Source: Pseudomonas sp. R5(2019) (GTDB lineage: Bacteria; Pseudomonadota; Gammaproteobacteria; Pseudomonadales; Pseudomonadaceae). From it: 64,000 nt of DNA. The notes under the pieces were generated by a model. It saw only the letters and a list, made by a program, of their open reading frames with translations, was not told where the DNA came from and did no database searches. A program made the position numbers and the translations under genes. Positions within the stretch are counted from its first letter, which is position 1. The number at the start of each line of letters is the position of its first letter. Of the stretch, positions 1 through 64,000 are shown piece by piece. The DNA lies in the NCBI RefSeq assembly GCF_009905435.1, contig NZ_JAAAMT010000001.1, positions 310,001-374,000 on the forward strand, given 5' to 3'.

Positions 1-271
1 CAACGCCATCGAGGTACCGCTGTTGTTCGTCAATGGCGAATGGGATGAATATACCTCGGCGCAAGACGCCCGGCTTTTTGCCGAGCATGCCCGCCAGTCT
101 GAGTTCCACACCGTCAAGAGGGCCGGGCACTTCCTCGATATGGAGCACCAGGCGGCCTGGCACGACACTCAACAAGCCTTGCTCGGCTTCCTGCAGCCGA
201 CGCATCACCGCGCAGCCGACGTTACCCATAAACCACTGAGCAGCCCAATCTCACGGCGGCTGCAGTCTTAG
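1..271 (+). CDS. PhaG/RhlA-type 3-hydroxyacyl-transfer enzyme, C-terminal part only
   Basis: The reading frame is open from base 2 and stops at 271, so the gene begins before the window. The visible ~90 residues are the end of an alpha/beta-hydrolase fold protein: LLFVNGEWDEYT carries the acid-loop Asp, followed about 30 residues on by AGHFLDMEH with the catalytic His. This matches recalled P. putida PhaG (FINGERDEYT ... AGHFLDMEN) and P. aeruginosa RhlA (FINGSWDEYT ... GHFLDLE). Those enzymes move 3-hydroxyacyl groups from ACP, PhaG toward polyhydroxyalkanoate and RhlA toward hydroxyalkanoyloxyalkanoate for rhamnolipid. PhaG and RhlA cannot be separated from the tail alone. It converges with the regulator at 268-1362, overlapping it by four bases. 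Confidence 0.8.
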   Translation, partial: NAIEVPLLFVNGEWDEYTSAQDARLFAEHARQSEFHTVKRAGHFLDMEHQAAWHDTQQALLGFLQPTHHRAADVTHKPLSSPISRRLQS

Positions 272-1362
272 CTGTGCTGGGCAGATGCCTTAAGTAGGCG
301 CTCGAGTTCGTGCACGCGTGACTCCAGTGCCAGGCGACTGGTGCGGCTAGTCGTCACATCGTCGATCACGCTGATCAGATACTCCGGCGTGCCATCCTGC
401 GAGTTACGCTGCAGGGAGGTTTTCACGTTGGCCCAGATGATATGGCCATCCTTGCAGCGCAAGCGTTTTTCCAGCGCATACATGCTGATCTCGCCTGCCA
501 GCAACTGGTGCAGTTGCTTCAGGTTGTCGTCCAGGTCGTCGGGGTGCGTGAGATCCTGAAAGGTCAGTTCACTCAGCTCTTGTTCGCTGTAACCGAGCAA
601 TTCGCAGAGCCTGTTGTTGACCCGTAGCCAGCGACCGTCCAGGCCGATGTAGGCCATGGCGCCACAGGCCAGATCGAAAATCGCCCGAAAGCGTTCCTCG
701 CTTTTTCGCAAAGCTTCTTCAGCGATTTTGCGTGCGGTGGTGTCCATGCTGATGCCGACCATCTTCACCGAACGGCCAGCGCTGTCGGGCAAGGGCGATG
801 CGCGCGAGGAAATCCAGCGCATTTCGCCATCAGGACGGAAGATCCGAAAATCGAATTCATAGGATTTGCAATTGGCAATGCAGTCGCGATACATCGCTTT
901 CATGGCCGCTGCATCCTCGGCAGGCAAGTGCGGCCAGAAGTCGTCGTTGCTACGAACCTGCCAGCCGTAGACGGCCTCGACGTTCTCCGAGTAGATGACC
1001 TCATCGGTGATCAGATTCCACTGCCACGTAACGATGCCGGCGCTTTCCTGCGCCAGCTTCATGCGCGCTTCGCTTTCCATTATCTCGGCGGTGTATTTTC
1101 GCCGCACGTCGGTCATTGGCAGCTCAGCCACGGTGGAGCCTTGCAGATCAGCCTGGGCCTGTTCGCCATAGCGCAGCCAGATCCAGTTGACCTTGAGAAA
1201 GTCGGCGAGCTTGCGCAGATTGTCGTAGTCGATCTCGCCTCCACGGGTCCACTTGTGCACCGCTGTGCGGGAGATGCCAAGGGCTGTGCCCACCGCTTGC
1301 AATGTCAGCTTGTGGTGTTCGAGTAGTTCCTTCAGTCGAAAGGCGAAGCTGTTTTCAGTCAT
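268..1362 (-). CDS. HTH (Xre) - PAS - PAS cytoplasmic sensor-regulator
   Basis: A 364-residue protein. An N-terminal Xre-type helix-turn-helix (about residues 6-60, with ISRTAVHKWTRG as recognition region) is joined to two PAS/PAC domains (about 97-213 and 222-340) and a short helical tail rich in Leu and Glu. There is no kinase, GGDEF, receiver or membrane segment, so it is a one-component regulator that probably senses a small ligand, redox state or light in the cytoplasm and acts on DNA. The ATG at 1362 is preferred over the ORF start at 1410 because the HTH begins right after it and GGGAA lies just upstream. It converges with the PhaG/RhlA-type gene. Ligand and targets are unknown. Confidence 0.8.
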   Translation of the reverse strand: MTENSFAFRLKELLEHHKLTLQAVGTALGISRTAVHKWTRGGEIDYDNLRKLADFLKVNWIWLRYGEQAQADLQGSTVAELPMTDVRRKYTAEIMESEARMKLAQESAGIVTWQWNLITDEVIYSENVEAVYGWQVRSNDDFWPHLPAEDAAAMKAMYRDCIANCKSYEFDFRIFRPDGEMRWISSRASPLPDSAGRSVKMVGISMDTTARKIAEEALRKSEERFRAIFDLACGAMAYIGLDGRWLRVNNRLCELLGYSEQELSELTFQDLTHPDDLDDNLKQLHQLLAGEISMYALEKRLRCKDGHIIWANVKTSLQRNSQDGTPEYLISVIDDVTTSRTSRLALESRVHELERLLKASAQHS

Positions 1363-1458
1363 GGCATTCCCGTGATCGCTAGAGACGCGTGTGGCGAGCA
1401 CAGTATACACAGACGTCTCTATCGATCCCCATTCACGGTGAATGGACCTGCAGCGAAC

Positions 1459-2430
1459 TCAGAGGTCGAGCACCAAGCGATCGGACCTGGCGCGCGAGAC
1501 GCAGAGCATCATGGTCTGCTGGGCCACTTTTTCCTCATCGCTCAGGTACTGGTCGAAGTGTTCGGCTTCGCCTTCCAGGATGCGCGTCTCGCAGGTGCCA
1601 CAGACGCCTTCACGGCACAGGCATTCAATTTGAGCGGCATTGGCCTTTTCGATCGCCTGGAGGATGCTCATGCCCTCCTCTACCTTCAACTCTGTGCCCG
1701 ATTTGGCCAGCACTACAGTAAAGGCGCCGCCTGTGGCGGGCGCGGCAGCGAACTGCTCCCAATGTACGCGTTGGTCGGCCACACCCAGCTGTTTGGCTGT
1801 GGAGATGACTGCGTCGATCAACGGTTTCGGCCCACACACATAGACATGCGCATCGCTTTGCAGGTCGGCAAGCAGCGCTGCCAGATTCAGGGATTGGCCC
1901 AGGCTATCGATATAGAACCGCGAATGAGCGCCATGGACGCCAGTGCTGATCTCCTCCTGGAAGGCGCCATGCTCCGGGCTACGGAAGGCGTAGTGCAGCT
2001 CGTAGTCGGCGCCGTCCTGATGCAGTTCATAGAGCTGCGCAAGGAAAGGGGTAATGCCGATACCGCCAGCGATCAGTACGTGCTTGCGAGCACTCTGGTC
2101 GATGGCGAACAGATTGTTCGGGGTGGAGATCATCAGCTCGGTGCCGACCTCTACCTGCTCGTGCATGAATGCCGAGCCACCTTTGGACTGTTCTTCCAGG
2201 CGCACGCCGATCTGGTAGCTGGCAGTGGCCTGTGGGTCGCTCATCAACGAATAGGCATTGCTGTGCTGACGTCCGTCGGCGTTTTTCATCTGCACGATAA
2301 TGTGGCTGCCGCCGGTAAAGCCTGGCAGCAACTCGCCGTCCTGGCGCACCAGTGTAAAACGCTTGATCAGGGGCGTTACCTGTTCGACCCCGGTCACACG
2401 GGCGGCAATCATTTCGTATTTGTTGGCCAT
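1459..2430 (-). CDS. cntB: carnitine monooxygenase reductase component
   Basis: A 323-residue flavin/iron-sulphur reductase. It has an N-terminal FAD/FMN-binding barrel, a NAD-binding part (IAGGIGITPF, then YVCGPKPLI) and a C-terminal plant-type 2Fe-2S domain with ligands in CLCREGVCGTC and a final Cys in MMLCVSRA. This is the class IA reductase layout of vanillate demethylase VanB, GbcB and YeaX/CntB. Because the oxygenase at 4013-5134 is a clear CntA, the partner is called CntB. It passes electrons from NAD(P)H to the Rieske centre of CntA. Start at ATG 2430, with AGAGG six bases upstream. It is the last gene of the carnitine cluster. Confidence 0.85.
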   Translation of the reverse strand: MANKYEMIAARVTGVEQVTPLIKRFTLVRQDGELLPGFTGGSHIIVQMKNADGRQHSNAYSLMSDPQATASYQIGVRLEEQSKGGSAFMHEQVEVGTELMISTPNNLFAIDQSARKHVLIAGGIGITPFLAQLYELHQDGADYELHYAFRSPEHGAFQEEISTGVHGAHSRFYIDSLGQSLNLAALLADLQSDAHVYVCGPKPLIDAVISTAKQLGVADQRVHWEQFAAAPATGGAFTVVLAKSGTELKVEEGMSILQAIEKANAAQIECLCREGVCGTCETRILEGEAEHFDQYLSDEEKVAQQTMMLCVSRARSDRLVLDL

Positions 2431-2499
2431 CGCTAACCTCTGCTGCGGCAATGAGCGGCACTGGGTGCCGCTTGAGTTGGAACGCTGTGTGGGATTCTT

Positions 2500-3948
2500 T
2501 CAGACCGCCAGGCACAGGTATTTCAGTTGCAGGTAATCTTCGATACCGTACTTCGACCCTTCACGGCCGAGCCCGGACTGCTTGACCCCACCGAACGGCG
2601 CAACCTCGTTGGAAATCAGCCCGGTATTGATGCCGACCATGCCGTATTCCAGATGCTCGGCAATGTTCCACACGTGGGCAATATCGCGGCTGTAGAAGTA
2701 GGCAGCCAAGCCATAGAGGGTGTCATTGGCAAGACGCAGAACTTCGGCATCGGTGGAGAAACGCACCAAGGGAGCGATTGGCCCGAAAATCTCCTCTTCG
2801 AGCAGCAAAGTCCCCGGTTTGATGTCACTCAACACGGTAGGCTCGAAGAAGTTTTCGCCCAGTGCATGTACCTGGCCACCGACCAGCACACTAGCGCCTC
2901 TTGCGACGGCGTCGTCGATCAGCGCACGAACTTTTTCCACCGCCTTGGCAGTGATCAGAGGGCCGACCTGGGTACCGCTTTCGTTGCCGTACCCGACCTT
3001 CAGCTCGGCCACTTTGGCGGCGAACTTGCTCGCGAACTCGGTGTACACCGCGTCGTGCACGTAGAAACGGTTCACGCACACGCAGGTTTGCCCGGCATTG
3101 CGATACTTGGCGGCTATCGCACCGTCAACGGCAGCGTCCACATCGGCATCGGCAAAGACGATGAAAGGCGCATTACCCCCCAGCTCGAGGGAGACCTTCT
3201 TTATGGTCTCGGCGCATTGGCTCATCAATAGCCGCCCGACCGGAGTGGAACCGGTGAAGCTGAGCTTGCGCACCAGCGGGTGACCGGTCAGCTGCGCACC
3301 AATGGCCTTGGCGTCGCCGGTGACGATGCTCAGCACCCCGGCCGGAACGCCGGCGCGTTGCGCCAGTTCAGCCAGCGCCAACGCCGAGAACGGCGTTTCG
3401 TTGGCAGGCTTGACCACAATGGTGCAGCCTGCCGCCAAGGCTGGGGCAACCTTGCGCGTAATCATTGCTGCCGGGAAATTCCACGGCGTAATAGCGGCAC
3501 AGACACCAATGCCCTGCTTGATGACCAGCAGGCGCTTGTCTGCCGAAGGTGATGGAATCACGTCGCCGTAAACGCGCTTGCCTTCCTCTGCAAACCATTC
3601 GATGAAGGACGCGGCATAACGGATTTCACCCACAGCCTCGTGCAGGGGCTTGCCCTGCTCCAGGGTCATCAAACGCGCCAGGTCGTCTTCATGCTCAAGG
3701 ATCAATTCGAACCAGCGACGCAGGATGTGCGCACGCTCTTTTGCAGTACGCGCACGCCAGGCCGGTAGCGCTGCATCGGCGGCTTCGATGGCGCGGGCCG
3801 CCTCGGTGGCGCCCATCAGCGGTACGCTGCCGATGAACTGGCCCTGGGCCGGGTCAGTCACCTCGACCGTCGCGAGGCTGTCGGCATCATGCCAGGCACC
3901 AGCAATGAATGCCTGCTGGCGAAACAGTTGGGGATCTTTCAGTTGCAC
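2500..3948 (-). CDS. aldehyde dehydrogenase, probable malic-semialdehyde dehydrogenase
   Basis: A 482-residue NAD(P)-dependent aldehyde dehydrogenase of the succinate-semialdehyde (GabD) type. The general-base Glu255 lies in LELGGN and the nucleophile Cys289 in NAGQTCV; PWNFP at 155-159 and FTGS at 231-234 are the usual cofactor-site landmarks. Family knowledge alone would say succinate-semialdehyde dehydrogenase. Its place between cntA and cntB, where E. coli yeaW-yeaX has no such gene, points instead to the aldehyde released from carnitine, malic semialdehyde, oxidised to malate. The specificity is inference from context. Length is normal and no key residue is missing. Confidence 0.85.
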   Translation of the reverse strand: MQLKDPQLFRQQAFIAGAWHDADSLATVEVTDPAQGQFIGSVPLMGATEAARAIEAADAALPAWRARTAKERAHILRRWFELILEHEDDLARLMTLEQGKPLHEAVGEIRYAASFIEWFAEEGKRVYGDVIPSPSADKRLLVIKQGIGVCAAITPWNFPAAMITRKVAPALAAGCTIVVKPANETPFSALALAELAQRAGVPAGVLSIVTGDAKAIGAQLTGHPLVRKLSFTGSTPVGRLLMSQCAETIKKVSLELGGNAPFIVFADADVDAAVDGAIAAKYRNAGQTCVCVNRFYVHDAVYTEFASKFAAKVAELKVGYGNESGTQVGPLITAKAVEKVRALIDDAVARGASVLVGGQVHALGENFFEPTVLSDIKPGTLLLEEEIFGPIAPLVRFSTDAEVLRLANDTLYGLAAYFYSRDIAHVWNIAEHLEYGMVGINTGLISNEVAPFGGVKQSGLGREGSKYGIEDYLQLKYLCLAV

Positions 3949-3977
3949 GCAGGAAACTCCTCTTGTTCTGTTTGCAA

Positions 3978-4004
3978 GCCGCCGGGGCTTGTCGCACCGG
4001 CGGC
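3978..4004 (-). terminator. GC-rich hairpin after cntA
   Basis: GCCGCCGG and CCGGCGGC form a perfect 8-bp stem with an 11-base loop, nine bases beyond the cntA stop and before the aldehyde dehydrogenase start. There is no T-run, so it may be a weak or factor-dependent terminator or an mRNA-stabilising element setting the cntA to downstream ratio. Confidence 0.4.
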
Positions 4005-4012
4005 TGTCTTTC

Positions 4013-5134
4013 TCAGTTATCCAGGTGTGCCACAGCGATCAGGTTGTGGAAGTTGGCGATGCCGTGCTCGCTCATGCCGCTGCGTTGCTTGTCGGCCATG
4101 ATCCGGCCCTGGCCACGGTAGCCACGGGACTTCAAGCCGCGCTGCACACTTTCCACCAGACGCAGGTCTTCTGGACGGAACACGTCGCGGTACCACTCGA
4201 TCAGCGACTGTTGTTCCGGAGTGATTTCCTTGTTGAGGAAGTAAATGTCGTAGTGCTGCAGCGTGACCTCGGCACTGACCGGGAACTCATAGATCACAGT
4301 CATGAAGTTGCCACCGGGTGGCGCATTGAACATGGTGCACGGCCACGCCCAGAAGCCGCTGAAGCTCGGGTTTTTCACCGACTCGTCGAACTTGAAGGAC
4401 TTCTCCGAAGGCTTGGCGTGGCCGAACTGAAGCGACCAGTTGCCATGCAGGGTGTGCCAGTATTCGTCGACGCTGACCGAATCGGCGAAGCCTGGATGGG
4501 CTGGCGCGCAGTGGTAGCACTCCAGGTAGTTGTCGACGATCGATTTCCAGTTGGCCGGGGTGTCAGTGACGAAACGCGCAGCCAGGTGCAGGTCATCGAC
4601 AACCGGGCAGGCTTCGCGCAGGCGCGCCTCGAAGCCCGGCAGTTGTGTTTCGACCGGCTCGGCATCGGCATTCATGTTGATGAAGACGAAGCCGGCATAC
4701 TCCTCGACCCGCAAGGACACCAGGCTGGAGTTTTCCTTGTCGAAGTTCATCACGTTGTCGCAGTTGCGAGCGTGGGCCAGCTCACCGTCGAGTTTGAAGG
4801 TCCAGGCGTGATACGGGCAGGTGATCACGTTCTTGGCCTTGCCGTCGCCGCTCAGCAGTTGATGGCCACGGTGCGGGCAGACGTTGTAGAAGGCGCGCAG
4901 CACGCTGTCGCGGCCACGGACAACAATGATGCTCTCGCCGATCACTTCACGGGTGATGTAGTCATTGTTGTTGGCGACTTCACTACGGTGACCGACGCAG
5001 ATCCAGCTGTTGGCGAAGATCTTTTCCTGCTCGAACTCGAAGACGTTCTTGCTGGTGTAGTAGGAAGCCGGAATGGTATAGGCCTCATCAGCGTTGGCGC
5101 AGAAGTCGGCGGGCAGCTTTGGAAAGTCGTTCAT
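4013..5134 (-). CDS. cntA: carnitine monooxygenase, Rieske oxygenase component
   Basis: A 373-residue Rieske non-heme iron oxygenase that splits L-carnitine into trimethylamine and malic semialdehyde. The Rieske ligands are Cys86/His88 in CPHRGH and Cys106/His109 in CPYH. The mononuclear iron site is in DNYLECYHCAPAH with His208 and His213. Glu205 occupies the bridging position where most Rieske oxygenases have Asp; this Glu is diagnostic of CntA/YeaW. Long stretches, such as ICVGHRSEVAN and EWYRDVFRPEDLRLVESVQ, match recalled E. coli YeaW almost residue for residue. A GTTAAC-type motif shared with the transporter gene lies upstream at 5224-5240. Confidence 0.93.
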   Translation of the reverse strand: MNDFPKLPADFCANADEAYTIPASYYTSKNVFEFEQEKIFANSWICVGHRSEVANNNDYITREVIGESIIVVRGRDSVLRAFYNVCPHRGHQLLSGDGKAKNVITCPYHAWTFKLDGELAHARNCDNVMNFDKENSSLVSLRVEEYAGFVFINMNADAEPVETQLPGFEARLREACPVVDDLHLAARFVTDTPANWKSIVDNYLECYHCAPAHPGFADSVSVDEYWHTLHGNWSLQFGHAKPSEKSFKFDESVKNPSFSGFWAWPCTMFNAPPGGNFMTVIYEFPVSAEVTLQHYDIYFLNKEITPEQQSLIEWYRDVFRPEDLRLVESVQRGLKSRGYRGQGRIMADKQRSGMSEHGIANFHNLIAVAHLDN

Positions 5135-5223
5135 CTTGTTTCTCTTCAGGCAATTTGGAGGTCCATGCGTGGGTAAACGCTGTCTTCCGGTTGTTTTTAA
5201 TCACTAGAGGTTTACTTGAAACC

Positions 5224-5240
5224 TGTGGTTAACAATGCAG
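5224..5240. promoter_or_regulatory. candidate operator TGTGGTTAACAATGCAG upstream of cntA
   Basis: Sixteen of seventeen leading positions agree in spirit with 7061-7077 in front of the transporter: both read TGTGGTTAACAAT followed by G/A, C, A. The sequence lies about 90 bases before the cntA start. The shared sequence suggests one regulator, perhaps the LysR protein at 8378-9280, controls both units. Confidence 0.5.
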
Positions 5241-5241
5241 T

Positions 5242-5291
5242 CAAAAAAAATTACTTGCTGGTGGGGTTCCAAGCCTTGCGGCCTGGAACCC
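5242..5291 (-). terminator. hairpin after the BCCT transporter gene with distal T-run
   Basis: On the minus strand GGTTCCAGGCC pairs with GGCTTGGAACC around a GCAA loop, an 11-pair stem with one G-T pair, starting just past the transporter stop. Eight Ts follow only about a dozen bases later, so termination may be partial, allowing read-through into cntA. Confidence 0.5.
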
Positions 5292-5298
5292 TGCGGGC

Positions 5299-6936
5299 TT
5301 AGCTGTGCGCCGTTGTAACGTGCTTGGGCTCAAGTGTCGTTGCGGCGAGTGCTTCAGGGCGTTCTTGCTGCCCTTGGAAGTCGACATCCAACGACCGCTT
5401 GACCGCCTCTTCCTCGATCAGGTACGCCGGCATGTTGCCGTAGTCCTGGAACATCCACTTGAGGAACCCGTAGATCTTGGTTATCAGGATCAGCAGGAAT
5501 GGAATCGCCGTGAGCACCACTGCGGTCTTCATGGTCGACAACGATGCCTTGGCAAACAGCATGGCCAATGGCACCAAAGTCAACGCGATGCACCAGAACA
5601 GGCGGTGGGTCGGTGTCGGATCCTGGCCTTCCTGCAGGTTGCGCGTACTGGTTGCTGCTACTGCATAAGCCGCAGCGTCCATGTGCGAGGCGCAGAACAC
5701 TGCCATGATGAACAAGTACACACCCAGGAAGACCTTGCCGAAGGGCAGCCCGCTCAACACCATCTCTACCGCTGTTTCACCGCCCTGTTCGGAGAGGATC
5801 CGCGGTACATCGATAGCGCCGGTGAGGAACTGGTGCATGCTGTAACTTTCCAGCGTGCCGAAGAAGAACCAGCAACCGAAGCTGCCGCCGAGCAGCAGAG
5901 CGGCGATCACTTCTTTCATCTTGCGGCCCTTGGAGACCCGGGTAACGAACATTGCTACACCCGGTGCATAGGACACCCACCAGAGCCAGTAGAACACCGT
6001 CCAGTTGCGAGTGAACTCGCCATTGCCCTGCGGATCGGTGAACAGGCTCATGTGAACATAGTTCTGAATCATCAGGCCGATGGAGTTGGCGGTGTTGTTG
6101 AGGATGAACTGGGTAGGGCCAACCAGGAACACCACGCCCGCGAAGGCCAGTGCACCGATGCAGACCATTTTGCTCAGGCGCTGCATGCCGCTGGAGATGC
6201 CGATGTAGGAGCTGAGCGAGAAAACCACAGCCACCACGCCGATCACGATCAACTGGGTTGTGAAATTGTCAGGCATGCCGGTCAGGCCAGCCAGGCCGCG
6301 GGTCAAGGTCGATGCAGTCAGTACCAGCGATACGGTCAGCGCGCCGAACATGGTCAGCAGGAAGATCAGGTCGACAGTACGGCCGATCGGGCCATTGGCC
6401 TTGAAACCCGTGACGGCTTCGATGATCGAGGCCAGGCTCAAGCCGCTCTTCTTGCGCACATGGAAGTGATAGGCCATCGCCAGCGACGCCAGGGCGTACA
6501 GCGACCAGGCACTGATGCCCCAGTGGAAGAATGAATAGCTGACGCTGTAATCCAGCGCTTCACGAGAACCGGCGGCGATGTTGAGGCCAGGAGTCTGGTA
6601 GTAGTAAGCCCACTCCATCACGCCCCAGTAGAGGGTCGATGAGCCCATGCCGGCACAAATGAACATGAATACCCAAGTTACGGTCGAGTATTCTGCCTTG
6701 CCATTGCCCAGGCGAATGTTGCCGTACTTGCTGAAGGCGATGTAGAGCACGATCAACGCACAGCAAAAGACAAATAACTGGACCGCGGTGCCGAAGGTGC
6801 GGGTGGCCATTTCGAACATCTGATTGGCCAGGGTTTCCGCCTGCTGAGGGAAGACTGCAAGGCCGATAACGGTCGCCAGCACGGCAATCAGGCTCATCGT
6901 TATCAAAAACACATCTTTTTTATTGTTGTGGGGCAT
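5299..6936 (-). CDS. BCCT-family carnitine/betaine transporter (YeaV/CaiT type)
   Basis: A 545-residue inner-membrane protein with about twelve hydrophobic segments and the betaine/carnitine/choline transporter signature [16 protein letters not shown] near residues 100-120, plus the conserved tryptophan-rich [12 protein letters not shown] stretch around residue 315. Its neighbours cntA and the D-malate dehydrogenase gene identify carnitine or a close betaine as likely substrate, as for E. coli yeaV. ATG 6936 is preferred to 6942 because AGGA is then at normal distance. Codons 3-8 contain ACAACAATAAAAAA, an Hfq/Crc-type motif lying on the initiation region. Confidence 0.9.
6916..6929 (-). promoter_or_regulatory. 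A-rich Hfq/Crc-type motif at the transporter start
   Basis: The minus strand reads ACAACAATAAAAAA across codons 3-8. It fits the AAnAAnAA pattern bound by Hfq/Crc in Pseudomonas catabolite repression. Function is inferred from motif and position. Confidence 0.5.
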
Positions 6937-7032
6937 TCTCATGTCCTGGGACGGGTGGATTTTTCTCCAGCTGTCAGCTCTTCAGGCCGAGCCTAGGCGG
7001 AGCACTGTTCCTTGCAGATGCCTTGAAACTCC

Positions 7033-7077
7033 ATGGTTAACTTATGGTTAACATCAATCTTGTGGTTAACAATACAC
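7033..7077. promoter_or_regulatory. three TGGTTAAC repeats upstream of the transporter gene
   Basis: TGGTTAAC occurs at 7034-7041, 7045-7052 and 7063-7070. The last copy sits in TGTGGTTAACAATACAC, nearly the same as 5224-5240 before cntA. Spacings of 11 and 18 bases put the copies close to whole helical turns. This is a likely operator cluster for the carnitine genes. Confidence 0.55.
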
Positions 7078-7160
7078 GGGGGAAATACCTTGTGGCAAGC
7101 GCTTGTCCGACAATCGGGCCTTGCTACGGCGTTGTTTTCAATCCGGTTACCTGCACATTC

Positions 7161-7184
7161 GCCGCCCTCTGAGCAAAGGGCGGC
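7161..7184. terminator. GC hairpin downstream of the D-malate dehydrogenase gene
   Basis: GCCGCCCT and AGGGCGGC form an 8-bp perfect stem with an 8-base loop, a few bases after the stop at 7197. No T-run follows on the minus strand, so it is a terminator or RNA-processing element of uncertain strength. Confidence 0.45.
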
Positions 7185-7196
7185 TGTGGCCTTGAT

Positions 7197-8276
7197 TCAA
7201 AGTGCGGCAGCGATAGCCTTGCCGACGTCCTGGGTCGAGGATTTTCCGCCCAGATCCGGTGTTTTCGGCCCCGTTGCAATGACTGACTCGATGGCGCGCA
7301 GAATTCCGTCGTGAGCAGCGGCATAGCGCTCGTCGCCTTTGCCGAGGAACTCCAACATCAAGGCGCCCGACCAGATCATGGCGATCGGGTTGGCGATGTT
7401 CTTCCCATAGATGTCTGGCGCCGAACCGTGCACCGGCTCGAACAGGGAGGGGAAATTGCGTTCCGGGTTGAGGTTCGCCGAAGGCGCGATACCGATGGTG
7501 CCGGCACAGGCCGGGCCCAGGTCGGAGAGGATGTCGCCGAACAAGTTGGAGGCCACCACCACGTCAAACCGATCCGGTTGCAGAACAAAGCGGGCACAGA
7601 GTATGTCGATATGCTGCTTGTCCCAGCTGACTTCAGGGTAATGCTCGGCCATCGCCGCCGTGCGCTCGTCCCAGTACGGCATGCTGATGGAGATACCGTT
7701 GGATTTGGTTGCCGAGGTGACATGTTTGCGTGGGCGGTTTTGCGCGACTTCGAAGGCATACTTGAGAATCCGGTCAACGCCACGACGGGTGAACACCGAC
7801 TCCTGTAGCACGAACTCGTTCTCGGTGCCTTCGAACATCCGCCCGCCGACCGAAGAGTATTCGCCTTCGGTGTTCTCACGGATCACGACGAAGTCGATGT
7901 CACCGGGCTCACGGCCGGCCAGTGGGCAAGGGACACCGGGGAACAGCCGTACCGGGCGGATGTTCACGTACTGGTCGAAATCCCGGCGGAACTTGAGCAG
8001 CGAACCCCACAGGGAAATATGATCAGGCACCTTGTCCGGCCAACCGACGGCACCGAAGTAGATGGCATCGAAGCCCTTCAATTGCTCGAACCAATCATCC
8101 GGCATCATTTGCCCGTGTTGGGCGTAGTAGTCACAGCTGGCCCATTCGACGGTTTCAATGACCAGGTCCAGGTTCCATTTTTTCGCAGCTGCTTCAACGA
8201 CGCGCAGACCTTCGGGCAAAACTTCGTTACCAATGCCGTCACCAGCGATTGCGGCGATTTTGAATGGTTTGCTCAT
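7197..8276 (-). CDS. dmlA: D-malate dehydrogenase (decarboxylating), tartrate dehydrogenase family
   Basis: A 359-residue member of the isopropylmalate/isocitrate/tartrate dehydrogenase family. It has the N-terminal IAGDGIGNEVLPEG, the substrate-loop VIRENTEGEYSS, and the metal/NAD region around SDLGPACAGTIGIAPSANL and EPVHGSAPDIYGK. It converts D-malate to pyruvate and CO2 with NAD. L-carnitine is (R), so C-N cleavage and oxidation give (R)-malate, i.e. D-malate, which explains its presence next to cntA. The start is ATG 8276; upstream in-frame sequence to 8372 does not look coding and would run through the divergent promoter. Confidence 0.9.
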   Translation of the reverse strand: MSKPFKIAAIAGDGIGNEVLPEGLRVVEAAAKKWNLDLVIETVEWASCDYYAQHGQMMPDDWFEQLKGFDAIYFGAVGWPDKVPDHISLWGSLLKFRRDFDQYVNIRPVRLFPGVPCPLAGREPGDIDFVVIRENTEGEYSSVGGRMFEGTENEFVLQESVFTRRGVDRILKYAFEVAQNRPRKHVTSATKSNGISISMPYWDERTAAMAEHYPEVSWDKQHIDILCARFVLQPDRFDVVVASNLFGDILSDLGPACAGTIGIAPSANLNPERNFPSLFEPVHGSAPDIYGKNIANPIAMIWSGALMLEFLGKGDERYAAAHDGILRAIESVIATGPKTPDLGGKSSTQDVGKAIAAAL

Positions 8277-8377
8277 GGTGGCTAACTCTTGAAGGAATAG
8301 TGAGGGTGTGCCCGCCATGGTATAAGGAGGCCGAGCAAACACAATTGCACGAACTATTGATAGAAAAGACACGAAGC

Positions 8378-9280
8378 GTGAATAATCTACCGAATCTAGA
8401 AGACCTTCGCGTCTTCGTCCTGGTTGCCCGCCGCTCCAGTTTTGCGGCGGCGGCCACCGAACTGGGCGCCTCCCCTGCCTTCGTCAGCAAGCGCATTGCG
8501 TTGCTCGAGCAGAGCCTGGGTGTACGTTTATTGCACCGCACTACCCGACGAGTGGCGGCGACCGAAGACGGCGAGCGAGTCTACCGTTGGGCCCTGCACA
8601 TCTTCGATGCAGTGGATCAGATGGGCGACGAGATCTCGTCGTTGCACCAGGAGCCGCGCGGCCAGTTGCACATTGTCAGCAGTTTTGGTCTCGGGCGCCG
8701 GCATGTGGCGCCTGCCCTTTCGGCGCTTTCGGTGCGTTATCCGGCCCTGGATATTCGCTTCGACGTGTTCGATCGACTGGTCGATCTGATCGACGAAGGC
8801 TTCGATCTCGATATCCGCATCGGCGATAACATCGCGCCAAACCTGATCGCCAAGTTGCTGGCCCAGAACGCTCGGATTCTCTGCGCGGCCCCCGAGTATC
8901 TCGCGCGCCACGGCGAACCGCGTAGCCTGGCAGACCTTGCCGGGCATGAGTGCCTGGTGATCAAGGAGCGCGACCACCCCTTCGGTCTCTGGCGCCTGCA
9001 AGGCCCCGACGGCGAAGAAAGCGTCAAGGTAACCGGCGCGCTTTCGGCGAACCATGGCGAGGTGGTCCATCAATGGGGCATCGATGGTCGCGGGATTCTG
9101 CTTCGGTCGCATTGGGATGTGCGCGACAGCCTTGAACGCGGCAAGCTGGTGCATATTCTTCGCGACTATCGCCAGCAGGCCAATATCTGGGCTGTCTATG
9201 CGGCACCGTTGGCCACTTCGGCGAAAATCCGCGTAGCCGTAGAGTTTTTCCGTCAGTATTTCAGTGCGAATCAAAAATAA
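8378..9280 (+). CDS. dmlR: LysR-family regulator, DmlR-like
   Basis: A 300-residue LysR regulator. The winged HTH occupies about residues 5-65 (ARRSSFAAAATELGASPAFVSKRIALLEQ); the rest is the periplasmic-binding-like sensor domain. It is divergent from dmlA with about 100 bases between, the classical LysR arrangement and the same as E. coli dmlR-dmlA. It probably responds to D-malate or a carnitine-derived metabolite. The GTG at 8378 is chosen because it puts the HTH at the usual distance from the N-terminus; the frame is open back to 8264, where it would overlap dmlA. Confidence 0.85.
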   Translation: MNNLPNLEDLRVFVLVARRSSFAAAATELGASPAFVSKRIALLEQSLGVRLLHRTTRRVAATEDGERVYRWALHIFDAVDQMGDEISSLHQEPRGQLHIVSSFGLGRRHVAPALSALSVRYPALDIRFDVFDRLVDLIDEGFDLDIRIGDNIAPNLIAKLLAQNARILCAAPEYLARHGEPRSLADLAGHECLVIKERDHPFGLWRLQGPDGEESVKVTGALSANHGEVVHQWGIDGRGILLRSHWDVRDSLERGKLVHILRDYRQQANIWAVYAAPLATSAKIRVAVEFFRQYFSANQK

Positions 9281-9360
9281 GACGCGGAGCACTGTGGTGG
9301 ACTGGCTGGAAACCCGCGACGATGATTGATTCGCGGCTTTCAAGATCGGCAGGGCTGAAT

Positions 9361-9390
9361 GCAGGCTGCGCCCCGCTGCCGGCAGCCTGC
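9361..9390. terminator. 9-bp hairpin between dmlR and the protease gene
   Basis: GCAGGCTGC (9361-9369) is exactly complementary to GCAGCCTGC (9382-9390). It lies between two convergent genes and could end transcription from both sides. There is no strong T-run on either strand. Confidence 0.4.
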
Positions 9391-9441
9391 AATTGTAGCG
9401 AGCCTCTTTCCGGTCGTCTCGCGTACGACGGATACCGGGTT

Positions 9442-11940
9442 CTATCCCTGCAACTGGATGCGTAGACTCCAGCGGTTCAGCTTGCCCAAATCGCGAGAGG
9501 CCAGGTCCTGCACCTTCAGGGTCCACTTGCCGTCGCAGGCTTCGCCCCGCAGCACTTGCAATGCCGCTGCTGTTTTGGAGGCGTAGGTTGCCCGCAGATT
9601 ATCGGTGTCGCCACCCGCACGGTGATGCAGCACGACATCCGTACCCGCTGGCGAACGCAGCACCACACGCAAGTCACCGACGTAGGTGTGGGTGATGTCG
9701 ACAGCTACCTCGAGGTCCCCGATGCGCCCAGTCTCAGCTACATCCAGCAGGCGCTCGATGCCTGCGGCCCGGTTGTCCGGAATCGTTGCGCCGGGCGCCT
9801 CCTGTGCGGTGATCATCAGCGCTGGTGCACTCAGGCCGATTTCCAGCGACCACTCCTCCAACCGCCCAGTGTCCACCGGCGCCACATCGCGTACCGACAG
9901 CGTCCAGTTGCCGTGTCCTTCCTCACCGTCGAAACCGCGCAGGGCCGGCAGCGTGGATGTGTCCCAGGTGCGGGAGAGGTTGTTGCCACGGCCTCCAGCG
10001 CGGTCATGCAGTACCACCTGGCGGCCAGACGGTGCGATCAGCGTGATCACCAGGTCGCCGATGTACGTATGCCGCATATCCACTGCCACCCGCAGGAAGT
10101 TCACCGTCCCCCTCTGCTCAACGACCAGGGTGTCGCGGATACCCTCAACCTGGTTGTCAGGAATTGCCGTGTCAGGCCGCGAGATATGACGCCCTCCGGG
10201 TTGCGGTTGCGGCTCGGGGCCGCGACGAAGCTCCAACGCCAGGGCCACTGCACGTTCGGCATCCACTCGCCCGTGCCCGAACCACGGGCTCCAGGTACCG
10301 TCGGTGTGGCCGATATTCTGAAAGTTACCACTGTCGAAGGGTGCAATCGGCGAGACATCCCAGGACGTATTCGGGTCATAGTTCGCCGGTGGGGTGCGTG
10401 GATAGGGCGTCATATCCAGATCCTTGGCCGCAGTGCGACGCAGCACCGACGCCACCTCTAGCGCGCCAAGCCCTGGGTTCGCCGAAATCACCAGCGCTGC
10501 AATGCCGGCCGCCAGCGGTGTCGCACTGGAAGTACCACCGAACTCGGCGGTGAAGTCGCCGGATTCCCCGCTAGTGGTGGTGATGCCCAGCCCTGACACC
10601 TCCATGCGATAGAAGGTATGACTGTTGCTCGACGGAGCGCATATCTCGATACCCGTGCCGTAATTGGAGTAATGGCTACGGCGTGCAGTACTGGCGAGTG
10701 CGGCCACGTGCATCACGCCTGGAATCTCCACCAGGTTGTTGACGAAGCGCCGCGCCGTCTCCACACCTTCCCATTGCCACGCACCCGCCACCTTCACCCA
10801 GCCATGTGTATGGGGCACGTCCTGGTTCGCCTCGTGCAGGATCGGGCAGTTCTCGTTGCCCGCCGCCCACAAGAACAGGATGCCCCGCCCTCGCCGCCCG
10901 CCAGTGGTCGCGAGCTGCCTGATGCGGCTGATGACTGGGGAGGCGTAGAGAGACGTCGGCACTGAACCCCAGGAGTTCGACAGTACGTCCACTTTGTCAG
11001 CGATGAAGGCCAGTGCGGTAAGCATCTTCGAATCGTTGATCAGCAGCGACGGCCCCTGGGATTCCCACTTGATTGGCAACAGCCGACAACCCGGCGCCGC
11101 CCCTACTGTCAGCAGCGCATCGGCTTCACCGGCGATCACCCCGGCACACGAGGTGCCATGGTCGGCGCCGTGCTGGTACATTCTAGCGGGCTGGGCACCG
11201 ACGTCCAGGTTGGTGAAAAGGCGCGAGCCGTTGAAATACCCCCAGGCAGCGAACTTGCCGGGCGAGTCGAAATCGGGGTGGTCGAGTTTGCAGCCGTCGT
11301 CGGAGACGCCCACTACCACTTCGGCACTGCCGAAGTTATCAAGCAGCAACCACGCCGGTTCGCAACGCGCATTCGCCCTGGGGTCCAACTCTGGATCTGC
11401 GAAATGGCCATGGAGATGCCATTGGCGCGCGTACTGCGGATCAGTGGGCGGCACAATCGCCTGCTTCGCGACAACATAGTTGAGGTCATTCTCGGCCAAC
11501 TCCACCAGCGGTTCTTCCTCCGAGAGTTGGACCACCAGCTTCACCGGATTGATTCCGGTGTGGTTAGTCAACTCGAACAGGAAATCGCGCTCCGAATAGC
11601 GCTCACGCTGCAGCAGCCCGTAGCGCCCGGCGAACTCGGCTATCTGCTCGGGTGTCAGGCAGTCCTTGAAGGTGACAAATACCCGGTCGGTGATCAGGAA
11701 GTCCTGGCCGGTGTCGGCCGCCTTGTAGGCGTGATGGGTGGGAGCGATTTCTCGCGACCGCGCCATCGATGCCTCCAACTCATGTGCCAGCACCGTTACC
11801 CGAGTCGAACCCGGTGATACTGTCTCGCCCGCCTCGGCGATGCCGGCGACCCGCAGCCTGCCCGGCAATGTCCGAGCAACGAACTGGTCAGGGCGTTTTT
11901 CCAGCTCCAGCTTCTTGCCACCGCGATAGGTGTAAGTCAT
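9442..11940 (-). CDS. subtilisin-like (S8) serine protease with two C-terminal P-domains
   Basis: An 832-residue protein with a catalytic triad readable as Asp214 (VSDDG), His261 (DHGTSC) and Ser471 (GGTSSATP), with oxyanion Asn362 in AAGNEN. Residues 1-160 form a pro-region-like domain. Two proprotein-convertase-type P-domains follow, about 600-715 and 720-832, each with IPDN, HTY.GDL and HDRAGG or HHRAGG motifs. No N-terminal signal peptide is visible, so export by type I/other route or an intracellular role is open. AGGAG lies seven bases before the ATG. The start overlaps the stop of the gene at 11937 (ATGA), so the two are translationally coupled. Confidence 0.85.
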   Translation of the reverse strand: MTYTYRGGKKLELEKRPDQFVARTLPGRLRVAGIAEAGETVSPGSTRVTVLAHELEASMARSREIAPTHHAYKAADTGQDFLITDRVFVTFKDCLTPEQIAEFAGRYGLLQRERYSERDFLFELTNHTGINPVKLVVQLSEEEPLVELAENDLNYVVAKQAIVPPTDPQYARQWHLHGHFADPELDPRANARCEPAWLLLDNFGSAEVVVGVSDDGCKLDHPDFDSPGKFAAWGYFNGSRLFTNLDVGAQPARMYQHGADHGTSCAGVIAGEADALLTVGAAPGCRLLPIKWESQGPSLLINDSKMLTALAFIADKVDVLSNSWGSVPTSLYASPVISRIRQLATTGGRRGRGILFLWAAGNENCPILHEANQDVPHTHGWVKVAGAWQWEGVETARRFVNNLVEIPGVMHVAALASTARRSHYSNYGTGIEICAPSSNSHTFYRMEVSGLGITTTSGESGDFTAEFGGTSSATPLAAGIAALVISANPGLGALEVASVLRRTAAKDLDMTPYPRTPPANYDPNTSWDVSPIAPFDSGNFQNIGHTDGTWSPWFGHGRVDAERAVALALELRRGPEPQPQPGGRHISRPDTAIPDNQVEGIRDTLVVEQRGTVNFLRVAVDMRHTYIGDLVITLIAPSGRQVVLHDRAGGRGNNLSRTWDTSTLPALRGFDGEEGHGNWTLSVRDVAPVDTGRLEEWSLEIGLSAPALMITAQEAPGATIPDNRAAGIERLLDVAETGRIGDLEVAVDITHTYVGDLRVVLRSPAGTDVVLHHRAGGDTDNLRATYASKTAAALQVLRGEACDGKWTLKVQDLASRDLGKLNRWSLRIQLQG

Positions 11941-12253
11941 GGCCTTGCTCCTCTAATGTGATACCCGTTGTTCGCGTTCGCCTGGGAGGGCAACTTCGTG
12001 TAATCGACCGCGCTCGGCGCCAATATCAGCGGCTTAGGATGATTGAGTCTCCACCACGTCAGATCGCCGACTTTGCCATCCACCACCAACGGCTGGCCGT
12101 GCTGATCCAGATTCTGAGATTGGAAAGCACGTACGGCGCGATCGGTTGCCATGTCGAAGAAGCCACTGCCGGCAACTGGGTAGCCACGTTGGGTAAGGAG
12201 GCGCTGCAGGGTGACGACTTCATCACCTTGGGAATTTTCTTGAGGAGAAGCAT
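11937..12253 (-). pseudogene. peptidoglycan-binding-like small protein with broken or non-standard start
   Basis: In the frame ending at 11937 the residues TLQRLLTQRGYPVAGSG, then FDMATDRAVRAFQ and VDGKVGDLTWWRL, are a good peptidoglycan-binding (PG_binding_1-like) domain. That frame has no ATG, GTG or TTG before a stop near 12296 except an internal ATG at 12152, which would cut the domain. A strong AAGGAG sits nine bases before an ATG at 12253, but that ATG is in another frame. So either a one-base shift has occurred near 12200-12250 or translation starts at a rare codon such as ATT 12260. The stop overlaps the protease ATG, arguing it was, or is, translated with it. Confidence 0.6.
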
Positions 12254-12314
12254 TGGTAATTGCTCCTTTGTAGTTGGCTATGGGTACGATCTGCTAATTG
12301 TGGTCTGTCCCCAT

Positions 12315-12521
12315 TTATTCCGACGAGTTGTTCACCAACAAGTGAATCGCTTTGCTGTTACCCGTTGGTTGAATTTCCACAACCTTTTCCATCTAACTTT
12401 TTGCAATAGCCACCTCGATACGGTCGACAGCCTCCACTTCAATCGACGCTCGCGAAGCCGACATAGACATTGCCGAATTTCCGATGATGTTCAGAGTAAA
12501 TGACCAACTTAGTTGCGCCAT
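12315..12521 (-). pseudogene. stop-interrupted small gene upstream of the protease pair
   Basis: A very good AAGGAG precedes ATG 12521. The frame reads MAQLSWSFTLNIIGNSAMSM... to DRIEVAIAKS, meets TAG at 12393-12395, and continues in the same frame as MEKVVEIQPTGNSK... LLVNNSSE to TAA at 12315. The reading resumes sensibly across the TAG, suggesting one ~67-residue protein split by a nonsense mutation, possibly also cut short at its end. Right after the TAA comes GGGGACAGACCAC, a sequence of the kind seen at ends of some IS200-like/RAYT elements. The family is not firmly recognised. Confidence 0.45.
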
Positions 12522-13095
12522 CGTATACTCCTTACAACCCCAAAATCAGAAAACCTACCGCCCACCCCACCACGACGGTGAAAAATTCGACACCATTAAA
12601 GCGCAACGCGACCACGAGAAAGCTTCGAAACTAAATTCGGATTTAAAACCCAAGTCCAACGCATCTAATTTATGGTGTGGTGACTTATCCGAATTCCACT
12701 CCAGGGTGGAGGCTTATTGAGGATAGATTGGAATCTCATTTTATCAAAAAAACTGCTCACCGCCTGTCGCTAATTAATAGCAAAATTACGACTTACCACA
12801 GGAGCTCTTATAATTATTCACTATCATTAATCCTGACAAGCCACCGCGGCCACTCTGTTAAATTATATATTTCAACGAGATGGGTTGTTAGTTAAATTTT
12901 GTCGTGCCGCTAGTAGCCTGAGCAGTTAATTCATTTATCTACCGGTAACGATAGACTGTGCGTCCAATGCCATGGATTGGTTATGCGCATGGCCCGACCG
13001 ACTTCCCCCTTCGCTCCAACGCCTTCTGATCTCATCACCCTGCAAGTATGAGTACGCTGGAACAGCGCCTTGCCCAGCGAGCGCGCATCCTGCTT
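12522..13095. other. AT-rich intergenic stretch without convincing genes
   Basis: Base composition drops visibly here compared with the flanks, and only short unconvincing frames are present. It looks like an island boundary or decayed sequence between the protease group and the IS remnant. Confidence 0.6.
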
Positions 13096-13215
13096 CTAGG
13101 CTCTGTATGAAAAGTAATGTCGTAAACACCGCATGGCACAAGCCAGCGAGACCATCGCCGCAAAACTTTTCGCGAGCTTGTCGAAGCGTGTGACGATGCG
13201 GCGGTTGCCGGCCCA
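13096..13215 (-). pseudogene. C-terminal remnant of an IS5-family transposase
   Basis: On the minus strand, 13215 to 13096 reads WAGNRRIVTRFDKLAKSFAA followed by MVSLACAMRCLRHYFSYRA and a stop. This is the typical C-terminus of IS5/IS427-group transposases. An in-frame TAG at 13216 marks where the homologous reading ends, so only about 38 residues remain. The terminal AGAGCCTAG region would correspond to the element end. The rest of the element is absent. Confidence 0.7.
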
Positions 13216-13298
13216 CTATTTTGCGGTGGAGGGCTGCTTGCGTAAAAGCGAATATATGTTATACCGACCATTCGAAACTCGAATGGCGAGAAGCGACG

Positions 13299-14168
13299 AT
13301 GCACTCTAAAGACCTTCAGATCGATTGGCTTAGAACATTCCTAGCGGTGGTGGATACGGGCTCCATGACCGCAGCAGCGAGACAGATTTCGCGCTCCCAG
13401 TCAGCCGTGAGCATGCAACTGAAAAAGCTGGAGGAAAGCATTGGACGACCATTACTGATCCGTGAGCCAAAGCAACTCTCATTGACCCCTGCTGGGTATG
13501 ATCTTCTCGGTTACGCACGCAAGGTATTGGAGTGCCACTCCACCCTCTTGGTTGCCATGCATGGGGGATCTGTTTCTGGGCGCGTAACCTTCGGTGTACC
13601 CGACGATTATGCGATTACTTATCTCGCTCCCGTGTTGCGTAGCTTTGCCACGCGCTTCAGTGAAGTCGAGGTAACCCTGGTATGCGAGGAGTCTACCGCG
13701 CTATGGACAAAAGTTGACCGAGGTGAAATCGATCTGGCACTCGTCACGCGTGATGCGCCGTCACGAGGCGAATTACTGTTTAAAGAAGCCTTGGTGTGGG
13801 GTGGTGCTGAGCAGCATCAGGTCTGGAAACGCAACCCTCTACCCATTGCTGTGCACGAACTCGGCGAACGCCTGCGCACTGAAATACTCGCGGCGCTTTC
13901 AACCCAGCAACGTGAATACCGAGTGGTCTACAACAGCCCCAACGTGGTGGGTCAACTGGCGGTGGCAGAGAGCGGCATGGCAGTAGCGGTACTTACTAGA
14001 TGCAGTCTGCCACCCAGTCTGAAAGTGCTGGACGCGCGGCAAGGGCTACCAGAACTACCAGTGGTGGAAGTCGTGCTGATGCGCAGCAAGGATTCGAAGG
14101 GATCCCGTGCTGTGGATGCGATGTATGAACAGGTTGTTCGATCACTCAAAGATCCACTTTGCACGTGA
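13299..14168 (+). CDS. LysR-family regulator
   Basis: A 289-residue LysR protein with an N-terminal winged HTH (DTGSMTAAARQISRSQSAVSMQLKKLE, residues about 18-45) and a sensor domain. ATG 13299 is chosen over 13221 because GCGAGAAG lies just upstream and the HTH then begins near residue 10; the longer form would run into IS debris. It converges on the MFS gene at 14325-15746, with 156 bases holding no evident gene between. Target and inducer are unknown. It does not resemble the other seven LysR proteins here closely, having the ...IREPKQLSLTPAG wing sequence. Confidence 0.8.
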   Translation: MHSKDLQIDWLRTFLAVVDTGSMTAAARQISRSQSAVSMQLKKLEESIGRPLLIREPKQLSLTPAGYDLLGYARKVLECHSTLLVAMHGGSVSGRVTFGVPDDYAITYLAPVLRSFATRFSEVEVTLVCEESTALWTKVDRGEIDLALVTRDAPSRGELLFKEALVWGGAEQHQVWKRNPLPIAVHELGERLRTEILAALSTQQREYRVVYNSPNVVGQLAVAESGMAVAVLTRCSLPPSLKVLDARQGLPELPVVEVVLMRSKDSKGSRAVDAMYEQVVRSLKDPLCT

Positions 14169-14324
14169 ATGAGCACTAGCAAAAAAACGGAACCGCGTCT
14201 TTGCCACCTCCGAGGATTTCGCTTTTGATACGCTCTTCAATCTTCAATGATTGTTCCTTTCTGTTCTTATTCTGCGCAGCCAAACGGCGGTCTAGCCAGC
14301 CCAAATAGCCGCACAACGCGGCAG

Positions 14325-15746
14325 TTACGTACTCTCCGCTGGTTGAGAAGCCTCAAAAGACTTGGTCTCACCGCTGTTGGTTGTCCTGATAGCAGAAAAC
14401 AGCCCTCCCAAAAGTGCAAACGCGACACCTGCCCCCAGTGCAATGTATGGCCCGCGATCAGGCGAAACGCTGTACGCAAACGATACCAGCACCGCGCCGA
14501 AGGATTGGCCGAGCAATCTTGATAATGCAACGATTGCACTAGCACTACCGCTGCGCTCCAACGGTGCGCTGGAGATCATCATCTTCAGGTTCGGTGCCTG
14601 GTACAAACCGAAGCCGACACCACAAATCATCATTCGCCAAGCGATGTCGAAGAACACTGCTTTCTCGGGCAGCAAGCACAGGGTGAACATCCCCGTCGCG
14701 AGAATCAGCAATCCTGCAGTGCAGAGTGTGCCGGGATTGAATCGATCGGCAAGCATGCCACTTATGATCGCCATGCACGCCACGACCGCTGGCCAAGGTG
14801 TGATAAGCATTCCTGTCATGAAAGGAGTGGCGGACAAGAATGTATGGAACAAGAATGGCAACGCAATGAATGCTACGCCTTGCGTAACGAACGCACAGAT
14901 CGACGTCAGCGAGGAGAAAGCGAAGTTGCGCTGCTTGAACAGATCAATCGCCAGCATAGGGGCGGCATGTTTGCGCTGATGGTACGACAGGGCAACAAAG
15001 CAAACGATCGCGCCTAACAGCTTCAAGAAAGCCAAGGCCGGAAGACCGCCCCGGGCAAATGCAACCAGGCTGAGAATCAGCATGATAAACATGGCGCAGC
15101 ACAATACTGCGCCAATCAAGTCGAATCGGCCTTTCGAGCCCGAAGTGGCCGGGATGTAGCGACGCGAAAGATAAAGGCAGTAGATCCCAACCGGGACGTT
15201 CACCAGGAACAGACAGTGCCAATTGCTCACCGCAAGGATGCCCGCCGCTACAGTCGGGCCGGCGGTGAAAGAAAGACCGACGACCAATGCATAGATCCCC
15301 ATACCGCGACCAAGCTGATTGGCTGGACAGCATCGCTTGATCAACGCAGTCACCACGCTACCAACGGCTGCGCCGCCGATGCCTTGCAGGCACCTGGCTA
15401 CGATCAACCAAGGGAGACTGGTGAAAACGCCGGCGACAAGCGAAGACACCGTAAACAAGACCAGACCGTAGAAAAACATGCGCTTATGGCCGACGATTTC
15501 ACCCAGCGAGGCGAAGGGAAGCAGCAGCCCGATGACCGAAATTTGATACGCGGTCACTAGCCAAATAGCTGTGCTCGCCGTTACACCCAATGCTTCCGAA
15601 ATAGTAGGCAACGCCGTGTTGATCAGGGATAGATCAAGCGTGACCATCGTTGCCGCCATGCATAGAGCCAACATAGCAAGGGTGCTGCTGCGCTCTTTCT
15701 TTGGCTCTGATTGAATCGAGCCAGAGCCCATTTTGCTATTAGACAT
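14325..15746 (-). CDS. MFS drug/metabolite exporter, DHA2 (14-helix) type
   Basis: A 473-residue inner-membrane protein with about fourteen hydrophobic segments. Early MVTLDLSLINTALPTI is the DHA2 (EmrB/QacA) signature region; GEIVGHKRMF is the loop 2-3 motif and CLQGIGGAAVGS lies in helix 4. Such proteins are proton-driven exporters of drugs or small metabolites. It is divergent from the alpha/beta hydrolase gene, 148 bases apart, and the shared region carries the 31-bp element at 15847-15877. It may export a product or a toxic substrate of the neighbouring amino-acid module, which is inference only. Confidence 0.85.
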   Translation of the reverse strand: MSNSKMGSGSIQSEPKKERSSTLAMLALCMAATMVTLDLSLINTALPTISEALGVTASTAIWLVTAYQISVIGLLLPFASLGEIVGHKRMFFYGLVLFTVSSLVAGVFTSLPWLIVARCLQGIGGAAVGSVVTALIKRCCPANQLGRGMGIYALVVGLSFTAGPTVAAGILAVSNWHCLFLVNVPVGIYCLYLSRRYIPATSGSKGRFDLIGAVLCCAMFIMLILSLVAFARGGLPALAFLKLLGAIVCFVALSYHQRKHAAPMLAIDLFKQRNFAFSSLTSICAFVTQGVAFIALPFLFHTFLSATPFMTGMLITPWPAVVACMAIISGMLADRFNPGTLCTAGLLILATGMFTLCLLPEKAVFFDIAWRMMICGVGFGLYQAPNLKMMISSAPLERSGSASAIVALSRLLGQSFGAVLVSFAYSVSPDRGPYIALGAGVAFALLGGLFSAIRTTNSGETKSFEASQPAEST

Positions 15747-15846
15747 CCGTTAACCTTCAGGTAAATAATTTGCCATTAATACAGCTCGACCATATATTGT
15801 TATTTTGTGTAGTATTAAAAACCTCTACTTGGCGTCGCAACTCTAT

Positions 15847-15877
15847 TTTTGTATATCGCCATTCACTGGATAAATAG
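15847..15877. promoter_or_regulatory. 31-bp element shared with 19321-19351
   Basis: It begins TTTTGTATATCGC and ends AAATAG. Of 31 positions, 24 are identical to 19321-19351, with the first 13 perfect. It lies 18 bases before the hydrolase ATG. It is a probable regulator site, possibly for the LysR protein encoded at 16633-17523. Confidence 0.55.
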
Positions 15878-15894
15878 ATAATCAAAGGGGTAAC

Positions 15895-16605
15895 ATGAAG
15901 CAGGCCAATATCGTTCTCATTCCAGGTTTCATGCTTAGCGAAGACCTCTGGACTGACATTATTCCTCTGCTACCCAATCAGTTAATCATCCATCACGCTC
16001 CTTTGATAGGTAACTCAATTTCCGAAATGGCGCTTGAAACCCTGAAAAGAGCTCCAGAACATTTCGTGTTGTGTGGTTTTTCGATGGGTGGTTACGTTGC
16101 AAGAGAAATTGTCCGTCTAGCACCGGAACGCGTTATAGGGCTAATCATTATTGCCAGCTCAAGCCGTGCGGAAAGCTCAGAACAAATTGCCCAAAAAAAG
16201 GCAAGCGTAGCGCAGATTCTTAACCGCGAGTTTGTTGGCCTGAGCCGTTCGGTCATTGCCAAGGGGTTTAGTCCGGACAATCGCAAAAACCAGCAGCTCA
16301 TCGAGCGTGTCCAAACAATGAGCAGGACGCTTGGCAAGGCAGCCTTCATCGCACAATCTCAAGCTATACGGCATGATGAATCCCACCTCCTAAGAATCGA
16401 TAAAACTCCAACCCTTGTAATTGCAGCCGAACTTGATGAATTGCGACCCATCGAGGAGTCCAGAGAACTTGTGGCGCAACTACCGGATGCCAAATTTGTA
16501 TGCATTTCCGATAGCGGACACATGATCCCACTCGAACAACCAATCATCCTTGCAAAAAACATAACCGACTGGTGCAACGAACTGATTGATCAAGCAACTA
16601 TCTGA
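15895..16605 (+). CDS. alpha/beta hydrolase
   Basis: A 236-residue single-domain alpha/beta hydrolase. The nucleophile elbow GFSMGG is near residue 63, the acid is in AAELDELRP near residue 182, and the His is in DSGHMIPLEQP near residue 207. The oxyanion region is LIPGFMLSEDLW. Length and motifs fit small esterases or amidases such as BioH-like and MhpC-like proteins; the substrate cannot be read from sequence. GGGG is six to seven bases before the ATG. It is convergent with the LysR gene at 16633. Confidence 0.8.
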   Translation: MKQANIVLIPGFMLSEDLWTDIIPLLPNQLIIHHAPLIGNSISEMALETLKRAPEHFVLCGFSMGGYVAREIVRLAPERVIGLIIIASSSRAESSEQIAQKKASVAQILNREFVGLSRSVIAKGFSPDNRKNQQLIERVQTMSRTLGKAAFIAQSQAIRHDESHLLRIDKTPTLVIAAELDELRPIEESRELVAQLPDAKFVCISDSGHMIPLEQPIILAKNITDWCNELIDQATI

Positions 16606-16632
16606 ACTTGGCTAACCGGTCAGCTACGCACG

Positions 16633-17523
16633 TCAACACTGTTTGATCAGCTCCCTCAACCAGGCATGCGCGGCAGTATTTTTGTTGCGCTTATGCCAGT
16701 ACAGATCCCAACTAAAGGAAGGCATGCTCAGCGGAAGTTCCTTGATAACAAGCGTCTTATCAACGAAGGTATTTGCAAGCTTTTCCGAAATGACAGAGAT
16801 CATATCTGTCTCACACAAGATCGCAGGCAAAGCAAGCCAATGAGGGATCGTCAGCGTAATTCGTCTAGAAAGCTGCTGCTCTGCGAGTACATTGTCCACA
16901 AACCGGACATCATGCTGACTGACTGCCACATGTAGATGGTTAGCATTGAGAAAACTCTCCATGGTCAATTCAGCATCTGATAGGGGATGCCTACTCCGCA
17001 TGACACAGACCAGCCTATCCATAAACAATGGCTCGCTCACGATGTTAGAGGAATGCTTAAGCTGGGTACTGATTGCGAAGTCCAATTGATCACTTTCCAA
17101 CCGAGCAAGGGTAAGGTCAATGGGGATGTGCGTGATGTCCATGCGCATACCGGGCGCCTGCTCAGAAAGGTGCCTAAAAAGCTTAGGCAATACCAAGTAG
17201 GTGATCAGATCCGACATGCGCCCGGTGAAATGATCTGCGCTTAAGGCCGGCTCGAACAACACTTCAGACGTCATCAGTCTTTCGGCTTCACGCAGGATCC
17301 TGGTGACACCGACGCTTAGCTCGATGGCCCGTGCGGTTGGCTCCATGCTGCCGCCAACACGTATGAACAGGTCATCCTTGAACAAAAGCCGTAGGCGAGA
17401 CAACGCGCTACTCATGGCTGGCTGGCTCATAGGCACTTTGAGAGCAGCACGCGTGACGTGTCGCTCCTTCATCAAGGTATCGAAGATAACCAGAAGATTA
17501 AGATCTACTGCTCGCAGGTTCAT
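16633..17523 (-). CDS. LysR-family regulator (NodD/PcpR-like group)
   Basis: A 296-residue LysR protein. The N-terminal MNLRAVDLNLLVIFDTLMKERHVTRAA and SQPAMSSALSRLR sequences are typical of the NodD/LinR/PcpR subgroup, which often controls catabolic operons from sites upstream. ATG 17523 is preferred to 17538 because GGAG precedes it by six bases. It is followed upstream by the aminotransferase gene on the same strand, 171 bases away. Given the shared 31-bp element on both sides of it, it is the best candidate regulator of the 14-25 kb module. Confidence 0.8.
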   Translation of the reverse strand: MNLRAVDLNLLVIFDTLMKERHVTRAALKVPMSQPAMSSALSRLRLLFKDDLFIRVGGSMEPTARAIELSVGVTRILREAERLMTSEVLFEPALSADHFTGRMSDLITYLVLPKLFRHLSEQAPGMRMDITHIPIDLTLARLESDQLDFAISTQLKHSSNIVSEPLFMDRLVCVMRSRHPLSDAELTMESFLNANHLHVAVSQHDVRFVDNVLAEQQLSRRITLTIPHWLALPAILCETDMISVISEKLANTFVDKTLVIKELPLSMPSFSWDLYWHKRNKNTAAHAWLRELIKQC

Positions 17524-17694
17524 GTCCGCTCCAGCCATTCACTTAGGAGAAAAAGCCAACCTAAAAAAGCACTAGGTGGTGCCTAAACAGGACAGAATAG
17601 TTTCGCGATCGCACATGCGTATCGCGACGTGATACGGGCCGTGACAAATGTTGTTCCCGCCGCAGCCCATGGCGGGCTACCTACGGAAGTACGC

Positions 17695-19014
17695 TCACTC
17701 AATAAATCCAGATGCAGCCGCAATGGCACTCAAGCGATCAAATGCCGCCTTGGCGACACAGATTGAGATGACGTCCAGCGCAGTCGTTAGCTCGGCCATC
17801 TCTGGGTATGAGGGAGCAATACGAAGCTGAGAATCGCGCTCGTCAACTCCATACGGGAAGCAAGATCCAGGAGTCGCAAATTTAACGCCCGCCTGAGCGG
17901 CAAGATCAACGACGCGCTTGGCCGTTCCTGGAAGCACCTCAAGGCTTACGAAGTAACCGCCACGAGGACGACTCCATTGCGCTACGCCGTAGTCGCCGAG
18001 CATCCGACTGAACACCTCATGAACTCGCTCGAACTTCGGCTGCAGCATCTGCCGATGCTGCTCCATGAGTTCCTTGATCTTTTCCGGCGACCGCAAGAAA
18101 CGAACCTGTCTGAGTTGGTTCACCTTGTCCGGGCCAACGCTTCGTAGTGCTGCAGCTTTCAGCCACCAGGCGGTGTTGTCCTTTGAGCTGGCAAGCAGCG
18201 CTATGCCACCTCCGGGCAATGTCATCTTCGAAGTTGAGGCGAAGATCAGCGGACGATTGGAGTGACCGTGCCGAGCTGCCTGCATGTAGATATTTTCGAG
18301 CGAGTCGTCCACCTCCGCCAAGGGGTGAACAACGTAGGCGTTATCCCAGAAAATGCGAAAGTCTTTAGCTGCCGTCGGCATGGCTGCCAGCGCCTCGACG
18401 ACTTCTTTCGAGTAAGTGGTGCCGGTCGGATTACTATATTTCGGCACGCACCAGATGCCTTTGATGCTGCTGTCGTTAGCCACCAGGCGCTTAACCAGTC
18501 CCATGTCAGGCCCGTCGTCGAGCATTGGCACCGAGATCATCCGGACGCCAAAGTCCTCGCACATCGCAAAATGCCTGTCGTAGCCTGGGGTCACGCAGAT
18601 AAACGAGATACCACCTGGCTCTTGTGACCATGCACATTCACTGTCTGGTGTCCCGTGGCGCCATGCTTGGGCTAGACATTCATACATGAGCGCTAGGCTG
18701 GAATTCCCCCCCACAACGATCTGCTCTTCTGGCACACCCACTATCGGTGAGAACAAGCGCCGCGCCTCCAGAAGCCCCTGTTGACCGCCGTAATTCCGGC
18801 TGTCGGTACCGTCCTCGCTCAGATAGTCGCTTGCAAGCGATACATCCAAAAGCGCCGTCGAAAGGCCAATCTGTTGAGGTGACGGAATGCCTCGTGTCAT
18901 GTCGATCTTCAGACCCATCTTGGAGTACCGCAAATACTCCACATCAGCACCAGACTTCAGGCGGTTTAGATCGTCACGAGCAATTTTCAAAGCAGAATCC
19001 ACCACGTTCATCAT
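17695..19014 (-). CDS. class I PLP aminotransferase (subgroup Ic aspartate-aminotransferase-like)
   Basis: A 439-residue fold-type I aminotransferase. The PLP lysine lies in STSKMTLPGGG near residue 279; CVPKYSNPTG and IFWDNAYVVH are the cofactor Asn and Asp regions. Features such as the TRGIPSPQQIGLS start and NYGGQQGLLEAR match the group of aspartate-aminotransferase-like proteins found in actinobacteria and proteobacteria (sometimes called Ic). Substrate is uncertain. It sits divergently, 744 bases away, from the diaminopropionate ammonia-lyase gene and could supply or use its amino acids. The first two codons are both ATG; either may start it. Confidence 0.85.
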   Translation of the reverse strand: MMNVVDSALKIARDDLNRLKSGADVEYLRYSKMGLKIDMTRGIPSPQQIGLSTALLDVSLASDYLSEDGTDSRNYGGQQGLLEARRLFSPIVGVPEEQIVVGGNSSLALMYECLAQAWRHGTPDSECAWSQEPGGISFICVTPGYDRHFAMCEDFGVRMISVPMLDDGPDMGLVKRLVANDSSIKGIWCVPKYSNPTGTTYSKEVVEALAAMPTAAKDFRIFWDNAYVVHPLAEVDDSLENIYMQAARHGHSNRPLIFASTSKMTLPGGGIALLASSKDNTAWWLKAAALRSVGPDKVNQLRQVRFLRSPEKIKELMEQHRQMLQPKFERVHEVFSRMLGDYGVAQWSRPRGGYFVSLEVLPGTAKRVVDLAAQAGVKFATPGSCFPYGVDERDSQLRIAPSYPEMAELTTALDVISICVAKAAFDRLSAIAAASGFIE

Positions 19015-19758
19015 GAATCTTCAAAAATACAAGCCAAGCAATTAGACAGACGCCTGCTGCGGCTACCTTTGGCAAGAGCAGCTCATTTGAAAGAAAGGGC
19101 ACGCCATCGCAGCAAGGTGTATTGCCAACCAGGGATACAGGATTTTTCGACGCGCCACCCACTGGTGGCAAGCCCGACGCAGGCACGCTTGAGTGTGCTG
19201 GTTGCTGCCAGAAGGCCAGGCGCATAAAAGTTCGCGCGTCGTCTTGTTAGGTCATGGCGTGAGCATAGTTTCTTAATTGCGATCAATATCCCTGACTGAC
19301 GAAAATCCATCCAATGGATATTTTGTATATCGCTATTGATGAAACAAATAGTCTTACTGAATGCTCCCAGTGCTCGCAAGCCCCACCTATGCCAATCAAA
19401 GTCAACACCGCTGAATGCCGATAAATGAACAGACCCTAAGGAATTAACCAACTTTAATCCCATATTCGTATATTTTCACACTCTTTCCATGCTGCATCGC
19501 CTCCATCATTTACCAAATGGATTGCACCATATCTAAAAACGATTTGAATGATAATTCCTCGTCTGTGAAAGTCGAGAAACGGGCCGACTGACTCGTCCCA
19601 ATGAACTGTGATGTGCTCGATCTAGTTCCACCAGAAGGCAAAGCCAATATTGCACGATTCGCATTTGGCAGGTGGCGAGCACGCGGTACATACCGATGCA
19701 AACGCACCTATAAAGCTAGCCCCACCCAAACAAGATCAAAGTACAGAGGATCATCTGA
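19015..19758. other. 744-base divergent intergenic region
   Basis: No convincing gene. It holds the 31-bp element at 19321-19351, directly preceded by the dyad ATCCAT-CCA-ATGGAT at 19305-19319. The size is unusual for a divergent promoter region and may include decayed sequence. Confidence 0.55.
19305..19351. promoter_or_regulatory. palindrome plus second copy of the 31-bp element
   Basis: ATCCAT (19305-19310) and ATGGAT (19314-19319) form a perfect dyad around CCA. The element at 19321-19351 repeats the one at 15847-15877 (24 of 31 identical). The location between the aminotransferase and the ammonia-lyase suggests control of one or both. Confidence 0.55.
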
Positions 19759-20997
19759 ATGCAATCTGAATATCTGCATTATCGCTCCACAGTAAACACT
19801 CTTCCCGAAAAACGTCAGAACGCGCAAACCGCAGTCGATAACTTAAAGAACTGGCAGTCAGCTGTTCAGGAAGTTACACAATGGCCCGGCTATGAAGTTC
19901 TGCCCTTGTGGTCACTGGACAACCAAGCGAAGAAATTAGGCTTCGGCAAAATCTTCTATAAAGACGAAAGCCAACGCTTTGGGCGCAAGCTGGGCAGCTT
20001 TAAAGCGCTGGGGGCGCCTTACACTGTCTTCATGTTGCTGGCAGATGCCGTTGAAAAGGCCACCGGCGCCCGACCGAGTGCGGCCCAGTTGCGCACTGGT
20101 GAGTTCAAGAAAATCACCGAACGCGTCACCGTCTGCGTCGCAACGGACGGTAACCAAGGTCGCGGGTTGGCTCACGCCGCCGCCACGTTCCACTGCCGCT
20201 GCGTGGTTTACATTCATGGACATGTCAGTCCTGGCCGCAAGGAAGCAATGGAAGCCTACGGCGCCATTGTCATCCGCATTGACGGTGAGTACGAAGCCTC
20301 CGTCAAACGCGCGAAAGAAGATGGGCGTATGAACGGCTGGCATTTTGTAAGCAGCACTTCATGGGCGGACTTTGAAGAACCGCTTCCACGCCATGTCATG
20401 AACGCCTATATGGTGATGGTTGAAGAAGCCATGGCCGCTGTGCCTGACCTTTCAAAGATCACGCACGTATTCATGCAAGGTGGCGTGGGAAGTATTGCTG
20501 CCGCAGTTTTCCTGGGTATCGCGCTGCGCTTGGGTGAACAGAACCTGCCTCGGTTTGTCATGGTTGAGCCAAGCGAAGCCGATTGCCTTTATCAAAGCGC
20601 TTCGATCGGTGTACCAACTCCCTCCTCCGGCACCTTGCATACGACTATGGCGGGCTTGGCCTGTCGCGAGGTCTCGCCGGCTGCATGGAAGTTGCTGGAG
20701 TGGCTCTGCACTGACTACGTAGCCATTCCTGATGCCTGGGCAGTTGATGCCATGAAGGCGCTCGCCGACGGCAACAACGACACCCCAATTGTTTGCGGTG
20801 AGTCGGCCGCTGGTGGTTACGCAACCGTGCTCAAGGCAGCTGCAGACATGGAGCTGAAAGCGAAACTCGGTCTGGACGAGAACAGCCAGATCTTGCTTTT
20901 TGGCTGTGAAGGCGCGACCGATCCGGAAATCTACCAGAAACTGGTAGGCGTTTCCGCCACGGAAGTGTTTGAACGCCAGAAGCAGTCCGCGCTGTGA
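19759..20997 (+). CDS. dpaL: diaminopropionate ammonia-lyase
   Basis: A 412-residue fold-type II PLP enzyme. YKDESQRFG at 67-75 and Lys82 in GSFKALGAP mark the cofactor site, ATDGNQGRGLAHAA binds the phosphate or substrate, and MQGGVGSIA is the glycine-rich loop. These match YgeX/DpaL, which turns 2,3-diaminopropionate (either isomer) and D-serine to pyruvate and ammonia through an aminoacrylate intermediate. AGAGG lies eight bases before the ATG. A RidA-family gene follows 55 bases downstream, which fits because RidA proteins deaminate such enamines. Length is normal for the family. Confidence 0.92.
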   Translation: MQSEYLHYRSTVNTLPEKRQNAQTAVDNLKNWQSAVQEVTQWPGYEVLPLWSLDNQAKKLGFGKIFYKDESQRFGRKLGSFKALGAPYTVFMLLADAVEKATGARPSAAQLRTGEFKKITERVTVCVATDGNQGRGLAHAAATFHCRCVVYIHGHVSPGRKEAMEAYGAIVIRIDGEYEASVKRAKEDGRMNGWHFVSSTSWADFEEPLPRHVMNAYMVMVEEAMAAVPDLSKITHVFMQGGVGSIAAAVFLGIALRLGEQNLPRFVMVEPSEADCLYQSASIGVPTPSSGTLHTTMAGLACREVSPAAWKLLEWLCTDYVAIPDAWAVDAMKALADGNNDTPIVCGESAAGGYATVLKAAADMELKAKLGLDENSQILLFGCEGATDPEIYQKLVGVSATEVFERQKQSAL

Positions 20998-21052
20998 GGC
21001 GATGAGTTTACGCAAGCGACGTTACTATTGAGCAGCAGATTGAAGGTTACCC

Positions 21053-21535
21053 ATGCAATCGAATGAACGCGATATCAAGCTAGCAGAGCTGGCGTCGACT
21101 TTTGGCTTGGACGTCCAAGAAAATCCAGTTTCTGGCGGCCTGTATGAGCCGGTGACCATCGACGGAAATTCACTGTATCTCAGTGGCCAGATACCAAAAA
21201 TTGGCGACGCGGTGACTCACCCCGGCAAGGTTGGTCAGGACTTATCCCTGGGCGATGCGAAGACCGCCGCCGCCCTTTGCGCGCTGCGCGCGGCGATCGT
21301 ACTCAAGCATTCGCTTGGCTCGCTTGCGGCAGTAGAAAAGATCCTACGGATCAACGTGTTCGTTCAAGGTGCCGACGGCTTTTCACAACAAACCCAAGTA
21401 GCGGATGGTGCGTCGGAGCTACTGCGTAACCTGTTTGGTGAGGCTGCAGGTCACGCACGTACCTCCGTCGGCGTCGCAGGGCTCCCAAGAAATGCTGCAG
21501 TAGAACTGGACATGATTGCTGTCAGAAAGCGGTAG
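21053..21535 (+). CDS. RidA/YjgF-family enamine deaminase
   Basis: A 160-residue RidA-family protein of the longer YjgF-like type. ARTSVGVAGLPRNAAVELDMIAV near the C-terminus is the conserved Arg and Glu region that hydrolyses 2-aminoacrylate-type enamines to keto acids. Following dpaL by 55 bases, it probably clears the reactive aminoacrylate released by that enzyme. GAAGG lies before the ATG. No odd features. Confidence 0.88.
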   Translation: MQSNERDIKLAELASTFGLDVQENPVSGGLYEPVTIDGNSLYLSGQIPKIGDAVTHPGKVGQDLSLGDAKTAAALCALRAAIVLKHSLGSLAAVEKILRINVFVQGADGFSQQTQVADGASELLRNLFGEAAGHARTSVGVAGLPRNAAVELDMIAVRKR

Positions 21536-21664
21536 CTGACTCCCAATAACAAAACACAGGGGCGGCGGTTGCGTGAAACGGTAAGGATACTCTCTAGTAG
21601 TTGCCTTTGCTGCGCCACAGTACCCGCCCTCCCAGCCCAGTCTCATTGAGCCAAAGGCAACCCG

Positions 21665-23032
21665 GTGAAACCCGTGCAAACAAATACTCAGTCTGATTTC
21701 ATCTCACCAGATGACCTACGCGCAATTTTTTCCCAAAAGATGTCTGATATGTACAAGGCCGAGGTGTTGCAATACTCAACCCTCCTGAGCATTGTCGCTG
21801 ACGTCAACGAGAACACGCTTAATCAACACGATGAACTGCGCGCCGCATTGAGCCGAACAAATGATCTCAATCGGCTAACCCAGGAATATCACGGCGCAAT
21901 CAGGCTCGGCACCGCCCAGGAACTCGCTACCCTGCGACGGATGTTCCACGTATTGGGTATGTTGCCGGTCGACTACTACGATCTAAGCGTCGCTGGCGTG
22001 CCAGTACATGCGACTGCATTCCGCCCCGTCTCGAACGAATCGCTGGCAAAGAACCCTTTCCGAGTTTTTACTTCTCTTCTGCGCCTAGAACTGATCGACA
22101 ATCTGGAACTACGTGCCACAGCTGAACGGATTTTATCCGGCAGGAATATTTTCACAGGTAACGCAATTGAGTTGCTTGAACTGGCTGAGCAACAAGGTGG
22201 CCTATCGTCCGTAGAAGGAGCTGAGTTCGTTTCCGAGCTGATCGAAACGTTCAGGTGGCACAGCGAAGCCACCGTAGATGCGCAGACCTTTGACCGTCTA
22301 CAGGATGCTCATCGCCTGGTGGCTGACGTGGTGTGTTTCCGTGGCCCGCATATCAACCATCTCACACCTAGAACGCTGGACATCGACCAAGCCCAGGCGG
22401 AGATGCCTAAGCGTGGCGTACAAGCGAAGCAACTAATTGAAGGGCCACCCCGGCGCAACGTCCCCATCCTTCTCCGCCAGACGAGCTTCAAGGCGCTTGA
22501 AGAACGTATTCGCTTCGTAGCAGACTGCGACGGTGCGCACACTGCCCGCTTTGGTGAGATTGAACAGCGAGGTTCTGCCCTAACGCCCAAGGGCATGGCG
22601 CTCTATGACGAACTGCTCAGCGAAGCTCGCCGTGCGATCGGTGCAGAAGCTGTCTCTTATGAAAACAATCTAAAGGCAGTTTTTAAAAAATTCCCCGATA
22701 GCCTTGAAGACATGCGGATCCAGGAACTGGCGTATTTTAAATATTCCGCTGGCCCGGGATACCAACCGGAGCACGCCAAGCTGCTGCCACTGGAAGATCT
22801 AATCAGCAAAGGGTTGGTACTTGCCGATCCGATCATTTACGAAGATTTTCTTCCTGTCAGTGCCGCCGGAATCTTCCAGTCCAACCTTGGTGGAACAGAA
22901 CAAAAAGAGTTCGCCTCGAACGCGGCTAAAGACAATTTCGAGCGTGCTCTTGGCTCTTCCGTACTAGACAAATTCCAACTGTACGAGCACAGCCAACGAG
23001 AGTCCCTCGCCAAGCTGGGCTTGGCCCTCTGA
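21665..23032 (+). CDS. HglS-type 2-oxoacid dioxygenase/decarboxylase (DUF1338)
   Basis: A 455-residue member of the VOC-like DUF1338 family (HglS/YdcJ). HglS of P. putida converts 2-oxoadipate to D-2-hydroxyglutarate in lysine breakdown. Equivalent residues are visible: His76 and Arg80 in HGAIRLG, His232 in INHLTPRTLDID, and Glu300 in FGEIEQRG, so metal and substrate sites look intact. The start is GTG 21665 with AAGG upstream. In this island there are no other lysine genes, so the true substrate may be a different 2-oxo acid made by the aminotransferase; this is inference. A second chromosomal HglS may exist outside the window. Confidence 0.85.
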   Translation: MKPVQTNTQSDFISPDDLRAIFSQKMSDMYKAEVLQYSTLLSIVADVNENTLNQHDELRAALSRTNDLNRLTQEYHGAIRLGTAQELATLRRMFHVLGMLPVDYYDLSVAGVPVHATAFRPVSNESLAKNPFRVFTSLLRLELIDNLELRATAERILSGRNIFTGNAIELLELAEQQGGLSSVEGAEFVSELIETFRWHSEATVDAQTFDRLQDAHRLVADVVCFRGPHINHLTPRTLDIDQAQAEMPKRGVQAKQLIEGPPRRNVPILLRQTSFKALEERIRFVADCDGAHTARFGEIEQRGSALTPKGMALYDELLSEARRAIGAEAVSYENNLKAVFKKFPDSLEDMRIQELAYFKYSAGPGYQPEHAKLLPLEDLISKGLVLADPIIYEDFLPVSAAGIFQSNLGGTEQKEFASNAAKDNFERALGSSVLDKFQLYEHSQRESLAKLGLAL

Positions 23033-23061
23033 CCTGACGTCAGTACCGCCACACAGTTGGA

Positions 23062-23143
23062 GTGAGGGGTATGGCGTGCAGACCGATCGATCTACTCTCT
23101 GGCCCAAGAGGGTAAATGATCGGTGCCTCCGCCATACCCTCAC
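23062..23143 (+). terminator. long two-tier hairpin downstream of the HglS-type gene
   Basis: Outer arms GTGAGGGGTATGGCG (23062-23076) and CGCCATACCCTCAC (23130-23143) pair with one bulged G. Inner arms ACCGATC (23082-23088) and GATCGGT (23118-23124) also pair. It lies 30 bases after the stop. It could be a terminator, a stabilising 3' structure or an IS-end relic. Confidence 0.5.
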
Positions 23144-23432
23144 CTTCACCAGGCTGACCAGTCGTCGCTACTCGGTCAACCGTTAGGGCCTTGGCGCTGC
23201 GTTCGGCAACGCGTTATTGATCGTATGGATAGCGGCATAGAGATTAGCGATTGTACTTCGCAGCATCCGATGATGGATGCTGAGCCGAACAAGCTATTTG
23301 CCAACAGCTATTGTCGTACCACAGACAAATTAACTACGAGCCTGCGGCTCGCGGCAAACAATAACAACGAGCGCAAACCCTACTTCAAAGTCCTGCCATC
23401 GGAATAAATCAACAATCAGACAGGCGGTAACA

Positions 23433-23549
23433 ATGATTGGATATTACTCGCGCAATGGGGAAGACAACCTCCTCTACATCCAATCAGAGAAATCACTTAA
23501 AGAGATCCGATGTCCCTACTCATTGAGACAGGCCAAGGATGCCAAATAA
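23433..23549 (+). CDS. possible 38-residue small protein
   Basis: ATG 23433 is preceded by AGGCGG at good distance and opens a 38-codon frame (MIGYYSRNGEDN ... RQAKDAK) ending at TAA 23549. No family is recognised; it may be a real small protein, a gene remnant or chance. It stands alone in the ~600-base region between the HglS-type gene and the symporter gene, which otherwise shows only the long hairpin. Confidence 0.25.
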   Translation: MIGYYSRNGEDNLLYIQSEKSLKEIRCPYSLRQAKDAK

Positions 23550-23649
23550 GACACTTTCAAACAGCGTTGCGAGAATAACTTCGCTAAAAAACAAAACAGG
23601 CATCCAAAAATAGATGGCGATAAACGCCACCGACACTTATAGGCAAATT

Positions 23650-24975
23650 ATGAATAAGCTCATTGTCCGCTTTATATTAATAGCCATGGTACTCGGTATT
23701 GTACTGGGCGCTGGCGTGCACCACACCGTGACTGACGCAAAAGTTCTGGCTGACATATCAGGATACCTGTCTATTGGGACTGATGTGTTTATGCGTCTGA
23801 TCAAGATGATCATCGGCCCTCTTGTCTTCGCCACATTAGTCCCTGGACTGTCACGTATTGGCGACTCAAGTGACATTGGCAGGGTGGGAGCCAAGGCCAT
23901 GGCCTGGTTCATCAGCGCGTCCTTCATCTCGCTGTTACTTGGGATGCTGCTGGCCAACCTAATGCAGCCAGGCGTCGGTATGAATTTGTCGTTACCAGCA
24001 CCCGACGCTCAAAGCGGCCTAAACACTGCTGCCTTCTCGTTGAAGGACTTCATCACCCATCTGGTACCACGATCGATCGCCGAAGCGATGGCGCAAAACG
24101 AGATCCTGCAAATCGTGGTGTTCTCGATCTTCTGCGGGACTGCCTTAGCTGTCATCGGTTCGAAAGGTGAGCCGGTTGTTGTGCTAATCGAATCCATCTC
24201 CCACATGATGCTGAAGATCACCGAGTTCGTAATGTGGCTTGCACCGCTGGCAGTATTTACAGCCGTTGCCAACATCATTGCGCTTAAGGGATTGGGGATT
24301 GTTGTCACCTTTGCAAAATTCATCGGCTGCTTCTACTTGGGAATCATCACCCTTTGGATCTTGCTGATTTTCGCGGGATATCTAGTACTTGGTCGTCGGG
24401 TCTTTGAGCTCATCCGCACGGTAAAAGGGCCATTTCTGCTGTCTTTCTTCACCGCGAGCTCCGAGGCATCTTTTCCTCAACTGCTGGTGTGTCTGGATAA
24501 ATTTGGCGTCAAACGCAAGATCTCCGGGTTCGTCTTGCCCCTGGGCTACTCGTTCAACCTTGATGGCACGATGGTCTATTGCACCTTCACCGTCTTGTTC
24601 ATTGCTCAAGCCTATGGCATCGATATGCCACTGACCACGCAGCTGGGCATGCTGTTGATGTTGATGGTGACGTCGAAGGGCATTGCCGGTGTACCAAGGG
24701 CATCGCTCATTGTGATTGCGGCAACATTGACTCACTTTGGATTGCCTGAGGAAGGCATTCTTTTAGTGATGGCGATCGACACCTTCCTGGACATGGGCCG
24801 GTCAGCAACGAACTCGGTTGGCAACTCCATCGCATGTGCGGTCATAGCGAAGTGGGAAGGTGCCCTGCAGTCATCGAAAGAAGCAGAGGCCGAAATGGAA
24901 GCGACCAATCTTTCGTTGAAAGCCGCAAAGCCTGAATACGTTACGCTGGAACGCGAGGATGCAATAAGAACATAG
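23650..24975 (+). CDS. dicarboxylate/amino acid:cation symporter (DAACS family)
   Basis: A 441-residue inner-membrane symporter of the DctA/GltP family. It has about eight hydrophobic helices plus re-entrant loops; FFTASSEASFPQL is the serine-rich loop, FNLDGTMVYCTF the conserved NxDG region, and MDMGRS/TNSVGN near residue 385-395 binds substrate. It would import a dicarboxylate, glutamate/aspartate or a related amino acid for the neighbouring enzymes. Start ATG 23650 is favoured by similarity to DctA-like N-termini (MNKLIVRF); ATG 23614 in frame is an alternative. It is the last gene of the amino-acid island. Confidence 0.88.
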   Translation: MNKLIVRFILIAMVLGIVLGAGVHHTVTDAKVLADISGYLSIGTDVFMRLIKMIIGPLVFATLVPGLSRIGDSSDIGRVGAKAMAWFISASFISLLLGMLLANLMQPGVGMNLSLPAPDAQSGLNTAAFSLKDFITHLVPRSIAEAMAQNEILQIVVFSIFCGTALAVIGSKGEPVVVLIESISHMMLKITEFVMWLAPLAVFTAVANIIALKGLGIVVTFAKFIGCFYLGIITLWILLIFAGYLVLGRRVFELIRTVKGPFLLSFFTASSEASFPQLLVCLDKFGVKRKISGFVLPLGYSFNLDGTMVYCTFTVLFIAQAYGIDMPLTTQLGMLLMLMVTSKGIAGVPRASLIVIAATLTHFGLPEEGILLVMAIDTFLDMGRSATNSVGNSIACAVIAKWEGALQSSKEAEAEMEATNLSLKAAKPEYVTLEREDAIRT

Positions 24976-25176
24976 CCAGATCAGGATGGATCTATCGTCA
25001 GATCTCCCGGGGCGACATGGAAAGTCGCCTACGCAACACAAGCGAGTCATATAGATGCCTCGCTGTTCCCCACAAGCCGGTTGCCGGCATATATTTTGAA
25101 TCGCTAAATCCCCTCCTCCGCAATTCATCGCCCTCCCCCTCAGAAACTGTGTCTTCGCCTGTCAAACACACCTTGA

Positions 25177-25332
<156 letters not shown>

Positions 25333-25427
25333 TGATTTAAACCTAGACGATAGCAATCGACTTGCACTGCCCGCCCTCACCATTACCGGCCTCTTCTCTG
25401 CCACCACCGCTATCCACCTTTTTCACC

Positions 25428-26675
25428 TCAGAAAAGCTTCCAGGTGTAAGTGGCGATCAAACGGTTTTCATCAAACTCGGCGCCGTAGCGTGCCTGTGTT
25501 TCGATGTGCCGCATCTCCAGCGCCACCCCTTTTAACGGGCCGTGCTGTACCACGTAGCTGATGTTGAAATTGCGCTCGCTTTCTACGTTGTCTTGCAGGT
25601 TGGCGCCGCGATCGATGTCAGTGCCGCGCAGGTAGCGCACCATCATCTTCAGGCCAGGCATTCCCATGGCGGCGAAGTCGTAATCGTAGCGGGCTTGCCA
25701 GGAGCGCTCCTCGGCCTTGTAGAAGCCCAGCGTCGACCAGTTGACCAGGTAGGGCTGCGGGACATAACCGTTGAGGAGCGGGTACGCGTCATCGCCATAC
25801 ATACGCTGGTAGCCCAGGGTGTACGTGCTCGCGCCTTTGCGCAGCGCGCTCATCAGGCCCAGGGAACGGTTGTCCAGACGGCCGGACAGCTCGCTTCCAT
25901 CTTCACTGTTGTGGAAGTAGCGAACATCGTTCTTGAGGCTAAAGCCATTGCCCAGGTCCAGCGTCTGCGCCAGTGCAACGTAATGTTGTCGGTAGATATC
26001 CTCCAACTGGCCGAAATACCAGGTGCCATTCAAGGTCGGCGTGAACTCGTACCGCACACCCGCAAAGTTGAGCCCGTCACTGTGTTGCGACGGGCTATCG
26101 CCAAACAGGAAAATATCTTCCTTGTTGGAGGATTCCCGAGTGGCAATCTTCCAGAATCTGCCGGCGTTGAGGGTCAGTTTGTCCCATTCCCTGGACTCGA
26201 CCGTGGCGCCCTCATAGGTGGTCATCAACTGCCTGGAGTCATCGATGTAGGCCACCGGCAATGTCGGCCGTTGTTCTCCGACCCGCAGTTCGGTCCTGGA
26301 AACCCTGACTTTGCCGGTCACTCCCGAGCGGCCATAGTCGCGCACCGGCTCGCCTTTGCTTCGGTCGTAAGGCAACACGCTGTCAGGACTTCGGCCGCCG
26401 CCGCCATCGAGGCGATAGGCGAACTGGCTGAAGGTGTCCAGGCCAAACTGGACCGGGCCATCGGTGTAGCCCGACCGGTAGATCAGATCGAAACCCTGAC
26501 TCCAGCTGCCGACCCTGGATTTGGGCGCGTCCTTTTGTTTGAAGTCTCGATCGACATAGAAATTGCGCAAGCCCAAGGTCAGTTGACTGCCCTCCACGAA
26601 GTCAGCGCGTACGCCGGGGCTCAGAGAGAGGGTTATCAGTGCGCCCAAGGCACCAATGCGTACGGATGCAATCAT
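25428..26675 (-). CDS. OprD-family outer-membrane porin
   Basis: A 415-residue OprD-type porin. The N-terminal MIASVRIGALGALITLSLSPGVRADF is a signal peptide (cleavage likely after VRA), followed by DFVEGSQLTLGLRNFYVDRDF, the usual OprD start, and many beta-strand repeats ending in Phe (TYTWKLF). Members such as BenF and PhaK admit aromatic acids. It lies downstream of the AAHS transporter on the same strand, so it likely admits mandelate or benzoylformate. The leader carries AAAAACAACAATAAG, an Hfq/Crc-type motif. Confidence 0.9.
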   Translation of the reverse strand: MIASVRIGALGALITLSLSPGVRADFVEGSQLTLGLRNFYVDRDFKQKDAPKSRVGSWSQGFDLIYRSGYTDGPVQFGLDTFSQFAYRLDGGGGRSPDSVLPYDRSKGEPVRDYGRSGVTGKVRVSRTELRVGEQRPTLPVAYIDDSRQLMTTYEGATVESREWDKLTLNAGRFWKIATRESSNKEDIFLFGDSPSQHSDGLNFAGVRYEFTPTLNGTWYFGQLEDIYRQHYVALAQTLDLGNGFSLKNDVRYFHNSEDGSELSGRLDNRSLGLMSALRKGASTYTLGYQRMYGDDAYPLLNGYVPQPYLVNWSTLGFYKAEERSWQARYDYDFAAMGMPGLKMMVRYLRGTDIDRGANLQDNVESERNFNISYVVQHGPLKGVALEMRHIETQARYGAEFDENRLIATYTWKLF

Positions 26676-26697
26676 GCGTCACTCCAATGGTTCATCT

Positions 26698-26710
26698 TAT
26701 TGTTGTTTTT
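26698..26710 (-). promoter_or_regulatory. Hfq/Crc-type motif before the OprD gene
   Basis: Minus strand AAAAACAACAATAA, 23 bases before the start. It fits AAnAAnAA and suggests carbon-catabolite control of porin translation. Confidence 0.5.
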
Positions 26711-26807
26711 CAAGTCGCACGAACACCCCGGCCACCCCGCGCCACGGCGGGGCCATCCGGTTTGAAACGAAGAGGAAAATGAAGGGGCAAAGGGTTTCGA
26801 GAGGCTG

Positions 26808-28154
26808 TTACAGGCTCTGCTGAGGTTTCGGGTGACCGACACGCTGTTCCGAGCGCTGATGGGCCACTAGCAACACCGCAAATACAGCGATGACCCCAGG
26901 CACTGCGAAGATCACGAAATTGTGCTCGAAGGGCAGACTCAGGCTAAGCAGGAAGCCGCCCAGCAGCGGCCCTGCCACCGCCCCGCAGCGACCCACCGCC
27001 GCCGCCATGCTGACGCCGGTCGAGCGTACCTGGGTCGGGTACAAGTCAGCAGCCAGAGTGTGCACCACCGACAGGCAGCCAACGGTCGAGCCGCCCGCAA
27101 CCAGCAGCAAGGCATAGAGCGTGGTGGTGTCGGGCCTGATCCCCAGCAGCGAAATGGAGGCTGCGGCCAAGGCGAAGAACAGTACCAGCGTTTTCTTGCA
27201 CCCCCATCGGTCAGCCATGACACCGCTGATCAGCGTGCCAATGAGCGAGCCAACGTTCATCACCACCAGAAACACAATACTGGAGCCCAATGGATAGCCA
27301 CCATTGCTCATCAGCTTGGGCAGCCACGTGTTGAGCCCGTACACCATCAGCATGCACATGCCGAAACCGAGCCACAGCATCAGGGTGCTCAAGGTGCGGC
27401 CATTGCCAAACAGTGCGGAAATGGAGGTTTGGCCCGCGTCGCTCAATTCGCTGCGCGCCAGGACGTAAGTCACGTCGCCAGCCAACCTGTGCTCCGGGTT
27501 GACCCGATGCAGGATCGCAGCGACTTCCGCCTGGCGGTTGCGGTGCAGCAGGTAGGCGACTGACTCGGGCAAGGTTTTGTACAGCAGCGGCAAGGCAAGC
27601 AATGACAACCCGGCGATATAGAACGGAGAATGCCAGCCAAAGACCGGAATCAAGTAGACGCCGGCCACGCCAGACAACAACCCACCCACGGCAAAAAAAC
27701 TCAGCATCAGGTTGATCAACCGGTTGCGGCAGCTGCCCGGTGACATCTCCTTGAGTATCGTCACCAGATTGGGCACCACCCCTCCCAGGCCGGCCCCGGT
27801 CAGGAACCGGCATATGGAAAAACTGGTGGGCCCGGTGGCGAAGGCGTTGGCCAATGCCGCCACGCTGAACAGCGCCACACAAAACAGAATGACGCGACGT
27901 CGGCCGAAACGATCGGCCTGAGTACCCAAGGTCACTGCACCAAACATCATGCCGACCATTGAACTGGCACCCAATGCGCCCGCCTCCCCTGGGGAGAGTG
28001 ACCATTGACTCATGACATGAGGCAGGACGGACCCGTAGATAACCAAGTCATAGCCATCGAACAACATGATGAAGGAACACCAGAAAACCAGCAGATAGTG
28101 AAACCGATTGAGGCGGGCGCTATTCACAACTTCGGAGGCATTGATCGAGGGCAT
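26808..28154 (-). CDS. MFS aromatic-acid:proton symporter (AAHS family)
   Basis: A 448-residue twelve-helix MFS transporter. FIMLFDGYDLVIYGSVLP in helix 1 is the D-G-Y-D motif of aromatic-acid symporters (PcaK, BenK), and the GTQADRFGRRRV loop is the MFS signature. With the mandelate enzymes alongside, mandelate or benzoylformate (or benzoate) is the likely substrate. It is divergent from the LysR gene at 28329; the 174-base region between them carries the 17-bp motif at 28270-28286. The OprD gene follows 132 bases downstream. Confidence 0.88.
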   Translation of the reverse strand: MPSINASEVVNSARLNRFHYLLVFWCSFIMLFDGYDLVIYGSVLPHVMSQWSLSPGEAGALGASSMVGMMFGAVTLGTQADRFGRRRVILFCVALFSVAALANAFATGPTSFSICRFLTGAGLGGVVPNLVTILKEMSPGSCRNRLINLMLSFFAVGGLLSGVAGVYLIPVFGWHSPFYIAGLSLLALPLLYKTLPESVAYLLHRNRQAEVAAILHRVNPEHRLAGDVTYVLARSELSDAGQTSISALFGNGRTLSTLMLWLGFGMCMLMVYGLNTWLPKLMSNGGYPLGSSIVFLVVMNVGSLIGTLISGVMADRWGCKKTLVLFFALAAASISLLGIRPDTTTLYALLLVAGGSTVGCLSVVHTLAADLYPTQVRSTGVSMAAAVGRCGAVAGPLLGGFLLSLSLPFEHNFVIFAVPGVIAVFAVLLVAHQRSEQRVGHPKPQQSL

Positions 28155-28269
28155 AGGTGGTTGCTCTTATTATCGTTGAACCCGGGGTGGCAGTACGGTT
28201 ACCGCCGCCCATGGGAGCCTGTGAGTGAATTCACCAGGTTCCCTTGGCAAAACGATATGGATACACTGC

Positions 28270-28286
28270 GAATAGATCAAATAGAT
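28270..28286. promoter_or_regulatory. 17-bp candidate operator, copy 1 (GAATAGATCAAATAGAT)
   Basis: An exact inverted copy occurs at 29269-29285 before mdlC. It contains two ATAGAT blocks nine bases apart. It lies between the divergent transporter and LysR genes and is the likely site of that LysR protein. Confidence 0.65.
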
Positions 28287-28328
28287 AGATTTATGAATTA
28301 ACTATAAACAGAGGCTATATTCACAGCC

Positions 28329-29219
28329 ATGATCGACCTCAATCTCGTACGGGTATTCGTCACCATTTTTGAAACCGGTAGCGTCAGCGGTGCGGCAGAA
28401 CGACTGCACGTCACTCAGCCATCGGTCAGTTATGCGCTCTCACGCCTGCGGACCCTGCTCAATGACCCGCTGTTCAAACGCAGCCGTGATGGAATGCAGC
28501 CCACGTTCCTGGCCACGCAGCTTTATGCAAAGTTCCGCTATTCGCTCTCCGAGATCGAACGCGCCATCGCCCAGACCAGCCATTTCGACCCACGCGTATC
28601 GACCCGTGGGTTCCGCCTGGCACTGTCGGACCTTGGCGAAGTGTTCTTCCTGCCCTATATCCTCCAAGCCCTGCAGCAGCAGGCCCCACAGGCCGAGCTG
28701 GAAGTTATCCAGATCGACATCGACAAACTGGGCGAATGGTTGAAAACCGGGAAAATCGACGCTGCCATCTGCAACCGTAGCGAATTGCCCCTGGATGCCA
28801 ATTGCGACCTGATCTTCGATGAGCGCTATGTCTGCCTGGTGAGCGCCGAGCACCCGCGCATCGGCGAAACCATGACGATGGCCCAGTATCTGGAGGAGCA
28901 TCACGTCGTGGTGTCAGCCGTTACCGGACACCATGTGGTGGAAGACCGCCTGCGAGAAGCGGGGCTCGAGCGCAAGGTACGCTTGCGTGTACCCCATTTC
29001 AGTGTCTTGCCTGAAGTCGTATCCAGCAGCGACTTGTTGGTCACGCTGCCTGCCCGGGTCGCGCGCATGTTTGCTTCGCGCAGTGCCACTCGAGTGGTGG
29101 AGTTGCCCTTTGCCGTCCCGCACATCGAGATCAGCCTGCAATGGAACGACCACGACAGCGACATCCTGGCCCAGCGTTGGTTTTGCCGGCTGCTCAAGGA
29201 CACCTTGATGGATTTGTAA
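28329..29219 (+). CDS. LysR-family regulator of the mandelate genes
   Basis: A 296-residue LysR protein of the NodD/LinR subgroup: MIDLNLVRVFVTIFETGSVSGAAERLHVTQPSVSYALSRLR is the HTH region, followed by a standard sensor domain. It stands between the transport genes and mdlC, and both intergenic regions beside it contain the same 17-bp sequence. It is therefore very likely the mandelate-pathway activator, autoregulated. Inducer is presumably mandelate, inferred from context. Confidence 0.85.
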   Translation: MIDLNLVRVFVTIFETGSVSGAAERLHVTQPSVSYALSRLRTLLNDPLFKRSRDGMQPTFLATQLYAKFRYSLSEIERAIAQTSHFDPRVSTRGFRLALSDLGEVFFLPYILQALQQQAPQAELEVIQIDIDKLGEWLKTGKIDAAICNRSELPLDANCDLIFDERYVCLVSAEHPRIGETMTMAQYLEEHHVVVSAVTGHHVVEDRLREAGLERKVRLRVPHFSVLPEVVSSSDLLVTLPARVARMFASRSATRVVELPFAVPHIEISLQWNDHDSDILAQRWFCRLLKDTLMDL

Positions 29220-29241
29220 TGGACGCCCTCAACCAATATAG

Positions 29242-30921
<1,680 letters not shown>

Positions 30922-30933
30922 GGAGTTTCGTGC

Positions 30934-32127
30934 ATGTCGAATCGCACCCCACTTAATGTTGCCGACTACCGCGAACTGGCACGCCGGCGTCTGCCGAAGA
31001 TGGTCTTCGATTACCTGGACGGCGGCGCAGAAGATGAAAAAGGGCTGGCGCATAACCGCAGCGTCTTCGACAGCTTGCGCTTCAAACCCAAGCGACTGAT
31101 CGATGTCAGCCAGCGCGAACTGGCTACGCCGCTGTTCGGAAAACCACAGGCGATGCCCCTGCTGATTGGGCCGACAGGTCTGAACGGAGCACTGTGGCCT
31201 GAGGGCGATCTTGCCCTGGCCCGCGCGGCCGCTCGCGCCGGCATTCCCTTCGTGCTATCCACGGCCTCGAACCTGTCGATCGAGGACGTAGCGCGCCGCT
31301 GTGAGGGTGAACTGTGGTTTCAGCTGTATGTGGTCCATCGCAGCCTGGCCGGGCAAATGGTTGATCGTGCGCTAGCGGCCGGTTATCGGACGCTGGTCTT
31401 GACCACCGACGTCGGGGTCAATGGCTACCGTGAGCGCGATCTGCGCAATGCATTCAAGATGCCCATGAGTTTCACCCCCAACGTCCTGCTCGATGGCTTC
31501 CTCCATCCGCGCTGGTCGCTGGACCTGGTGCGTCATGGCATGCCCCAGCTTGCCAACTTTGTCAGCAGCCAAGCGACCAGCATCGAGGTGCAGGCCGCGC
31601 TGATGAGTCGGCAGATGGACGCCAGTTTCGACTGGCAAGCCCTGCGCTGGCTGCGCGACAAGTGGCCTCACCGGCTGTTGGTCAAAGGTGTGCTGGACGA
31701 AGATGATGCCGCTCGTTGCATCGCTGAAGGCGTCGATGGCGTCATCCTGTCCAACCACGGTGGCCGGCAGTTGGACGGCGCCATCTCACCGATCGAAGTG
31801 CTGGCGCAGACGGCCGCAAGCATCGACGCCCCCGTTTTGGTCGACAGCGGCTTTCGCCGTGGCGCCGATGTGGTCAAGGCGTTGTGCCTGGGCGCCGATG
31901 CCGTGTTGCTGGGCCGTGCCACGTTATATGGCCTGGCCGCCCGTGGCGAGGCCGGTGTCGACGAGGTGTTGCGCCTGCTTAAAGACGACATCGACCGCAC
32001 CCTCGCCCACATCGGCTGCCCCTCGGTGCAGCAGCTGTCGCCCGCCTACCTGGACTTGCAGATGCCGAGCGCGCCTGACCGGTCGGCGGTCGCCTCCCTT
32101 CCTCCACGTGAACTTGCGAGAAGATAA
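30934..32127 (+). CDS. mdlB: (S)-mandelate dehydrogenase
   Basis: A 397-residue FMN-dependent alpha-hydroxy-acid dehydrogenase. KMVFDYLDGGAEDE opens the barrel, FQLYVVHR and LVLTTDVGVNGYRERD follow, LVKGVLDEDDA holds the catalytic-site Lys, and LSNHGGRQLDG has the active His and Arg; DSGFRRGADVVKALCLGADAVLLGR closes the FMN site. An internal segment around NVLLDGFLHPRW replaces the loop of soluble relatives and may bind membrane, as in MdlB. It oxidises (S)-mandelate to benzoylformate, feeding the respiratory chain. mdlA begins three bases after its stop. Confidence 0.94.
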   Translation: MSNRTPLNVADYRELARRRLPKMVFDYLDGGAEDEKGLAHNRSVFDSLRFKPKRLIDVSQRELATPLFGKPQAMPLLIGPTGLNGALWPEGDLALARAAARAGIPFVLSTASNLSIEDVARRCEGELWFQLYVVHRSLAGQMVDRALAAGYRTLVLTTDVGVNGYRERDLRNAFKMPMSFTPNVLLDGFLHPRWSLDLVRHGMPQLANFVSSQATSIEVQAALMSRQMDASFDWQALRWLRDKWPHRLLVKGVLDEDDAARCIAEGVDGVILSNHGGRQLDGAISPIEVLAQTAASIDAPVLVDSGFRRGADVVKALCLGADAVLLGRATLYGLAARGEAGVDEVLRLLKDDIDRTLAHIGCPSVQQLSPAYLDLQMPSAPDRSAVASLPPRELARR

Positions 32128-32130
32128 TCC

Positions 32131-33210
32131 ATGACTGCTGCATCCATCACCGGCGTCAAATCCCGCGCCGTCAACGTTCCCCTCGCCTACCCCATCCACA
32201 CCGCGGTTGGCACCGTCGCGACGGCCCCCCTGGTATTGCTTGACCTGATCACAGATGCCGGTGTGACCGGGCATGCCTATGTGTTCGCCTACACCCCTTC
32301 TGCCCTGAAGCCTCTCAAGCAGATGATTGATGAAGTAGCGCGGCTGATCGAGGGCGAGCCGCTGGCCCCCCACGACATCGAACACGCCTTGAGCAAGCGC
32401 TTTTGCCTGTTGGGTTTTACCGGCCTGGTCCGCATGGCGGCCGCGGGCATCGACATGGCCGCCTGGGACGCACTGGCCAAGGTACAGAAATTGCCTCTGG
32501 CCAAGTGCCTGGGCGGCAGCCTGCGCCCGATCAAAAGTTACGACAGCCACAGCCTGGACGGTGAGCGGCTGGCCACTGAACGCGCAAGCCTGGCCGCCGA
32601 GGCCGGGTTCAAGGCGGTCAAGACCAAGATCGGCTACAGCACGCTGGCCGAAGATGTGCGAGTGGTGCGCAGCATGCGCGCCGAGGTCGGCCAGGACTTC
32701 GACATCATGGTCGACTATAACCAGAGCCTTGGGGTAGCCGAGGCCATCCGCCGTGGCCAGGCCCTGCAGGATGAAGGGGTTACCTGGATCGAGGAACCGA
32801 CCGTGCAATACGACTATGCCGGGCACGCCCAGATCCGCAAGGCGTTACGCGTGCCGATCCAGCTCGGTGAAAACTGGTTCGGGCCAGAGGAGATGTTCAA
32901 GGCCCTGTCGGCACAGGCCAGTGACCTGGCGATGCCCGACCTCATGAAGATTGGCGGCGTGACCGGCTGGCAGCGCGCCAGCGCATTGGCTCAGCAATTC
33001 GGCTTACCGGTGTCCAGCCACCTGTTCCAGGAGTTCAGCGCTCACCTGCTGGCGGTCACCCCTACAGCCGACTGGCTGGAGCGCCTGGACATCGCCGGTG
33101 CGGTGACCGAACCCACGCTGGTATTCGAGAACGGCCATGCCGTGATTCCAGACCTGCCTGGCGCCGGGATCATCTGGCGAGAAGAACAGATCACCAAGTA
33201 CAGCATTTGA
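32131..33210 (+). CDS. mdlA: mandelate racemase
   Basis: A 359-residue enolase-superfamily enzyme of exactly the length of P. putida mandelate racemase. Catalytic Lys164 and Lys166 are in AVKTKIGY, metal ligands are in [16 protein letters not shown] and QLGENW, and the second catalytic base His is in [13 protein letters not shown]. It interconverts (R)- and (S)-mandelate so that both isomers can enter MdlB. The substitutions against the P. putida enzyme are scattered, with all active-site segments kept. The spacing to mdlB shows a single operon. Confidence 0.96.
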
Positions 33211-34575
<1,365 letters not shown>

Positions 34576-34602
34576 CCTTCACTGGTTCAGGGCTGACTGA
34601 AA

Positions 34603-34624
34603 GCCGCTGCAGGTAAGCAGCGGC
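34603..34624. terminator. hairpin between mdlD and the MetA-type gene
   Basis: GCCGCTGC and GCAGCGGC form an 8-bp perfect stem with a six-base loop, between convergent genes. It has no T-run; probably a bidirectional end structure. Confidence 0.5.
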
Positions 34625-34681
34625 CTGGCATGCGCAAAGGTGTTGCCGCCGCGTCAGGACTGGATGTTTCAGTCACTTCAC

Positions 34682-35644
34682 CTAAAACCGCAAAACCGCC
34701 TGGAGCCAAATGCGTTCGCCCTTGGCTCGATTTTCTACCTGGGTCTCGTGTTGCCACTTCACAAGAACACCAAACGCCGGCGTCTGGTATTTCAGTGAAG
34801 GGCCATAAGCAAGCACTCGTCCGCGATTGCCATCATCGCCCACGGATAGACCGTGGCTTTCGTCGTCCGACACTTGTTTATACAGGTACCCGCTCATCCC
34901 GATTTGCCAATTGCTGCTGACGCTATAGCCCAAGTGATAGTCAGCGATCACCTCATCGCCTGACGTGTAATTCGTCGCGTCGTTTTTGCCGTTTACCATG
35001 TACAGAATTTTCGCACTCATCTCCCAGTTCTCTATGGGGTGAGCGGTCAGCGAAAACCAAGGGGAATACGACAGTACATTGGTGCCTGCGTTGAAGAGCC
35101 GGTCTTTGTCATAGGAGCCTGTGGGCAGATAAAAATCCACCCCCACCATTTGGTGATAACGCGAAGACCCCCACCCCAGAAACAATGGCGTCACCGCCAC
35201 ATTGGCAAAGCCCTCACTCTTGCCACGGTAGCGGACACGCCCTTGGGGCGTATTTGCATAGAAGCTCACCTCACCCTTGATAAAGGGCAGCGCCGCACGA
35301 CTCGCCAATGTCCCGCCCAACAAGGAGTAGTCTGAATATACATAGTCAAGACAGACCGCCAGTGCCTGATAGCGGAGCATAAAATCTTCTATGCCCGCCT
35401 TGCTGTGGCCGTTTGTATCCTTCAGCTCATTCGATTCATAGGCGGACGCGTACAAAAACGTCGTAAGCCCTGGCGGTGGCATTCGACCGGCCAATGCGGT
35501 ATCAAGACCGAGCGGATAAGCCGTTCCATTATATTCCGTGGCAAATGCTTGAGTTCCGGTCAGCAATAAGCAGGCCGTACAGGATGAAAGGAATTTTGTT
35601 CGAAGGGGCACAGCACTTACGCGCAGCATAAGAGAGGATCTCAT
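34682..35644 (-). CDS. outer-membrane MetA/SphA-type channel protein
   Basis: A ~320-residue protein of the Phenol_MetA_deg family. After an N-terminal hydrophobic signal (SCTACLLLTGTQAFATE) come PLGLDTALAGRMPPPGL and a run of aromatic beta strands ending in Phe (WLQAVLRF). Such proteins accompany aromatic-degradation operons and are thought to be outer-membrane channels. A paralogue at 52443-53390 shares the start motif, the YLPTGSYDKDRLFN or FVPVGSYDKDRLFN stretch and the end. The start is uncertain: ATG 35644 or 35629. Upstream sequence is AT-rich. It follows the SDR gene unit on the same strand. Confidence 0.75.
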   Translation of the reverse strand: MRSSLMLRVSAVPLRTKFLSSCTACLLLTGTQAFATEYNGTAYPLGLDTALAGRMPPPGLTTFLYASAYESNELKDTNGHSKAGIEDFMLRYQALAVCLDYVYSDYSLLGGTLASRAALPFIKGEVSFYANTPQGRVRYRGKSEGFANVAVTPLFLGWGSSRYHQMVGVDFYLPTGSYDKDRLFNAGTNVLSYSPWFSLTAHPIENWEMSAKILYMVNGKNDATNYTSGDEVIADYHLGYSVSSNWQIGMSGYLYKQVSDDESHGLSVGDDGNRGRVLAYGPSLKYQTPAFGVLVKWQHETQVENRAKGERIWLQAVLRF

Positions 35645-35789
35645 ATAAATTATTATTTTTGGATTACAGAGATTTGTGCGATTTATCAGCGTGCAAAACA
35701 ATTAACGGTGTTCTATTTTCCGTCTGAAATGTCCAGTGCCTGCCTCCAGCAAAGGGTCAGCGGTTGCCGGAGGCTATTTTAATTACCTG

Positions 35790-36554
35790 TCACCACGCCG
35801 TTGTTCCGCCGTCCACTCTTATATCGGCACCGGTGATGAATGAGCTTTCGTCCGACGCCAGGAACAAGGCGGTGGCCGCCACCTCTTCAGGTTTGCCCAT
35901 GCGCCCCAGCATCACCTTGCCCACCATTGCTTCAGCCCACTCGGGGTCCTCCAGCAACGGAAGGGTTTGCTTGGTTTCGATCAGGCCGGGAGAGATGCTG
36001 TTCGCGCGCAAGCCATGGACACGCCCTTCCATCGCCAGCTGTCGAGTCATCGAAAGCACGGCTCCTTTCGCAGCGGAGTGCGCGATACCGGGCAATAAGC
36101 GATAGGTCGACCATGCCGAGACGGAGGCGGTATTGATAATGGACGCGCCCGGCGATTTGATCAGTTCTGGCCAGGCGGCTCGCACAAGATTGAACACCAG
36201 GTTCAACTCTTGATCGATGGTCCGATGCCAGTCGTCATCCGAAATCTGGTCAACCCAACCGAAATAAGCCATCGCCGCATTATTGAACAAGACGTCGACT
36301 CGACCGTAGCTCGACACGGCCAGTTCTACCAGCTGCTTGCAGTGAGCCATATCCGTTAGATCGCAGTTGCTCAGAGAGACCATCTCCCCGCCCATCGACG
36401 TGACCTGGTCCAGTGTCTGTTCAGCCGCTTCGCGGTTGATATCACAGCCGACCACTTTCGCGCCTTGCCGGGCGAACATCAAAGCCGCTGCCCGCCCCAT
36501 GGAGCCACCGGTGCCGGTCACAATGCACACCTTGTCTTTCAAACGATCACTCAT
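35790..36554 (-). CDS. short-chain dehydrogenase/reductase
   Basis: A 254-residue classical SDR. The NAD(P) motif is TGTGGSMGRA, followed by NNAAMAY, and the active site Ser, Tyr, Lys are in the NTASVSAWSTYRLLPGIAHSAAKG region. Tyr appears displaced: the usual YxxxK is read here as HSAAKG, so the Tyr position is His. That is unusual and may alter activity. AGGAAAA lies before ATG 36554. It is one of two SDRs flanking an AtaL-like SRPBCC gene. Substrate unknown; a diol or hydroxy-acid dehydrogenase of an aromatic or alicyclic pathway is possible. Confidence 0.8.
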   Translation of the reverse strand: MSDRLKDKVCIVTGTGGSMGRAAALMFARQGAKVVGCDINREAAEQTLDQVTSMGGEMVSLSNCDLTDMAHCKQLVELAVSSYGRVDVLFNNAAMAYFGWVDQISDDDWHRTIDQELNLVFNLVRAAWPELIKSPGASIINTASVSAWSTYRLLPGIAHSAAKGAVLSMTRQLAMEGRVHGLRANSISPGLIETKQTLPLLEDPEWAEAMVGKVMLGRMGKPEEVAATALFLASDESSFITGADIRVDGGTTAW

Positions 36555-36690
36555 GACTTTTTCCTGCATTGGATAATTATTAGGGGTATTCAAACGAGCG
36601 CTTCCCGCCGATCGAGAGCGCAGGCACATCATCGGCAGGGGAAGCAGTTCATCAGGCGCAACGAGGAAATGATTTTTAAACGTTAACTAT

Positions 36691-37149
36691 TCAAGCGGCT
36701 TTCGACGAACTTTCACGCATCTGTTTAAGTGTTGAGTTCACCGCAGCCAGATAGGCCGCTTCCATGCCTTTGGCAAACTCGGCTTCTTGTGGGCTGTTGG
36801 CTTCGACGCCGACCAGCGTGAAGTCGAAGGTGAAGCGCAAATACAAGTTTCCGCCCTCTTCTTCAATGATATTTTTAATGATGCCGCGAGCATTGCCGGA
36901 AATCCTGACAAACTCGACACGCTCTTGAGGAATGAACGTGATCAATTCCCGCAGCGTCTCACCGTGCAATTCCACTTCGCGGATCAAACGGTCGCCCTGC
37001 TCTTCAATCACATCACAGCGTGAGATCGCACTCACATAGGGCACGGCATTTCGCGCTTTGTTTACCAAGCCCTGCCAGACCTGGTCTTTGTTCAAGTGCG
37101 TTGCTTCAGTGGCGGGGTTGACTTCAAGACGACGGCTTACAGTAATCAT
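36691..37149 (-). CDS. AtaL-like SRPBCC protein (DUF1857)
   Basis: A 152-residue protein of the START/SRPBCC superfamily, close to the DUF1857/AtaL group: MITVSRRLEVNP, the VWQGLVNKARNAVPYV stretch, and NIIEEEGGNLYLRFTFDFTL are characteristic. These folds bind hydrophobic ligands; AtaL-like members occur in secondary-metabolism and catabolic clusters and no enzymatic role is established. GGTG lies a few bases before the ATG. It is 79 bases from the upstream SDR gene and 136 from the next, so all three are probably one operon. Confidence 0.75.
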   Translation of the reverse strand: MITVSRRLEVNPATEATHLNKDQVWQGLVNKARNAVPYVSAISRCDVIEEQGDRLIREVELHGETLRELITFIPQERVEFVRISGNARGIIKNIIEEEGGNLYLRFTFDFTLVGVEANSPQEAEFAKGMEAAYLAAVNSTLKQMRESSSKAA

Positions 37150-37228
37150 GGTGACACCTTTTAATTAATTGAACCGCACAGACAATCACTGACGAGAGGA
37201 TGACTGCAGACATAAAACAACGGCCGCA

Positions 37229-37993
37229 TCAGATGGCCAGGTAACCGCCGTCCACGGACATTGACGTTCCCGTGACAAAACTGGCGGCATCCGACAATAG
37301 CCACAGCGCGGCGGCGGCGATCTCTTCAGGCTGCCCGAAGCGACCGATCGGATGCCGATCACGCAGCGCCTGGAACTGCTTGGCAAAGTTCGGTTCCTGG
37401 CTGGCACGCAGAATCAACGGCGTCTCGATAATGCCCGGCAGAATGGCATTGACGCGGATATTGCGGGGGCCGTAATCCACGGCGGCGGCTTTGGTGAGGC
37501 CAACGACACCATGTTTTGCGGCGATATAATCGGAGGCTGAACTGATCGCCACAGCCCCCAATGCAGAAGCGGTGTTGACAATCGACCCGCCGCCAGACAT
37601 GAGCATGGCCCGCACCTGGTGCTTCATGCAGTAGAAGACACCGGTCAGGTCAATATCGATAATGCGCGCCCAGGCCTGCGCAGAAATTTCATGCAGGGGC
37701 AAATTGCTCTGTTCAATTCCCGCATTATTGAACGCGCCATGCAGCGCGCCGAATCGATCCACCACTTCGGCAATCGCGGCTTCGATGCCCGCTTCATCGG
37801 TGACATCGCATTCGATGGCATGGGTGTTGCCGCCGCTGGCCTTTACGGTTTCAGCGACATCCTGCAAACCGGCAACATCACGGTCCAGCATGATGACCCT
37901 GGCACCGGCTTGTGCAAATGCGATCACGGCGGCTTTTCCGATACCACCGGATGCGCCGGTGACCATAATGTTTCGTTCCAGCAAATCAGTCAT
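37229..37993 (-). CDS. short-chain dehydrogenase/reductase
   Basis: A 254-residue classical SDR. TGASGGIGKA is the nucleotide motif, LDRD (residue ~35) ends strand 2 and suggests NAD preference, NNAGIEQ follows, and the catalytic Ser-Tyr-Lys are in NTASALGAVAISSASDYIAAKHG. It resembles cyclohexanol or LinC-type and diol dehydrogenases. ATG 37993, with GGAAG upstream, is preferred to 38035. Unlike the SDR at 35790, its YxxxK is intact. Substrate unknown. Confidence 0.85.
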   Translation of the reverse strand: MTDLLERNIMVTGASGGIGKAAVIAFAQAGARVIMLDRDVAGLQDVAETVKASGGNTHAIECDVTDEAGIEAAIAEVVDRFGALHGAFNNAGIEQSNLPLHEISAQAWARIIDIDLTGVFYCMKHQVRAMLMSGGGSIVNTASALGAVAISSASDYIAAKHGVVGLTKAAAVDYGPRNIRVNAILPGIIETPLILRASQEPNFAKQFQALRDRHPIGRFGQPEEIAAAALWLLSDAASFVTGTSMSVDGGYLAI

Positions 37994-38147
37994 AGCGGGG
38001 CTTCCATCGGCTACGTTGTTGTTATCACGTGCCACTCAGGCCCTACCCGAGCGGTCGCTGAACTTTAGGTAGCCCGACACCGACTGACTAGACAACGAAA
38101 TCGCTAAAGACTGTTGCTCGCACGCACCAATGAATATTCGAATCGCT

Positions 38148-39044
38148 TCAACTGTTGAACAATTCCATGATCAAACGCCGCAACCAGACGCCCCTGGGTG
38201 CCTCATGAAAGCGGGCATGCCAGTATTGCTTGAGGTCGTAACGGGGGATTTCCATCGGCGGTTCAATCATCCTGACGTTCAGGTGGTGGGTGTACAGGTT
38301 GGCGACTGTGCGGGGTAACACCACAATCAGATCGGAGCGCTCAATGATGGAAGGCACACTCATGTAGTGAGACGTCTGCAGCACAATGTTGCGGCGAATG
38401 CCGGCTTTGCTCAGGTGCGCTTCGAACATTTCCTGGCGGCGGCTGCCATCGCGCACCTGAAGATGCTCCAGCCTGCTGAAATCTTCCAGCGACAGGCGCT
38501 CGCCGGCCAAGGGATGATCGAGTCGGATCAGGCAGGTCAGGTCGTGCGAGAACAGTCGCTGTTGGTAGATGTTGGGCGTTGTCAGGTCGGGAAAATAGCC
38601 GAGCACCGCATCCACCCGGCCTTCATGCAGACTCTCCACCAATGCCTCGGGTGCCAGGCTGACGGTACGCACCCGAGCTTTCGGTGCAACATGGCGCAAG
38701 CGTTCGAACAGCGCAGGCAGAAAAACCACCTCGCCGACTTCGCTCAGGCAAAAGACGAACTCATGCTCGCTGGTGGTGGGGTCGAACGAGGGGCCGCTGA
38801 GAATATCCCTGTCGATGATCTCGATCACTTCCCGGGTGCGTTCGATAATGCCCTGGGCCCGCGGCGTGGCTTCCATCAAGTTGCCCGAGCGAATGAACAA
38901 AGGATCGCCCAGTGAATGGCGCAACCGAGCCAACGCGGCACTCGCCGCGGGTTGGCTCATGCCCAGCCGCTTTGCGGCGGCGGTGACATTACCGGTTTCA
39001 TAAACGGCCAATAAAACACGAAGTAGATTCAGGTCAGTACGCAT
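38148..39044 (-). CDS. LysR-family regulator (NodD/PcpR-like group)
   Basis: A 298-residue LysR protein; MRTDLNLLRVLLAVYETGNVTAAAKRLGMSQPAASAALARLR is the HTH. It reads toward the SDR operon on the same strand, with 154 bases between, so it could regulate the SDR-SRPBCC-SDR genes or the MetA-type gene. No distinctive ligand-site clue. It is one of four LysR genes in 5.4 kb. Confidence 0.85.
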   Translation of the reverse strand: MRTDLNLLRVLLAVYETGNVTAAAKRLGMSQPAASAALARLRHSLGDPLFIRSGNLMEATPRAQGIIERTREVIEIIDRDILSGPSFDPTTSEHEFVFCLSEVGEVVFLPALFERLRHVAPKARVRTVSLAPEALVESLHEGRVDAVLGYFPDLTTPNIYQQRLFSHDLTCLIRLDHPLAGERLSLEDFSRLEHLQVRDGSRRQEMFEAHLSKAGIRRNIVLQTSHYMSVPSIIERSDLIVVLPRTVANLYTHHLNVRMIEPPMEIPRYDLKQYWHARFHEAPRGVWLRRLIMELFNS

Positions 39045-39088
39045 TTTTATAACAAGACCAAATAGTTTGAATACACAGAATTCCCACG

Positions 39089-39970
39089 CTAGGCGCGATC
39101 CAGTTGCTCGCGCAGAAACTCAATGAAGCGCTGAGTCTTGGCTGGCAGTAAACGTGTTTCCGTCAGGGCGTAGACCGCAATGGGATTAGGCTGCCATTGC
39201 CCAAGGATGCTGCGCAGCGCGCCACTTTGCAGGTCATCTGCGGCAATGGCTTCAGGCAAAATCGCGATCCCCAGATCGAGGGTCGCCAGGCGGCGAATCA
39301 TCCCCACGCTGTTGAGCTGAAAGCGCCCGCCGACCTCAACCTCGATCGTTTTACCGTGGTTGGATAACTGCCAACTGCCGGTCTTGAGCGTGCGTAGACG
39401 CAGGCATTCGTGATGCACCAGATCAGCAGGATGTTCCGGTTCGCCGTATCGCTGCAGGTAACCCGGCGAGGCATATAAGCGACGAGGAAGGCTCGCCAGC
39501 TTGCGTGCGATCAGATGTGAATCGGCAGGTTCGCCCATGCGGATCACCACATCGACCGGCTCACTCACCAGGTCGACCTGGCGCGGTGTCAGGTCAAACT
39601 CAAAGCTGATCCCGGGGTAGCGCCGGGCAAACTCGGCGATGTGGGGAGCCAGATAGACGGTGGCAAAGTCCACGGGCAGCGACGCTCGCAACAGCCCGCT
39701 GGGGTGCGCGAGCATCTCGCCCAACTGTTCATGGGCAAGCCTGGCTTCGTCGACGATGCGCTTGCAGCGGTCGAAATACAGCTGCCCGGCCTCGGTCAGT
39801 TCGATCTTGCGGGTAGTACGATGTAACAGCCTCAGGCCGATAGCCTTTTCCAGGCCGCTGATCCGCCGTGACACGGTCGAGTTGGGCATCCCCATCGCCT
39901 CAGCCGCCCCGCGGAAGCTGCGTGCTTTGACGACTTCTACGAACAGGGCCATGTCATTCAAAAGCTCCAC
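39089..39970 (-). CDS. LysR-family regulator (CrgA/DmlR-like group)
   Basis: A 293-residue LysR protein. ALFVEVVKARSFRGAAEAMGMPNSTVSRRISGLEKAIGLRLLHRTTRKIELTEAG is typical of the CrgA/DmlR group. It is divergent from the pirin gene at 40077, 106 bases apart, so it very probably controls the pirin-isochorismatase pair. Such LysR-pirin-hydrolase groups are common in proteobacteria and respond to reactive or quinone-like compounds in described cases. Confidence 0.85.
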   Translation of the reverse strand: MELLNDMALFVEVVKARSFRGAAEAMGMPNSTVSRRISGLEKAIGLRLLHRTTRKIELTEAGQLYFDRCKRIVDEARLAHEQLGEMLAHPSGLLRASLPVDFATVYLAPHIAEFARRYPGISFEFDLTPRQVDLVSEPVDVVIRMGEPADSHLIARKLASLPRRLYASPGYLQRYGEPEHPADLVHHECLRLRTLKTGSWQLSNHGKTIEVEVGGRFQLNSVGMIRRLATLDLGIAILPEAIAADDLQSGALRSILGQWQPNPIAVYALTETRLLPAKTQRFIEFLREQLDRA

Positions 39971-40076
39971 GTCGATTGCTCCATCAGTGGATCAGTCAAT
40001 TCAATTTTAGCCAGTTTATCTCGTCTGCGGATTGATGAAAGATACTCCCATCAACTCACCGAGGAGTACCGCAGCC

Positions 40077-40913
40077 ATGATGACGACTGCACGTATGCAA
40101 CGCATGAATCACGGCGGCCAATTTCGCGCGTTCTCCCTTCGTGGCGAACATTCGGCCGGGACCCTCGACCCCTTTCTGGCGGTCGACCATGCCTGGATGA
40201 GCGGGCCAACCTTTCCACCGCACCCGCATGCGGGCTTCTCGGCGGTGTCGTATTTGTTCCTCGACTCAGAGACAGGCATCGACAACCGTGACTCGCTGGA
40301 TAACCGCAACCTGATTCAGCCAGGTGGCTTGCACTGGACCGCTTCTGGCCGTGGAGTGGTGCATGAGGAAGTGCCTGCAGAGCCCGGCAAAACGGTGCAT
40401 ATGCTGCAGATATTCATCAACCTCCCCGTTCAGCGCCAGGATGAACCGCCGTTTGTCTTGAGCATCGCGCCTCAGGATGTTCCTGTCATTCGCACCCCGG
40501 GCGTCAAGGTGAGAGTCCCGCTGGGCAGCTACGCCTCGCTCAGCTCGCCACTGGAGCTGCCCACTGAGGTGACTATGCTGGATATCTCGCTGCAGGCCGG
40601 GACGTCGGTCAAGGTTCCGATCCCCGAAGGGCAAACGGCCTTTGTCCTGCCAATTAGTGGCGAGGTCTGGGTCGACGATCTCCCTTACAACATGGACGAA
40701 CCCAAGGTCCCCGTGAATCTGCCTCACACCGAGGATCGCATCGTCACTTTGTCCGCCAGAGACGGCAACCTGAAAGCCGTGTTGTTTCACGGCTTGCCGC
40801 TCGGTCAACCAGTCCACTGGCAAGGGCCGTTGGCTCTTGCTTCTTCAACCGCTCTGTCGAAGGCGGTCGACGCCTATCGCCATGGCGAATTCGGAACGCT
40901 GCAACCGCGCTGA
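40077..40913 (+). CDS. pirin-family cupin
   Basis: A 278-residue bicupin of the pirin family. The N-terminal cupin keeps the metal ligands as HPHAGFSAVSYLF and the later His/Glu in LHWTASGRGVVHEE, as in pirins with quercetin 2,3-dioxygenase activity. GAGGAG lies about ten bases before ATG 40077; ATG 40032 is in frame but has no such site. Described pirins act as redox-responsive cofactors or quercetinases; which applies here is unknown. The isochorismatase-type gene follows 64 bases on. Confidence 0.85.
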   Translation: MMTTARMQRMNHGGQFRAFSLRGEHSAGTLDPFLAVDHAWMSGPTFPPHPHAGFSAVSYLFLDSETGIDNRDSLDNRNLIQPGGLHWTASGRGVVHEEVPAEPGKTVHMLQIFINLPVQRQDEPPFVLSIAPQDVPVIRTPGVKVRVPLGSYASLSSPLELPTEVTMLDISLQAGTSVKVPIPEGQTAFVLPISGEVWVDDLPYNMDEPKVPVNLPHTEDRIVTLSARDGNLKAVLFHGLPLGQPVHWQGPLALASSTALSKAVDAYRHGEFGTLQPR

Positions 40914-40977
40914 TGGACTTTCACAGCCGTTGAACCGGGGCCTGAGCGCCCCACCCTACCTGCCAGGAGAAAGCATC

Positions 40978-41562
40978 ATGTCTTACGAAAAATTCAGTGC
41001 TGACAACGCTGCCCTGCTGCTGATCGACCATCAGGTCGGCACCATGGGCTGGGTGAAATCCATTCCTTTCGAGGAGCTTAAACGCAACGCGCTGATGCTT
41101 GCCGAGGCCGGCAGCATCTTGAAACTCCCCGTGGTCCTCACCTCGAGCATGGAGGAACATGCGCAAGGCCCGCTGCTCAAGGAGCTGGAGCAGATTCTGC
41201 CGGCCGAGTTTGCTTCGCGCATCAAACGACTGGGCATCGTCAATGCCATGGACGACGAAAACTTCGCGGCAGCCGTCAAGGCGACCGGTCGTAAAAAACT
41301 GATCATCGCCGGGGTCACCAACGATGTGTGCACGGTGTACCCGGCTCTGAGTCTGGTCCGCGACGGTTATGAAGTTCAGGTCGTCGCCGATGGTGGCGGC
41401 TCGCCCACCGCCATGGCCGATGACATCGCCTTGCGCCGAATGGAAAAAGGCGGCGTCACGCTGACCACGACCAACCAGGTCATCGCGGAGCTGGCGGGAA
41501 GCTGGGCCACACCCGAGGGCGGTCAGCTGGTACAAGTGCTGATGAAGGCGCTGCAAGGCTGA
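40978..41562 (+). CDS. isochorismatase-family hydrolase (YcaC-like)
   Basis: A 194-residue cysteine hydrolase. Asp in LLIDHQVGTMGW, Lys in the GRKKLIIAGVTNDVCTVYPAL segment and Cys of NDVCT form the isochorismatase-family triad. The proportions match YcaC, a family of unknown natural substrate. CAGGAG lies eight bases upstream. Probably cotranscribed with the pirin gene. Followed by a 9-bp hairpin at 41577-41610. Confidence 0.85.
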   Translation: MSYEKFSADNAALLLIDHQVGTMGWVKSIPFEELKRNALMLAEAGSILKLPVVLTSSMEEHAQGPLLKELEQILPAEFASRIKRLGIVNAMDDENFAAAVKATGRKKLIIAGVTNDVCTVYPALSLVRDGYEVQVVADGGGSPTAMADDIALRRMEKGGVTLTTTNQVIAELAGSWATPEGGQLVQVLMKALQG

Positions 41563-41576
41563 ACAGTCCAGGGCAT

Positions 41577-41610
41577 GACTGGCCGCAAGCTGTCACAGGC
41601 CCGGCCAGTC
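41577..41610. terminator. hairpin after the isochorismatase-type gene
   Basis: GACTGGCCG pairs with CGGCCAGTC, nine bases, loop of 16. No T-run follows. It is the likely end of the pirin operon. Confidence 0.45.
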
Positions 41611-41656
41611 AACCCCGATTGAACGCCCACCCTAATTGCAAGAGAGCACACGCTGC

Positions 41657-42595
41657 ATGAAAGACCTGAATGACCTCTATTACTTCGTTCTTGTGGTCAA
41701 GCATGGAGGCTTTTCCGCGGCAGCAAGAGCCACAGGCATCGAAAAAACCCTGCTCAGCCGGCATATTGCCTTTCTGGAAAAGCGAGTGGGCGCCCGCTTG
41801 TTACACCGCACTACGCGCCAGGTTTCGCTGACGGAAGCCGGTCAGCACTTTTATACCCAGAGTCTGGCCGTCGTCGATGGCGCTGAGGCGGCCTATGAAA
41901 GTGTCGAACATCTTCGACGCGAACCCGTTGGCATCGTGCGCTTGAGTTGCCCGCAGGTCATGGCGCAGAGCTACTTGTCTCCGCTGCTGCCCGCGTACAT
42001 GGAAAAGTATCCGAAGGTACGCCTGGAACTCAATGCGGTAGACCGGCAAGTTGACCTGTTTGAAGAGCGGTTCGACGTTGCCTTGCGCGCTCGCCCCCAG
42101 ATTGAAGAAACGGCGGGGCTGGTTGCAAAGCGCCTGGGCAGCGCCAAGCGAATCCTTGTGGCAAGCCCCAGGTTCCTTGATCGCGTGGGTCGACCGGCCA
42201 CGCTCAAGGCGTTATCAGAACTGCAGACACTCTGCCGGCCGGGTGATCTACACGATGGTATCGGCCGCTGGCTCCTGCATGGCTCAACCGATGAGGACAT
42301 CCTGCTCAACCATAAGCCCTGCTTGATCTCGGACGATCTGCGAATGCAGTTGGAGGCAGCCGTCAATGGCCTGGGCGTCGCCCTGCTGCCAGAACCGATA
42401 GCGGCGGCTTCGGTTCGCGCCAAGGTTCTCGAGATCGTCATGCCCTCCTGGGCAGGTCCCACTCACCTTATTCATCTGCTCTATCCAAAGCCCAAAGGCA
42501 TGTTGCCGTCAGTTCGCAGCCTGATCGATTACCTGAGCGAGCATTTGCCCCAAAGCATTCAGGAACGAAGCATCACCATCGACACGTCGGTTTGA
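41657..42595 (+). CDS. LysR-family regulator (CrgA/DmlR-like group)
   Basis: A 312-residue LysR protein with HTH MKDLNDLYYFVLVVKHGGFSAAARATGIEKTLLSRHIAFLEKRVG. ATG 41657 is used, AGAGAG ten bases upstream. It follows the pirin operon in the same direction and abuts the oppositely oriented LysR gene at 42597, whose stop is one base away. Target unknown. Confidence 0.85.
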   Translation: MKDLNDLYYFVLVVKHGGFSAAARATGIEKTLLSRHIAFLEKRVGARLLHRTTRQVSLTEAGQHFYTQSLAVVDGAEAAYESVEHLRREPVGIVRLSCPQVMAQSYLSPLLPAYMEKYPKVRLELNAVDRQVDLFEERFDVALRARPQIEETAGLVAKRLGSAKRILVASPRFLDRVGRPATLKALSELQTLCRPGDLHDGIGRWLLHGSTDEDILLNHKPCLISDDLRMQLEAAVNGLGVALLPEPIAAASVRAKVLEIVMPSWAGPTHLIHLLYPKPKGMLPSVRSLIDYLSEHLPQSIQERSITIDTSV

Positions 42596-42596
42596 A

Positions 42597-43505
42597 CTAC
42601 TGCCATGCCGATTGCTGACTGCGCAGCACCCGACTCACCATCTCTCTGAGCCATTTGTTTTGCGGGTCGCGGTGAAATCGATCGTGCCAATACAAATCGA
42701 TCTCGAAGGAGGGAACCTGCAGCGGCAGCGGTTGAATGACAAGGGGGTAGTAGCGTGCCAGGATCTTCCCCAGCGCACAGGGTAACGTCCACACCATGTC
42801 GGTTTCGAGCAGCAGATGCGGGCCGGACAAATACTGGGGCACGCGCATCTTGATGCAATCTCTGCCACCCGCATCGATCAGCGCTCGCTCAAGGGCCAGA
42901 TGGCCGCTACCGCCCGCCTCCACGATCAAATGCTCACATGCGCTAAAGGCTTCCAGGCTCAACCCGCGGTCGGCCAAGGGGTGATTGCGGCGCATCGCGC
43001 AGACGTAGTGTTGGGAAAAAACCGCTACGCGATGAATGTCGGTCTGAAGTGTCGGCATAAAGCCAAGCGCCAGGTCTATTCTGCCGGTTGCCAGACCATT
43101 GAGGGTTTCATCCATCCCGCCGCCGACGGTGTGCATGCGCGCCTGCGGTGCGAGACTGGCCAGTTCCTGAATGATCGGGGGCAGGCATACGACCTCGCCT
43201 ACGTCGCGCATTCTGAGGGTGAAGGACTTTTGACACAGCTTTGGATCAAACCTGACCATCAGGCTTCCCGCTGCCCTGACCAGGCTAAGCGACTCCAACA
43301 GTTGCGGCGCGATATGGATACAGAACGGGGTAGGCTCCATCCGTCTGCCGACCAGTGTGAACAGCCGGTCGCCATAGTTCTGTCGCAGACGCTTGAGCGC
43401 CCCACTGACGGCTGCCTGGGTCACGCCCAGGTTCTGCGCGGCAATCGAAGCCGAATGATCTCGCCAAAGCGCTTCAAAGGTGTAAAGCAGATTCAAATCC
43501 TTCAT
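42597..43505 (-). CDS. LysR-family regulator (NodD/PcpR-like group)
   Basis: A 302-residue LysR protein with MKDLNLLYTFEALWRDHSASIAAQNLGVTQAAVSGALKRLRQ as HTH. It lies just downstream of the meta-cleavage operon in the same direction, with 85 bases to the NTF2-like gene, and is a candidate regulator of that operon. ATG 43505 gives a start like other members; GTG 43520 is in frame but unnecessary. Confidence 0.85.
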   Translation of the reverse strand: MKDLNLLYTFEALWRDHSASIAAQNLGVTQAAVSGALKRLRQNYGDRLFTLVGRRMEPTPFCIHIAPQLLESLSLVRAAGSLMVRFDPKLCQKSFTLRMRDVGEVVCLPPIIQELASLAPQARMHTVGGGMDETLNGLATGRIDLALGFMPTLQTDIHRVAVFSQHYVCAMRRNHPLADRGLSLEAFSACEHLIVEAGGSGHLALERALIDAGGRDCIKMRVPQYLSGPHLLLETDMVWTLPCALGKILARYYPLVIQPLPLQVPSFEIDLYWHDRFHRDPQNKWLREMVSRVLRSQQSAWQ

Positions 43506-43590
43506 CACAGCGTTGACCACGATTCACGGAAAAAACGAAACACCTGCCAGCCGTATCCAGAGGCGACGGCCAGCAAGCGCGGAACCACTG

Positions 43591-44001
43591 TTACAGGTGC
43601 ATGGACGACGGTGCAGAAGCCCGGATCAGATAACGGTCGGGCGTACTGGTGTACAGAGGAGAGAGATCAATATGGATACGATAATCATTGATCAACCGCT
43701 CGGCATTGAATCGCACCACCACACAGCACGGTACACCGACGATGACGCCATCCTGTTTGGTGTAGTACGTATCAAACTGCAATATGGTCGTTTCACCCTC
43801 ATTCCACACCCCTTTGAGAACGTGTTCGAGGGAGACGATCTGGGAGAAGAAGCGTTCGATCCCGGCCCGCACATCCTCCTTGCCCGCTATTTCAGGCGCG
43901 TTGCCAAACCGAAACACGACGTCGTCCGCCAGATAGCTCAGAAAGCCCTCGACGGACTTGTTATCGACGCTTTCGAACATACCTTTCAATTCAGGGTTCA
44001 T
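43591..44001 (-). CDS. SnoaL/NTF2-like small protein
   Basis: A 136-residue protein with the SnoaL-like cone fold pattern: MNPELKGMFESVDNKSVEGFLSYLADDVVFRFGN, then GKEDVRAGIERFFSQ. Members include ketosteroid isomerase-like enzymes, dioxygenase beta subunits and proteins of unknown role. It is the last gene of the meta-cleavage unit, 109 bases after the aldolase gene. The leader has AACAACAACAAGAATCAAAGG, an Hfq/Crc-type motif, implying it may be translated independently. Confidence 0.75.
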   Translation of the reverse strand: MNPELKGMFESVDNKSVEGFLSYLADDVVFRFGNAPEIAGKEDVRAGIERFFSQIVSLEHVLKGVWNEGETTILQFDTYYTKQDGVIVGVPCCVVVRFNAERLINDYRIHIDLSPLYTSTPDRYLIRASAPSSMHL

Positions 44002-44015
44002 GGAGCACCTTTGAT

Positions 44016-44031
44016 TCTTGTTGTTGTTTTT
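44016..44031 (-). promoter_or_regulatory. Hfq/Crc-type motif before the NTF2-like gene
   Basis: Minus strand AAAAACAACAACAAGA, about 15 bases before the start; perfect AAnAAnAA. Confidence 0.5.
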
Positions 44032-44110
44032 CGAGTCTGACTTTATTGACAGACCCTCTAGAGGGCAATACAGCAAAAACACCAAAGCCTGTTGCGCCAC
44101 TGCACCAATC

Positions 44111-45121
44111 TCAGCGGCGTGTCAGGTCCAGCGCCACATCGACAATCATGTCCTCCTGGCCGCCGACCATCTTGCGTCGCCCCAACTCCACCAGAATGTC
44201 CACGGTGCTCAGGCCGTAGCGCTTCGCAGCGGCCTCGGCATGACGCAGGAAGCTGGAATAGACACCTGCATAACCCAACGCCAGGGTCTCCCGGTCCACG
44301 CGCACAGGGCGATCCTGAAGCGGACGAACGATGTCATCGGCGGCATCCATCAGCGTGTAAAGATCGGTGCCGTGGTTCCAGCCCAGCCGCTGGGCAGCAG
44401 CAATGAAGACTTCCAGTGGCGCGTTGCCGGCACCGGCACCCATGCCCGCAAGGCTGGCATCAACGCGATCGCAGCCCTCTTGCACCGCGACGATGGAGTT
44501 GGCAACGCCCAGGCTCAGGTTGTGGTGGGCATGAATGCCGGTTTGCGTCTGTGGATCGAGCACGTCTTTCAAGGCGCGGAATCGATCGCGTACGTCGCTC
44601 ATGTTCAGAGCACCGCCAGAATCGACCACGTAAATACAGTTGGCGCCGTAGCTTTCCATCAGCTTGCCCTGCTGGGCCAGGCCCTGCGGGGTCTGCATAT
44701 GGCTCATCATCAAAAAGCCCACCACGTCCATGTCCAGCTTGCGCGCGGATTCAATGTGCTGGCGCGACACGTCCGCCTCGGTGCAGTGCGTCGCGATTCG
44801 AGCACCGCGGGCGCCGGCCGAATGCGCATCCTTGAGGTCGTGGATAGTGCCGATACCGGGCAACAGCAGCGTGGTGATCATGGCGTGCCGGGTGACGCTC
44901 GCCACAGCCTCGATCCACTCCAGGTCGCTATGGGCGCCGAAGCCGTAGTTGAAACTGGAACCTTGCAAACCGTCGCCATGAGCGACCTCGATGGAATCGA
45001 CCTTGGCGTCATCCAGGGCCTTGGCAATCTGCCTGGCGTTCTCGAGGCTGTACTGGTGGCGCACCGCATGGCTGCCGTCACGCAGGGTCACATCAGAGAT
45101 GTAGATCTTTTTCGGTGTCAT
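44111..45121 (-). CDS. 4-hydroxy-2-oxovalerate aldolase
   Basis: A 336-residue DmpG/BphI/MhpE-type aldolase. [19 protein letters not shown] holds the catalytic Arg and metal Asp, EVAHGDGL follows, and [13 protein letters not shown] has the metal His pair. It splits 4-hydroxy-2-oxovalerate to pyruvate and acetaldehyde, which passes to its partner dehydrogenase. The gene starts four bases after the dehydrogenase gene stop; the two proteins normally form a channelling complex. ATG 45121 is preferred to 45157, which would overlap the partner. Confidence 0.93.
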
Positions 45122-45125
45122 GAAC

Positions 45126-46064
45126 TTATCCCTCGCAGCCCAGGCGTGTGCTTGCAATACGCTCGGCGCAGGCCATGGCCGCCGAGGTCATGATGTCGAG
45201 ATTTCCGGCGTAGGCAGGCAGGTAGTGGGCAGCCCCTTCGACTTCGAGGAATACCGAAGTTTTAAGCCCGCTGAGCTTGCCCAGGCCAGGCACGTTGACC
45301 GGTGCATCCGCGGGAATCTCTTCGAACTGAACCTTCTGCTTCAGTCGATACCCCGGTGTATAGCTCTGCACACTGGCCACCATATCCTCGATGGAACGCT
45401 CGATCTCGTCCTGGCTGGCAGACTCGGACAGCACAAACACGGTGTCGCGCATGATCAGGGGTGGCTCGGCGGGGTTGAGCACAATGATCGCCTTGCCCCG
45501 GGTGGCGCCGCCGAGTTTCTCGATCGCCCTGGAGGTGGTTTCGGTGAACTCGTCGATGTTGGCGCGAGTTCCCGGGCCCGCCGATTTGCTGCTGATCGAG
45601 GCAATGATCTCGCCGTAGTGCACCTTGGCCACGCGCGACACGGCGGCGACGATCGGGATGGTGGCCTGGCCCCCGCAGGTGACCATATTGATATTCGGCG
45701 CATCCAGTTCGGCGTCGAGGTTGATGGCTGGAATCGTGTAAGGGCCGATGGCCGCCGGCGTCAGGTCGATCACCTTGATGCCATGCGCCTGCAGCAGTGC
45801 GTTGTGACGTTCATGGGCGCCAGCACTGGTGGCATCGAAGACGATACGGATGTCCTTGAAATTCGGCAGTGCCATCAGCCCTTCGATGCCACCCGCGGTG
45901 GTCGCGACGCCCATGCGCTCGGCACGAGCCAGGCCGTCGGACGCGGGGTCGATACCGACCATGGCGCCCATTTTCAGGTGTTTGCCATTGCGCAGAATCT
46001 TGATCATCAGGTCGGTGCCGATGTTGCCCGAGCCGATAATGGCGACGCTGATTCGGTTACTCAT
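45126..46064 (-). CDS. acetaldehyde dehydrogenase (acylating)
   Basis: A 312-residue DmpF/BphJ/MhpF-type enzyme. [10 protein letters not shown] is the NAD motif and Cys130 in [11 protein letters not shown] the acyl-carrying nucleophile. Converts acetaldehyde plus CoA and NAD to acetyl-CoA in complex with the aldolase encoded next. The start at ATG 46064 is fixed by the motif beginning six residues later. Order here is dehydrogenase then aldolase, both after the tautomerase gene. Confidence 0.93.
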
Positions 46065-46096
46065 TGTTATTGTCCTGTCGTTGTACGCAGCCTGGG

Positions 46097-46297
46097 TCAG
46101 GCGTTGCTGTGCCGGCGCTCGGCAAGGGTCTTGCCGCCCGCGGCCCACTGGCGTTCGGGGATCTCCTGGATCAGCACACGGACGCTTTCGAGCGGCGCGT
46201 CGAGGCTTTCAGCGATAGCCCGGGTGACATTGACCAGTAGCGCGTGTTTCTTCTCTTCGCTGCGGCCTTCGGCGATGTGGATCATGGCGATGGGCAT
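46097..46297 (-). CDS. 4-oxalocrotonate tautomerase
   Basis: A 66-residue tautomerase. [21 protein letters not shown] has the catalytic N-terminal Pro after Met removal and the conserved Arg11. It converts 2-hydroxymuconate to 2-oxohex-3-enedioate. ATG 46297 was chosen so that Pro is residue 2; the longer frame to 46402 is not used. It lies 16 bases after the decarboxylase gene. Confidence 0.9.
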
Positions 46298-46313
46298 GCT
46301 GGCAATCTCCTGA

Positions 46314-47117
46314 TCAACGCTGGCTGGACGAGGTAAAGCGCATGGATACGCTGCCCAGATGCTGGTAGCGCACGGTGATGTTGTCGCCCGCGGCGACGGC
46401 AATGGCCTCGGTGATACCGCCGGTCATAATGAAGCAGCCGGCCGGCAGCTCACGGCCTTTGGCGCCCAGCATATTGGCGAGCATCGCTACGCTCTGGGCC
46501 GGGTGACCGAGTACCGCGGCGCCGGCACCGGTGGCGACCACTTCGCCATTTTTCTCCAGCACCACGCCCAGGCATTTGAGATCGATACCCTGCACGCCGC
46601 ACATCTGTCCGCCGGTGACAAAGCGAGCCGAAGAGGTGTTGTCGGCGATGACGCTCTTGAGGTCGAAGCGAAAGTTCTCATAGCGAGAGTCGATCACTTC
46701 AACGGCTGGCAGGATGAAGTCAGTCGCCGCCAGAACGTCACCGATGTGGACGCCCGGTCCCTTGAGTGGATGCTTGAGGACGAAGGCAATCTCGGCCTCG
46801 ACCTTTGGATGGATCAAACGGTCGACGTCGATTGCCGCGCCGTCCAGGCATGAACCGTAGTCAGTGATAAAGCCGTGGATCGGATCAGTGACGCCCATCT
46901 GCTTCATCTTGGCGAAAGAAGTCAGGCCCATCTTCAAGCCCGTAATTCGTACGCCACGGGATTCCTTGCGCTGACGGATGGCGTCCTGAATGGCATAGGC
47001 GTCTTCCCAGTCCATGTCCGGATGGGTGTCGGTGATCTTGGTCACCGCCTCGCGGTTCAGCTCAGCGTTTTCCAGGTGTTCTGCCAGTTGGGCGATGGTT
47101 GCTGCAGAAAGATTCAT
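46314..47117 (-). CDS. 4-oxalocrotonate decarboxylase
   Basis: A 267-residue member of the fumarylacetoacetate/hydratase-decarboxylase family, close to DmpH/XylI. KITDTHPDMDWEDAYAIQDA and GVRITGLKMGLTS mark this group, with metal Glu residues in HPKVEAEIAFVL and EVIDSRYENF. It decarboxylates 2-oxohex-3-enedioate to 2-hydroxypent-2,4-dienoate, usually in complex with the hydratase encoded just upstream. The two proteins are clear paralogues (MTGGITEA / LSGSLAAM). ATG 47117. Confidence 0.9.
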   Translation of the reverse strand: MNLSAATIAQLAEHLENAELNREAVTKITDTHPDMDWEDAYAIQDAIRQRKESRGVRITGLKMGLTSFAKMKQMGVTDPIHGFITDYGSCLDGAAIDVDRLIHPKVEAEIAFVLKHPLKGPGVHIGDVLAATDFILPAVEVIDSRYENFRFDLKSVIADNTSSARFVTGGQMCGVQGIDLKCLGVVLEKNGEVVATGAGAAVLGHPAQSVAMLANMLGAKGRELPAGCFIMTGGITEAIAVAAGDNITVRYQHLGSVSMRFTSSSQR

Positions 47118-47128
47118 GGGATTTTCCT

Positions 47129-47911
47129 TCAAACGAAACGGACGGCGGCCGAGCCGATGCCGCCGAGGCTGATGCGCAATTGGTCGCCGGGCTTGACCGG
47201 TACCATGGCCGCCAGTGAACCGGAGAGGATGACTTCGCCCTTGTTCAGGCCGATGCCGAGCTCGCCGAGTTTGTTGGCCAGCCATGCCACCGCATTGGCC
47301 GGATGGCCAAGTGCTGCGGCACCGGCACCGGTGGCGACCACTTCGCCATTCTTTTCCAGGGTCATGCCGACGCACGCCAGGTCCACGTCACGCGGCGCAA
47401 CCCCCTGCCCCCCGAGGACGAACGCCCCGGCCGAGGCGTTGTCAGCCACCGTGTCCTGGATGCGGATCTTCCAGTCACGGATACGCGAATCGACGATCTC
47501 GAAACACGGCATCACGTAGTCGGTGGCCCGCAACACGTCGGCCACGGTCACGCCCGGGCCGCGCAGATCATCCTTGAGCACAAAGGCAATCTCGCCCTCG
47601 GCCTTGGGTGCAATCAGCCCGTCGATGGCGATGGCTGCACCGTCGGCATACAGCATGTCCGACAGCAGATGGCCGAAGTCCGGTTGGTCGACGCCAAGCA
47701 TGTCCATCACCACTTTGCTGGTGACGCCGATCTTTTTGCCAATGACGCTTTCGCCGTTGTCCAGACGCTGCTGGATCATTGCCAGTTGGATCTGATACGC
47801 CTGCTCCAGGGTCATGTCGGGATGAGTGTCGGTCAGCGGCGCCAGCGCCTCACGTGCGCAGAGAGCCTTGTGCAGTTGCTGGCCGATGATCTGGATATCG
47901 TGTTGATTCAT
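47129..47911 (-). CDS. 2-hydroxypent-2,4-dienoate hydratase
   Basis: A 260-residue paralogue of the decarboxylase, of the DmpE/XylJ/MhpD type. LTDTHPDMTLEQAYQIQLAM, IGKKIGVTSKVVMDMLGV, and the EGEIAFVL and EIVDSRIRDW metal residues are visible. It hydrates the dienoate to 4-hydroxy-2-oxovalerate. ATG 47911 is chosen; the open frame running on to 48592 lies inside the semialdehyde dehydrogenase gene and is a shadow. Confidence 0.9.
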   Translation of the reverse strand: MNQHDIQIIGQQLHKALCAREALAPLTDTHPDMTLEQAYQIQLAMIQQRLDNGESVIGKKIGVTSKVVMDMLGVDQPDFGHLLSDMLYADGAAIAIDGLIAPKAEGEIAFVLKDDLRGPGVTVADVLRATDYVMPCFEIVDSRIRDWKIRIQDTVADNASAGAFVLGGQGVAPRDVDLACVGMTLEKNGEVVATGAGAAALGHPANAVAWLANKLGELGIGLNKGEVILSGSLAAMVPVKPGDQLRISLGGIGSAAVRFV

Positions 47912-47921
47912 GAAAGGCTCC

Positions 47922-49382
47922 TTACAGCCGCACGCAGACATTGCGCAGTTCGGTGTAGAACTCGAGCGAATGCACGCCCCCCTCACGGCCGATACCCGAC
48001 TGCTTGGCACCGCCGAAGGCCGTGCGCAGGTCACGCAGGAACCACGAGTTGATCCAGCAGATGCCGACATCCAGCGCACTGCCCAGGCGATGGGCGACCT
48101 GCAGGTCACGGGTCCACACACTGGCGGCCAGGCCATAGGGTGTGTCGTTGGCCAGGCGCACGACCTCCTCTTCGGTGTCGAAGGGTGCGATGTGGCAAAC
48201 GGGGCCGAAGATTTCCTCGCGCACCACGGCCGAGTTTTCCGCAAGGCCGGTCCAGATGGTCGGCTCGAACCAGGCCCCTTCGGCCAAGTGTTCCGGCACC
48301 TGTGGAATGCCACCGCCGTGAACCACGGTGGCGCCATCGGCGACGGCCTGACGGCAGTAGGAAAGAATTTTCTCGCGGTGGCCCAGCGAGATAACCGGCC
48401 CCATGGTGCTGTCGTGCTGGTTCGGATCACCCACCTTGATGCCTTCGGCGTAGGCTTTGAAGGCTGCGACAAAACGCTCGAACAGCGGACGCTGAACATA
48501 GATGCGCTCGGTCCCCAGGCAGACCTGGCCGCTGTTCTCGAACACTGCGCGCCCCAATCCTTTGACGGCCTTTTCCAGGTCCGCATCGGCAAAGACGATG
48601 CCGGCGTTCTTGCCGCCGAGTTCCAGCGACACCGGGCGTATTCCTTTGGCTGCTGCCTTCATGATGATCTCGCCGGTGCCGGTTTCACCGGTGAAGGTCA
48701 CGCCATCAACGTCTGGGTGGGCCGTGAGAAAGGCGCCCGCCGAATCGCCGCCGAAACCGTGCACGACGTTGTAGACGCCAGCAGGTACACCGGCTTCTTT
48801 CATCACTTCGGCGAGCAGCGTGGCAGTAGCCGGCGTTTCTTCGGAAGGCTTGACCACCACCGTGTTGCCACAGGCCAGTGCCGGCCCCACTTTCCAGGTC
48901 ATCAACAGCAGCGGCAAGTTCCAGGGGCAAACAACGGCGATCACCCCGCGCGGCGCACGTACGCTGTAGTTCACGGCCTTGCCGCCGTCAGGCGTATCCA
49001 TCACGAAACTTTCGGTTGGCACATTCTTGAACAGGTCGGCAAACACCTTGAAGTTGGCCGCACCACGGGGAATGTCCAGGTGCCCGGCGAGCGCACGGGG
49101 CTTGCCGGTGTCGGCGACTTCGGCGGCCACGAACTCGTCATGGCGACGTTCGATACCGTCCGCCACCTTGTGCAACAGGGCGGTGCGCTGGGCGACAGTC
49201 ATGCTGCCCCAGGGGCCTTTCAATGCCTTGCAGGCTGCTTGCACGGCGGCGTCGACGTCGTCTTTGCTGGCTTCATGGACCAGGCCAATCACACGGTTGT
49301 CGGCCGGGTTGCGGTTCTCGAAGGTACGGGCGCTACTCACCCATTCGCCATTGATGAAATGGCGGAACTCTTTCGCAGGCAT
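47922..49382 (-). CDS. 2-hydroxymuconic semialdehyde dehydrogenase
   Basis: A 486-residue aldehyde dehydrogenase of the DmpC/XylG type. CPWNLPLLLMTWKVG, SLELGGKNAG with general-base Glu, and NSGQVCLGTER with catalytic Cys are intact. It oxidises 2-hydroxymuconic semialdehyde to 2-hydroxymuconate; 2-aminomuconic semialdehyde dehydrogenase is a close alternative. With 4-oxalocrotonate enzymes downstream, the hydroxy route is favoured. GAAGGA lies just upstream. Confidence 0.9.
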   Translation of the reverse strand: MPAKEFRHFINGEWVSSARTFENRNPADNRVIGLVHEASKDDVDAAVQAACKALKGPWGSMTVAQRTALLHKVADGIERRHDEFVAAEVADTGKPRALAGHLDIPRGAANFKVFADLFKNVPTESFVMDTPDGGKAVNYSVRAPRGVIAVVCPWNLPLLLMTWKVGPALACGNTVVVKPSEETPATATLLAEVMKEAGVPAGVYNVVHGFGGDSAGAFLTAHPDVDGVTFTGETGTGEIIMKAAAKGIRPVSLELGGKNAGIVFADADLEKAVKGLGRAVFENSGQVCLGTERIYVQRPLFERFVAAFKAYAEGIKVGDPNQHDSTMGPVISLGHREKILSYCRQAVADGATVVHGGGIPQVPEHLAEGAWFEPTIWTGLAENSAVVREEIFGPVCHIAPFDTEEEVVRLANDTPYGLAASVWTRDLQVAHRLGSALDVGICWINSWFLRDLRTAFGGAKQSGIGREGGVHSLEFYTELRNVCVRL

Positions 49383-49400
49383 ACGGTGTTCCTTCTTTTT

Positions 49401-50105
49401 TTAGAGTGTTGGAGCGCTTGCTTCGGGGTCACCTGCTGTCAGGTATTCCCACATGCGTTCGTAAATGCGGCCGGTGGTGACTGCGCGTCGCGCACAGGCC
49501 TGCGCGTCAAGAACCGGTCCATCGTTGGCCAACCCGGCGCTGTGCAATTGCAATTCGATGCGCGCGGCGTCTTCCAGGTACCAGGTCAGCGTCAGCGCCT
49601 CGATCAGCGAAGCACCGACCACAATGGCGCCGTTGCCACGCATGATCAGCGCATTGCCCTGCCCTAATTGCTCGGCCAAGGCGCTGGCCTGCCCGTCACT
49701 GCGAAGCAACTGCGGGTCGTCCCACAGCGGGATGGGCGTCTGGAAATAGCTGCCCATTCCATGCCGAGGACTGGGTGCAAGCCTGGCGCACGACAGGGTC
49801 ATGACCTGGGCAGGCATGCTTCGGATCACTGCGCGCACATCGGCACGGCGGCGGTAAATTTGCTGATGGATGCGGACTTCACCCAGCACACCCTCAGGCA
49901 ACTCACCGTTGATCGGCACCACGATTCCTGGCTCACCGGGCTGGATCAAACCCATCGGTTGCGCCGCGCAGACCAGAAAATGCTCCTCATCCAGACGCAG
50001 GCTGCAGTGCCCGTAGGCATGCACCAGACCTGCGCGAGCCAGGGCCCGGGCAGCCATGCGCACTTGCACGTGCTCCTCGCGGGTGGGCATTGGCACGCGG
50101 CTCAC
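49401..50105 (-). CDS. class II aldolase/adducin-fold protein, probable ring-cleavage-product decarboxylase
   Basis: A 234-residue member of the class II aldolase/adducin family. AYGHCSLRLDEEHFLV and LIMRGNGAIVVG are family landmarks. Where sugar-phosphate aldolases carry a zinc-binding HxH, this has VIRSMP, so sugar aldolase activity is unlikely. CmtD of the p-cumate pathway, which decarboxylates a carboxylated ring-cleavage product, is recalled to belong to this family; a similar role fits here. Its GTG start overlaps the dioxygenase stop (GTGA), so the two are coupled. The substrate is inference. Confidence 0.7.
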   Translation of the reverse strand: MSRVPMPTREEHVQVRMAARALARAGLVHAYGHCSLRLDEEHFLVCAAQPMGLIQPGEPGIVVPINGELPEGVLGEVRIHQQIYRRRADVRAVIRSMPAQVMTLSCARLAPSPRHGMGSYFQTPIPLWDDPQLLRSDGQASALAEQLGQGNALIMRGNGAIVVGASLIEALTLTWYLEDAARIELQLHSAGLANDGPVLDAQACARRAVTTGRIYERMWEYLTAGDPEASAPTL

Positions 50106-50965
50106 GACTTGAACTCCGGAATGTCAGGCTTCGAGCCCCAGGCGCAGAAGGACTCGAATTTCGCTGGAAACTGGCGGGGTTGGTGGCTGGCATCATGCTC
50201 GGGAGCGATCAGGCTGACCCCGGTCGAGTATTCGTAGGTCATGCCATCAGGCCCCTCGAAATACAGGAACATCGCGCCGGAGGTGGGGTGGCGACCGGGA
50301 CCGAAGAGGATGCGAATACCCCGCTCCACCAGGAAGTAGTAAGCCCGCATCAAGTCATCAACCGATTCCACTTGATGGTTGATGTGCTGCACACCGGCGT
50401 GAGTCGAAGGAAACAGCGCAATCTTGTGGTGGACCTCGTCGATACGCAGGAGCGGTGCTTCGCCAATTCGGTCACTGACCCTGGCGTTTGCAAGCTGTGT
50501 CCAGAACAGCTCGTCGCGCCGGGCATTCAGGGTGCGCAGGCCAATGTGACTGAAACCGGTGATGCCGGCGTCGCGACTGGGGAAATAGCGGCGCCCGCTG
50601 GCATGAGGGCGCAAGACCAGTTCGATGGTGTTGCCACTGGGGTCCTTGAAGCGAATGAAGTCGTCGACATAACGCACTTCAGCATCAGCACGCGAGCCGT
50701 GCTGAACCTTGAACCCGTTACGCTCCAATAACACCGCCGCGTCTTCCAGATCCTGCGCGGTCCTGACTTCGAACGCTGTCGTGCTTTCGTGTGGATCGCC
50801 CTCGTAATAGCAGAGGGTGTGATCGCGATCATCCGATCGGAAGTACACCGCACCGTTGGCTTCCCGGGCGACTTGCAGCCCGAGGACCTGAGTGGCATAG
50901 CGACGCGCTTCATCAAGATTTGCGGTACCCAGCCGTATATATCGAATGTCATGCAGGTTGATCAT
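50102..50965 (-). CDS. extradiol ring-cleavage dioxygenase (type I, VOC)
   Basis: A 287-residue two-domain VOC extradiol dioxygenase. Likely Fe(II) ligands are His140 (GFSHIGL), His204 (GVQHINHQ) and Glu255 (YEYST), in the order expected for catechol 2,3-dioxygenases. Because its partner resembles CmtD-type decarboxylases and feeds 2-hydroxymuconic semialdehyde dehydrogenase, a carboxylated catechol such as 2,3-dihydroxybenzoate is a good candidate; catechol-type substrates remain possible. First gene of the operon; leader carries ACAACAATAAATAAGG, an Hfq/Crc-type motif. Confidence 0.8.
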   Translation of the reverse strand: MINLHDIRYIRLGTANLDEARRYATQVLGLQVAREANGAVYFRSDDRDHTLCYYEGDPHESTTAFEVRTAQDLEDAAVLLERNGFKVQHGSRADAEVRYVDDFIRFKDPSGNTIELVLRPHASGRRYFPSRDAGITGFSHIGLRTLNARRDELFWTQLANARVSDRIGEAPLLRIDEVHHKIALFPSTHAGVQHINHQVESVDDLMRAYYFLVERGIRILFGPGRHPTSGAMFLYFEGPDGMTYEYSTGVSLIAPEHDASHQPRQFPAKFESFCAWGSKPDIPEFKS

Positions 50966-50980
50966 GAGGCATGCCCCCTT

Positions 50981-50992
50981 ATTTATTGTTGT
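50981..50992 (-). promoter_or_regulatory. Hfq/Crc-type motif before the dioxygenase gene
   Basis: Minus strand ACAACAATAAAT, 15-27 bases before ATG 50965, adjoining the GGGGG ribosome site. Confidence 0.5.
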
Positions 50993-51103
50993 CTGGGCTT
51001 CATCTTCCCGTTGCTCAATAAATAAAAGAAGCAAATATTGGTTATTCACACTATCTGAAATCCTTATACGGACTTGGTCATGGACAGCCATTTTTCAAGG
51101 GCC

Positions 51104-51133
51104 AAAAAAAACCCCGCATCAGTCGATACGGGG
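51104..51133 (-). terminator. Rho-independent terminator of the MFS gene
   Basis: On the minus strand CCCCGTATC and GATGCGGGG form a nine-pair stem (one G-T) with loop GACT, followed at once by eight Ts. It lies 21 bases after the transporter stop at 51154. The best terminator in the window. Confidence 0.88.
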
Positions 51134-51153
51134 CCTTGTTACCAATCAGTCAG

Positions 51154-52389
51154 TCAACCGATTGCATCCTTCGCCAGCGTAGAAGTGCCGGCCATCGCAC
51201 TCAGTTCACCCGTTGTTTTATTCCTTGGCATGGCGACCACGAACAAGGCAGATATGACGTAGAAGCCGGCACAGACCAATAGCCCTGCCGCCAGACTATA
51301 AAAACTGGCAATGCCACTGAGCAGCACGGGCGCGAACGCCGCCAGCCCTCGCCCCATATTGAAGCAGAAGCCCGCCCCGAGCGTTCGCACGCGGATGGGA
51401 TACATCTCGCTGAAGTAAGAGCCAAACAAACCGGCGAATACCATGAAAAAGGCGTAACCCGCACCGACCCAGAACAGCGATTCGGTCTGGGGGGTGTAGA
51501 CATAGACCAGTGCCATCATTGAGGTCAGCAACAGCGACAAGACGATCGTCAGTCGCTTGCCAATGCGGTCGGCGATAAAGCCGAAGAAGTTAAGGCCGAC
51601 AAAATTCCCGAGATGGAGGATGGCCATGAAGGTGGTCATTGAAGCCAGATTCAACCCGCGATCCTGTACCAGGTAGGTCGGCAACCAGGTACTGACGCCC
51701 CAGGAACCCAGCAAGGCGAAGCTGGCTGCAAGTGACCCCAGCATCGTGTACCGAATCAACTCCGGGGAGAATATTTCGCTGACGGATATCCGCTTTGCCG
51801 CATTTTCCGGCGCCGCGCGCTGCGCCTTCCAGGCGGGGGACTCGGGAATCAGAAAGTACACATAGGCAATCGGCAGGATCACGCTGGCGCCTGACACAAA
51901 AAACAGCACACGCCATTCCGGCAGCATGAACTTGGCGGTCAGCGCCGCCGCGATTGCACCCATGGGAAAGGCACTGATCACAAACGAAATGGCCCTTGCG
52001 CGCTGCTGGGGTGGCCAGGTTTCGCTGATGTAAGCCGCGAGGATGGTCCATACACCCCCCAGCCCAAGACCCGACAAGAATCTCAATATGATCAGGAGGT
52101 AGAGATCATGCACGAATGCAAAAACGCACGTCAGTGCTCCGAAGATCGCCAGGGAGGCAATCAAGGCATTGCGTCGGCCGAAGTTGTCGCAGTACCAACC
52201 TGTGGTGACGCCACTGACGCCGATGCCCAGCAAGGTCGCACTGGCGAGTGCGCCGGCCTCATTGAGACTTAACCCCAGATCCTGGCGGATTACGGGTAGC
52301 GCAAGCGTCAACAGGATGATTTCCATTGCGTCGAACAGGTAGGCGATAAAGCCACCCATCAGTACGTGCCACTTGGATATTCCGGTCAT
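51154..52389 (-). CDS. MFS aromatic-acid transporter (AAHS-like)
   Basis: A 411-residue twelve-helix MFS protein. GGFIAYLFDAMEIILLTLALP in helix 1 carries the D-x-x-E motif of acid symporters, and YCDNFGRRNALI the loop 2-3 motif. It precedes the ring-cleavage operon on the same strand, and probably imports its aromatic acid. AGGTG lies six bases before the ATG. It ends at a strong terminator, so it is a separate unit from the dioxygenase operon. Confidence 0.85.
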   Translation of the reverse strand: MTGISKWHVLMGGFIAYLFDAMEIILLTLALPVIRQDLGLSLNEAGALASATLLGIGVSGVTTGWYCDNFGRRNALIASLAIFGALTCVFAFVHDLYLLIILRFLSGLGLGGVWTILAAYISETWPPQQRARAISFVISAFPMGAIAAALTAKFMLPEWRVLFFVSGASVILPIAYVYFLIPESPAWKAQRAAPENAAKRISVSEIFSPELIRYTMLGSLAASFALLGSWGVSTWLPTYLVQDRGLNLASMTTFMAILHLGNFVGLNFFGFIADRIGKRLTIVLSLLLTSMMALVYVYTPQTESLFWVGAGYAFFMVFAGLFGSYFSEMYPIRVRTLGAGFCFNMGRGLAAFAPVLLSGIASFYSLAAGLLVCAGFYVISALFVVAMPRNKTTGELSAMAGTSTLAKDAIG

Positions 52390-52442
52390 GGTTTCACCTG
52401 ATTTTGATTATTGGACAGTGATGTTCATTCAGGAAGCGATCT

Positions 52443-53390
52443 TCAGAATCGGTAAACCGCCTGCAGCCAGATGCGATCACCTTCGGCACGGTTCTCGACC
52501 AGCGTCTCGTGCTGCCATTTCATGACAAAGCCAATTGCAGGGGTCTGGTATTTAATCGCGGGGCCGATAGCGGCGACCTGACCACGGTTACCCTCCAGGT
52601 AGGTCTGGCTATTCTTCTCATCATCACTGAGCTGCTTGTACAAGTAGCCGTTCACGCCCACTTGCCATTCGCGCGTAATGTTGTAGCCGATGTTGTAATC
52701 GGCGTTGAACTCCCGGCCGGAGCGATAGTGAGTATCGGAATTCTCGCCATTGACCATGTAGATAAGCTTGGCGCTGACTTCCAGATTCTCCAGCGGATAG
52801 GCGGTAAATGAATACCAGGGCCCATACGCCCAGGTGTTTCGACCCGGATTGAAAAGACGGTCCTTGTCATAGGAGCCGACGGGTACGAACACATCCAGAC
52901 CGAGTAACTGGTGGTACCTTGGAGAACTCCACCCCAAGACAAATGGAACCACCGTGAGATCGCCGACGCCTTCTTGATGGTCGCTGCGATGAACGCGACC
53001 CGCCGGCGTATCGACATCAAAACTGATGTCACCCTTGATCAAGGGCAAGGCAAGGCGACTGGCCAGCTTGGCACCCAGTATCGAGAAGTCCTGATAGACA
53101 TAATCCACTCGCACCGACAGTGCCTGGACATTAAGGTCAAAGTTGTGAACACCTTGTTTTTTATCGCCCTCGCCGTCCAGGGTTTTGTTCGCACTGTAGT
53201 CAGACAAGTAGAAGAACTCGGTAAAGCCGGGCGGTGGCATCTTTCCCGCGCCGACGGTATTCACACCCAGTGGGTATGAACTGCCGCCGCCCTCGGTTGC
53301 CTGCGCAAGCGGAGCGCTAAGAAGGCCAATGCACAGAGCACTGATCCGGGTATATGACGCGCACGGGGCGTGCAATTTTAGAGTGCTCAT
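52443..53390 (-). CDS. outer-membrane MetA/SphA-type channel protein
   Basis: A ~315-residue Phenol_MetA_deg family protein. The signal peptide (ISALCIGLLSAPLAQATEG) precedes YPLGVNTVGAGKMPPPGF and aromatic beta strands ending WLQAVYRF. It is a clear paralogue of the protein at 34682. Located just upstream of the MFS gene, it likely forms the outer-membrane route for the same compound. ATG 53390 or 53402 may be used. The leader has ACAACAATAAAAA, an Hfq/Crc-type motif. Confidence 0.78.
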   Translation of the reverse strand: MSTLKLHAPCASYTRISALCIGLLSAPLAQATEGGGSSYPLGVNTVGAGKMPPPGFTEFFYLSDYSANKTLDGEGDKKQGVHNFDLNVQALSVRVDYVYQDFSILGAKLASRLALPLIKGDISFDVDTPAGRVHRSDHQEGVGDLTVVPFVLGWSSPRYHQLLGLDVFVPVGSYDKDRLFNPGRNTWAYGPWYSFTAYPLENLEVSAKLIYMVNGENSDTHYRSGREFNADYNIGYNITREWQVGVNGYLYKQLSDDEKNSQTYLEGNRGQVAAIGPAIKYQTPAIGFVMKWQHETLVENRAEGDRIWLQAVYRF

Positions 53391-53403
53391 CTCAAGTCCC
53401 ATT

Positions 53404-53414
53404 TTTATTGTTGT
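53404..53414 (-). promoter_or_regulatory. Hfq/Crc-type motif before the second MetA-type gene
   Basis: Minus strand ACAACAATAAA, within 15-25 bases of the start. Confidence 0.45.
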
Positions 53415-53560
53415 ATTACGGAGTAGAGTTTTATTTGAAACCTGGCGTTATCAGGCGGCGGGCCTGTTTCAGGCACAGCGATGCACCGCCGTTTATCAGC
53501 ACGTTGCAAACCGTTGAATGATTCAAGGGCCGAGCACTGATTGCCCGGCCTCGAACGGTA

Positions 53561-54514
53561 TTAGCGGATGGTGGTTTCCAGTTCGCCAAGTCCGTCGATC
53601 CAGACTTTCAGAACATCACCGCGGTCCAGGAATGTGTGGCTTTCCATGCCCACGCCCGCCGGGGTTCCCGTCAGCAGAACATCACCGGGAAACAGGTCGA
53701 TGGTCTGACTCAGATAGGCAATCTGCTCTGCGACGCCGTACATATGGTTGCGGGTATTGGAGTCCTGTACCCACTCACCATTTCTCGACAGCTTGATATT
53801 CAGATTCTCGGGGTCTTCGACAAATTGCGCCGGCGTCAGGTAAGGGCCCAGTGGGCAAGAACCCGTGAAGCATTTGTGTCCGATCCAGTCGAAGCGAAAG
53901 GGCGAGCTGGGGTCGACCTGTTCACGGCGCAGCCGATCACGCGCGGACAGATCGTTGGCGCAGGTATAACCCGCCACGTAGTTGAGTGCATCTTCAATGG
54001 AAACCCGTGAGGCTCGCTTGCCGATCACCACCGCAAGTTCCGCCTCCCAATCGAGCATGCGGACACCTTCGGGAATGTCTACCGCTTGCTTGTGTGCCAC
54101 CAGGCTGCCGCGGCCGGGCTTGATGAAATGCCAGGGCGCAATGCCCTCGCTGCGCGGGTCCAGCGACAGTTTCATGTTGAACGCACGGGCCATGGCTTCA
54201 ACATGATCACGGTAGTTTGCTCCGGCGGCATAGATGGTGCCGGGGCGTTGCAGGAACGGCGCGAACTGCAAAGACTCTAGATCAAGCCTGGCCGACTCAT
54301 TCTGCGGCGGTGCTTTAAAGACTGACACCGCAAGGTCATGAAGCCTGGCATGGGTCGTTTCCCAGTCTTCGAGCAAGGCATCGATAGACGTCGCTGGCAG
54401 ACCAAGCCCTGCATCAGCCGCGAGTTGATCAAGGTCATAGGCATATTCACCCACCAACAGGCCAGTAACGCTTGGACGGGAATCCGTCCGATAAGTGAAA
54501 AGCTGATACTTCAT
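53561..54514 (-). CDS. fumarylacetoacetate hydrolase-family protein
   Basis: A 317-residue FAH-fold protein. AGANYRDHVEAM, the metal Glu pair in DWEAELAVVIGK, the Asp in CANDLSARD, and TGTPAGVGME are all conserved. FAH-family enzymes hydrolyse or hydrate acyl-pyruvates and ring-cleavage products. The neighbouring extradiol dioxygenase suggests a hydrolase for a substituted ring-cleavage product. GAGGGTGG lies before ATG 54514. Last gene of the second ring-cleavage operon. Confidence 0.82.
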   Translation of the reverse strand: MKYQLFTYRTDSRPSVTGLLVGEYAYDLDQLAADAGLGLPATSIDALLEDWETTHARLHDLAVSVFKAPPQNESARLDLESLQFAPFLQRPGTIYAAGANYRDHVEAMARAFNMKLSLDPRSEGIAPWHFIKPGRGSLVAHKQAVDIPEGVRMLDWEAELAVVIGKRASRVSIEDALNYVAGYTCANDLSARDRLRREQVDPSSPFRFDWIGHKCFTGSCPLGPYLTPAQFVEDPENLNIKLSRNGEWVQDSNTRNHMYGVAEQIAYLSQTIDLFPGDVLLTGTPAGVGMESHTFLDRGDVLKVWIDGLGELETTIR

Positions 54515-54524
54515 GAAACCACCC

Positions 54525-54902
54525 TCACAGGAGCGAAAAGCGTTGGTTGGAAAAACTGACATGTACCGTCAGGCCACCTTCCATCAGCAGCCACTTGCGT
54601 ACATCCACGTCATAAACCCCGTGGGCGATAAAAGGGTCTGACTGAACAATGCGCTGCGCTTGAGCCTCGTCCGCAGCACGCAGAATGCTCATGCCGCCCA
54701 GCTCGCCCGGGAAACTCTGCTCCGAGACAAACGGCCCGGAGGCGAACAGCTCACCGCGCCGTTCGGCCAGAATCGCCCACTGCAAGTGGGCGTCCAGCAG
54801 CTCTGGAACTCGGGAAAGATCCCGCGGCGTACGCATAACCACGAACAACGGCTTGTTCAGCATGCCGGCCAGCAGTGCCTTGGTCGCCGTGCTGTCAGTC
54901 AT
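54525..54902 (-). CDS. YciI-like protein
   Basis: A 125-residue protein with the YciI/YCII fold pattern (FVVMRTPRDLSRVPELLDAHLQWAILAERRG, then PFIAHGVYDVDVRKW). Small YciI-like proteins include chloromuconolactone dehalogenase and muconolactone isomerase-like proteins, so it may act on a lactone or ring-cleavage product. Its ATG overlaps the end of the dioxygenase gene by eight bases and its stop is ten bases before the FAH gene, showing tight coupling. Confidence 0.75.
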   Translation of the reverse strand: MTDSTATKALLAGMLNKPLFVVMRTPRDLSRVPELLDAHLQWAILAERRGELFASGPFVSEQSFPGELGGMSILRAADEAQAQRIVQSDPFIAHGVYDVDVRKWLLMEGGLTVHVSFSNQRFSLL

Positions 54903-55824
54903 CACGCGCGACCTCAAAGTTCTTGATAAAGGTCTCAGGCGGTGGGCTCGCGGCCCAGACGGCCGTCACATCCTGGGGAGTGCCGTCGATGGCCTCCCAC
55001 TCGCAATCCTCAGGGATCACGTCGATATCCCAGAAATACTCAATCAAGCTGTTCCACGGATCACGGATGTAGTGGAAATAGTTGGACCCGGCGACATGCC
55101 GCCCCAAGCCAAACGCGCTTTCGTAACCCAGGCTCATCAGGTGCTGAGCGCCCAACTGGATCTCATCGATGTCCATGACCTCGAAGCTCAGATGATGCAG
55201 GCCACTGTGAGTGCTCTTTGCCAGACCCAGTACATGGTGGTCGCCGCCGCAGCCACAGCGCAGGAAAGCCACGGCATCACCCGCGCGGTCGGACACTTTC
55301 ATCCCCAGCACCTGGGTGTAGAAAGCGATGGAGCGATTGATGTCTGAAGTGAACTTGATCAAATGACCCAGGCGCAGCGGTGTGACCCGACGCAATCTAG
55401 AAGTCGGCGTGCAGCCACGTTCTCCGATTCGGCGATACCGACCCGGCGTATTCAGCTCCGGGGTGGGCAGGTGTCCGGCTGGCATGGACTCGCTCTCACT
55501 GACGTGTACCCAATCGCCAGAAGGGTCGCGAAACCACAGCCCTTCGCTGCCAATCTCAAAAGGTGCCGGATGCAAGACCACACCGTGATAGCTCAGGCTT
55601 TCGCGAATGGCATGCATCCCCTGAGCATCGGTGCCAAAGGCGACATAGCTGAGTTGTTTTTCTGCGCCTGGTATCAGTCGCACCTGATCCTGGGCGCGCC
55701 CCTTGCAGCGCATGACCAGATGCTCACCGGCCATGCGGGCTTGGAGCCCGACCGCTTCGTAAAAGGCACGACCGACTTCCAGGTCTGGCACCGTCATGCC
55801 TACGTGTTGAAGTGAACGAATCAT
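54895..55824 (-). CDS. extradiol ring-cleavage dioxygenase (type I, VOC)
   Basis: A 309-residue two-domain VOC dioxygenase. Fe(II) ligands are probably His154 (RLGHLIKF), His210 or His211 (GLHHLSF) and Glu262 (SLIEYF), as in 2,3-dihydroxybiphenyl 1,2-dioxygenases. It differs from the enzyme at 50102 and serves a second pathway. AAGGAG lies eight bases before ATG 55824. Its substrate is not evident; the N-terminal half is divergent with a short linker containing several Arg. Confidence 0.8.
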   Translation of the reverse strand: MIRSLQHVGMTVPDLEVGRAFYEAVGLQARMAGEHLVMRCKGRAQDQVRLIPGAEKQLSYVAFGTDAQGMHAIRESLSYHGVVLHPAPFEIGSEGLWFRDPSGDWVHVSESESMPAGHLPTPELNTPGRYRRIGERGCTPTSRLRRVTPLRLGHLIKFTSDINRSIAFYTQVLGMKVSDRAGDAVAFLRCGCGGDHHVLGLAKSTHSGLHHLSFEVMDIDEIQLGAQHLMSLGYESAFGLGRHVAGSNYFHYIRDPWNSLIEYFWDIDVIPEDCEWEAIDGTPQDVTAVWAASPPPETFIKNFEVARDD

Positions 55825-55838
55825 CGTGGACGCTCCTT

Positions 55839-56153
55839 TTAACGGATAGGGGAAAAGGGTGCGGCGCTCAGCAGCTCGACCTGCTGGGCTACTACCAAAT
55901 GGCCGGCTTTGCCAAGGAACGCGCGCCATCTTGGATCGCTCGACAGGGCGGCGCGACGATGGGTGCGGTCCTCATAACTGGTGTATCCCCACAACTGGAT
56001 AACCCGGTTGATGTCGCCCGTTTCAGGTTTGAAATAGCCGATCAGGTTGCCCAGTGCTTCTCCCTGAATGGGCAGGCCCTCCTCCTCATACACACGAATG
56101 AACTCATGCAAGGTTCCGGGTTTGATTTGATAAATGCGTTGTTCAATCAGCAT
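55839..56153 (-). CDS. NIPSNAP-family protein
   Basis: A 104-residue NIPSNAP protein: MLIEQRIYQIKPGTLHEFIRVYEEEG is the family start. This dimeric ferredoxin-like fold recurs in catabolic operons, but its role is unclear. It starts within the dehydrogenase gene end (seven-base overlap) and ends 14 bases before the dioxygenase gene, so the operon is tightly packed. The leader contains AATAATAAAGAG. Confidence 0.8.
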   Translation of the reverse strand: MLIEQRIYQIKPGTLHEFIRVYEEEGLPIQGEALGNLIGYFKPETGDINRVIQLWGYTSYEDRTHRRAALSSDPRWRAFLGKAGHLVVAQQVELLSAAPFSPIR

Positions 56154-57049
56154 GGGGTTGTCTCTTTATTATGTGCCAGGGAGTCGGCTTCAATGAGTTT
56201 GATCACGGCCGAGATGTCTTCTTCACCGATACCTTCGGCAATGGCCCTGAGGAAATACGGTTTTGCTGCGTTGAATAAAGGCGCCGCACATCCCAGTTCT
56301 TGCGAGAGTTCACCGGCCATATCGAGGTATTTGTCGAGCGTGGCGAAGGGGCCTGGCGCCGGCTGGAAACGGCGGCTTGCCATCAGTGGTGCGCGTGCGC
56401 TGAACATGGCCGAGCCGCCCGCGCTTTGGCGGATCACCTCCACCACGTGCTGTGCGCTGAAGCCGGCGTTAACGCCCAGATTCAAGGCCTCGGCGGCCGC
56501 CAGCGTGTGGATGGTCAATAGGTAGTTGGCGATCAACTTCATGGCCACGGCGCTGCCAAATTCACCGATGTGGAATTGGATATCGGCAATCGCATCGAGT
56601 ACGGGCTTGCAGTGCTCCACCAGGTCGGCGTCGCCCCCCAGGAACAGAGAGGCCTTGCGTTGCAGCACCATGGACGGTGTACCGCTGACTTCAGCCTCCA
56701 GCACCCGGGCGCTGCGAGCCTCGATCCGCCGAGCCATGCTTTGCTTGAAGTCTTTGCGGTACGTGCCGATTTCAATCAGCGTGTGCTGTGGCCCTATGGA
56801 CTGAAGAAGGCCCTCGGCTCCCTCCATGATGTCCATGTGAGCCACCTCACTGGGCAGGCAGGTGAGGATGAAGTCCGATTCGGCCGCCACGGCGGCCGGG
56901 CTTTCAAGCGCGATGCCGCCCTGTTCTACGAAGGCTTCACGGTCTCGACGTCGGTAACCAACCACTCGAAACCCGGCGGCTAGCAGGCTGGTTGCGATGG
57001 GAAGGCCAAGTTGACCGATTCCCACCATGCCGATGGTTGTAACAGGCAT
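56147..57049 (-). CDS. 3-hydroxyisobutyrate dehydrogenase-family oxidoreductase
   Basis: A 300-residue NAD(P)-dependent beta-hydroxyacid dehydrogenase. VGIGQLGLPIATSLL is the nucleotide motif, ETGTYRKDF and SGTPSMVLQRKAS follow, and Lys in GSAVAMKLIANYLL is the catalytic position. It could oxidise a hydroxy-acid precursor feeding the dioxygenase or act on a product. First gene of the second ring-cleavage operon; AGAGAGG lies before the ATG. 57050-57402 upstream shows no gene. Confidence 0.82.
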   Translation of the reverse strand: MPVTTIGMVGIGQLGLPIATSLLAAGFRVVGYRRRDREAFVEQGGIALESPAAVAAESDFILTCLPSEVAHMDIMEGAEGLLQSIGPQHTLIEIGTYRKDFKQSMARRIEARSARVLEAEVSGTPSMVLQRKASLFLGGDADLVEHCKPVLDAIADIQFHIGEFGSAVAMKLIANYLLTIHTLAAAEALNLGVNAGFSAQHVVEVIRQSAGGSAMFSARAPLMASRRFQPAPGPFATLDKYLDMAGELSQELGCAAPLFNAAKPYFLRAIAEGIGEEDISAVIKLIEADSLAHNKETTPC

Positions 57050-57402
57050 ATTTCGCCTCTCTTTTTTGTAATTCTTTTATGCCAAGTGCGAAGCTTGGCT
57101 AGGCGCTAACGTAGGCCCAGCGGGGTTTTGGAGCAAACAGCCGCGGTGATGAATAACTACAACCAACGCTTATAGGAGAGCGATAACGGAGCACCCGCTG
57201 TTCAATTGTTGGTTTGGCTGGCCGTAAGCGCTTGGGGAGGGAATGGAAAATCCATTTGTGTGGTCCTGAGGCGGACCAGCGGTCAAGGCTGCTCCTCATG
57301 CTGACCGGCCAATCATTTTGAGGGGCGGGATGCAGGAGAGGAGCAGCGTCCAGCACTATGCGCACAACGATAAAAGTGTGTGGCGAAGACTGCGTTTATG
57401 CG
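57050..57402. other. 353-base region upstream of the second ring-cleavage operon
   Basis: No convincing gene or repeat. It must hold the operon promoter on the minus strand, but no clear -35/-10 pair was identified. Confidence 0.5.
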
Positions 57403-58593
57403 TCACATCGCGGGCCCGGCCCACGTCTCACTCGCCGGCCGACTCTCCACTTCACTGAAACTCACACCCACGACCCTCAAGATAGACCTGTAGGGGCGAT
57501 GCCCTGCCAACGGTGGAAGGACGGCTTGATAGGTTATCGCCCCCGTCGTCCCTGTTCCCGGTGGAATGAACACTGACGGCAAACTGGGTCCAGGGACAAT
57601 TGCGTCGCTGCTGGAAATATAGGTCGGATACACAGTGACACGGTAAGCCTTCAGGTCAGTGCGGTGGGCACTCGGAAAGCTGATTCTGAAGCTATTCAAC
57701 GTAGACGAACTGCGCAGTGTCGGAATCGCCGCGGCGAATGACGTATCTACCTGCTCTTGCACAAAGATCAGTTCAAGCCGTTCGTTCGCATCGATCCCGT
57801 AGAGCTTGATGACATCGCCGCTGGCAAGAGCTCCATACACGATATCCACAGTGTTCATGGCAGCGATTCGGTTGTCGTGCCAGGTACCGTTAATGAGAGC
57901 CCGGTATCTCTGGAAGAATCGCGTATCGCCTTCGATAAAAGTCACTTTCGAATGTGCCCCAGCCGCCGTTTGCTGACAATGAAGCAAGCCACCGCTCGGC
58001 CTGGTGATGGGAGTGTCCGGTACCGGGAACACCCGTTCTTCGCCACCCGACCAACGCTCTGCGAACACGTCGATGCGGTCCTGGTCTGTTAATCGGTCGT
58101 TGGTCAGGGTAATGAAATTAGCGCCTTCAAAGCCTGATATATCGGGTTGAGCGTTGCCATTGATGACCGCCCTGTACCCTTTGTAGAAGCGCGCCGAGCC
58201 TGGGTTGAACGTGATCCGGGACCCCGACACATTCTGAACGACATGGAGCCTGGTGTTGGCGGGTTTGATTCGAATTTCACCCTGGCTGAACACAGGCTCA
58301 CTTACGCCGGAGCTCAACACGCCAATCAACAGCACATTGGCATCGTCGCCAAGTCGCTGCGCCGTGATCGTGACCGAGGTTTCGTGAGGGGCGACATTGA
58401 TACCCGAGTACTCCACACCGTTGATCCTGACACGGTATTGCGGGTAGTAATGAATATTGCCTACTCGAAAAATCACCCGTGTCCCCTGAACATTGGGATG
58501 GGTATGAAGAAATCCATCCAACGGTTTTATTGCCCTGGTTTCCCTCTGCACGACGGGTGCTGGCGAGGGCGATGGCTGATGATCATCATTCAT
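57403..58593 (-). CDS. triple-repeat protein of unknown function
   Basis: A 396-residue protein with no recognised family. Three related units of about 85 residues are visible at roughly 24-107, 113-198 and 201-289. Each contains a G-T/S-R/K-V/I-x-F start, an aromatic pair and a YR..ING block: FRVGNIHYYPQYRVRING, FNPGSARFYKGYRAVING and FIEGDTRFFQRYRALING. A diverged fourth unit follows (FRISFPSAHRTDLKAYRVT). The pattern of alternating hydrophobics suggests beta-sandwich modules, perhaps adhesive or surface-binding. No signal peptide is visible. The following HipBA pair is divergent. Confidence 0.6.
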   Translation of the reverse strand: MNDDHQPSPSPAPVVQRETRAIKPLDGFLHTHPNVQGTRVIFRVGNIHYYPQYRVRINGVEYSGINVAPHETSVTITAQRLGDDANVLLIGVLSSGVSEPVFSQGEIRIKPANTRLHVVQNVSGSRITFNPGSARFYKGYRAVINGNAQPDISGFEGANFITLTNDRLTDQDRIDVFAERWSGGEERVFPVPDTPITRPSGGLLHCQQTAAGAHSKVTFIEGDTRFFQRYRALINGTWHDNRIAAMNTVDIVYGALASGDVIKLYGIDANERLELIFVQEQVDTSFAAAIPTLRSSSTLNSFRISFPSAHRTDLKAYRVTVYPTYISSSDAIVPGPSLPSVFIPPGTGTTGAITYQAVLPPLAGHRPYRSILRVVGVSFSEVESRPASETWAGPAM

Positions 58594-58782
58594 GTGTGAC
58601 TTCCTTATCCAAGTGTTGGTGGAACGTTGAAAGTACTTCTCTCCAAGTACGGTTCAAACACTCACACACCCGCCGATTGCTTTCATGCACTGGGAGCTGT
58701 TGGCGCGCTGTCTACAGAAGGAATCGCGAAAATATAAACTGAAGTTTCGATTTTAGCGCCAGGCGTTCAAATTCAGACAAAT

Positions 58783-58850
58783 TCGAAACTATAATTTCGT
58801 TTTCATTGATAGATTGAAAAACACCCCTATAATCGAAGCTATAGTTTCGA
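58783..58850 (+). promoter_or_regulatory. hipBA promoter and operators
   Basis: A promoter reads TTGATA (58806-58811), a 16-base spacer and TATAAT (58828-58833). The near-palindrome TCGAAGCTATAGTTTCGA (58833-58850) overlaps the -10 edge and a related one, TCGAAACTATAATTTCGT (58783-58800), lies before the -35. A half-site AGTTTCGA occurs at 58743-58750. This is the expected layout for HipB autorepression. Confidence 0.8.
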
Positions 58851-58863
58851 TTTAGAGGCAGCC

Positions 58864-59088
58864 ATGTCACTCGTGCAGATACGGACCGCGGAACAGTTGG
58901 GCGACATTGTCGTCAAGGCGCGCAAGAGCCAGGGCATTCGCCAGGAAGACATGGCCATGATGATTGGTAGCAGCCATGTCCTTTTGCGCAATATCGAAAA
59001 GGGGAAGCCAACGGTCAACCTGGGCAGCGTCCTTCAATTACTGGATGAATTGGGTATTCGGGTGTTTCTGGATACACCCGCATCATGA
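58864..59088 (+). CDS. hipB: HipB-like antitoxin (Xre family)
   Basis: A 74-residue Xre-type protein. KSQGIRQEDMAMMIGSSHVLLRNIEKGK is the helix-turn-helix, and the C-terminus ends FLDTPAS. It neutralises HipA and represses the operon through the operators upstream. AGAGGCAGCC lies before the ATG. Its TGA overlaps the HipA ATG by four bases (ATGA), the standard coupling. Confidence 0.85.
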   Translation: MSLVQIRTAEQLGDIVVKARKSQGIRQEDMAMMIGSSHVLLRNIEKGKPTVNLGSVLQLLDELGIRVFLDTPAS

Positions 59089-60335
59089 GAAGCCTGCACG
59101 TCACGATCAACCGCCTGTGGGTTGGCACGCTCTCGGAAGAATCCAATGCCTGGCAGTTCCGCTACGCCCCGCAATGGCTGGAAAACCCCGATGCATTTGA
59201 CCTTTCGCCGTCGCTACCGTGCGCGACGGGGGTCATCGCCGATGGCTCGTCAACACGCCCTGTGCAGTGGTTTTTCGACAACTTGCTCCCTGAGGAAGAC
59301 GCCCGCGCACTGTTGGCACAGGACGCCAAGGTCGAGGTCGCCGACGCGTTTGGGTTGCTCACCTGGTTTGGCGCCGAATCGGCCGGCGCCCTGACGCTAC
59401 TGCCCGAAGGGGTAGAAAACCCTGAAGGCGGCGCCTTGCCGCTTCCCGACGACAGACTCAGCGCCAGAATCCGCAACTTGCCCCGGGTATCACTCTCGGC
59501 AGAAGCTCCCAAGCGCATGTCTTTGGCAGGTGCTCAGCACAAGCTGGCCGTCCTGGTACAAGACAGGGAGCTGTTCGAACCTGAAGGCAGTCGTGCCTCG
59601 AGCCACATCCTCAAACCGGACCACCCCAATGTCGACGCCTACCCGCACAGTGTCGCCAATGAATGGTTTGTGATGAGGCTCGCCGCAGCACTTGGGCTTC
59701 CCGTCGCTGAGGTTGAAATTCGCCACATCCCGGAACCCATCTACCTGGTCAAACGTTTTGACCGTCAGTGGCGCGATGGAGAACTGCAACGACTGCATGT
59801 GCTCGACGGCTGCCAATTGCTGGGGCTGGACCGAACCTTCAAATACCAACAGGCCACCTTCGCCAATCTTCGCAAGATCATCGAGCTGTGCCGGTTGAAA
59901 GCACAGACTCGCCAGGCACTGTTTCGCTGGCTGGTGTTCAATATCCTGGTAGGCAACAACGATGCGCACTTGAAAAACCTGTCCTTCCATGTGCGGCCAA
60001 ACGGCATCGAACTGACGCCGCATTATGATCTGCTGAGCACCGTCGTTTATGCCCCCAACAATGACTGGTTGTCGATGGATCTCGCCTGGCCGCTGGAGGG
60101 CGTGGCGCGCACTCACGGCGACATCACCCGAGAGGTTGTGCTGATGATGGGCGAGCACATTCAGGTCCCGCGAAAACTGGGCACAGTGCTGTTGAATCAG
60201 CTGATGAAAAGGGTTGAAGCCGCAGGAGAACAAATGTACTCCTCGTCCATAAACGAGCTCACCGCCGGCGAAGCACGCCAGCTGCGACTGATTCGATTTG
60301 GAATCCTCAAGGACATGCTGGCGCGCCTGGCATGA
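59085..60335 (+). CDS. hipA: HipA-like serine/threonine kinase toxin
   Basis: A 416-residue HipA-family kinase. The Gly-rich SLAGAQHKLAV (146-156), SHILKP with ATP-binding Lys (173-178), the catalytic loop NNDAHLKN (Asp293, Asn298) and YDLLS with metal Asp315 are all present, so it looks active. E. coli HipA phosphorylates glutamyl-tRNA synthetase and causes persistence; the target here is unproven. N-terminal ~110 residues form the usual couple_hipA region. Full length compared with the family. Confidence 0.88.
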   Translation: MRSLHVTINRLWVGTLSEESNAWQFRYAPQWLENPDAFDLSPSLPCATGVIADGSSTRPVQWFFDNLLPEEDARALLAQDAKVEVADAFGLLTWFGAESAGALTLLPEGVENPEGGALPLPDDRLSARIRNLPRVSLSAEAPKRMSLAGAQHKLAVLVQDRELFEPEGSRASSHILKPDHPNVDAYPHSVANEWFVMRLAAALGLPVAEVEIRHIPEPIYLVKRFDRQWRDGELQRLHVLDGCQLLGLDRTFKYQQATFANLRKIIELCRLKAQTRQALFRWLVFNILVGNNDAHLKNLSFHVRPNGIELTPHYDLLSTVVYAPNNDWLSMDLAWPLEGVARTHGDITREVVLMMGEHIQVPRKLGTVLLNQLMKRVEAAGEQMYSSSINELTAGEARQLRLIRFGILKDMLARLA

Positions 60336-60456
60336 GCAAAGGCTAAGCCCACGACAAATTTTCGACATTTCAGGTCGCATAGTAAGAGTGCAACGACGGC
60401 AAGGCGGACAGCTGGCTGCTTCGCCGTCCAGAACAACCCCGAAAAGGAGTATTGGA

Positions 60457-60840
60457 GTGTTGAACGCGCGAATGACCGCATCGGCCCGGCAGGTGTCAGC
60501 TTCACACCGGGCCGCAGAACCGGTAGAACAGACTGTCGACGGCGAGCGTGGCAAGAACGAGGCGATCCGCAAGTTACTGCATCACTACGGCCTGCGGGCC
60601 ACGCTGTTTCGCCTCAAGGTGATCGACGCCTTGCTGCTCGCTGACAGAAGCAATCTCAGTCTGTACGTCAACGATATTCACGCCCATGTCGGTGCGGAAC
60701 TTTCGTGCCTGAACATGCGCGAGGTCATCCGCCGCCTGACCAGTGAAGGGGTTATCCACATGAGCCCCGACAAACGTTACAGCCTCACGCCACAGGCACG
60801 CGCTCTGCTCGACCAGGGTGGGCGCAATAACGCTTCCTGA
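60457..60840 (+). CDS. single-domain Fur-like winged-helix protein
   Basis: A 127-residue protein whose residues about 35-115 resemble the Fur N-terminal DNA-binding domain: YGLRATLFRLKVIDALL and MREVIRRLTSEGVI match the Fur LKVTLPRLKILEVL and VYRVLNQFDDAGIV blocks. The C-terminal metal-binding dimerisation domain of Fur is missing. Start is GTG 60457, with a perfect AAGGAG seven bases upstream. It may be a DNA-binding adaptor with no metal sensing. Target unknown. Confidence 0.65.
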   Translation: MLNARMTASARQVSASHRAAEPVEQTVDGERGKNEAIRKLLHHYGLRATLFRLKVIDALLLADRSNLSLYVNDIHAHVGAELSCLNMREVIRRLTSEGVIHMSPDKRYSLTPQARALLDQGGRNNAS

Positions 60841-61003
60841 TCCGCAATGGGGAGCCTCTCCCCCAACCAGAGGGTTTGCTCCACTCGATTTCAATCCCCT
60901 GTAACAAAAGCGATACTTAATCCTCTACAAGCCGTCACCGACCTGTTGACCGGCCACTAGCGGTGCCAACACCGCTTACAAGAACGCTTGAAGAGGAACA
61001 ACC

Positions 61004-61741
61004 TTGGGCAGCACCCGATTTACCTGCGTCGGCTGCGGCAAATGCTGCAATGACCATCACGTCCCCCTGACCTTGGGCGAGTCCCGGCAATGGGCCGCCG
61101 ACGGCGGTGCGATCATCGTGCTGGTCGAGGCATTCATGGGCAACGGCCTGGGCGTCGACCCCTCTCAACTGGAGCACGCGCGCCGCCGTTCGATTCGCGT
61201 ACGCAGCGGGCAAGCCGACGCCTGGGTGGCGATTACCTTTGCCGCGTTCAACGCCGGCCCCTGCCGCCATCTGGATGCCGACAACCGCTGTCGCATCTAC
61301 ACGCGGCGCCCGCTGGTCTGCCGCATCTATCCGATGGAAATCAATCCCCATATTCCCTTGCGCACCGAGCTCAAGGACTGCCCCAGCGAGTCCTGGCAGC
61401 AGGGCCCGGCGCTGATCGTGGGCGGTCAGGTGGCGGACAAGGAACTGGCCGGGCTGATCGAGCAGTCCCGCCAGGCTGACCGGGACGATATCGCCGCCAA
61501 GGCAGCGATTTGCGCGCGACTGGGGTTCAGGGTCACGGCTTTGAAGGGCGATGGTTTTGCGGCTTACCTGCCAGACATGGCGGCGTTCACCCAAGCCTGC
61601 CTGGAGGCGCACACAGCGCCGGGAGAACAAGAGTGGCACTTCCAGCTGGCCGACAGCGAGTTGGGTGCTCGCCTCGCCAGCCTGGGTGCAGCGGTCACTC
61701 ACGGTGATGAACGCTGCACCCTGATCCCCTTGCGCCGTTAG
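61004..61741 (+). CDS. YkgJ-type cysteine-cluster protein
   Basis: A 245-residue protein with CVGCGKCC near the N-terminus and later [24 protein letters not shown], the YkgJ/CxxCxxCC cluster predicted to bind zinc or iron-sulphur. Function unknown. Start appears to be TTG 61004, with GAGGAA upstream and the cluster beginning eight residues in. It ends by overlapping the convergent MFS gene by four bases. Confidence 0.75.
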
Positions 61742-62937
61742 GCGTCCTTGCTTGTCGCCACGCCGGGCGTGGTGGCGAAGCGGAACGTGGTCAGGCAGCA
61801 GAGCAACACACCCGCCGCGGCCAGCGACGCCCCCACCACGCCGATGTAAGGCAGCCCGACATGCAGGCTGACCACGCTGCCGAGCAAGGCACCGGCACCG
61901 ATCCCGAGGTTATAGAGCCCGGAGAACAGCGCCATCGCCACGTCGGTGGCGTCCGAAGCCAGCTTCAGCACCTTCGATTGCAGGGCCAGGCCGAAGCTCA
62001 TGATCGAGATGCCCCACAACACGCTGAGCGCGCACAGGTAGATCGGGTTGAACGACAGCGGCAGCAATAGCGCCAGGCACAGCCCCAGGGCGCTGATCGC
62101 CGCAATCACGAACCCGTGCGCGAAGCGCTCGCTGTAGCGGCTGAACAGGATCGAACCGAAGATCCCGGCACCGCCGAACACCAGCAGCAGCGCGGTGGTC
62201 ATGTCGCCGCTCATGGCCGCGACAGTCTGGGTGAAAGGCTCGATGTAGCTGTAGGCCGTAAACTGCGCGGTAATGCCGACCACGATCAATACATACACCG
62301 ACACCAACGCCGGGCGCTTGAGCAGAATCGGCAGGCTGCGCAACGAGCCTGAGTTCTGGCTTGGCAGCAATGGCAGCACCTTGATCAGCACCAGCAAGGT
62401 CGCAAAGGCAAGGCCGGCGATGACCAGAAACGTGGTGCGCCACCCCAGAGCCTCCCCCACCACACGTCCAATCGGAATGCCCAGCACCATCGCCAGGGTG
62501 GTACCGGTTGCCAGCAACCCCAGCGCCTTGGCCTGTTGACCCGCTGGCGCCACACGCACCGCCAGCGATGCCGTGATCGACCAGAACACCGCGTGGGCCA
62601 GGGCAATGCCGATCCGGCTGACTATCAACATACCGAAACTGCTGGCGATGCCCGAGAGCAGGTGGCTGCCAATAAACAGCGCAAAGACAAAGATCAGCAG
62701 CTTGCGTCGCTCGAAATTGCGGGTCATCAGCATCATTGGCAAGGACGTCAACGACACGACCCAGGCATAGATGGTCAGCATCAGGCCGACCTGCGCCGAA
62801 TGCATGTCGAAACTGTTGCCGATATCGGTCAACAATCCGACCGGCACGAACTCCGTCGTATTGAAAATAAAGGCGGCCAAGGCCAGAGCGATCACGCTCA
62901 GCCAGCTGCCGGGCCGGTCATCCGTGGGTGTATTCAT
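61738..62937 (-). CDS. MFS exporter (SotB/sugar efflux-like)
   Basis: A 399-residue twelve-helix MFS protein of the DHA1 type. [19 protein letters not shown] is the helix 1-2 signature of SotB/AraJ-like exporters, and the following segments are typical. Substrate unknown, perhaps sugars or arabinose-like compounds. ATG 62937 is used; GTG 62961 is an alternative. Confidence 0.85.
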
Positions 62938-63148
62938 AAAGGCAAGCAACGCTCCAGGCACAAAACTCTCGCACAGCCGTCATCCCCCCATGGCCGATGG
63001 GCCTGGGTGGTACGTGCAGTGAGGGAGTCATTATTAGGTATGCAGTACGGGGTCAATGGGCGGATTTTACGTGAAGCGTGGGTGGGTAACAATCGAATGC
63101 TGACGGGAACGCCGCTCCTGCAAAGGATTACACTTGCGAACAGAATTA

Positions 63149-63196
63149 TTGATTTACTACACATGCGGAGTAGACTAAACCCATCGCTCACTCCGC
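63149..63196 (+). promoter_or_regulatory. promoter and inverted repeat before the Xre-RES pair
   Basis: TTGATT (63149-63154), 16 bases, TAGACT (63171-63176). An inverted repeat GCGGAGT (63165-63171) and ACTCCGC (63190-63196) spans the -10 and leader, a plausible autorepression site. Confidence 0.5.
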
Positions 63197-63209
63197 AGGA
63201 GCCCACTTC

Positions 63210-63617
63210 ATGGTCGCAACCAGCAAGGCGCCAGGCACTACCCAAGACATCGACACCCCCGAAGCCGGCCGGGTGGCACTGAAGTTTTTCTTCGGCCTGA
63301 TGGAACACTGGGGCTGCTCGGTGGATCAGCAACGGCTATTGCTGGGGTCTATCAGCGCGACCACTTTCTACAAATACAAACGGCTGCCCAACGTCCGGCT
63401 GCCCCATGACACGCTGGAACGGATTTCTTACCTGATGGGCATCCACAAGGCGTTGAGCATCATTTTCAGCAACCATCGCGAACGGGCCTATGGCTGGGTC
63501 AACAGTCCCAACAGCGCCCCGCCCTTCAATGGCCGCTCAGCGCTCGACTACATGCTCGCTGGCAGAGTGGTGGATATCGCCGATGTGCGCCGTTACCTGG
63601 ACGGGGTGCGCGGTTGA
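63210..63617 (+). CDS. Xre/MbcA/ParS-family antitoxin
   Basis: A 135-residue antitoxin of the Xre-MbcA-ParS (DUF2384) family. LLLGSISATTFYKYKRLPNVRLPHDTLERISYLMGIHKAL is the N-terminal DNA-binding part, and AYGWVNSPNSAPPFNGRSALDYML the toxin-binding domain. AGGAG is nine bases before the ATG. Its stop overlaps the toxin start (TGATG). Confidence 0.88.
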   Translation: MVATSKAPGTTQDIDTPEAGRVALKFFFGLMEHWGCSVDQQRLLLGSISATTFYKYKRLPNVRLPHDTLERISYLMGIHKALSIIFSNHRERAYGWVNSPNSAPPFNGRSALDYMLAGRVVDIADVRRYLDGVRG

Positions 63618-64000
63618 TGGAGCTACGACTGGAAACGCCCGCATGGAACAGCGCGTACCGGATGATCAGTAGCTCGTTTCCGCCGATTACCCTGTTCGAA
63701 GACTTGCTCGACCCTGCTGAGCTGGCCATGGCTTACGCCCTGGAATCGCTGACCAACGATCGACTGGCCGAACAGGCCGGTGTGCTCAGCCGGGTCGCCG
63801 TCGAAGATCGGGTGTCAGGCCCGGGATCGACGCCGGTCATGGCCGCCTTCACACATATCGGCAAGGCCAGCCGGTTCACCGATGGCACCTATGGCATCTA
63901 TTACGCCGCCAGTAGCCAGGAAGCCGCGATTGCCGAAACCAGCTTCCATCAGGCGCGATTCTTGATGGCGACCCAGGAGCCGGATGTCGAACTGACCCTG
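63617..64000 (+). CDS. RES-domain toxin, truncated by the window end
   Basis: An open frame of 128 codons runs from ATG 63617 past the window end. It begins MELRLETPAWNSAYRMISS and includes FTDGTYGIYYAASSQEAAIAE, the RES-domain core with the conserved Arg, Ser and Glu. RES toxins (ParT/MbcT type) degrade or modify NAD. Coupled to the antitoxin by a one-base overlap. Confidence 0.88.
   Translation, partial: MELRLETPAWNSAYRMISSSFPPITLFEDLLDPAELAMAYALESLTNDRLAEQAGVLSRVAVEDRVSGPGSTPVMAAFTHIGKASRFTDGTYGIYYAASSQEAAIAETSFHQARFLMATQEPDVELTL

Follow-up and report, generated by a model that had tools for sequence, protein, structure and literature searches.

The closest described system to the locus reported here is the D-lysine catabolism of Pseudomonas putida, where the 2-oxoadipate dioxygenase/decarboxylase HglS serves lysine breakdown; the part of the source available to us describes a His-His-Glu metal triad, an Arg74 that fixes 2-oxoadipate, activity on 2-oxoadipate only among seven 2-oxo acids, and the abolition of activity by the substitution R74A (PMC7286885). 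According to the same part, the family is tied to lysine breakdown and members with the conserved arginine are expected to use 2-oxoadipate (PMC7286885). For Rid proteins, the accessible portion of another paper assigns ACIAD3089 and PA0814 to Rid1 with imine deaminase activity and reports that the tested Rid1 proteins deaminate 2-aminoacrylate and do not act on iminoarginine, so the range of Rid1 has limits (PMC5619798). 2,3-Diaminopropionate ammonia-lyase (DpaL), such as YgeX of Escherichia coli, is a PLP lyase with solved structures (4d9g and 5ygr sets); the E. coli ygeX gene, as well as a copy in Rhizobium daejeonense, adjoins hydantoinase- or carbamoyl-type genes. Were a lyase to take the beta-hydroxyl off an acidic amino acid, it would be comparable to BhcB of the beta-hydroxyaspartate dehydratase type.

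In the window, which is the whole stretch of 64,000 nucleotides of Pseudomonas sp. R5(2019) DNA that was analysed, known enzyme families form a new combination, with the following features.

13221..14168, (+): second LysR regulator, possibly linked to the module
14325..15746, (-): MFS (DHA2/EmrB-like) exporter (MFS_1, PF07690, 149.5 bits, cut-off 33.4)
15847..15863, (+): operator-like element TTTTGTATATCGCCATT in the divergent intergenic region of the MFS and hydrolase genes, 0 mismatches
15895..16605, (+): small alpha/beta-hydrolase (family model 48.2 bits, cut-off 25.8)
16633..17538, (-): LysR-type regulator (PF03466 and PF00126), BsrA/LeuO-like but below the cut-offs of those models
17695..19014, (-): type Ic aspartate aminotransferase (569.6 bits with NF053594, cut-off 435)
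19321..19337, (+): operator-like element TTTTGTATATCGCTATT in the divergent intergenic region of the aminotransferase and DpaL genes
19759..20997, (+): DpaL-like lyase, PLP-dependent, whose motifs are changed (R76 insertion, Q133, S199, R303)
21053..21535, (+): Rid-family deaminase, Rid1-like (PF14588, 60.5 bits, cut-off 35)
21665..23032, (+): HglS, 2-oxoadipate dioxygenase/decarboxylase (NF049974, 667.7 bits, cut-off 550)
23614..24975, (+): SDF-family symporter of acidic-amino-acid type (SDF model 363.5 bits, cut-off 27.9; amino-acid-type motif DxxxDxxR)

Every enzyme and transporter that the first-pass annotation had named among the eight genes at 14325-24975 is an open frame with a family assignment, and only the LysR gene at 16633-17538 was missing from the title of its list. 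For the frame at 19083-19463, Pfam, NCBIfam and PHROGs gave no family, and we take it as no gene.

The eight-gene set is a real unit. All eight genes occur together in 4/4 Pseudomonas genomes in which the window-type DpaL was found, the other three being P. rhodesiae, GM84 and P. lurida, and their order is rearranged in one of these; the P. rhodesiae symporter is on another contig, whose start is the tail of HglS. Co-inheritance, named beforehand as a check on the module, thus holds. Outside the genus, one Variovorax (CF079) carries the DpaL-Rid-HglS core and the hydrolase, and these three core genes are adjacent and in the same order in all five HglS-bearing loci found. The aminotransferase was not seen on the 11.7 kb CF079 contig, which is unfavourable to the pathway proposed below. 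The module is rare (4 of 398 genomes in a sample of the genus); the searches of genus and class covered samples of genomes, one search used two peptide patterns and may miss relatives, and one match list gives best matches only.

The DNA of the module is AT-richer than its flanks. Acquisition did not gain from the other comparisons: no empty insertion site was found, and at 60% identity the lyase type appeared in 0 of 235 and the HglS type in 0 of 77 matching plasmid records. For the OprD gene on the right flank, 22 of 38 genomes gave some match, the window's own included, and outside that genome none was long and above 70% DNA identity; the left-flank stretch was matched in 1 of the 38, the window's own. 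An Acidobacteria MAG has the window lyase type and no HglS match, and other genes, none of them from the module, occupy the 10 kb on either side of its lyase. This too speaks against our reading.

The LysR gene at 16633..17538 is present in all four Pseudomonas modules and is the probable module regulator. In P. rhodesiae and P. lurida, copies of the second LysR gene (83-85%) lie about 3 kb or less from the module, no match was found near the GM84 module, and in two genomes lacking the lyase type (G021 and G130) a hydrolase homologue has a 76-77% copy immediately upstream. The elements at 15847 and 19321 are the only two matches at up to 3 mismatches in the 64 kb, against a chance mean of 0.15 and two matches in 0 of 100 shuffles, a statistic that is partly circular because the pattern was drawn from the sites themselves. 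The element at 15847 recurs in the same place in the three other modules with 0, 3 and 3 mismatches, where the control loci were those remaining after removal of module loci and their duplicates; that at 19321 is a conserved block in a spacer otherwise poorly conserved among three species. A generic scan found no more promoters than expected (7 against 9.0), and terminators numbered 18 against 13.1.

The genome has a second HglS, at G000:C45, adjoining L-pipecolate oxidase (AmaA) and piperidine-6-carboxylate (P6C) dehydrogenase, so that the C45 copy stands with the lysine pathway. The window copy, which might have been simply the sole lysine-pathway HglS of the genome, is not. The genes before it encode a PLP lyase and a Rid protein, unlike the AmaA/AmaB neighbourhood of D-lysine catabolism, and pipecolate oxidase and P6C dehydrogenase are absent from the ten window frames scanned at 14325-26675. 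An amino-acid catabolic module distinct from the lysine pathway, as first suggested, is supported.

Catalytic and substrate residues were compared with those of the P. putida enzyme. In 28/28 HglS rows, five module copies included, the equivalents of Arg74, Val402 and Ser403, placed by alignment, are retained, as are the His and Glu positions; which His and Glu bind the metal is our assumption, and both candidate Glu are conserved. In 4/4 Pseudomonas module copies a Tyr replaces the Arg next to the first metal His, so the substrate of these copies could be shifted, contrary to our reading. The HglS tree included 12 of the 27 Pseudomonas loci of canonical type (L006-L032); a contig end truncates one P. 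rhodesiae row, and the rows of the CF079 module and of E. coli are long-branched. In this tree the Variovorax module copy groups with that genome's other HglS (support 100/99). One clade for all module copies was rejected (p-AU 0.0004) in a test run after a first tree had been seen. HglS has joined, or been replaced in, the DpaL-Rid unit at least twice, because the Variovorax copy belongs to a different HglS lineage.

The lyase is of the same PLP family as YgeX and passes the general DpaL model (NF006058, 392.5 bits, cut-off 276), which does not favour our reading, but misses the strict one (TIGR03528, 270.4 bits, cut-off 532.25). We compared 21 sequences: six of the window clade and 15 others, namely YgeX, 11 class-sample loci and 3 of 235 plasmid records, leaving out a Bosea copy in two pieces (L071) and a copy in L094. 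Equivalents of Lys77 and Asp120, which we take to be catalytic, are retained in 21/21. Asp189 (E. coli numbering), presumably an active-site residue, is Asp in 15/15 others and Ser in 6/6 of the clade. Three further changes go with it: Gln for His123, Arg for Gly292 and an insertion of two residues, Arg among them, at positions six and five ahead of the PLP lysine. Together they separate the clade from the others (6/6 against 0/15) and the window lyase from YgeX, and they give the clade two invariant arginines. RxLGSFK, TDGNQG, SSTSW and LACRE are the motifs that mark the clade. Because Asp189 is lost and two arginines are gained, the changes point to a substrate with an acidic side chain or carboxylate; judging from the motifs, the new arginines may line the pocket. 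In the AlphaFold model pLDDT is under 50 at 191-209 and 273-306; it is too poor in these key loops for any conclusion to rest on it. The window lyase also lacks the hydantoinase- or carbamoyl-type neighbours of ygeX, and it matches the BhcB model weakly (NF045641, 31.8 bits, cut-off 550). The Rid protein is closest among solved proteins to ACIAD3089 and PA0814 (best matches 9bkb and 9bk9), differs from them in its genetic linkage to a lyase and HglS, and has an Arg within HARTSVGV that we read from the alignment as the equivalent of RidA Arg105.

We propose, with a probability of about 0.42, that this is an acquired, LysR-controlled module that breaks down an acidic alpha-amino acid via 2-oxoadipate, with a 3-substituted 2-aminoadipate-like acid as the candidate substrate. 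In its favour are the constant DpaL-Rid-HglS order, the retained HglS residues, the two lineages of module HglS, the lyase changes, the symporter motif, the genes past the P. rhodesiae symporter and the operator-like element in both promoter regions; the limited range of Rid1 proteins counts against it. We infer each reaction, the flow between reactions and the substrate as follows. The symporter, judged by its motif, would import the acidic amino acid. The DpaL-like lyase, retuned for the distal carboxylate, would take a beta-substituent (OH, NH2 or similar) off a 2-aminoadipate-type acid to give an enamine/imine, which the Rid1-type protein would hydrolyse to the 2-oxo acid; the aminotransferase would interconvert a 2-aminoadipate-like acid and 2-oxoadipate, and the dedicated HglS would turn 2-oxoadipate by oxidative decarboxylation into 2-hydroxyglutarate, which would pass into central metabolism. 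The hydrolase might open a precursor that is a lactone or an ester, and the MFS protein might pump out any excess or a toxic analogue; both roles are guesses.

Possible, though doubtful, is the more specific proposal that lyase and Rid make 2-oxoadipate directly from 3-hydroxy- or 3-amino-2-aminoadipate, a C6 acid and not the C4 acid of BhcB, the precursor being perhaps a gamma-lactone opened by the PcaD-like hydrolase. This would be an undescribed second entry to HglS outside lysine catabolism, for an acidic natural product met by Pseudomonas and Variovorax. No natural 3-substituted 2-aminoadipate was found in the literature searched, which counts against the proposed substrate, and the accessible part of one paper only names diaminoadipic as a pathway (PMC9963897). 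Searches on HglS, 3-substituted aminoadipate and a DpaL/Rid/HglS operon returned nothing of use beyond PMC7286885; no description of such an operon emerged, consistent with the first suggestion of an undescribed system.

An unlikely alternative is a beta-hetero-substituted isostere of 2-aminoadipate, such as oxalyl-diaminopropionate or S-carboxymethylcysteine, from which the lyase would yield aminoacrylate and Rid pyruvate, while the aminotransferase and HglS handle the transaminated isostere in parallel. One acidic substrate would then account for all four enzymes, its chain length would suit HglS, and the arginines gained in the lyase and the acidic-type motif of the symporter agree with it. 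However, in the part of the report available, HglS showed no activity on the other six 2-oxo acids of a panel without hetero-isosteres (PMC7286885), no oxalate- or thiol-handling enzyme is among the family calls of the core set, and the DpaL-Rid-HglS order suggests a linear route.

Less probable still is the earlier reading, in which lyase and Rid take diaminopropionate or D-serine to pyruvate and HglS belongs to a separate, adjoining 2-aminoadipate branch. It can draw on the score above the general NF006058 cut-off and on the deamination of 2-aminoacrylate by the Rid1 proteins covered in the accessible text (PMC5619798). However, the TIGR03528 miss and, throughout the clade, the missing Asp189 and the two added arginines disfavour these substrates, two HglS lineages are tied to the lyase, and the conserved gene order suggests a single linear route ending in HglS instead of two unrelated half-pathways. 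A diaminopropionate siderophore was also considered as the source, and no siderophore family was found among the ten frames scanned at 14325-26675.

A role in the synthesis or export of a toxic amino acid, or in defence against it, instead of its use as food is improbable: the DHA2-type exporter gene is present in 4/4 Pseudomonas copies, but no condensing or activating enzyme is among the families found, and Rid, HglS and a symporter of import type are of the degradative kind. Although HglS serves lysine breakdown and an aminotransferase step precedes it there, a mere lysine-pathway duplicate with coincidental neighbours is very hard to reconcile with an identical gene set in four species, rearranged in one, with AmaA and P6C dehydrogenase adjoining the other HglS, and with an operator-like element common to two promoter regions.

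Under the proposed 2-oxoadipate route, the union of an additional HglS with a modified DpaL and a Rid protein, in two lineages, exemplifies how 2-oxoadipate or a close analogue can come from a different compound. The source compound is now findable, since the gene set is small and has one likely regulator and few enzymes to assay. A warning also follows, as some genes annotated as "diaminopropionate ammonia-lyase" may encode enzymes that do not act on diaminopropionate.

Homologues of the symporter and hydrolase in Pseudomonas without the window lyase type stand in other contexts, none of which names a substrate. The exporter is 91, 76 and 69% identical in the P. rhodesiae, GM84 and P. lurida modules, and the aminotransferase is a second copy in the genome, 57% identical to that at G000:C78. 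The hydrolase, kept in 4/4 Pseudomonas modules and in CF079 (39%), has 3-oxoadipate enol-lactonases as its best, distant curated models (PcaDC 82.8 bits, cut-off 390; PcaD 74.1 bits, cut-off 255.85), and its closest solved chains are a predicted hydrolase and an esterase (7dq9, 75.7 bits; 4uhc, 75.3 bits).

The symporter is 94, 85 and 82% identical in P. rhodesiae, GM84 and P. lurida. It falls below the curated GltP (302.9 of 638) and DctA (339.4 of 513) models and keeps the Asp/Asp/Arg positions of the aspartate transporter when aligned with the solved 9bgz; from GltPh we take these to be the substrate motif. Its first 12 codons may be non-coding, with the true start at the ATG at 23650, because in both P. 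rhodesiae and P. lurida a stop interrupts the matching stretch, and the frame of P. rhodesiae starts at the next ATG. Just past the symporter, P. rhodesiae has genes for a racemase of Asp/Glu type, another Rid, a short HGLS-family protein and a Glu/Asp-type binding protein that scores slightly below the cut-off of its model.

The module at 14325-24975 of the window (G000:C1:310001-374000 within the 6.0 Mb genome) is real and co-inherited. Every gene named for it in the first-pass annotation was found, together with a LysR gene that was absent from that list. The genes stand in the following order:

MFS exporter, minus strand
alpha/beta-hydrolase, plus strand
LysR regulator, minus strand
aminotransferase, minus strand
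DpaL-like lyase, plus strand
Rid protein, plus strand
HglS, plus strand
symporter, plus strand

An alignment of three module lyases was used to scan one genome per species in 84,980 species, and five relatives at 63% identity or above were found: P. rhodesiae, Pseudomonas sp. GM84, P. lurida, Variovorax sp. CF079 and an Acidobacteria MAG. All eight genes occur in four Pseudomonas, the window's genome included. In P. rhodesiae a contig end splits the module, and the symporter lies on another contig, behind the HglS tail with which that contig opens. The units have been rearranged in P. lurida, so the association of these genes is more than the common inheritance of a single unbroken stretch. 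Variovorax sp. CF079 has the lyase, Rid and HglS genes with genes for an MFS protein, an SDR protein and the hydrolase, and polar-amino-acid-type ABC transporter genes upstream; the aminotransferase and symporter were unmatched on its 11.7 kb contig. The module is rare. Of 398 genomes sampled from the genus, 4 have the lyase type (E <= 1e-100), and among the matches listed, 198 of 249 genomes had some HglS and three had the window type (at least 64%). The hydrolase was matched at E <= 1e-30 in eight of the 249 (three module genomes at 53-100%, five others at no more than 46%), and the symporter at E <= 1e-150 in ten (three module genomes at 82-100%, seven others at 59-61%). In the class sample, 12 of 369 genomes matched the lyase at E <= 1e-60, none above 48% identity except the window's own.

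The G+C content of the module is 52.4%, compared to 58.6% at 1-13000 and 58.9% at 25428-64000, and because it lies below both flanks, acquired DNA would fit. A minus-strand frame within 13050-13330, on the left border of the AT-richer DNA, may be a remnant of an IS5-type transposase. Plasmid carriage is not supported, because no matching plasmid record reached 60% identity for the lyase (0 of 235) or for HglS (0 of 77).

The module genes are probably co-regulated, judging from an operator-like element. An alignment of three species showed one conserved block in the spacer between aminotransferase and lyase, and its core, TTTTGTATAYCGCYATT, recurs between exporter and hydrolase. When up to 3 mismatches are allowed, the window has just these two sites, each of them exact (chance mean 0.15); two matches were found in none of 100 shuffled windows, a partly circular test since the pattern was taken from the sites themselves. 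Both sites are exact in P. rhodesiae, and in GM84 the lyase-side site is exact and the hydrolase-side site has 3 mismatches. In P. lurida, where aminotransferase and lyase share one orientation, sites with 3 mismatches each lie upstream of the aminotransferase and between exporter and hydrolase, and a third match falls within the exporter gene. The Variovorax and Acidobacteria MAG loci had no match, and 86 other loci (559,792 bases) had two. A second LysR gene in GM84 (L037:16208-20350), 59% identical to the module LysR, is flanked by genes for an MFS protein and a family III CoA-transferase.

The module is not the lysine pathway. The possibility that its HglS is the sole lysine-pathway enzyme of the genome fails, because a second HglS (G000:C45) adjoins genes for L-pipecolate oxidase (744.4 bits, cut-off 600) and L-piperidine-6-carboxylate dehydrogenase (833.6 bits, cut-off 730), and we assign the lysine role to that copy. 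All five genomes in which the module includes HglS gave two or more HglS-family matches. A tree of 28 rows places the four Pseudomonas module HglS proteins in one clade (100/98) and joins that of Variovorax, on a long branch, to its own genome's other HglS (100/99). A single clade of all five was rejected (p-AU 0.0004), in a test that involved this long branch and followed sight of the first tree. The tree implies two or more separate events in which HglS entered the lyase-Rid unit or took the place of an earlier HglS there. PMC7286885 describes which residues of P. putida HglS hold 2-oxoadipate, its activity on 2-oxoadipate alone among seven 2-oxo acids, and the loss of activity in R74A. All 28 rows conserve the 2-oxoadipate-holding residues, placed by alignment, and the presumed metal-binding His and Glu; Tyr replaces Arg beside the first His in the Pseudomonas module proteins alone (4 of 28).

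The diaminopropionate label of the lyase, on which the initial reading had relied, is doubtful. In an alignment of 21 DpaL-family proteins, the six of the module clade, the Acidobacteria one included, retain the equivalents of the PLP lysine and Asp120, and four sites in conserved motifs strictly separate them from the 15 others:

Arg76-x inserted ahead of GSFK82
His123 (E. coli) replaced by Gln133
Asp189 (E. coli) replaced by Ser199
Gly292 (E. coli) replaced by Arg303

The loss of an acid and gain of two arginines disfavours diaminopropionate, with its second amino group, and fits a substrate carrying an extra carboxylate. This is an inference, the predicted structure being unreliable in the key loops.

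The most economical route is a chain from lyase to Rid to HglS, which follows the sequence of three neighbouring genes and calls for no novel chemistry. The lyase would perform beta-elimination on an acidic 3-substituted amino acid, Rid would hydrolyse the imine to 2-oxoadipate, and HglS would turn this into 2-hydroxyglutarate. The module Rid is closest to ACIAD3089 and PA0814, Rid1 proteins that, according to PMC5619798, deaminate several larger imines and not iminoarginine. The symporter can be aligned with an aspartate transporter, whose Asp/Asp/Arg substrate motif it retains; its true start may come 12 codons later. Among curated models the hydrolase shows a distant likeness to PcaD, but the solved structures nearest to it are a predicted hydrolase and an esterase; lactone opening by this enzyme is a guess. 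Against the chain, the Acidobacteria genome with this lyase type shows no HglS match, none of the module genes lies in the 10 kb flanking its lyase on each side, and a literature search found no natural substrate; we know of none. The main rival is that the substrate is a hetero-isostere of 2-aminoadipate, processed in two parallel branches.

Related genes occur in other company. In G083, a sampled genome, a 61% symporter relative lies about 5 kb from an ordinary-type DpaL relative (42%), separated from it by genes of the Alpha-E and ATP-grasp families (L094:7613-15038). A DpaL-like gene accompanies gamma-glutamyltransferase and TauE/SafE exporter genes on a Klebsiella IncR plasmid (L072) and a Bosea vaviloviae plasmid (L071), in the latter in two pieces and close to a RidA-family gene. 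On a plasmid of Variovorax sp. SRS16 (L063), an HglS-type gene adjoins amidohydrolase, aminotransferase and valine--tRNA ligase genes, the last presumably an extra copy; this company hints at a role in dealing with a toxic analogue of an amino acid. On a plasmid of Variovorax paradoxus VAI-C (L045), an HglS-type gene lies amid two gamma-glutamyltransferase genes and genes for aminotransferases, an FAD oxidoreductase and electron-transfer flavoprotein.

Past the module symporter, P. rhodesiae (L096:3374-8114) has genes for an Asp/Glu-type racemase, a second Rid, a Glu/Asp-type binding protein, a short HGLS-family protein (351 aa, 96.6 bits to PF07063) and a LysR. This is a second Rid-HGLS pairing beside acidic-amino-acid genes, seen in one genome; the racemase, Rid and binding protein were unmatched at 11 other short HGLS loci of about 4 kb each. 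The short protein was found at E <= 1e-40 in 22 of 249 genomes of the Pseudomonas genus sample, several of which (e.g. G020, G022 and G044) had no long HglS among the matches listed, as if one form replaces the other.
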